Source: Clostridiales bacterium (GTDB taxonomy: Bacteria; Bacillota_A; Clostridia; Oscillospirales; Oscillospiraceae). Taken from it: a DNA stretch of 18,467 bases. The notes beneath the pieces are model-generated. The model did no database searches. It was not told the DNA's origin and saw only the letters and a list, made by a program, of their open reading frames with translations. Position 1 is the first letter of the stretch; each line of letters opens with the position of its first letter. This document shows, in pieces, positions 1 to 18,467 of the stretch. The translations under genes were made by a program, and so were the position numbers. The DNA lies in contig DXUR01000018.1 in assembly GCA_019417795.1 (NCBI GenBank), positions 1 to 18,467 on the forward strand, given 5' to 3'.

Positions 1-2
1 GG

Positions 3-233
3 CGCAGCGGCAATGAGTTCTGGCATACATGGTGGCCCCGCGGCCCGGAGGAGCTGAACAGTCCTGTGTTCAAAGCGGAGCTGCAAGAGGTCGTGGACAC
101 GCTGCGGGAGAGTGTGCTGAAAAACCGCTTTGCCATGGAGCGCTTTTGCTATGAACACGGCGGGAAAATCAGCGGCGGTATATCAAAGAATACCACCCAG
201 CTTTATACAATGCCTTGTTGCTCAACGGCAGAC
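3..233 (+). pseudogene. Fragment of an unrecognised ORF, joined to TnpV remnant
   Basis: An open frame enters from the left edge and reads through residues such as GNEFWHTWWPRGPEELNSP and FAMERFCYEHGGKISGG before stopping at 233. The first part has normal-looking codon use and a polar helical character typical of accessory proteins of conjugative elements, but I do not recognise the family. After about position 175 the protein sequence becomes meaningless, exactly where the TnpV frame becomes sensible in another frame. The likely explanation is a deletion that joined two unrelated genes, so the last about 20 codons here are not native. Both the N-terminus (outside the window) and the true C-terminus are missing. 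Confidence 0.4.
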
Positions 234-424
234 TGAACAGCTACCTTGCCGATATTGACCAGCAGGCACAAGAACGGTTAGATACCATTATTGAACAGAT
301 GGCCCGATCCCAAGGTATCACCGAGGCGCTGAAAGCTGCCGACCAAATGACATGGGTCGGTAAGATGAACAATATCCAAGCAAGTGCAATGGAAATTGTA
401 AACAGTGAGCTGATTTACGCTTAA
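155..424 (+). pseudogene. tnpV: TnpV transposon protein, C-terminal remnant
   Basis: The frame is open from 155, and from about 176 it reads RRYIKEYHPALYNALLLNG and continues to a stop at 424, ending in MNNIQASAMEIVNSELIYA. The pattern of an HPALYN segment, then an ADIDQQAQERLDTI helix, then QMTWVGKMNNI and a terminal ELIYA is what I know from TnpV, a small protein of about 115 aa carried by many clostridial transposons whose function is unclear. Only about 80 residues are present and the first third is gone. A TTG at 215 could start translation but has no convincing ribosome site, so this is best read as a truncated gene. A strong terminator hairpin follows 10 bp after the stop. Confidence 0.65.
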
Positions 425-433
425 CAGATTAGC

Positions 434-470
434 GAAGCAGGGGCCGCCCCAATCGGGCGGCCCCTGCTTC
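434..470. terminator. Bidirectional terminator hairpin
   Basis: A perfect 16-bp inverted repeat (434-449 with 455-470) encloses a 5-base loop. It is extremely GC-rich and sits between two convergent genes, the TnpV remnant (plus) and the anti-sigma gene (minus), so it can end transcripts from both sides. A long T tract is missing. Confidence 0.7.
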
Positions 471-484
471 TGCTGTAACACGCT

Positions 485-1435
485 TTACTCATTGATAGCC
501 AGAGAGAGATTGTCCAGAATATCTTCCACTTCGTCCGTGGTCAGATACGCACCATGCAAGCTGACATTGGCATGGCTTGTACAGCACTGCGCCCAAACGT
601 GCCCGTTGTCCATTTCAATCAGGAATTCATGGCCATCAACGGACGTGTAATAATAGGCGGTTTCGTAGCTGCCATCAATGACATACGCTTGGACAAAATA
701 GTCGGCTTGTGCGATATTATCGATTGTGAAATCGACATATCCGCTGCCGTTCTTCTTTGCGTAAAGGGCGTCAAAGTTCTCGCTGACGTAATCACCTTTT
801 GCATCGGACACGACAAAGGAAAAGTTGGCATCTGGAACATAATCATAATGCTCGTTCACCCATTCCAAATCAAAGGTAACGCGACCTGTCAGCGTGTCCA
901 GAAGATTTGCGGGGTTTTCGGCAGTATACTCCATTTTCTCCGCGCCATCCTCCCGACCAATGCGGCGGCTGCGGAGAACTGGATCACTGCTCAGAACCTC
1001 TACGGAGTCCCACTGATGGTATTCAGATACTACTCCGCCGTTAATGCGTTCGCCCGCAACCCAATCGTCCGATTTGAACCGATTAGATTTTATCGTTTCT
1101 TCCAAAGTGGCGGGCGGGTTTCCTCCGGGGCCGCCGATAGCAACAGCACCAGGAGCACCATTTTCACTTGAAGGCATGGGAATGTCATCCCTGCTGGACA
1201 CGATGATGTCATTTCTGAACAGATGCACACCCACCGCTGCGGCAGCGGTCAGCGTTAATGCCATCATCATAACAACAGCGACGGCAATCAACGGCACACG
1301 AGATTTTAAGGTCGATTTTTTCATAGGAATGTCCTCCGATTGTTTTTGGTAGGAGGCAAGCTGGGAACGAATACGCTCCCGGCTCTCCTGCGGCAATTTC
1401 AGCCCATCAGAAATGCGCTTGAAGTTTCGCTCCAT
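485..1435 (-). CDS. Membrane-anchored anti-sigma factor-like protein
   Basis: This 316-aa protein is the second gene of a sigma/anti-sigma pair. Residues 1-45 form a short polar cytoplasmic part that would bind the sigma factor; residues about 46-68 are one hydrophobic membrane segment (VPLIAVAVVMMMALTLTAAAA); the remaining about 245 residues would be outside the cell and contain acidic beta-type sequence with a CC pair near the C-terminus. The start is the ATG at 1435: it has GGGAGG six bases upstream, and a possible TTG 15 bases earlier would itself contain that ribosome site. The upstream sigma gene ends one base before this ATG, so the two are translationally coupled. The layout matches single-pass anti-sigma factors of Firmicutes; the signal sensed by the outer domain is unknown. 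Confidence 0.7.
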   Translation of the reverse strand: MERNFKRISDGLKLPQESRERIRSQLASYQKQSEDIPMKKSTLKSRVPLIAVAVVMMMALTLTAAAAVGVHLFRNDIIVSSRDDIPMPSSENGAPGAVAIGGPGGNPPATLEETIKSNRFKSDDWVAGERINGGVVSEYHQWDSVEVLSSDPVLRSRRIGREDGAEKMEYTAENPANLLDTLTGRVTFDLEWVNEHYDYVPDANFSFVVSDAKGDYVSENFDALYAKKNGSGYVDFTIDNIAQADYFVQAYVIDGSYETAYYYTSVDGHEFLIEMDNGHVWAQCCTSHANVSLHGAYLTTDEVEDILDNLSLAINE

Positions 1436-1436
1436 A

Positions 1437-1895
1437 TCAATCCCTCCCAAGTTGCTTTTTTAAGATGTTTTTGGCCCGATGCAATCTCATGGAAACGGCT
1501 GAGATGCCGATGTGTAAAAATTCTGAGATTTCCCGAAACGAGTAGCCCTCAAAGTAGTGTAGGCTCACGACGGCCCTATACTTTTCCGGCAACTCCATGA
1601 CCGCATAAAATATGTCCCGATCCTCCGGCTGTATCAGCAGAACAGCCTCGTCCAAAGGAATGGCTTCGTGCTTCTTTACTGCGGTGAGAAGGTTTTTACA
1701 ATGGTTAATCGTAACCTTAGTTAGAAACGCACGCTCTTTGCCGGGATAAACTATCATGCCGCCCTCCAACAGTTTAAGAAAAACAGTCTGCACAACGTCC
1801 TCCGCTTCCTGCGGAGAGCGGAGATAACTGAGAGCAATACGATACACCATATCCGCATAACGGTCAAAAAGCTCCAGCACGGTTTCTTGCTCCAT
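1437..1895 (-). CDS. ECF-type RNA polymerase sigma factor
   Basis: The 152-aa product has the two-domain plan of ECF sigma factors. Region 2 near the N-terminus contains LFDRYADMVYRIALSYLRS and AEDVVQTVFLKLL (core RNA polymerase and -10 contacts), and region 4 at the C-terminus contains ELPEKYRAVVSLHYFEGYS followed by the helix-turn-helix FREISEFLHIGISAVSMRLH and the typical RAK sequence. The start chosen is the ATG at 1895 with AAGGGGG upstream; the open frame extends 12 codons further but without a ribosome site. It directs polymerase to a small regulon and is presumably held inactive by the membrane protein encoded just downstream, with which it is coupled. An upstream TATAAT at 1980-1985 (minus) may be part of its promoter, but no good -35 box is seen. 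Confidence 0.88.
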   Translation of the reverse strand: MEQETVLELFDRYADMVYRIALSYLRSPQEAEDVVQTVFLKLLEGGMIVYPGKERAFLTKVTINHCKNLLTAVKKHEAIPLDEAVLLIQPEDRDIFYAVMELPEKYRAVVSLHYFEGYSFREISEFLHIGISAVSMRLHRAKNILKKQLGRD

Positions 1896-2030
1896 CGGCG
1901 CACCCCCTTCCGCTTCCTCTTGAGGCCTCATATATATAACAAATCAGCAGACCGAATTTGCACAAAAATTTTCAAGAAAATTATAGCACATAAAACAGTA
2001 TATAACCTACAAACTGGCTCCTGTTTATGT

Positions 2031-2066
2031 ACGCCGCCGCTATGGATTGCACCATAGCGGCGGCGT
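2031..2066. terminator. GC-rich hairpin, probable terminator
   Basis: A perfect 15-bp inverted repeat (2031-2045 with 2052-2066) has a 6-base loop. It lies just after the stop of the relaxase-like fragment (minus strand, stop at 2073) and ahead of the sigma operon promoter area. No T tract follows on the minus strand, so termination could be weak or factor-assisted. Confidence 0.5.
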
Positions 2067-2072
2067 TCTCTA

Positions 2073-2972
2073 TCATCTGCTGTCCCTGTCAACTGCCCTC
2101 CTGTGTGGCTGTGGCTGTTGCCGTTTGCCCTCGTCCTGCAACCGCCGCAGGCGTTCCCGGACGCTTCTCGGCTCTGGGGGCCGCTCTTTTACGGCGGGCC
2201 GCTGGCGCTCCTGCACCTTCCGCTCCCACTCGGCCAACTCCCGGTTATGCTGGCTGACAACGGCCTCGGCCTTGCGGTAGGTGGCTGTAAATGTCTGCAC
2301 ATCGGGATAACCCTCCGCCTGGACGATGGAGGGAAGCGCATCCATCCTGTGGCTGATTTCCTGCTCTGTCTGCTGTATCTGCCCAGCGATGTCTTTGCGC
2401 TCTCTGGTCTTAAAGATACCCGTGGCGGCGGCAAGCTGCTGCTTCAAGTCTGGCAGCACATCCTCCTGCAAGTATCGGATGCTCGTGGCCTCGTCCCTCA
2501 CTCGTATCATCAGACCTCGCATGGCACGGAACTCTGCCATATCAATGTCCAGCGTGGGCTTCGGCGGCATTGCCCGCTGGCGGATCAGCCCTTGCAGGAA
2601 GGCCCTGGCCTTGCCCACGATGGCCCGGAACAGGTGCGGGAGCCACCCGGCCTGATGGATGGATTGCCTGACCTTCTCGTGTATCTCAGCCTGCTTGACC
2701 TCCAATATCTCCGCCTCGGATATGCCCGTCAAAAGCGCCATATCCGCCGTTCGGTTCCACTCCTGACGGGCGGCGTTGTCCGCTTTGATTTCCTCCGCCT
2801 TGGGATTGTTCCTGCCTATCTTTTTGGTGGGCAAATATACGCTCTGCGGGTCAAACACCTTTAGCTGCTGCTCCGGGTCTGAGATATAGCGGTTGATAAG
2901 GCCGGTATAGAACTCCTTGACCTCAGCCACAAAGCCCTCCTGCTTGAAGCGGGCGTCCTTAACGCTGAACAT
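2073..2972 (-). pseudogene. C-terminal part of a MobA/MobL-like relaxase
   Basis: This 299-residue frame has no catalytic domain. It reads a polar N-terminal stretch, a segment IKADNAARQEWNRTADMALL, a linker with a short hydrophobic helix (about 112-127), then a long coiled coil (about 150-260) with GIFKTRERKDIAGQIQQTEQ and GYPDVQTFTATYRKAEAVV, and a basic, Arg/Gln-rich tail. This coiled-coil tail is what I associate with the C-terminal half of MobA/MobL-type relaxases of clostridial mobilizable elements, proteins that nick DNA at oriT. The catalytic N-terminal domain with its Tyr and His triad is absent. The ATG at 2972 has no ribosome site, and the sequence just upstream looks like the start of a different gene. 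Family call from memory of the pattern, so moderate certainty; truncation is clear if the family is right. Confidence 0.5.
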
Positions 2973-2994
2973 ATGCTACAAGTTTCTTGCTCAT
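2959..2994 (-). pseudogene. Possible start of a flavodoxin-like gene
   Basis: An ATG at 2994 follows AAAGGA and reads MSKKLVAY before leaving the frame and stopping after 11 codons. The first eight residues match the usual beginning of small flavodoxins (MSKKLVAYFS-type). Removing one G after TAT would restore an in-frame join to FSVKDARF of the relaxase fragment. This may be a deletion scar where the beginning of one gene was fused to the end of another, but eight residues are too few for certainty. Confidence 0.25.
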
Positions 2995-3033
2995 GGTGTT
3001 TTATCCTTTCAATATCTTCGTACAGAAACGCCG

Positions 3034-3174
3034 CTGAAAAACTATGAGGGGAGGTATTCGTATCATGATCACTTAACGCTGCGCCTTTTCTGCCGGTTGT
3101 TCGGTGTCTCCAAGACAACGGCGTCTATCCGCCTTCGTCAGCTCGGTTATAAACCTCTTTGCTTTAGATGTTAG
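3034..3174 (+). pseudogene. Short HTH-like tail, possibly from an ImmA/IrrE protein
   Basis: The plus-strand frame from about 3034 reads KNYEGRYSYHDHLTLRL, FCRLFGVSKTTASIRLRQLG and then stops. A helix-turn-helix-like VSKTTASIRLRQLGY at the very end of a protein is typical of the C-terminus of ImmA/IrrE metallopeptidases, which cleave phage- or ICE-type repressors. No HExxH zinc motif is found upstream because the rest of the gene is missing, and there is no own start. Treated as a gene remnant; the family assignment is tentative. Confidence 0.35.
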
Positions 3175-3548
3175 TCCCGTTGATAGTACCCCGATACCAA
3201 CAAGTACAGTCCGCATGGATACTATGAAAGGCATTTGCCTAAATTCCGCCTCTGACATTCCCAATAGTTTTGATATTAATATCATGGGATCTACAAACAT
3301 TGCAGATGTGGATGGTTCCTCGTTGCAGGGATTGGAAATACATGCCATGGGTGGAAACAAAGAAGATTTATCCCAAATCTTTTGATAGATCGGCAGAGAA
3401 ATATCTGGGCCGATGATGGCTGGGCGCTTATGGGAGATGTACAGAGACGATGACAAATAGACGCACAAGGCGGGAACATCTTCAATGATGTTCCCGCCTC
3501 TACTATTATAAGTGTTGCGATAGAAAACCATCGCCTTTTTCGTTCCTC
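3175..3548. other. Intergenic debris without a convincing gene
   Basis: Open frames exist on both strands here (one on the minus strand from 3582 to 3073, one on the plus strand from 3104 to 3385), but neither has a ribosome site or a recognisable family, and the minus-strand frame runs through a perfect terminator-like hairpin. The only clear structure is that hairpin at 3469-3498. Confidence 0.5.
3469..3498 (-). terminator. Terminator hairpin after the DUF3990 pair
   Basis: A perfect 12-bp inverted repeat (3469-3480 with 3487-3498) with a 6-base loop lies 50 bp beyond the stop codon of the minus-strand gene ending at 3549. It would end the two-gene DUF3990 transcript. The following T-rich tract is weak. 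Confidence 0.6.
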
Positions 3549-3995
3549 TCAACCGTCCAGGACCGTTTTCTGCCGGTAGCACTCCGCAATATAATCGCGG
3601 GGCTGATAATAGAAGGCAGCATTATAGTCCGAAAGCAGACTGTCGATCCAGGAGGTAAAGACCTGTAAGATGGTTTCTACGATGTTGTCCTCATCGGACA
3701 CATCCTCGATGAGCCTTGCATAGACCTTTCCCATCGTCCACACATCGGGGACTGTATATCTTGCCTCGGCAAGATTGTCAAAATTCCCGCCTTGCAGTGA
3801 AAATTCCGTGATCACATCGTCCGCGACCTTTTCGATCGGCTCACAGTGCAGAATGTCTGCATTGCGGTAGAGCGTCTGAATGCCGGCCTCGCCCAGTTCC
3901 GCAGCCACCTTACCGCGCCGCATGTGAAGGGAGCGGCCAAGCTGTTCGATCAGAGAACAGGTGAAAAAGAGCGCGTCATTGTTTCTCTTGCACAT
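3549..3995 (-). CDS. DUF3990-partner protein (DUF3791-like), putative antidote
   Basis: The 148-aa product starts MCKRNNDALFFTCSLIEQLG and contains GEAGIQTLYRNADILHCEPI, a middle NFDNLAEARYTVPDVWTMGK and a terminal SWIDSLLSDYNAAFYY. I know this combination as the small helical protein regularly found next to DUF3990 genes in Firmicutes, sometimes annotated with a DUF3791 domain. The start at 3995 was chosen because AAAGGAG lies about ten bases upstream and family members begin close to the ALFFTCSLIE segment; an ATG at 4004 is too near the ribosome site. The beginning overlaps the end of the DUF3990 gene by about 20 bp, so the two are translationally coupled. A role as inhibitor of the neighbour is inferred from this fixed pairing only. 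Confidence 0.65.
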   Translation of the reverse strand: MCKRNNDALFFTCSLIEQLGRSLHMRRGKVAAELGEAGIQTLYRNADILHCEPIEKVADDVITEFSLQGGNFDNLAEARYTVPDVWTMGKVYARLIEDVSDEDNIVETILQVFTSWIDSLLSDYNAAFYYQPRDYIAECYRQKTVLDG

Positions 3996-4449
3996 TGGCG
4001 ACATAGCTCCTTTCAAATTTCAGTGCAGCGAGAGCACGTGCAGTGTGGAAGCTGATCTGATGGGTGGGATACTTGAATTTTGCCAATTCCCAGAAAGCAG
4101 CTCTGGAGATCTCACCATCCAAAAAGCTCTGCACATAATTGAAGATGGTATCGTCCGCCATCGGGCCTTCCACCACATCATAGTCATGGGGAACTCCATT
4201 CCGGCATGCCGCAATAAAATCCAACCATTCATCGCTCATTTCCGGAAAGCGCTTGATCTTGAGCTCGGTCTGGTCATCGAAGGAATAGACATTGACAACC
4301 CCGGCTTTTCCAAAGCGCGTTGCCCAGCGCAGCGCCTGCTGTTCATAGGAGGTGCAGTAAAAGCCCCAGTAAAAATCCTTATGGAATTTTTGAATGCGGA
4401 TCTCGGGTTGTTCCACAACCACTCTGCTTCCATGGTAAAGAGTCTGCAT
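3976..4449 (-). CDS. DUF3990 protein, ADP-ribosyltransferase-like fold
   Basis: The 157-aa protein begins MQTLYHGSRVVVEQPEIRI and continues with KDFYWGFYCTSYEQQALRWA and GVVNVYSFD. The N-terminal LYHGS, the K-DF-WGFY-T segment and the EQA-type helix are the hallmarks of DUF3990, a family placed to my knowledge in the ADP-ribosyltransferase clan, where the early His and the GFY-T strand would hold NAD. If active it would modify a protein or nucleic acid; the target is unknown. The ATG at 4449 has AAGGAGG six bases upstream. A complete promoter precedes it, separate from the operon to its right, and a partner gene overlaps its end. Length is normal for the family, so it appears intact. Confidence 0.75.
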   Translation of the reverse strand: MQTLYHGSRVVVEQPEIRIQKFHKDFYWGFYCTSYEQQALRWATRFGKAGVVNVYSFDDQTELKIKRFPEMSDEWLDFIAACRNGVPHDYDVVEGPMADDTIFNYVQSFLDGEISRAAFWELAKFKYPTHQISFHTARALAALKFERSYVANVQEKQ

Positions 4450-4481
4450 AACCGTCCTCCTTCATCTTTATATTTTATAAT

Positions 4482-4510
4482 ATTATAGCCTGTTTCCTTT
4501 CTGCGCGCAA
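4482..4510 (-). promoter_or_regulatory. Promoter of the DUF3990 pair
   Basis: On the minus strand TTGCGC (4505-4510) and TATAAT (4482-4487) are separated by exactly 17 bp, a near-consensus housekeeping promoter. It begins just seven bases before the stop codon region of the VWA gene, giving the DUF3990 pair its own transcript in addition to any read-through. Confidence 0.7.
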
Positions 4511-4516
4511 CCAATA

Positions 4517-6103
4517 TCATACGCGATCCAACACAATTTCCCCGACGATCTGATCCCCGGTCAGTTCACTGGTACGGTAAATATTCTGGCAAAAGGGTTT
4601 CAGGCTGAAATCCATGTCGGCGTTTCCCTCATCCAGCAGAATCCCTGTGACGGTGAAGCGAAGCTCTGATTGCGCCTTTTGCAGTGCCTCTACACAGGTT
4701 TCTGGCAGTGAACACTCACCGTCCGTAATAAACGCGATGTCAGCATTTTCAAAGCCGCCCTCCCGCATGAGGCGTTCTGCCTCCGCAAGCGGCGTTTGAA
4801 AATCCGTGCCTCCGCCCAAGAAGGTTTCCGCCGCGCGCAGCTTCTCTTCAAGAGAAGACTGCCCGGGAAGAAATACATCCGTTTGAAAGCGGCCGGGGCC
4901 GGAAAAATGAACAAGAGCGAATTTTCGTCCCTCGCTCTGCGCAATCTCCAGCAGCGTCATGGCGACAGCTTTACCCCACGCGGCCAGATCTCCCGCAGTG
5001 GAGCCGGATTCGTCCAGGCAGCATATGATATCACCTGCGCCCTTATAGACCGGCTCCCGCCGGCGGTATTGCTTAATCTGCCGGTGCTGATACTTCCGCA
5101 GGAACAACGGCAGCGTTTCCGGCACAGCAAGCATGGCAAGCTCGGAGGTCAGTGCGCGAGATAGATCATTTCCCAGCTCCAATGCATATTTTTCTCCGCG
5201 GCCATAGGCATAGCCATTGCGCTTGCCCTGCGCGAAAATTTCCCGGAAACGCCCCAGATAGCGGGAAATGTCCCGCAACGTTTTACTATCGCGCACACGC
5301 TCTAAAAGCGCCGCATTCGCGTCTGTCTTCCGCATATCACCGGGGGCGTCGCTCCATGCGCCGAGGATCGTCTGTACTTCTTCCGCCCTTTCCGCGGCAG
5401 CAGACACCGCGCGGGCGATCAGCGCACCGGCTTCTGCCTGATTCTGCGCAAGGCCAGCGTCAACGAGCTTATTGACCGCATCTGCCTGCCGCCGTTTGCT
5501 CTCGGCGTCATTAGCGGCTTTTACCACAGCGGCACTCAGAGCCGGATCGTCCTGTGGAGTCCCACGAAGCTGCTCCAGCAGTGCCGCGAGCTTGTCCTCT
5601 GCGGTTTTCTCTGCCTGCTCCAGCTTTTCCAGCGTCTGCACAGCGCCAGGTTTTCCACCTAATTGGGAAAGTAAGTTATCCAATTCTCCCGAGGTCTGGG
5701 CAGTAAACTCTGCCGCTGCTTCATAGGCCGGAAGCTCCCGCCCTTCACACACCGCCTTGAGCGTAGGATAGTCTTCGCTTTGAGTGATGTGCTCCAGAAT
5801 TGGCACGTTGATCTTCCGCGCCGCCGCTGAAAGATCATCTTCTGTGTTGCGCCGGGGCATCAGGGAATAAAAGGACTGGAAAATATCCCGCGAGAGCGCC
5901 GGAAAAGAGCGCAGCTTTTCGCCTGCGCTGTTCTCGATCTCGTCCATACCTGTATCCTCCATGCGCAGATCTCGGTAAATGCTATCCTCCAGTTTGGTGG
6001 AACGCAGCACGCGGTCTGTCTGCTGTGAACTGCTTTTTGCTCTCTGCACCTGCGCCCACGGAGAGGAAAGAACATCCTGAACCGTCCGGTAGGGCTTCAG
6101 CAT
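4517..6103 (-). CDS. ViaA-like VWA-domain protein
   Basis: The 528-aa protein has a C-terminal von Willebrand factor A domain with an intact metal-ion-dependent adhesion site: DESGS at 364-368, Thr433 in GGGTDF, and Asp461 in ITDGE. The N-terminal 340 residues are helical, with a long alanine/glutamate-rich coiled coil at about 150-250. Helical N-terminus plus C-terminal VWA, with a RavA-like MoxR ATPase in the same operon, is the architecture of ViaA, which binds RavA and stimulates its ATPase (E. coli ViaA is about 480 aa). The ATG at 6103 overlaps the upstream small gene by 7 bp and has GGGAGAG upstream. It is the last gene of the long operon. It probably brings client proteins to the ATPase; the client is unknown but the operon suggests a DNA-bound complex. 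Confidence 0.8.
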   Translation of the reverse strand: MLKPYRTVQDVLSSPWAQVQRAKSSSQQTDRVLRSTKLEDSIYRDLRMEDTGMDEIENSAGEKLRSFPALSRDIFQSFYSLMPRRNTEDDLSAAARKINVPILEHITQSEDYPTLKAVCEGRELPAYEAAAEFTAQTSGELDNLLSQLGGKPGAVQTLEKLEQAEKTAEDKLAALLEQLRGTPQDDPALSAAVVKAANDAESKRRQADAVNKLVDAGLAQNQAEAGALIARAVSAAAERAEEVQTILGAWSDAPGDMRKTDANAALLERVRDSKTLRDISRYLGRFREIFAQGKRNGYAYGRGEKYALELGNDLSRALTSELAMLAVPETLPLFLRKYQHRQIKQYRRREPVYKGAGDIICCLDESGSTAGDLAAWGKAVAMTLLEIAQSEGRKFALVHFSGPGRFQTDVFLPGQSSLEEKLRAAETFLGGGTDFQTPLAEAERLMREGGFENADIAFITDGECSLPETCVEALQKAQSELRFTVTGILLDEGNADMDFSLKPFCQNIYRTSELTGDQIVGEIVLDRV

Positions 6104-6315
6104 TTCTCATTCTCTCCCTTCTCAAATGTGCCAAACCACGCCAGCAGGATCTCTTTTGCCCGTTCCGGCGCATATCGCAGCTCCGGAAATTCTTCCTGCA
6201 AGTATGGTGCAGCTCCGTACATATTGGTTTCGCCGCTTTGACGCAGCCGTTCCAGATAGTCAAAATACTTCTGGCATTCATTCTTGGAATAGGTGCTAAG
6301 AATACTCATTTCCAT
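6097..6315 (-). CDS. Small unknown protein upstream of the VWA gene
   Basis: A 72-aa protein reading MEMSILSTYSKNECQKYFDY, then GETNMYGAAPYLQEEFPELR and EILLAWFGTFEKGENEKC. It looks like a compact, soluble three-helix protein. The ATG at 6315 has GGGGAG eight bases upstream; its end overlaps the VWA start by 7 bp, implying translational coupling. I have a sense of similar short proteins in other clostridial elements, but I cannot name a family. It may be an adaptor for the VWA/MoxR pair, on position alone. Confidence 0.65.
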   Translation of the reverse strand: MEMSILSTYSKNECQKYFDYLERLRQSGETNMYGAAPYLQEEFPELRYAPERAKEILLAWFGTFEKGENEKC

Positions 6316-6345
6316 ATAAAACGCTCCCCAATCAATGCGAGTTTG

Positions 6346-6699
6346 TCACTTACCATCCGCAAGATCGTCTTTGGTGAGTTCAAAGTCATCCAGCCAGTCT
6401 ACATCGTCCCGTTCGACAAAAGTAGATCCGTCCTCGTCTGAGAGTGCGCGATCATACGCACGCATCAGGGCGAAGTGGTTTTCGTCACCCAATTCTTCTC
6501 CCTGTTTGCCGCCCCGGAAACGATACTGCTGGACGGCGATCCTTGCGTCGCTGCTCACTGCGTCCCACATGTCGCGGAAGGGCTGGTCGTGCTTCAAAAG
6601 CTCGCGGATATCAAATTCATCCAAACAGCCACCCTCCATAAAGGAAAGCTCCACGCCATCACGGTCTTCGATCCGTACTTCCGTAAAAACAATGCTCAT
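6346..6699 (-). CDS. Acidic unknown protein (117 aa)
   Basis: A very acidic 117-aa product beginning MSIVFTEVRIEDRDGVELSF and ending with DWLDDFELTKDDLADGK. It has no signal peptide, membrane segment or recognisable motif. The ATG at 6699 is preceded by AGAGGAG with eight bases of spacing, and it lies 30 bp before the next gene of the operon, so translation is credible. The high Asp/Glu content is reminiscent of small DNA-mimic or adaptor proteins, but that is speculation. Confidence 0.6.
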   Translation of the reverse strand: MSIVFTEVRIEDRDGVELSFMEGGCLDEFDIRELLKHDQPFRDMWDAVSSDARIAVQQYRFRGGKQGEELGDENHFALMRAYDRALSDEDGSTFVERDDVDWLDDFELTKDDLADGK

Positions 6700-6727
6700 T
6701 TTGTTTTCTCCTCTTATCTTTTATATG

Positions 6728-6751
6728 GAGGGAGGGCTGATGCCCTCCCTC
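6728..6751 (-). terminator. Hairpin between SSB and the next operon gene
   Basis: A perfect 10-bp inverted repeat (6728-6737 with 6742-6751) with a 4-base loop lies 16 bp after the SSB stop. No T tract follows on the minus strand; it is more likely a partial terminator or mRNA-stabilising hairpin that sets relative expression within the operon. Confidence 0.45.
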
Positions 6752-6766
6752 GCTTATTTGGTGCTC

Positions 6767-7204
6767 TTAAAAGGGCATTTCCCCGGATTCGCCGCCAAAG
6801 TCCGGTGTAAAGCCGTCCGGCACGGCAAAGCTGTCGGGCGCTCCGGTATAGGCAGGAACATCATCTTCCTCACCGCCGTCTTTCGGCTTGGAATCTCCGA
6901 AGTAGACATTGTCTGCAATGACTTCGGCACTGCGGCGCTTGCCGCCTTCCTTATCCGTCCAGTCGCGGATTTGGAGTCGGCCCTCCACAACGGCCATGCG
7001 GCCTTTTGCGAAATACTTGCTCACAAACTCCGCTGTGGCGCGCCAGGCAACGATATCAATAAAGTCCGTCTCTTTTTCCCCGTTTTTGGACTTGAAGTCC
7101 CGATCCACCGCGATTGAAAACGAACAAACGGCGGTACCGCTCTCCGTCCTGCGCAGTTCGGGATCGCGCGTGAGTCTTCCCATAAGAATGATCTTGTTCA
7201 GCAT
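6767..7204 (-). CDS. ssb: Single-stranded DNA-binding protein
   Basis: The 145-aa product starts MLNKIILMGRLTRDPELRRT and carries the classic SSB OB fold through about residue 105 (SGTAVCSFSIAVDRDF, VAWRATAEFVSKYFAKG, VVEGRLQIRDW), followed by a flexible acidic and glycine-rich tail ending in GESGEMPF. The terminal MPF corresponds to the conserved acidic-Pro-Phe tip with which SSB recruits helicases and repair proteins, although it has only one acidic residue next to it where housekeeping SSBs usually have two. It coats single-stranded DNA as a tetramer. TTGGAGG lies seven bases before the ATG. As part of this operon it is an element-borne copy, presumably acting with the helicase and the clamp paralogue. 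Confidence 0.93.
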   Translation of the reverse strand: MLNKIILMGRLTRDPELRRTESGTAVCSFSIAVDRDFKSKNGEKETDFIDIVAWRATAEFVSKYFAKGRMAVVEGRLQIRDWTDKEGGKRRSAEVIADNVYFGDSKPKDGGEEDDVPAYTGAPDSFAVPDGFTPDFGGESGEMPF

Positions 7205-7224
7205 CGTGATTCCTCCAATATTTT

Positions 7225-8598
7225 TTAATTTAACGCTGCGATCTCTTCCAGCGTCGTATAAGTAAAATGTGTCTGCTCGTGGGCCTTGCGGCTGATCTTC
7301 TCCAAATCGGCCAAGAGGTCATCCACCAGCGCAATCTCGCTGTCAGACTGCGCCGCCGTGCGAAGGCTGCACTGCATCTGATAAAGATGCGTCAATTCAC
7401 CGCGCAGCTTGATAAATGCCTTGCGCGCAGTATCGGCCTTGCTGCCATCCCCCAGCGCGGCGTCAAATTCCTCCTGGGATTCCAACGCCATACCGCGGAT
7501 ATTGTTGACCTTATCCTGCATGGGGTTGACGCACAGGCGGGTGAGCACCGCTTCCACCTTTTCACGGTCTGAGGGCAGGTGCCAGAGATAATTCTTCAGC
7601 GCCAGAAGGTCACAGGATTCTACCTTGTCATGGCCGGAAAGCCATGCCTTGGCCTGCGCGATGGGATAATAGCCCAGATACTTTCGGTCCGACACCGCCA
7701 TATCCTTACGAAGCTCGCAGAGGATATCGTCAGCCAACTCGTTGATGGCGTCGGGAACGGGGATCGACGCGACCTCCTGCTGCATTTGCTGCAATTCCTC
7801 CAACGTGATTGTGGCGGAGATCTGTCCGAAGGCGCCGGTTTGCTTATTCTTCAAAACGGCAAGGCGCGTGTCCCGATCCTCCATATTGGCCGTCACGACC
7901 TTCATCTCCAGGCGGTCGTACAGCGCCTCCAGTATCTTTTCCTGCGGGTCATTGAAATTAGGGATCTCATTGGAGGCCGCAAAGAAAGAAATGACCGGAA
8001 TGGGATAGGTGCGTCCCTCGTTGGTGTATTTCCGCTCATTGAGGGCGGTGAGCAGTGAGTTCAGCACGCCGTCGTTGCACTTGAAGATCTCATCCAGCAA
8101 TACGATATCGGCCTCTGGAATTTTGCCGGCTGTCTGCACCGCGGGCTCGCTTTTGTGAAGCGCCGATAGCGCTGCACGATAAAGCTCCAGCTTTTCGGTG
8201 CCGCTCTTGAGCTTTTCCCATGTTGCGGGCTCGTCCTTCATGGAGCCGATGCCCTCGACGAGGACACGCAGGTTGAAGCGCTGGTTTTGATAGGTTGCGT
8301 CCTGCTCCAGCACGGTCGGCGGCACAGAGCCCGGCAGCAGACTCGCAAGATCAACACGGCCGAAAAGCTGTTCTTCATCGCTCTGCTTGGAAAGAAGCCG
8401 CTCAAACTGCCGCGCACCGGTGATGTGCCGACGGAACAGGTTGATGGCATAGCTCTTGGCCTGTCCCGGCTCACCCAGAACAAACAGGTTTTTTCGCGTC
8501 AGCAGGGCAATGGCGATCATCTCCACCAATTCCTCCCGCTCAGCTACGCTATCATTGGTATCCGCAATGACCGCCAGCATCTTATCTCTCAGCGTCAT
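7225..8598 (-). CDS. RavA-like MoxR AAA+ ATPase
   Basis: The 457-aa protein is a MoxR-family AAA+ ATPase. Walker A is GEPGQAKS (42-49), Walker B IVLLDE (165-170), sensor 1 is the Asn in AASNE (about 210), and the arginine finger lies in ALYDRLEMKV (about 229). The segment from Walker B onward (LDEIFK, LLTALNERKYTN, EALYDRL) strongly resembles RavA. Between the 5-prime end of the ATPase core and Walker B there is an extra stretch (about 95-160) longer than in ordinary MoxR proteins. The C-terminal 220 residues are helical. Its VWA partner is encoded three genes downstream, as in the ravA-viaA system. AAGGAGG stands seven bases before the ATG. It forms a hexameric remodelling motor; the client is not known. 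Confidence 0.88.
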   Translation of the reverse strand: MTLRDKMLAVIADTNDSVAEREELVEMIAIALLTRKNLFVLGEPGQAKSYAINLFRRHITGARQFERLLSKQSDEEQLFGRVDLASLLPGSVPPTVLEQDATYQNQRFNLRVLVEGIGSMKDEPATWEKLKSGTEKLELYRAALSALHKSEPAVQTAGKIPEADIVLLDEIFKCNDGVLNSLLTALNERKYTNEGRTYPIPVISFFAASNEIPNFNDPQEKILEALYDRLEMKVVTANMEDRDTRLAVLKNKQTGAFGQISATITLEELQQMQQEVASIPVPDAINELADDILCELRKDMAVSDRKYLGYYPIAQAKAWLSGHDKVESCDLLALKNYLWHLPSDREKVEAVLTRLCVNPMQDKVNNIRGMALESQEEFDAALGDGSKADTARKAFIKLRGELTHLYQMQCSLRTAAQSDSEIALVDDLLADLEKISRKAHEQTHFTYTTLEEIAALN

Positions 8599-8610
8599 TT
8601 CCGTGCCTCC

Positions 8611-8970
8611 TTACGCCGCCAGCGTCTCTTCATAGAGGCCGCTGTTCTCAGAGAGCGTATCGATGGAAATGATATGGCTCTTTCGGAACGAGTGCGGTGT
8701 ACCGGTCATACCGCAGAGCCGGTAGGCCGATTTGCAGCTAAGAAGCTCATACTTGAGCTGGGCGAAAATGTGCTGCTCCAGGCGTCCCTTTTCCGGGTCA
8801 TAGCCCGCCACAGCCTTGATAAGCCGCAGGGCAAGCTGCTGGTACACATCGTCATATTCCAGCCGAGCCGCTCTCATGAGCGGGCGATTCTGACGGATCA
8901 CGCTATCGATGCACCAAAGATTCGCTTCCACAATGGCGTTGCGCTGAGCGATTGAGTAATTATTTTTCAT
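8611..8970 (-). CDS. Sigma-70 region 2-like protein without region 4
   Basis: This 119-aa product reads RNAIVEANLWCIDSVIRQNR, then YDDVYQQLALRLIKAVAGYD and EKGRLEQHIFAQLKYELLSC. The order of a long helix, an acidic DDVYQ motif and a basic helix corresponds to region 2 of sigma-70 factors, which binds core RNA polymerase and the -10 box. The usual region 4 helix-turn-helix is absent; the last 35 residues are unlike it. It may be a minimal sigma or a polymerase-binding regulator of the element. AGAGGAAGG precedes the ATG at 8970, and the start overlaps the upstream gene by 11 bp, so the two are coupled. The match is by pattern, not alignment. Confidence 0.6.
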   Translation of the reverse strand: MKNNYSIAQRNAIVEANLWCIDSVIRQNRPLMRAARLEYDDVYQQLALRLIKAVAGYDPEKGRLEQHIFAQLKYELLSCKSAYRLCGMTGTPHSFRKSHIISIDTLSENSGLYEETLAA

Positions 8971-9169
8971 TGTCGTTTCCTTCCTCTGGTATGGGCGCCC
9001 AAAAGCGGCAGTGGCCTTGGTCCCAGTCCTCCAGCAACATTTTGGTGGTGTAGTTCACGGAATTATAGTTCTTGTTTCTACAGTACTGCGTTTTTGCCAT
9101 CGGTCCGCGATTGCTCGGCAGATCATAGGAATATCGGCAGTTACTGCAGCTTTTTGCAGTTTCCTTCAA
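8960..9169 (-). CDS. Small four-cysteine protein, zinc-ribbon-like
   Basis: A 69-aa protein with cysteines at 8, 11, 30 and 54 (SCSNCRYSY, QYCRNKNY, GHCRFWAP), a spacing suited to binding one zinc ion. The start is the TTG at 9169: GGAGG sits seven bases upstream inside the previous gene, and TTGA overlaps that gene's TGA stop, a coupling signal. It ends 11 bp inside the sigma-like gene. The family is not known to me; it could contact DNA or protein through its zinc site. Confidence 0.6.
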   Translation of the reverse strand: MKETAKSCSNCRYSYDLPSNRGPMAKTQYCRNKNYNSVNYTTKMLLEDWDQGHCRFWAPIPEEGNDNEK

Positions 9170-9699
9170 TCAATTTCCTCCATGATATTCTTCTTGGCAG
9201 TCTTGGCATCAAACGAGAATAAAAGCTCATAGCCATGCTCCGTTTTGTAGAAAAAGGCAGGCTTGATACCGTCGTCGATTTCCACAACATCGTAGTGCTG
9301 GACTGCTGCACCCAAAATCTCATCATCCGATTTTTCATTGCAGCACTCGAAAAACTCATACGGTGCCAGATCGGTATGTCCTTCATAGCGCACCGCATAG
9401 CGGAATGCAGATGGAGAAGTATCCTCGCCCAGATACGCGCACATACTGCGGTGCATCCTCCATTCTCTTTGATTCTTGAAGCCATAGATCCGCAGCTCAC
9501 AGGGAGTCTTGAGCCTGGGACACCAGCTTGGCACATAGGTTTTGGGATCACTGCATTTGAATTTCCTCGCGCGCTTTCCCGCAACACAGAAACGCTCCCC
9601 CAAGTGCATGGTGACGCCTTTTTTCTTGATCGGCAAGCTTTCCATGTATTGGAGATTATGTGGGCAATCAGAGCAGTTCGGTTTTCGCAGCAGCATCAT
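9166..9699 (-). CDS. Cysteine-cluster unknown protein (177 aa)
   Basis: The product starts MMLLRKPNCSDCPHNLQYME and has six cysteines in its first 70 residues (9, 12, 38, 49, 60, 67), followed by a mixed alpha/beta region with RYEGHTDLAPYEFFECCNEK and GYELLFSFDAKTAKKNIMEE. The start at 9699 is favoured because AAGGAGG lies eight bases upstream; the open frame extends 64 codons further only because it shadows the upstream gene. The first 32 bp overlap the end of that gene. The six early cysteines could bind zinc or an iron-sulfur cluster. No family recognised. Confidence 0.6.
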   Translation of the reverse strand: MMLLRKPNCSDCPHNLQYMESLPIKKKGVTMHLGERFCVAGKRARKFKCSDPKTYVPSWCPRLKTPCELRIYGFKNQREWRMHRSMCAYLGEDTSPSAFRYAVRYEGHTDLAPYEFFECCNEKSDDEILGAAVQHYDVVEIDDGIKPAFFYKTEHGYELLFSFDAKTAKKNIMEEID

Positions 9700-10432
9700 C
9701 AGCCGCACCTCCTTTTTCTTCGATATTTTCTGCGTACAGCGGACTTTCGATGATCTCATAGCGGGTAAACCATCCGGCGGCATAGCCGTCCCGGTAAGCC
9801 TCCCAGAAATTCTCGCCGTACTCCTCACAGTATTCTTCTGCCGGAAACGGGATCGTCCGACTTTCCTTTTCCTCCGCCACAAGGCGCGCAAGCTCCTTGC
9901 GGGCCTCCTCCTTCACAGTGAAGGCTGCCATACCTTCCGGAGCAGGAAAATTGCCCTGATCCGCATCCGCCCAGGAGTGGACGATGGTATAGACTCTCTT
10001 CGCATTTCCGCAGATCATGGCATGGATCGACTGGTTTTCCGGCGTGCTCAGCCAGTCCTCAACAGCGGCGCGATCCTCCTTACGGAACATCTCTACAAAC
10101 TTTGTGCGAAACGCCGCGCGAGGCAAGCACTGACCGATGGAGCGGTGAAAATGGTATAAATGCCGGTATACCGCAGCAAGGAAACCGTCAGTGCTATCCG
10201 CCTCAACGGGCCTTTGCTCCATGCACAGCCGCCCGCCGCAGATCCTGCATTTCCCGACCAGACACAGCTGATAGGGCTTTATCTCCTTCAGACTGTTGTA
10301 GGTCAGGCTCCATTGGACTTTCTCCATGTTCTCCGCCAAATGCGCGGCCATTCCAAGGGCGTCCCTGCAAGCGACCGGCGGACACGAGCAAAGTCTCTCA
10401 TGCTCATGCCGGCAATATGTTCTCTCACACAT
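9668..10432 (-). CDS. Cysteine-rich unknown protein (254 aa)
   Basis: The 254-aa protein begins MCERTYCRHEHERLCSCPPV and has two Cys groups: 2, 7, 15, 17, 22 and then 57, 62, 65, 70 (LVGKCRICGGRLC). The rest is soluble and mainly helical, with an aromatic-rich stretch YCEEYGENFWEAYRDGYAAG and an acidic tail that overlaps the next gene. The ATG follows directly on the TAA of the preceding gene, with AAGGAG nine bases before it. The CxxC pairs suggest zinc binding. I do not recognise the family; its position between a zinc-finger protein and other Cys-rich products suggests a nucleic-acid role, which is inference. Confidence 0.6.
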   Translation of the reverse strand: MCERTYCRHEHERLCSCPPVACRDALGMAAHLAENMEKVQWSLTYNSLKEIKPYQLCLVGKCRICGGRLCMEQRPVEADSTDGFLAAVYRHLYHFHRSIGQCLPRAAFRTKFVEMFRKEDRAAVEDWLSTPENQSIHAMICGNAKRVYTIVHSWADADQGNFPAPEGMAAFTVKEEARKELARLVAEEKESRTIPFPAEEYCEEYGENFWEAYRDGYAAGWFTRYEIIESPLYAENIEEKGGAADDAAAKTELL

Positions 10433-10852
10433 TTATGCTGTCTCCTTCTTTTTCTCTTTGTTTCGTTCCTTTTCGCATAGCCGGATCAGCTTCTGGCACC
10501 GATCCATCTCAAAGCCTCCGATGTGGGCAAGCTCTTCAGAGAGCCTCAGCTTCTTTGCCATCCACTTATAGCCCTGCGTTCTGCTCATTCCCCGCTCCTT
10601 CCAGAAGCTGTCAAAGACCTGATGGGTCTCCATCCGCTTCATGCGAAGAGCTTCGTTGGCAAGATTGCCCAGCGGCCGCGTGCTGCCCTTATGACAGCCC
10701 ACACGGGCATTGCAGTTTTGACATTGATAAAATTTCTCACGTTCCAAGCCCAGTCGTTTTGCCGCCGCGGGACCATACACCTTTGCCGCGGGAACAAGAT
10801 GGACTGCGCCGCCGCAATAGCGGCAGATCGTTGGAATCTCTACCAAAGGCAT
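10433..10852 (-). CDS. Zinc-finger-containing protein, DUF3268 family
   Basis: The 139-aa protein has an N-terminal zinc site, C10-x2-C13 in TICRYCGGAVHLV and C44-x2-C47 in YQCQNCNARVGCHKGS, followed by PLGNLANEALRMKRMETHQVFDSFWKE. The VGCHKGSTRPLGNLAN segment is diagnostic for the DUF3268 zinc-finger family as I know it, found in phages and conjugative elements. Its role is not established, though nucleic-acid binding is likely. The start is not settled: the ATG at 10852 is only one base from GGAGG, while a TTG two codons later (10846) has the proper seven-base spacing; both give nearly the same protein. It starts 6 bp after the clamp gene and ends directly at the next start. Confidence 0.8.
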   Translation of the reverse strand: MPLVEIPTICRYCGGAVHLVPAAKVYGPAAAKRLGLEREKFYQCQNCNARVGCHKGSTRPLGNLANEALRMKRMETHQVFDSFWKERGMSRTQGYKWMAKKLRLSEELAHIGGFEMDRCQKLIRLCEKERNKEKKKETA

Positions 10853-10858
10853 CCCTCC

Positions 10859-11992
10859 TTACGCCGCTTTCGCAGCAGCCGGCTGCGCGGCTTTTTGAGT
10901 TTTCTTCTGTGCTTCCGGCCGCATGCCGTTTTGCAGATAGTAGGCGTCCTGCGTGGCAAGCGTCAGCATTCCGCCCTGCGCGATCCCCAGCGTGACTGTC
11001 CCGCTCAAGGCTTTCAGGCAGGTGACAAGCTGCTTTGCGTTGAACCAGTAATCTCCCGCAGGGGTGCCGGTCAATGCAATTACCTCAATGGGCGCCGATG
11101 CGCTGACGCAATCGCCTGTGCATTGGAATACAAGGCGCTGATCCTGAAAGCTCAGCTTTACCCGGTTTCCGGTGCCAATGCTTAGGACGGACGAGAGCGC
11201 CGCTCTCATGTCGTGAATATCCGTCAGCACGGTAAACGCATTCCGGATGCTGCCTACCAACTGATCCGTATCGATGTAGCCGCCCTCCATGAGCCGCGCG
11301 CTGAAGAGGAAGTTCTCGCGGAAAAAGACGATGCTCTTTCCTGTGGTGCCGACGCGGAATTCATCCTTGTCCTGGCACATATTTGAGAGCTTTCCAAGCG
11401 AGGCGGCGGGGATGAGCAGGCTCACATCACCCGTGCTCTGATTGTCGCCTCTGGCTGTCACGATACAGTTTCCGTTGCTGCCGGCCGCGCGCAGTCCCGT
11501 GTTGGTAAACATGAGATTGACGCACTTGAGAAGCGGCTTGCTGTTATCCTGTGCGGTTGCAAATACGGTGTGCTGCGCCATAGCGGGAATCCCGCTGAGT
11601 TTGACGGTATCCTCCGGGAAAGGAAGATCCGGCTTTGGAAAAGCGCCTCGCTCCCATACATCCACTTCATAGCAGGCGTCTCCGCTTCTGAGCGTCATGC
11701 GTCCCTGATTTTCTGCCCGACAGAGCTGCACGGTATCCTGCGGCAGCCGTGAGAGCATTTCTGCAAGCATCTTCGCTCCAAATACCAGCGCCCCATTCTC
11801 CTGAACGGCACAGGGGAGCTTTTCCTCCAGTGCCGCTTCCAGATTAGTCGAGGTGACGGTGAGCTTTCCTGCGGCGGCATCTGCCTCCAGCAAAACGCCG
11901 CGGAGCACATCCAAGGGCGAATCTGCCGGTGCGATGGCTGATGCACGCTTGATGGCGCTCAACATTTCCGCCCGATTGATCGTTACATTCAA
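10859..11992 (-). CDS. dnaN-like: DnaN-like sliding clamp paralogue
   Basis: From a TTG at 11992 (AGGAGG seven bases upstream) this frame gives a 377-aa protein, the length of a DNA polymerase III beta subunit. It shows three similar beta-rich repeats beginning with VTINRAEMLSAIKRAS, then GKLTVTSTNLEAALEEKLPC and VFGAKMLAEMLSRLPQD, a middle TGLRAAGSNGNCIVTARG, and near the end the clamp-like QDAYYLQNGMRP. An alanine/lysine-rich tail of about 20 residues follows. The clamp is a dimeric ring that tethers polymerases and other proteins to DNA. No polymerase gene is in the window, so this copy may recruit a host polymerase or serve the helicase. The open frame also extends upstream of 11992, but that part is a shadow of the helicase gene. 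Confidence 0.85.
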   Translation of the reverse strand: MNVTINRAEMLSAIKRASAIAPADSPLDVLRGVLLEADAAAGKLTVTSTNLEAALEEKLPCAVQENGALVFGAKMLAEMLSRLPQDTVQLCRAENQGRMTLRSGDACYEVDVWERGAFPKPDLPFPEDTVKLSGIPAMAQHTVFATAQDNSKPLLKCVNLMFTNTGLRAAGSNGNCIVTARGDNQSTGDVSLLIPAASLGKLSNMCQDKDEFRVGTTGKSIVFFRENFLFSARLMEGGYIDTDQLVGSIRNAFTVLTDIHDMRAALSSVLSIGTGNRVKLSFQDQRLVFQCTGDCVSASAPIEVIALTGTPAGDYWFNAKQLVTCLKALSGTVTLGIAQGGMLTLATQDAYYLQNGMRPEAQKKTQKAAQPAAAKAA

Positions 11993-12005
11993 ATAATCTC
12001 CTCCT

Positions 12006-15000
12006 TTACGCAGCAAAGCCGAAGATCGACAGCTGGTTTTCATCCACCTCTGCCTTCTTCGACTTCCGTTTCTTCTGTTCTTCCGCAGTTCTGGCAAGCA
12101 GCCCTTCATAGAGTGCCTGACGCACTTGCGCCTGCGCCGTGCGCACGCCGAAGGAATCCTTTGCTGCGGGCGCCTTTTGTTCTTCTGCCGCAGTATCTTT
12201 CGGCTGTGCAGCGGTAATGTTCTTTTTCCGCTCCGGGTTAATGACCGCCATTTTCCGAAAGGCCGCCGCAATATCCTCCACATTATCCCGGATCCCAAGC
12301 GCCAGCTCCTTTGCCATCTGTGAGGTCAGATCCTTTACATCGCTCATAGCCGCAAGGCCCTCTTCAGAAAATGTACCCTCGATGATGCCTGCCACCGCCA
12401 ATTTGGATGCCATCAGCTTCATGGCCTTTGCCTGCATGGTATCGGCGTAGTAGAGCATATATACCTCCACTCTGGGGGCGGTCTGATTGATCCGCCACGA
12501 CCGGCGGGATGCCTGCCGCAGCGTAAAGAGGTTATAGCCCATGGAGTAGAAGATAATGGTGGTAAAGGCATTGAGGTCAAGGCCGGTTTCCACGCAGCGC
12601 GGGTTGGTGATGAGCACCTGCAAACCGTTCTTGACATGCTTGTTGACCCAGTCCTCCCGCTTATCCGTAGCGATCTGCGGCGTCAGGATCTCTGTCCGAT
12701 AACCTTCCGAGCAAAGAAGCTTCTGGAGCTTTTTCTGTGAATCCGTGCGCGTCCAACTGGTATAGATGAGCACGCGCTCTCCGTTTGCCGCCTTCTGCCG
12801 CACCAGCTCCAATACCCGTTCCTCCTTGGGAAGCAGACGGGAAAAATCGCCGCAGTTCTTTGGCGTTACAATGGGCATTCCGTTTATGGGATGCACTACC
12901 TCCGCTTGATCGTAGGGCTGGTCCGGGTAGACCGTCAGCAAATTGAGATAGGTGGACAGAATCTTCTGCGCCGCCTTTCGGTCTGTGCGCAGGACTTTCT
13001 GCAATTCGTGTTCCGCCTCTTTATAGGCCGCGCGTACATCCTCCGGCATCTCCAGCGGTACGGGGATCTCTTCGTAGTCCGGCAGGTCTTTGCCCATGTC
13101 GGAGAGGGAGAGAAATGCCGTGTATTCCAGCAGGAAACGGGAAAATACCAGCGGCGATACGCCGGGCAGCTGCTTTGACTTTGTTCTGCGCTTACTGGTA
13201 CGCCGGTTGGAATTGTACTCCGCATCCTGTATCTCATAGGTATTTTCCACCACGCCGTACTCCGCATCGAAATCGCCGGGGCTTTTGTAGCGTTTGCCAT
13301 CCTTGAGCATCAGCCCGGGGACGATACGGTAGAGCAGGTGAAAAATGCCGGAGGAATAGCCGTTGATAAGCGTTGCCGTCATTCCGACAAAACACCTGGA
13401 CGCGCCGTACAGCTCTGCCATGGCATCGCCCTGCCCGCTATTGTTGTTGTACTCGTGCAGCTCATCGCAGAGGAAGCCGTCGATGCGCCCGCGCAGCTTT
13501 TTCTTGATGTAGGTACTCAGGGGAAACCGCCGGTGCGCTCCGCGGATCGGGTAGAATGCATCCGGATTTTGGGCGATCTCAGTGAGCTGATCGAGAACAC
13601 GCTCGTTTTTGGTACGATGCAGATGTGCCTGCGCGCCGTAGCGGTAGACCCATCCGTATTCTCCGATCTTCACCCAGTCGATCCGTTTGTCCGGATTGAC
13701 CGCAGACCATAGCGGCATACCGCAATGGGGACAGATGTGATTTTTCTTGTGCTCCTTCTGAAAAAAGAACTGGTCGGCCGGCACCGTATAGCGGCTGCCG
13801 TCCTCGCTGATCTCCATTTCGATCACACCGTCACAGTCTGGGCAGAGAAACGCGCGTCTGCGTCGATTCCAACGCACGGCGGGGTAACGCATATAGCCAT
13901 CCCGCGCCTGCTCCTTGGAAAAAACAGCGAATACGCTTTTGTCGCCCTTCTCGTACATCGCATATAGACGGTTGAGATCCTGAATCGTGCGCACCACCAT
14001 GCCGTAGGTATCCGGGAGCGTTTCTCCAATCTCCCGCACCCACTTTTGTGTGACATGGGAGGGACACATGACGATGCCGAAGGATTTCCTGCCGCCTTTC
14101 CTCTTCTGATCGGCCCACAGCCCGTGCAAAGCGCCAAGAGCAGTCGAACCGATCTTCGTCTTGCCGCTACCGCATTCTGCGATAATGAGCGCCACACGCT
14201 TACGCGCAAGCTGCCGTTTGACAGCCTCTGCTACCGCAAGCTGGGCATCGTAGAGGGAATATCCCACACGGCTCATGATGCAGTCGTTGATAGCGAGCAC
14301 TTCATCGGAAAGCGGTTCCTTGGCAGGATCAAAAAGGGGCATGAACTGATTGCGGATACGGTCAGCTACGGTAACACCAAAGGTATTGAGATAGCCTGTG
14401 ACATTTTCCACATTCTCAAATCCGTCTGGGCTGCCCAGCAAGGTGCCGGGGATCTGGATGGCTCCGCTCTGCAAGCCCTGCTCCAGCACCTCCACCACAT
14501 TCTGATCCTGCGGCTTCAGATCCAGCACCCATGCGTCCATCCGCTCTTTCAGGGAAATGACCTCCAGTTGCCGGAGATCTCCCCGTTGGCGCAGACTGCT
14601 GAGCACATAATCCTGAAATTCCGGGATCAGCGGCGCTGCCGTTTTGCGATCCAGTTCCTCAAAGAGCCGCTTTTGATCCCCGGCAGGGCAGAAGATATAG
14701 CACCTGCGGGGCTGCAACTCCATCTGCTCCGTATCTACGAGGTTTGTATCCTCGTCTTTTTCATGCTTGCCGCTTCTGTCATCCTCCTGTACGGTGTCCG
14801 CAGCCATCAATGTTGCCACGGCGTAGATCCCATCGTGCGTGATCTGCCGCTGATAACTTTTGAGGCTACTTTGGAGCATTCGGGTCGTGTCGTTTTGGGC
14901 GGCTTCTATCGTCGCGCCGCCGTAGATGGCATCTGCCATTGCCCGCACCATTTCGGGATAGCCGCCGAAGCGGATGGCACTGATGATGCTGCCGTTTTGA

Positions 15001-15095
15001 TCGTGGTCGAGTACCAGCGTATCCGCATAGGCCGACAAGCGCACCTGTGCGGATGGGTCATAGTAACTCAGCTCGATCAGCTTACTATTGGACAT
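12006..15095 (-). CDS. Large SF2 (SNF2/DEAD-like) helicase with zinc finger
   Basis: A 1029-aa helicase. Motif I is AECGSGKT at 306-313, motif II DELH at 544-547, motif III TAT at 573-575; the second RecA-like domain starts around LIYTSWTR (776) and has a GLDL (838) and motif VI QASRRSWRINQ (861-871). A four-Cys zinc knuckle, CPDC (418) and CPHC (455), is inserted between motifs I and II. The first 290 residues are an unrecognised domain. The arrangement resembles SNF2-type ATP-driven DNA translocases of mobile elements. The start at 15095 has AAAGGAG eleven bases upstream. The same frame is open to an ATG at 15272 with a stronger ribosome site, separated by an intrinsic terminator, so a 1088-aa form with a 59-residue extension is also possible. 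It is the first gene of the island operon. Confidence 0.85.
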   Translation of the reverse strand: MSNSKLIELSYYDPSAQVRLSAYADTLVLDHDQNGSIISAIRFGGYPEMVRAMADAIYGGATIEAAQNDTTRMLQSSLKSYQRQITHDGIYAVATLMAADTVQEDDRSGKHEKDEDTNLVDTEQMELQPRRCYIFCPAGDQKRLFEELDRKTAAPLIPEFQDYVLSSLRQRGDLRQLEVISLKERMDAWVLDLKPQDQNVVEVLEQGLQSGAIQIPGTLLGSPDGFENVENVTGYLNTFGVTVADRIRNQFMPLFDPAKEPLSDEVLAINDCIMSRVGYSLYDAQLAVAEAVKRQLARKRVALIIAECGSGKTKIGSTALGALHGLWADQKRKGGRKSFGIVMCPSHVTQKWVREIGETLPDTYGMVVRTIQDLNRLYAMYEKGDKSVFAVFSKEQARDGYMRYPAVRWNRRRRAFLCPDCDGVIEMEISEDGSRYTVPADQFFFQKEHKKNHICPHCGMPLWSAVNPDKRIDWVKIGEYGWVYRYGAQAHLHRTKNERVLDQLTEIAQNPDAFYPIRGAHRRFPLSTYIKKKLRGRIDGFLCDELHEYNNNSGQGDAMAELYGASRCFVGMTATLINGYSSGIFHLLYRIVPGLMLKDGKRYKSPGDFDAEYGVVENTYEIQDAEYNSNRRTSKRRTKSKQLPGVSPLVFSRFLLEYTAFLSLSDMGKDLPDYEEIPVPLEMPEDVRAAYKEAEHELQKVLRTDRKAAQKILSTYLNLLTVYPDQPYDQAEVVHPINGMPIVTPKNCGDFSRLLPKEERVLELVRQKAANGERVLIYTSWTRTDSQKKLQKLLCSEGYRTEILTPQIATDKREDWVNKHVKNGLQVLITNPRCVETGLDLNAFTTIIFYSMGYNLFTLRQASRRSWRINQTAPRVEVYMLYYADTMQAKAMKLMASKLAVAGIIEGTFSEEGLAAMSDVKDLTSQMAKELALGIRDNVEDIAAAFRKMAVINPERKKNITAAQPKDTAAEEQKAPAAKDSFGVRTAQAQVRQALYEGLLARTAEEQKKRKSKKAEVDENQLSIFGFAA

Positions 15096-15272
15096 CCATT
15101 GCCTGACTCCTTTCTTTTGACGAAACAAAAAAAGACCGCAATCACTCCTATGAGCAATTACGGTTTCGTTCTCGTCCTTATTACATTTCAAGTCGTTTGG
15201 GTTCGACGGTACTCGCAAGGAGCATGCCACATCTCTAAGCGGTAAAACCTCCATGAGCTGTGCAAAGGGCAT
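15096..15272 (-). promoter_or_regulatory. Leader ORF in frame with the helicase
   Basis: An ATG at 15272 follows AAAGGAGG four bases upstream, the best ribosome site in the region, and begins a frame (MPFAQLMEVLPLRDVACSLR) that continues without a stop into the helicase. The intrinsic terminator at 15127-15164 lies inside it, coding for ETVIAHRSDCGLFLF. It can be read as a leader whose translation would open the terminator hairpin, or as a true N-terminal extension of the helicase. The 15272 start and in-frame reading are seen; the control role is inferred. Confidence 0.5.
15127..15164 (-). terminator. Intrinsic terminator upstream of the helicase
   Basis: On the minus strand a 13-bp stem (10 Watson-Crick and 3 G-U pairs; 15152-15164 with 15135-15147) with a 4-base loop is followed by a run of seven T (15127-15133). 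This is a textbook intrinsic terminator pointing toward the helicase start 32 bp further on. An outer CGAAAC/GTTTCG pairing could form an alternative structure. Confidence 0.75.
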
Positions 15273-15298
15273 ACTACCTCCTTTCCACTCTTTCTTTC

Positions 15299-15328
15299 CT
15301 AACTTACTCCGCCCTAACTTACTTCGCC
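15299..15328. repeat. Tandem 15-bp direct repeat in the operon leader
   Basis: Two adjacent copies of a 15-mer (15299-15313 and 15314-15328) differ at one position. They lie in the untranslated leader between the promoter at 15344-15372 and the ribosome site before 15272, so they could bind a regulator on DNA or RNA. Confidence 0.6.
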
Positions 15329-15341
15329 CTGAAATACAGCT

Positions 15342-15437
15342 TCATTGTAGCATCACAGGGGAAGGCTGTATAGTTGGAGTTTTTCCATAGTTTCTATGCT
15401 GATTCGAGATCCATTCCATATCAACGAGCACATACAT
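15342..15437 (-). pseudogene. N-terminal remnant of an exonuclease-like gene
   Basis: A 31-codon ORF with GGAGG eight bases before its ATG reads MYVLVDMEWISNQHRN and continues for 15 more residues to a stop. The VLVDMEW opening matches the first beta strand of DnaQ/RNase H-like 3'-5' exonucleases, where the Asp binds the catalytic metal; full-length proteins are many times longer. The remaining residues do not continue that fold, so the rest of the gene was probably deleted or the ORF was recycled as the helicase promoter region. Confidence 0.45.
15344..15372 (-). promoter_or_regulatory. Promoter of the helicase operon
   Basis: On the minus strand TATACA (15367-15372) and TACAAT (15344-15349) are 17 bp apart, four and five matches to the consensus. 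It overlaps the 3-prime half of the small exonuclease remnant and would start transcription about 65 bp before the strong ribosome site. Confidence 0.5.
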
Positions 15438-15490
15438 CTTCGACACCTCCGGTAGTTCTTTCTTCGAATTCTACCGCAAGCATACAAGAA

Positions 15491-15516
15491 GAGGTGTCCG
15501 AAAGAACGGACACCTC
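15491..15516. terminator. Perfect hairpin upstream of the exonuclease remnant
   Basis: A perfect 10-bp inverted repeat (15491-15500 with 15507-15516) with a 6-base loop. On the minus strand it is followed by TTCTTGT, compatible with a weak terminator separating the 216-aa gene from the helicase operon. Confidence 0.5.
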
Positions 15517-15543
15517 GCAGCCTTTAGTATCATAGTCGAAGCG

Positions 15544-15595
15544 AAAGACACACCAATCTATGGGATAAATCATTCCCGCAGATTGGTGTGTCTTT
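15544..15595. terminator. Long-stem hairpin after the 216-aa gene
   Basis: A perfect 16-bp inverted repeat (15544-15559 with 15580-15595) surrounds a 20-base apical region that could form a short extra stem. It lies 75 bp past the stop of the 216-aa gene (minus) and is followed by TTTC, or by TTTTC on the plus strand. A bidirectional terminator is the simplest reading; a small stable RNA is possible. Confidence 0.55.
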
Positions 15596-15670
15596 TCATG
15601 TCATTCATGTGAAGTCATTGAGAATCTATTGAATTGCCCCTTTGTATTGTGCTACTGCCATTCAACTCCG

Positions 15671-16321
15671 CTATCTATCAATATGCTGCTGTTCCGTTTG
15701 GTCATAGGATTTCGTATATCCCAAGTGATATTCCAACAGCAGAGTGTGTGGGACCATGTCAAAGGTGCTCACACCCTCGACAGCAGTAAGGACTTTGACC
15801 GCAGCACGATAACCGCAGTAGAAGCTGTGGCAGGCCGCCCAATGAACGCGCTGCTCCCACGCACACTCGATCGAGGTCAAATGCTCTCGTCGCTCTTCAT
15901 CACCATCAATCTCGAGCTGCTCGATAAGCTTCTTGTTTTCGTCATGCATCTTCAAAAACAGAGTATGGCGCTGCATACCCGGCATCTCAAAGAGATCTTG
16001 CATGAGATGCTTTTCAAATCCATCGACAACAAGATCTTGATTGGAAAAGCGCTGGACGAACCCGGAATACAGGCCGGCGTTGAAAGCATACTGGGATGCA
16101 TACCGCAGTTTTGCCTCGTAATTGGTTTTGATCTGGCTTAGGATCTCGTTCTCGGACTGCTCCAATGTGGTGGTGAAATAGTCCTCAGCCGCTGTGTAAT
16201 CCTTTTCCTCTTCGGAAAAATCTGTTTGCGCCAGTACCTTGTATGTATCGAACAAATACTTTTGAAAAGCAGGGGCAAATGCGCGTCCTTTCATTTCCTC
16301 TAATGCGTTTTGTACTGTCAT
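15671..16321 (-). CDS. Unknown soluble protein (216 aa)
   Basis: A 216-aa, mainly helical, acidic protein starting MTVQNALEEMKGRAFAPAFQ. It has two similar-looking motifs, YASQYAFNAGLYSGFVQRF (about 74-92) and WAACHSFYCGYRAAVKVL (about 161-178), spaced about 87 residues apart, which suggests an internal duplication of a helical unit. No signal peptide or membrane segment is seen. GGAGGG lies eight bases before the ATG. It has its own operator-like region upstream and terminators on both sides, so it is a single-gene transcript. The family is not known to me; small helical proteins of this sort are common cargo or regulators in clostridial phage-like regions. Confidence 0.65.
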   Translation of the reverse strand: MTVQNALEEMKGRAFAPAFQKYLFDTYKVLAQTDFSEEEKDYTAAEDYFTTTLEQSENEILSQIKTNYEAKLRYASQYAFNAGLYSGFVQRFSNQDLVVDGFEKHLMQDLFEMPGMQRHTLFLKMHDENKKLIEQLEIDGDEERREHLTSIECAWEQRVHWAACHSFYCGYRAAVKVLTAVEGVSTFDMVPHTLLLEYHLGYTKSYDQTEQQHIDR

Positions 16322-16343
16322 GTCTTCATCCCTCCGTACATAT

Positions 16344-16361
16344 TTGATATAATTGTATCAA
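16344..16361. promoter_or_regulatory. Operator-like palindrome before the 216-aa gene
   Basis: An 18-bp palindrome, TTGATA and TATCAA with a 6-base spacer, overlaps a TACAAT -10 candidate on the minus strand and lies 23 bp before the start codon. It is flanked by a direct repeat GTACATATT at 16336-16344 and 16366-16374. A repressor, perhaps the XRE protein encoded next door, could bind here. No good -35 was found. Confidence 0.45.
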
Positions 16362-16419
16362 GTGAGTACATATTACATGAGTGAAAGTGCGAAAACAGTC
16401 GGATTAAGGGAGAATGAAA

Positions 16420-16451
16420 AATAAAATTGCACCTGCCAGATCGACAGGTGC
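16420..16451 (-). terminator. Terminator of the XRE repressor gene
   Basis: Inverted repeat GCACCTG/CAGGTGC (16429-16435 with 16445-16451) followed on the minus strand by AATTTTATTTTT, directly after the XRE gene stop. Confidence 0.75.
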
Positions 16452-16456
16452 ATTGC

Positions 16457-16789
16457 TCAAATGTGTTTTTTGATGATCGGGATCGAATTTAATGCCAACT
16501 CAACAATGGCATCTTCTTGCTCCTTCGTTAGTCCAGAGTTTTCAAGTTCCTTGCGAACTCTATGCTCCAGAGGAGAATCCGTCTTCCCAGCTAAGTAGTC
16601 GAGTGAAACGTCTAGAATATCCGAGATGCGCTCAATGAGCTGGAAACTTGGTGACCTGACTCCGTTTTCTATGTGTCGAAGTGAGTCTACAGCAATACCA
16701 ATCTTCTCAGCGAGCTGTTCACCAGTTAGGCGGCGGAACTGCCGTGCAGTCCGAATCCGGCTGCCCATGATTTGCAATCTCGTACTCAT
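16457..16789 (-). CDS. XRE-family transcriptional regulator
   Basis: The 110-aa protein has an N-terminal Cro/CI-type helix-turn-helix at about 9-68: IRTARQFRRLTGEQLAEKIG (first helices), IAVDSLRHIENGVRSPSFQL (turn and recognition helix) and RISDILDVSLDYLAGKTD. The C-terminal 40 residues are an acidic helical tail that may mediate dimerisation. This is a small repressor of the kind that keeps mobile elements silent. The ATG at 16789 is read from a region with a TATACT -10 candidate (16824-16829, minus) and several inverted repeats at 16867-16931 that could be its own operators. It stands divergent from the recombinase genes to its right, which it may control. Confidence 0.87.
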   Translation of the reverse strand: MSTRLQIMGSRIRTARQFRRLTGEQLAEKIGIAVDSLRHIENGVRSPSFQLIERISDILDVSLDYLAGKTDSPLEHRVRKELENSGLTKEQEDAIVELALNSIPIIKKHI

Positions 16790-16866
16790 TTGATCTTCTC
16801 CTACCTATCCTGTACTTTCTCACAGTATAGATGGATGGCAGAAAATCAGAAATGAGCATTATGGTA

Positions 16867-16931
16867 TTTACCGTACTGAAATGGTACGTAAACGAATGAC
16901 CTCCGGTACGACACATACCGAAGGCCATTCG
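16867..16931. promoter_or_regulatory. Inverted-repeat cluster between XRE and recombinase genes
   Basis: A near-perfect 16-bp inverted repeat (16893-16908 with 16916-16931, two mismatches that become G-U pairs in minus-strand RNA) and an adjacent imperfect palindrome TTTACCGTAC/GTACGTAAA (16867-16876 with 16884-16892) lie in the divergent region. The sequence GGTA/TACC recurs in both, as expected for repeated operator half-sites, or the larger one may be a terminator-like hairpin. Confidence 0.5.
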
Positions 16932-17061
16932 CTTTAAGTCACATTTACAAACTGAGCCTCAAAGAGTAAGAGAATATGGTAACAAAAATCAAACTGTAAT
17001 ATATCTGTATAGCTTTATTCTACCGTCTTGTACGGAAATATGAATTGGAGGACGAAAGCAA

Positions 17062-17466
17062 ACGAGTCGTTGTTGCATATATTGCCGCATTGGCGGCACC
17101 GCAAATGAACCCAACCAAATAGCCATGAACAGCCAACTTGAGATGCTGCGAAAGGCTGCTGAGGATCTCGGCCTTACCGTCGTGGCAGAAGTGACTGTTT
17201 TTGAAAGTGGCACTGACCCGCAGCGGCAGAGCATCAAAACGCTGATCCGAGATGGAAAACACGGCGCCTATGATTGCGTGCTGATTGTTGATCCATCCAG
17301 ATTATCAAGGAGCACTGAGGGCTACACCTTGATTGGCCAGAAGCTGAACCGGCATGGGATCAGGGTCTATACCCCTCAGGGAAAGATCCAGCTGCCCCCG
17401 CCTCACGCCTTCTTCTATTCCAGATACCATAAGGAAGGAGAAAACGATTTTGGCCCAGGAAAGTAA
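17062..17466 (+). CDS. Small resolvase-like protein without catalytic serine
   Basis: The reading frame from the stop at 17041-17043 gives RCCIYCRIGGTANEPNQIAM, then SQLEMLRKAAEDLGLTVVAE, VFESGTD, YDCVLIVDPSRLSRSTEGYT and a short tail, about 130 residues. This is the N-terminal resolvase domain of serine recombinases. The YCR motif keeps the arginine, but Gly stands where the catalytic Ser normally follows, so cleavage activity is unlikely. No ATG lies at the natural N-terminus: an ACG at 17062 sits ten bases after GGAGG, so the start codon may have mutated; the first ATG is at 17125, which would omit the first strand. The downstream recombinase overlaps its end by 17 bp. Confidence 0.55.
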   Translation, partial: TSRCCIYCRIGGTANEPNQIAMNSQLEMLRKAAEDLGLTVVAEVTVFESGTDPQRQSIKTLIRDGKHGAYDCVLIVDPSRLSRSTEGYTLIGQKLNRHGIRVYTPQGKIQLPPPHAFFYSRYHKEGENDFGPGK

Positions 17467-17833
17467 AAACGAGAATCGCAAGCAAAGGATCCGCGAGGCG
17501 TTCCATGATGGGAAACAGGTAGAGCGAATGCCTGCCCGAGAGGACATGGCTCCTCAGCATTCCGACGATGTTATCTATCGGGTTGCTCCGTACTGCCGAG
17601 TCAGTACGATGTCCGAAATGCAGGCAGAGAGTTTTGAAATCCAGCAACAGTACTACAACGAGTACATTGCCAAGCACCCGAATTGGACGCTGGTTCGCAT
17701 CTATGCCGATGAAGGCATCTCAGCAACTTCGGTGAATAACCGCAAGCCTCTGTATTTTTCATCCCGTTATCGGATAAGCGTTACAGCGGCTTTTGAAAAC
17801 TCTGTATTGATTTTTCTGCGCGAGGTGATATAA
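17450..17833 (+). pseudogene. Serine recombinase truncated after its catalytic domain
   Basis: A TTG at 17450 with AAGGAAGGAG nine bases upstream starts a protein with a 45-residue leader and then the serine recombinase motif VAPYCRVST (Arg50, Ser52 catalytic), SFEIQQQYYNEYIAKHPNWT and YADEGISATSVNNRK. Large serine recombinases of this class, which excise and integrate clostridial elements, normally run to several hundred residues with a zinc-ribbon and DNA-binding domains. Here the familiar sequence ends at residue 99 (about 17746) and 28 unrelated residues lead to a stop. The lost part would have followed the catalytic domain, so the protein should be inactive alone. The change-over lies just before the DUF134 promoter. 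Confidence 0.7.
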
Positions 17834-17834
17834 T
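17807..17834 (+). promoter_or_regulatory. Promoter of the DUF134-NifX gene
   Basis: TTGATT (17807-17812) and TATAAT (17829-17834) with 16 bp spacing lie 33 bp before the ATG at 17867, with AAAGGAGG upstream of that ATG. It overlaps the spurious tail of the truncated recombinase. Confidence 0.7.
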
Positions 17835-17866
17835 CGGCATATACCGAAAACAAAGGAGGCGCGTCC

Positions 17867-18467
17867 ATGCCAAGACCGCCACGGTGCCGTCGGATTTGTG
17901 GCGCACCGCAAGTTGATACCTTCTGCCCCAACGGGTGCGAGGATGCCGAGCCGATCCTGCTGACGCTGGACGAGTACGAGGTCATTCGGCTGGTTGACCT
18001 GGAGCAGCAAACCCACGAGCAGTGTGCCGCGCAAATGGACATTTCCCGCTCTACCGTGCAGGAGATTTACGAAAGCGCACGGCGCAAGATCGCAGCGTGT
18101 CTTGTCCACGGGAAACCGCTGCACATCACCGGGGGAAACTACCGCATCTGCGGAGGACAGGAGGCAGCCCACTGCGGCCGCTGCTGCCGGACGCAAAGAG
18201 CCAACACAGAAAAATTCAACAAAAATTGCAAAGGAGATTCCACTATGAAAATTGCAGTTACCTATGAAAACGGTCAGATTTTTCAGCATTTCGGCCACAC
18301 CGAACAGTTCAAGCTTTATGAAGCTGCGGACGGCAAAGTCACCCATACGGAAGTTGTTGATACCAACGGCAGCGGTCACGGCGCACTGGCAGGCTTCCTG
18401 ATGCAGAACGGCGTAGACACTTTGATTTGCGGTGGCATCGGCGGCGGTGCGCAGGCGGCACTGGCCG
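17867..18467 (+). CDS. DUF134 protein fused in frame to a NifX/NifB-like domain (partial)
   Basis: From ATG 17867 the frame is open to the window end (200 codons, incomplete). Residues 1-95 are DUF134: MPRPPRCRRICGAP, CPNGCEDAEPILLTLDEYE and the helix-turn-helix-like CAAQMDISRSTVQEIYESAR. Residues 96-126 form a Cys-rich linker with CGRCCR. From Met127 (18245) it reads MKIAVTYENGQIFQHFGHTE and continues through GALAGFLMQNGVDTLICGGI, a dinitrogenase iron-molybdenum cofactor (NifX/NifB-type) domain, which in non-diazotrophs is a small metal-cluster-binding domain of uncertain function. A ribosome site AAAGGAG with eight bases of spacing stands before Met127, so the second domain may also be made alone. 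The start has AAAGGAGG. The fusion is seen directly; I know of similar fusions in Clostridia. Confidence 0.8.
   Translation, partial: MPRPPRCRRICGAPQVDTFCPNGCEDAEPILLTLDEYEVIRLVDLEQQTHEQCAAQMDISRSTVQEIYESARRKIAACLVHGKPLHITGGNYRICGGQEAAHCGRCCRTQRANTEKFNKNCKGDSTMKIAVTYENGQIFQHFGHTEQFKLYEAADGKVTHTEVVDTNGSGHGALAGFLMQNGVDTLICGGIGGGAQAALA

What the first reader, a model, noticed from the sequence alone, without database searches (positions are those of the whole stretch)
4517..15095. RavA/ViaA-like pair inside a helicase-clamp-SSB operon
A MoxR ATPase with RavA-like motifs (Walker A at 42-49 of the 7225-8598 product) and a VWA protein with intact MIDAS sit in one tightly spaced minus-strand run with an SF2 helicase, a DnaN-like clamp, an SSB, a sigma-region-2 protein and several zinc-type proteins. 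RavA-ViaA is known as a chaperone/remodelling couple, and vWA-MoxR pairs occur in bacterial conflict systems, but linkage to a clamp and helicase is not a standard arrangement as far as I know. A plausible reading is an element-borne system that loads, remodels or removes clamp or helicase complexes, for replication of the element or for attacking other DNA.
Basis: partly seen in the sequence, partly recalled or inferred. Interest (0 to 1): 0.75.

Follow-up and report, generated by a model that had tools for sequence, protein, structure and literature searches.

The report
Mobile-element DNA toolkit with disposal tags
A family of mobile genetic elements in Clostridia carries a fixed set of DNA-handling genes (a DNA motor, a sliding clamp, an SSB and an ATPase-plus-partner remodelling pair), and several unrelated proteins of these elements end in the same two-residue tail that bacteria are known to use to mark proteins for destruction.

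Summary
In detail: VWA, SSB, MoxR, a sub-threshold sigma-like protein, a zinc protein, a DnaN-like clamp and an SF2 (SNF2-like) motor form one tightly spaced minus-strand run (4517-15095) with intact Walker A and MIDAS. The linkage is specific: 52 remote MoxR loci (51 with VWA) show the motor in none, clamp and SSB in one. The elements also carry conjugation, RepA_N, Rad52 and ThiF/E2 genes. Two facts go beyond the finding. The motor ends in a clamp-binding-like motif (114 of 120 listed relatives). Clamp, sigma-like, zinc, Rad52, SbcC-like, primase-like, ThiF and other proteins end in -AA (146 of 202 in eleven families; 3 of 274 in seventeen others; 1 of 117 host-side ORFs), an SsrA-like ClpXP degron signature. 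Best reading: a pulsed replication/repair module whose motor rides its own clamp. What MoxR-VWA remodels is inferred, not shown.

The parts
3441..15397 (-). 12-kb block shared at 96.7% identity with G001, where it lies inside a larger element with conjugation genes; in the window its flanks differ from G001
   Evidence: blastn
15344..15372 (-). promoter-like site with TG before the second hexamer, start of the leader
   Evidence: consensus scan, (3 found, 3.5 expected by chance, so weak alone); the sequence is repeated upstream of both operons in G001
15303..15330 (-). tandem leader repeat AGGGCG[G/A]AGTAAG
15127..15164 (-). intrinsic terminator in the leader, between promoter-like site and motor gene; predicted attenuator
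   Evidence: pair counts over 19 hairpins
12006..15095 (-). SNF2-like SF2 motor, 1029 aa, with Cys-rich insert
12021..12035 (-). QLSIF, clamp-binding-like motif at residues 1021-1025 of the motor, followed by GFAA
10859..11992 (-). DnaN-like sliding clamp, 377 aa, with tail ending KAA (the 479-aa ORF is over-long)
10433..10852 (-). DUF3268 zinc-finger protein (this copy ends TA)
9668..10432 (-). Cys-rich protein of unknown family, 254 aa
9166..9699 (-). Cys-rich protein, about 177 aa (start uncertain)
8960..9169 (-). small Cys-rich protein, 69 aa
8611..8970 (-). sigma-region-2-like protein, 119 aa, ends TLAA
   Evidence: (below cut-off)
7225..8598 (-). MoxR-family AAA+ ATPase, Walker A 42-49
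6767..7204 (-). SSB, tail ends MPF
6346..6699 (-). protein of 117 aa, unknown
6097..6315 (-). protein of 72 aa, unknown
4517..6103 (-). VWA protein: mostly helical N-terminal part, C-terminal VWA domain with intact MIDAS, ends RV

Best explanation
This is operon 1 of the DNA-processing equipment of a family of mobile elements with conjugation genes in Clostridia. A SNF2-type dsDNA motor is tied through a C-terminal clamp-binding motif to a DnaN-like clamp made by the element, and acts on element DNA together with the element's SSB and the operon-2 Rad52-like annealer, SbcC-like ATPase and primase-like protein (replication, second-strand synthesis or fork repair around transfer). The MoxR-VWA pair is the element's own remodelling chaperone, working as NorQ-NorD does, with the motor/clamp assembly as its most likely client. 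The element makes this machinery in pulses: operon 1, and in several elements operon 2 too, starts with a leader holding a terminator (attenuation), and many DNA-acting products carry a C-terminal -AA degron that should hand them to host ClpXP. Shown by sequence: gene set, order, specificity, clamp-binding-like motif, -AA enrichment, leader. Inferred: clamp binding, client of MoxR-VWA, degradation, and the timing.
For: Co-occurrence in 391 genomes: motor in 6, VWA in 4, MoxR in 4; the 4 with MoxR are the 4 with VWA and have all three on one contig within about 11 kb; the two motor-only cases are a motor at a contig end (G294) and a remnant of about 79 residues (G259). Order kept in 18 of 21 two-flank loci. 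Clamp-binding-like motif in the last 14 residues: 114 of 120 listed motors (of 1324), 3 of 6000 shuffles; first Gln invariant in 20 of 20 aligned motors. -AA: clamps 118 of 120 listed (of 394); motors AA or VA 120 of 120 listed; sigma-like 108 of 120 listed (of 645); 146 of 202 in eleven families vs 3 of 274 in seventeen others and 1 of 117 host-side ORFs, with varied codons. Host DnaN in 6 of 6 genomes ends at LPVRL plus 0-4 residues, none in AA. Host tmRNA tags end AA in 4 of 4 read (2 more were not read, the nearest genome G001 among them); ClpX over cut-off in 5 of 6 genomes. Ala-Ala-COO- is the key ClpXP element (PMC7652416, passages). Element context.
Against: No protein contact or degradation was tested. 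No DNA polymerase or clamp loader was seen among the element proteins scanned, so host enzymes would have to serve. No relaxase was identified, so conjugation is inferred from VirB4/VirD4. One of the 4 co-occurring genomes, G122, has the motor split over two frames and a TAG inside MoxR. L079 has motor and clamp but a truncated MoxR and no SSB or VWA in 9.7 kb; L073 lacks VWA, L041 lacks the motor in the flank held. Six of 120 motors read QFSIAGF instead of the motif, four GTDB loci QFTLDGF. The motor's -AA is weaker in diverged elements (14 AA plus 17 other xA of 44). The tag/non-tag split of families was made after seeing the tails. The listed database relatives are the closest ones, many nearly alike. 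The motor model is of middling quality (pLDDT 69.6).
Confidence: 0.5

Rival explanations
1. MoxR-VWA is itself the reader of the -AA tails: a private unfoldase that extracts tagged clamp, motor, sigma-like and repair proteins from DNA or from each other, like ClpX but belonging to the element.
For: Tagged and untagged families split: MoxR 0 of 53, VWA 0 of 38, SSB 0 of 45 are untagged while many DNA-acting proteins are tagged; the pair is in the same run.
Against: In NorQ-NorD the VWA finger fills the pore and force is proposed to act on the NorD linker, not on a threaded client tail (PMC13036017, passages). Host ClpX is known to read -AA. Sigma-like tails ending ALAA look like SsrA itself.
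Confidence: 0.12
2. MoxR-VWA matures another element protein (for example of the T4SS or a metal enzyme) and is only co-inherited with motor and clamp.
For: Known MoxR-VWA pairs serve varied clients (NorQD, RavA-ViaA; abstract starts); remote relatives keep VWA (51 of 52 loci) without the motor, and with clamp and SSB in one.
Against: In 18 of 21 two-flank loci MoxR, SSB and VWA follow the clamp, on the far side of the motor from the T4SS genes, which in G001 end about 6 kb upstream of the motor.
Confidence: 0.22
3. A conflict system: motor, clamp and MoxR-VWA attack or block competing DNA.
For: MoxR hits the ternary-system MoxR model PF20030; the motor has weak hits to ZorD, DpdE, DrmD.
Against: No beta-propeller or nuclease family over cut-off in the run; no PADLOC hit for MoxR, VWA, clamp or sigma-like protein; the setting is conjugation and replication genes.
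Confidence: 0.08
4. The -AA tails are handled by the element's own ThiF E1 / E2 / JAB-like enzymes (C-terminal conjugation), not by a protease.
For: ThiF, Prok-E2_D and JAB-like genes lie in operon 2 of the same elements.
Against: ThiF itself is tagged in 10 of 15; many different substrates would be needed; I identified no Ub-like protein, though none was searched for.
Confidence: 0.05

Closest known systems
NorQ-NorD (MoxR AAA+ with VWA partner)
   Same: MoxR plus C-terminal VWA with MIDAS; NorD VWA domains in NorQD complexes are Foldseek ranks 2, 4, 8 and 10 for the VWA model; the VWA C-terminus is R[VIL] in 24 of 38, and NorD's C-terminus contacts NorQ
   Different: genes sit with clamp, SNF2-like motor and SSB, not with nitric oxide reductase; a human VWA domain ranks first, so the match shows the VWA fold, not kinship
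RavA-ViaA
   Same: MoxR core 149-351 aligns to RavA 94-296 (E 1e-43); VWA region matches ViaA profile 260-444
   Different: far below both equivalog cut-offs; match confined to the AAA core; mobile-element setting
PCNA-binding SNF2 fork remodellers (HLTF, SHPRH; ZRANB3 recalled)
   Same: a SNF2 motor that binds a sliding clamp (HLTF/SHPRH-PCNA: title and abstract start; the short peptide is recalled)
   Different: bacterial DnaN-type clamp and motif, element-borne; analogy, not kinship
PRTRC cassette
   Same: PRTRC_A-like JAB, PRTRC_B-like E2 and ThiF in operon 2
   Different: below PRTRC curated cut-offs; MoxR, clamp and motor are not part of PRTRC as I recall it
SsrA-type ClpXP degrons
   Same: C-terminal Ala-Ala; sigma-like proteins end ALAA, TLAA or MAA
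   Different: encoded in the genes of several unrelated proteins of one element rather than added by tmRNA

Membership tests
MoxR AAA+ ATPase | AAA core with Walker A/B and MoxR-type lid | tested here: met
   PF20030, PF07728, PF17868 over cut-off; Walker A pattern in 50 of 53, Walker B pattern in 49 of 53
RavA | NCBIfam RavA equivalog cut-off | tested here: not met
   143.6 of 681 bits
ViaA | NCBIfam ViaA equivalog cut-off | tested here: not met
   52.5 of 500 bits
MoxR-VWA pair | VWA partner with intact MIDAS near MoxR | tested here: met
   MIDAS invariant in 30 of 30; VWA in 27 of 30 loci with 6 kb downstream held, misses L073, L079, L085
MoxR-VWA-beta-propeller/VMAP conflict system | third component in the run | tested here: not met
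   no beta-propeller Pfam hit in the run; VMAP itself was not searched by a model of its own
Bacterial sliding clamp | beta-clamp domains | tested here: met
   PF00712, PF02767 over cut-off, third domain below; PDB clamps, best E 2e-50
Housekeeping DnaN | TIGR00663 equivalog cut-off and LPVRL end | tested here: not met
   91.6 of 137.65 bits (one relative, G108, reaches 142.7); tail differs
SNF2 motor | SNF2 family domain and fold | tested here: inconclusive
   the 50 listed PDB matches are SNF2-type entries as far as titles tell, best E 5e-13, but Pfam SNF2-rel_dom is below cut-off and the model is middling
Clamp-binding protein | binds the clamp pocket | not testable with these tools
   motif conserved, binding untested
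ClpXP C-degron | C-terminal Ala-Ala | tested here: met
ClpXP C-degron | ClpX-dependent turnover | not testable with these tools
   needs experiment
Integrative conjugative element | T4SS ATPases and coupling protein | tested here: met
   VirD4 NF045973 337 bits, cut-off 250; T4SS-DNA_transf and TraG P-loop over cut-off
Integrative conjugative element | relaxase and proven transfer | tested here: inconclusive
   no relaxase among the proteins scanned, search not exhaustive; transfer not testable
PRTRC | PRTRC_A and PRTRC_B curated cut-offs | tested here: not met
   51.4 of 101.8; 25.8 of 131.45

The most novel reading that the evidence does not exclude
The element runs an encoded C-terminal tag code: a set of unrelated DNA-acting proteins (clamps, SNF2-like motor, sigma-like factor, annealer, SbcC-like ATPase, primase-like protein, E1) carry a gene-encoded -AA tail so that one AAA+ machine, host ClpXP or the element's own MoxR-VWA, clears or disassembles the whole transfer-replication apparatus at once.
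Probability: 0.4. Interest if true: 0.88.

Novelty: new variant of a known kind. Interest (0 to 1): 0.74.

Why it matters
MoxR-VWA pairs are widespread chaperones with few known clients; this family, common in metagenomes (a motor cluster of up to 5286 members), ties one to a clamp, a motor and an SSB, which names testable clients. A gene-encoded degron shared by many unrelated proteins of one element would be a simple way for mobile DNA to make a burst of replication enzymes and then remove them, sparing the host. Element clamps with a tether on a SNF2-like motor also give a bacterial parallel to PCNA-bound fork remodellers.

Tried and rejected
Rejected: -AA as a codon or Shine-Dalgarno by-product (twelve codon pairs and all three stops in clamps, varied distance to the next gene). 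Thought unlikely: a virion-assembly role as proposed for jumbo phages (PMC7824862, passages), since the near relatives examined at length sit with T4SS genes. Leader as a known RNA family: 0 Rfam matches at gathering threshold in the window. Led nowhere: Listeria plasmid and Moorella phage relatives; with 50 viral loci they show VWA in 51 of 52 but the motor in none and clamp and SSB in one, L136.

Counts and rows dropped: families left out of the tag/non-tag sums, with AA of rows: ParA 0/2, ParB 0/1, orf29 0/3, orf60 1/1, orf63 0/3, orf64 0/2, orf66 1/1, orf71 0/1, p120 1/1, p126 1/1, and 'clamp2', which mixes both clamps (separated 8 second clamps: 7 AA, 1 VA). The 48 'clamp' rows include two second clamps (L045, L047). 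One SVAR ORF counts under both VirB4 and VirD4. Background ORFs are greedy calls of 150 aa or more; some are surely not genes. In one search some contigs stand twice. Shared upstream repeats: 6 of 10 elements compared (one of only 23 bp), none in L050, G108, G208, G122. A hairpin before a T-run was found for 33 of 44 motor rows, three of them at unlikely places (L056, L070, L074), many of the rest lacking upstream DNA; the 19 hairpins were chosen by hand from those, near type only, and had been picked by predicted stability, so the pairing percentage leans to the structure. The VIA-align list is filled by other VWA domains; NorD is not among its 50 rows, so the NorD likeness rests on Foldseek. 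The N-terminal part of VWA was not tested alone. No clamp model was made.

Literature: searched; no listed title or abstract start described this cluster or the -AA tails; most subscription papers are not held. Passages seen: PMC10910872, PMC7159879, PMC7824862, PMC7652416, PMC8138137, PMC13036017. All others only as search listings. ZRANB3, the PRTRC definition, the clamp-binding consensus and the meaning of the SSB tail are recalled.
Full report
What is there. Family scans confirm VWA, SSB, MoxR, DUF3268, a DnaN-like clamp and an SF2 motor; the sigma-region-2 match is below cut-off. The clamp ORF of 479 aa is over-long; homology places its start at 11992, giving 377 aa.

What it belongs to. 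The window's assembly is not held; the nearest genome, G001, shares 12 kb (3441-15397) at 96.7%. In G001 this block is operon 1 of an element with ParA and ParB, VirB4- and VirD4-like ATPases, RepA_N, an S1-like protein and, farther right, a serine recombinase. Operon 2 there encodes a JAB-like protein (below cut-off), ThiF, a second clamp, a DUF6094 methyltransferase, Prok-E2_D, Rad52, an SbcC-like ATPase and a primase-like protein (below cut-off). The Subdoligranulum record OY725881, G032 and G122 show both operons with VirB4, VirD4 and RepA_N; G108 and G208 show both operons, the rest not being in the stretch held. In the window the block has other flanks, so operon 1 can stand in other contexts.

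Is the linkage real? Two tests. First, loci found by MoxR (48 GTDB loci and others; 53 sources with a MoxR ORF): clamp in 37 of 39 with at least 4.5 kb upstream held (misses L035, L085), motor in 29 of 32 with 8 kb (misses L086, L041, L085), SSB in 40 of 43 with 2.5 kb downstream (misses L035, L079, L085), VWA in 27 of 30 with 6 kb (misses L073, L079, L085). Of 21 with both flanks, 18 have all in the same order; the others are L086 (stretch starts inside the clamp), L079 (motor and clamp present, MoxR truncated, no SSB or VWA) and L085 (remnant). Some sources, perhaps L070 and G108, may be near-same; two plain duplicates were taken out. Second, not chosen by MoxR: 391 class-wide genomes gave motor in 6, VWA in 4, MoxR in 4; the 4 with MoxR are the 4 with VWA, and all have the motor on the same contig within about 11 kb, though in G122 the motor is split over two frames and MoxR holds a TAG. 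Conversely 52 loci with remote MoxR (50 viral contigs, a Listeria plasmid, a Moorella phage) have VWA in 51, motor in 0, clamp and SSB in 1. The set is a property of this element family.

The motor and the clamp. The motor model's 50 listed PDB matches are SNF2-type remodellers as far as titles tell (CHD4, Sth1, INO80, Mot1, CSB, RapA; model pLDDT 69.6), so it is more likely a dsDNA translocase than an unwinding helicase. Its linker before the end varies, but the last 14 residues hold Q[LIMF]x[LIMF]F in 114 of 120 listed relatives of 1324 (QLSIF 74, QLSLF 20); shuffling gave 3 of 6000; the six others read QFSIAGF. The first Gln is invariant in 20 of 20 aligned motors down to 46% identity. Of 964 ORFs of 100 aa or more in the held loci, 39 have such a motif in the last 14 residues; 36 are in the motor cluster, one more is a motor fragment (L084), and two are unidentified proteins between the DUF3268 and sigma-like genes. 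The pattern is the bacterial clamp-binding consensus as I recall it.

The -AA tails. The clamp adds a Lys-rich tail ending KAA: AA in 46 and VA in 2 of 48 rows, AA in 118 of the 120 closest database relatives of 394, the two exceptions being clamp-MoxR fusion ORFs. Host DnaN in six genomes ends at LPVRL plus 0-4 residues, never AA. The second clamp keeps a PVR-type end in 7 of 8 and adds a short tail: 7 AA, 1 VA. The sigma-like protein ends AA in 108 of 120 listed of 645, most often ALAA, 48. Over families: clamp 46/48, sigma-like 21/25, DUF3268 22/32, Rad52 6/6, SbcC-like 5/6, primase-like 4/6, ThiF 10/15, DUF6744 7/8, two unknown families 6/7 and 5/5, motor 14/44 (17 more end in another residue plus A): 146 of 202. 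Without tag: VWA 0/38, SSB 0/45, MoxR 0/53, S1-like 0/14, RepA_N 0/10, E2 0/6, methyltransferase 0/8, JAB-like 2/14, T4SS 0/22 and four others: together 3 of 274. Host-side ORFs of the same records: 1 of 117. The grouping was made after looking, and small families were left out (listed under Tried and rejected), but the per-family contrasts are extreme (clamp p 3e-37). Codons and stops vary, so the peptide is selected. Ala-Ala-COO- is the main ClpXP signal (PMC7652416, passages); cleaved RseA ends VAA, and CtrA's listed degron ends NAA though the table calls it N-terminal (PMC8138137). Host tmRNA tags end AA in 4 of 4 that ARAGORN read; 2 of 6, G001 and G016, were not read. ClpX reaches the cut-off in 5 of 6 genomes, not in G016.

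Regulation. Upstream of the motor lies a leader: promoter-like site, tandem AGGGCGGAGTAAG repeats and an intrinsic terminator before the gene. A copy stands before operon 2 in G001 (287 bp, 96%), and shared repeats were found in 6 of 10 elements compared. Nineteen terminator stems align with 92.1% of cells paired, 9 of 14 pairs with changes on both sides, 0 of 500 shuffles as high; the stems had been picked by predicted stability. This points to attenuation control; the regulator is unknown.

MoxR-VWA. The VWA model (pLDDT 84.5) has a mostly helical N-terminal part and a C-terminal VWA domain; NorD VWA domains bound to NorQ are Foldseek ranks 2, 4, 8 and 10, a human VWA domain rank 1. In NorQD a VWA finger enters the AAA pore and the NorD C-terminus touches NorQ (PMC13036017, passages); here the VWA C-terminus is R[VIL] in 24 of 38. 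So the pair most likely works as other MoxR-VWA pairs do; motor, clamp or SSB as client is inferred from position alone.

Verdict. The most surprising result is the shared degron-like tail.

Noticed in passing
window 3549-4449 (-): DUF3791/DUF3990 overlapping pair after the VWA gene; DUF3990 matches PADLOC candidate PDC-M10A (E 7e-78). Each was found in only 4 rows over the held loci, so cargo rather than part of the set.
   Followed up: partly
G001 concatenate of L021-L025, 55043-56140; 8 sources: A second DnaN-like clamp in operon 2; elements with two clamps raise the question of a mixed clamp ring.
   Followed up: partly
window 15106-15391; G001 concatenate 38875-39162 and 52667-52951: The leader is a direct repeat flanking operon 1 in G001; recombination between copies could excise or move operon 1 alone, which may explain the window's different flanks.
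   Followed up: partly
proteins P0003 and P0079: Clamp ORFs that end with MoxR's C-terminus, apparent in-frame deletions or assembly joins between the two genes.
   Followed up: no
L038, L039, L040, L042, L043: One lineage has QFTLDGFAA or QFSIAGFAA in place of the clamp-binding-like motif but keeps -AA; a natural test of whether motor and clamp still cooperate.
   Followed up: no
L035, L079, L085: Decayed or partial MoxR copies; L085 comes from the same assembly as the fuller locus L042.
   Followed up: no
window 17125-17833 (+): ORF 17125-17466 has a Resolvase hit; the overlapping ORF 17354-17833 was not scanned and looks like another piece of a serine recombinase.
   Followed up: no
OY725881.1 (L138-L141): Record named a plasmid, but by eye much of its 167,780 bases looks like chromosomal genes; it may be a chromosome piece carrying the element. 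Not tested.
   Followed up: no
L051 8557-9327, L054 6097-6906 (+): Two unidentified operon proteins that also end in a clamp-binding-like motif plus AA.
   Followed up: no
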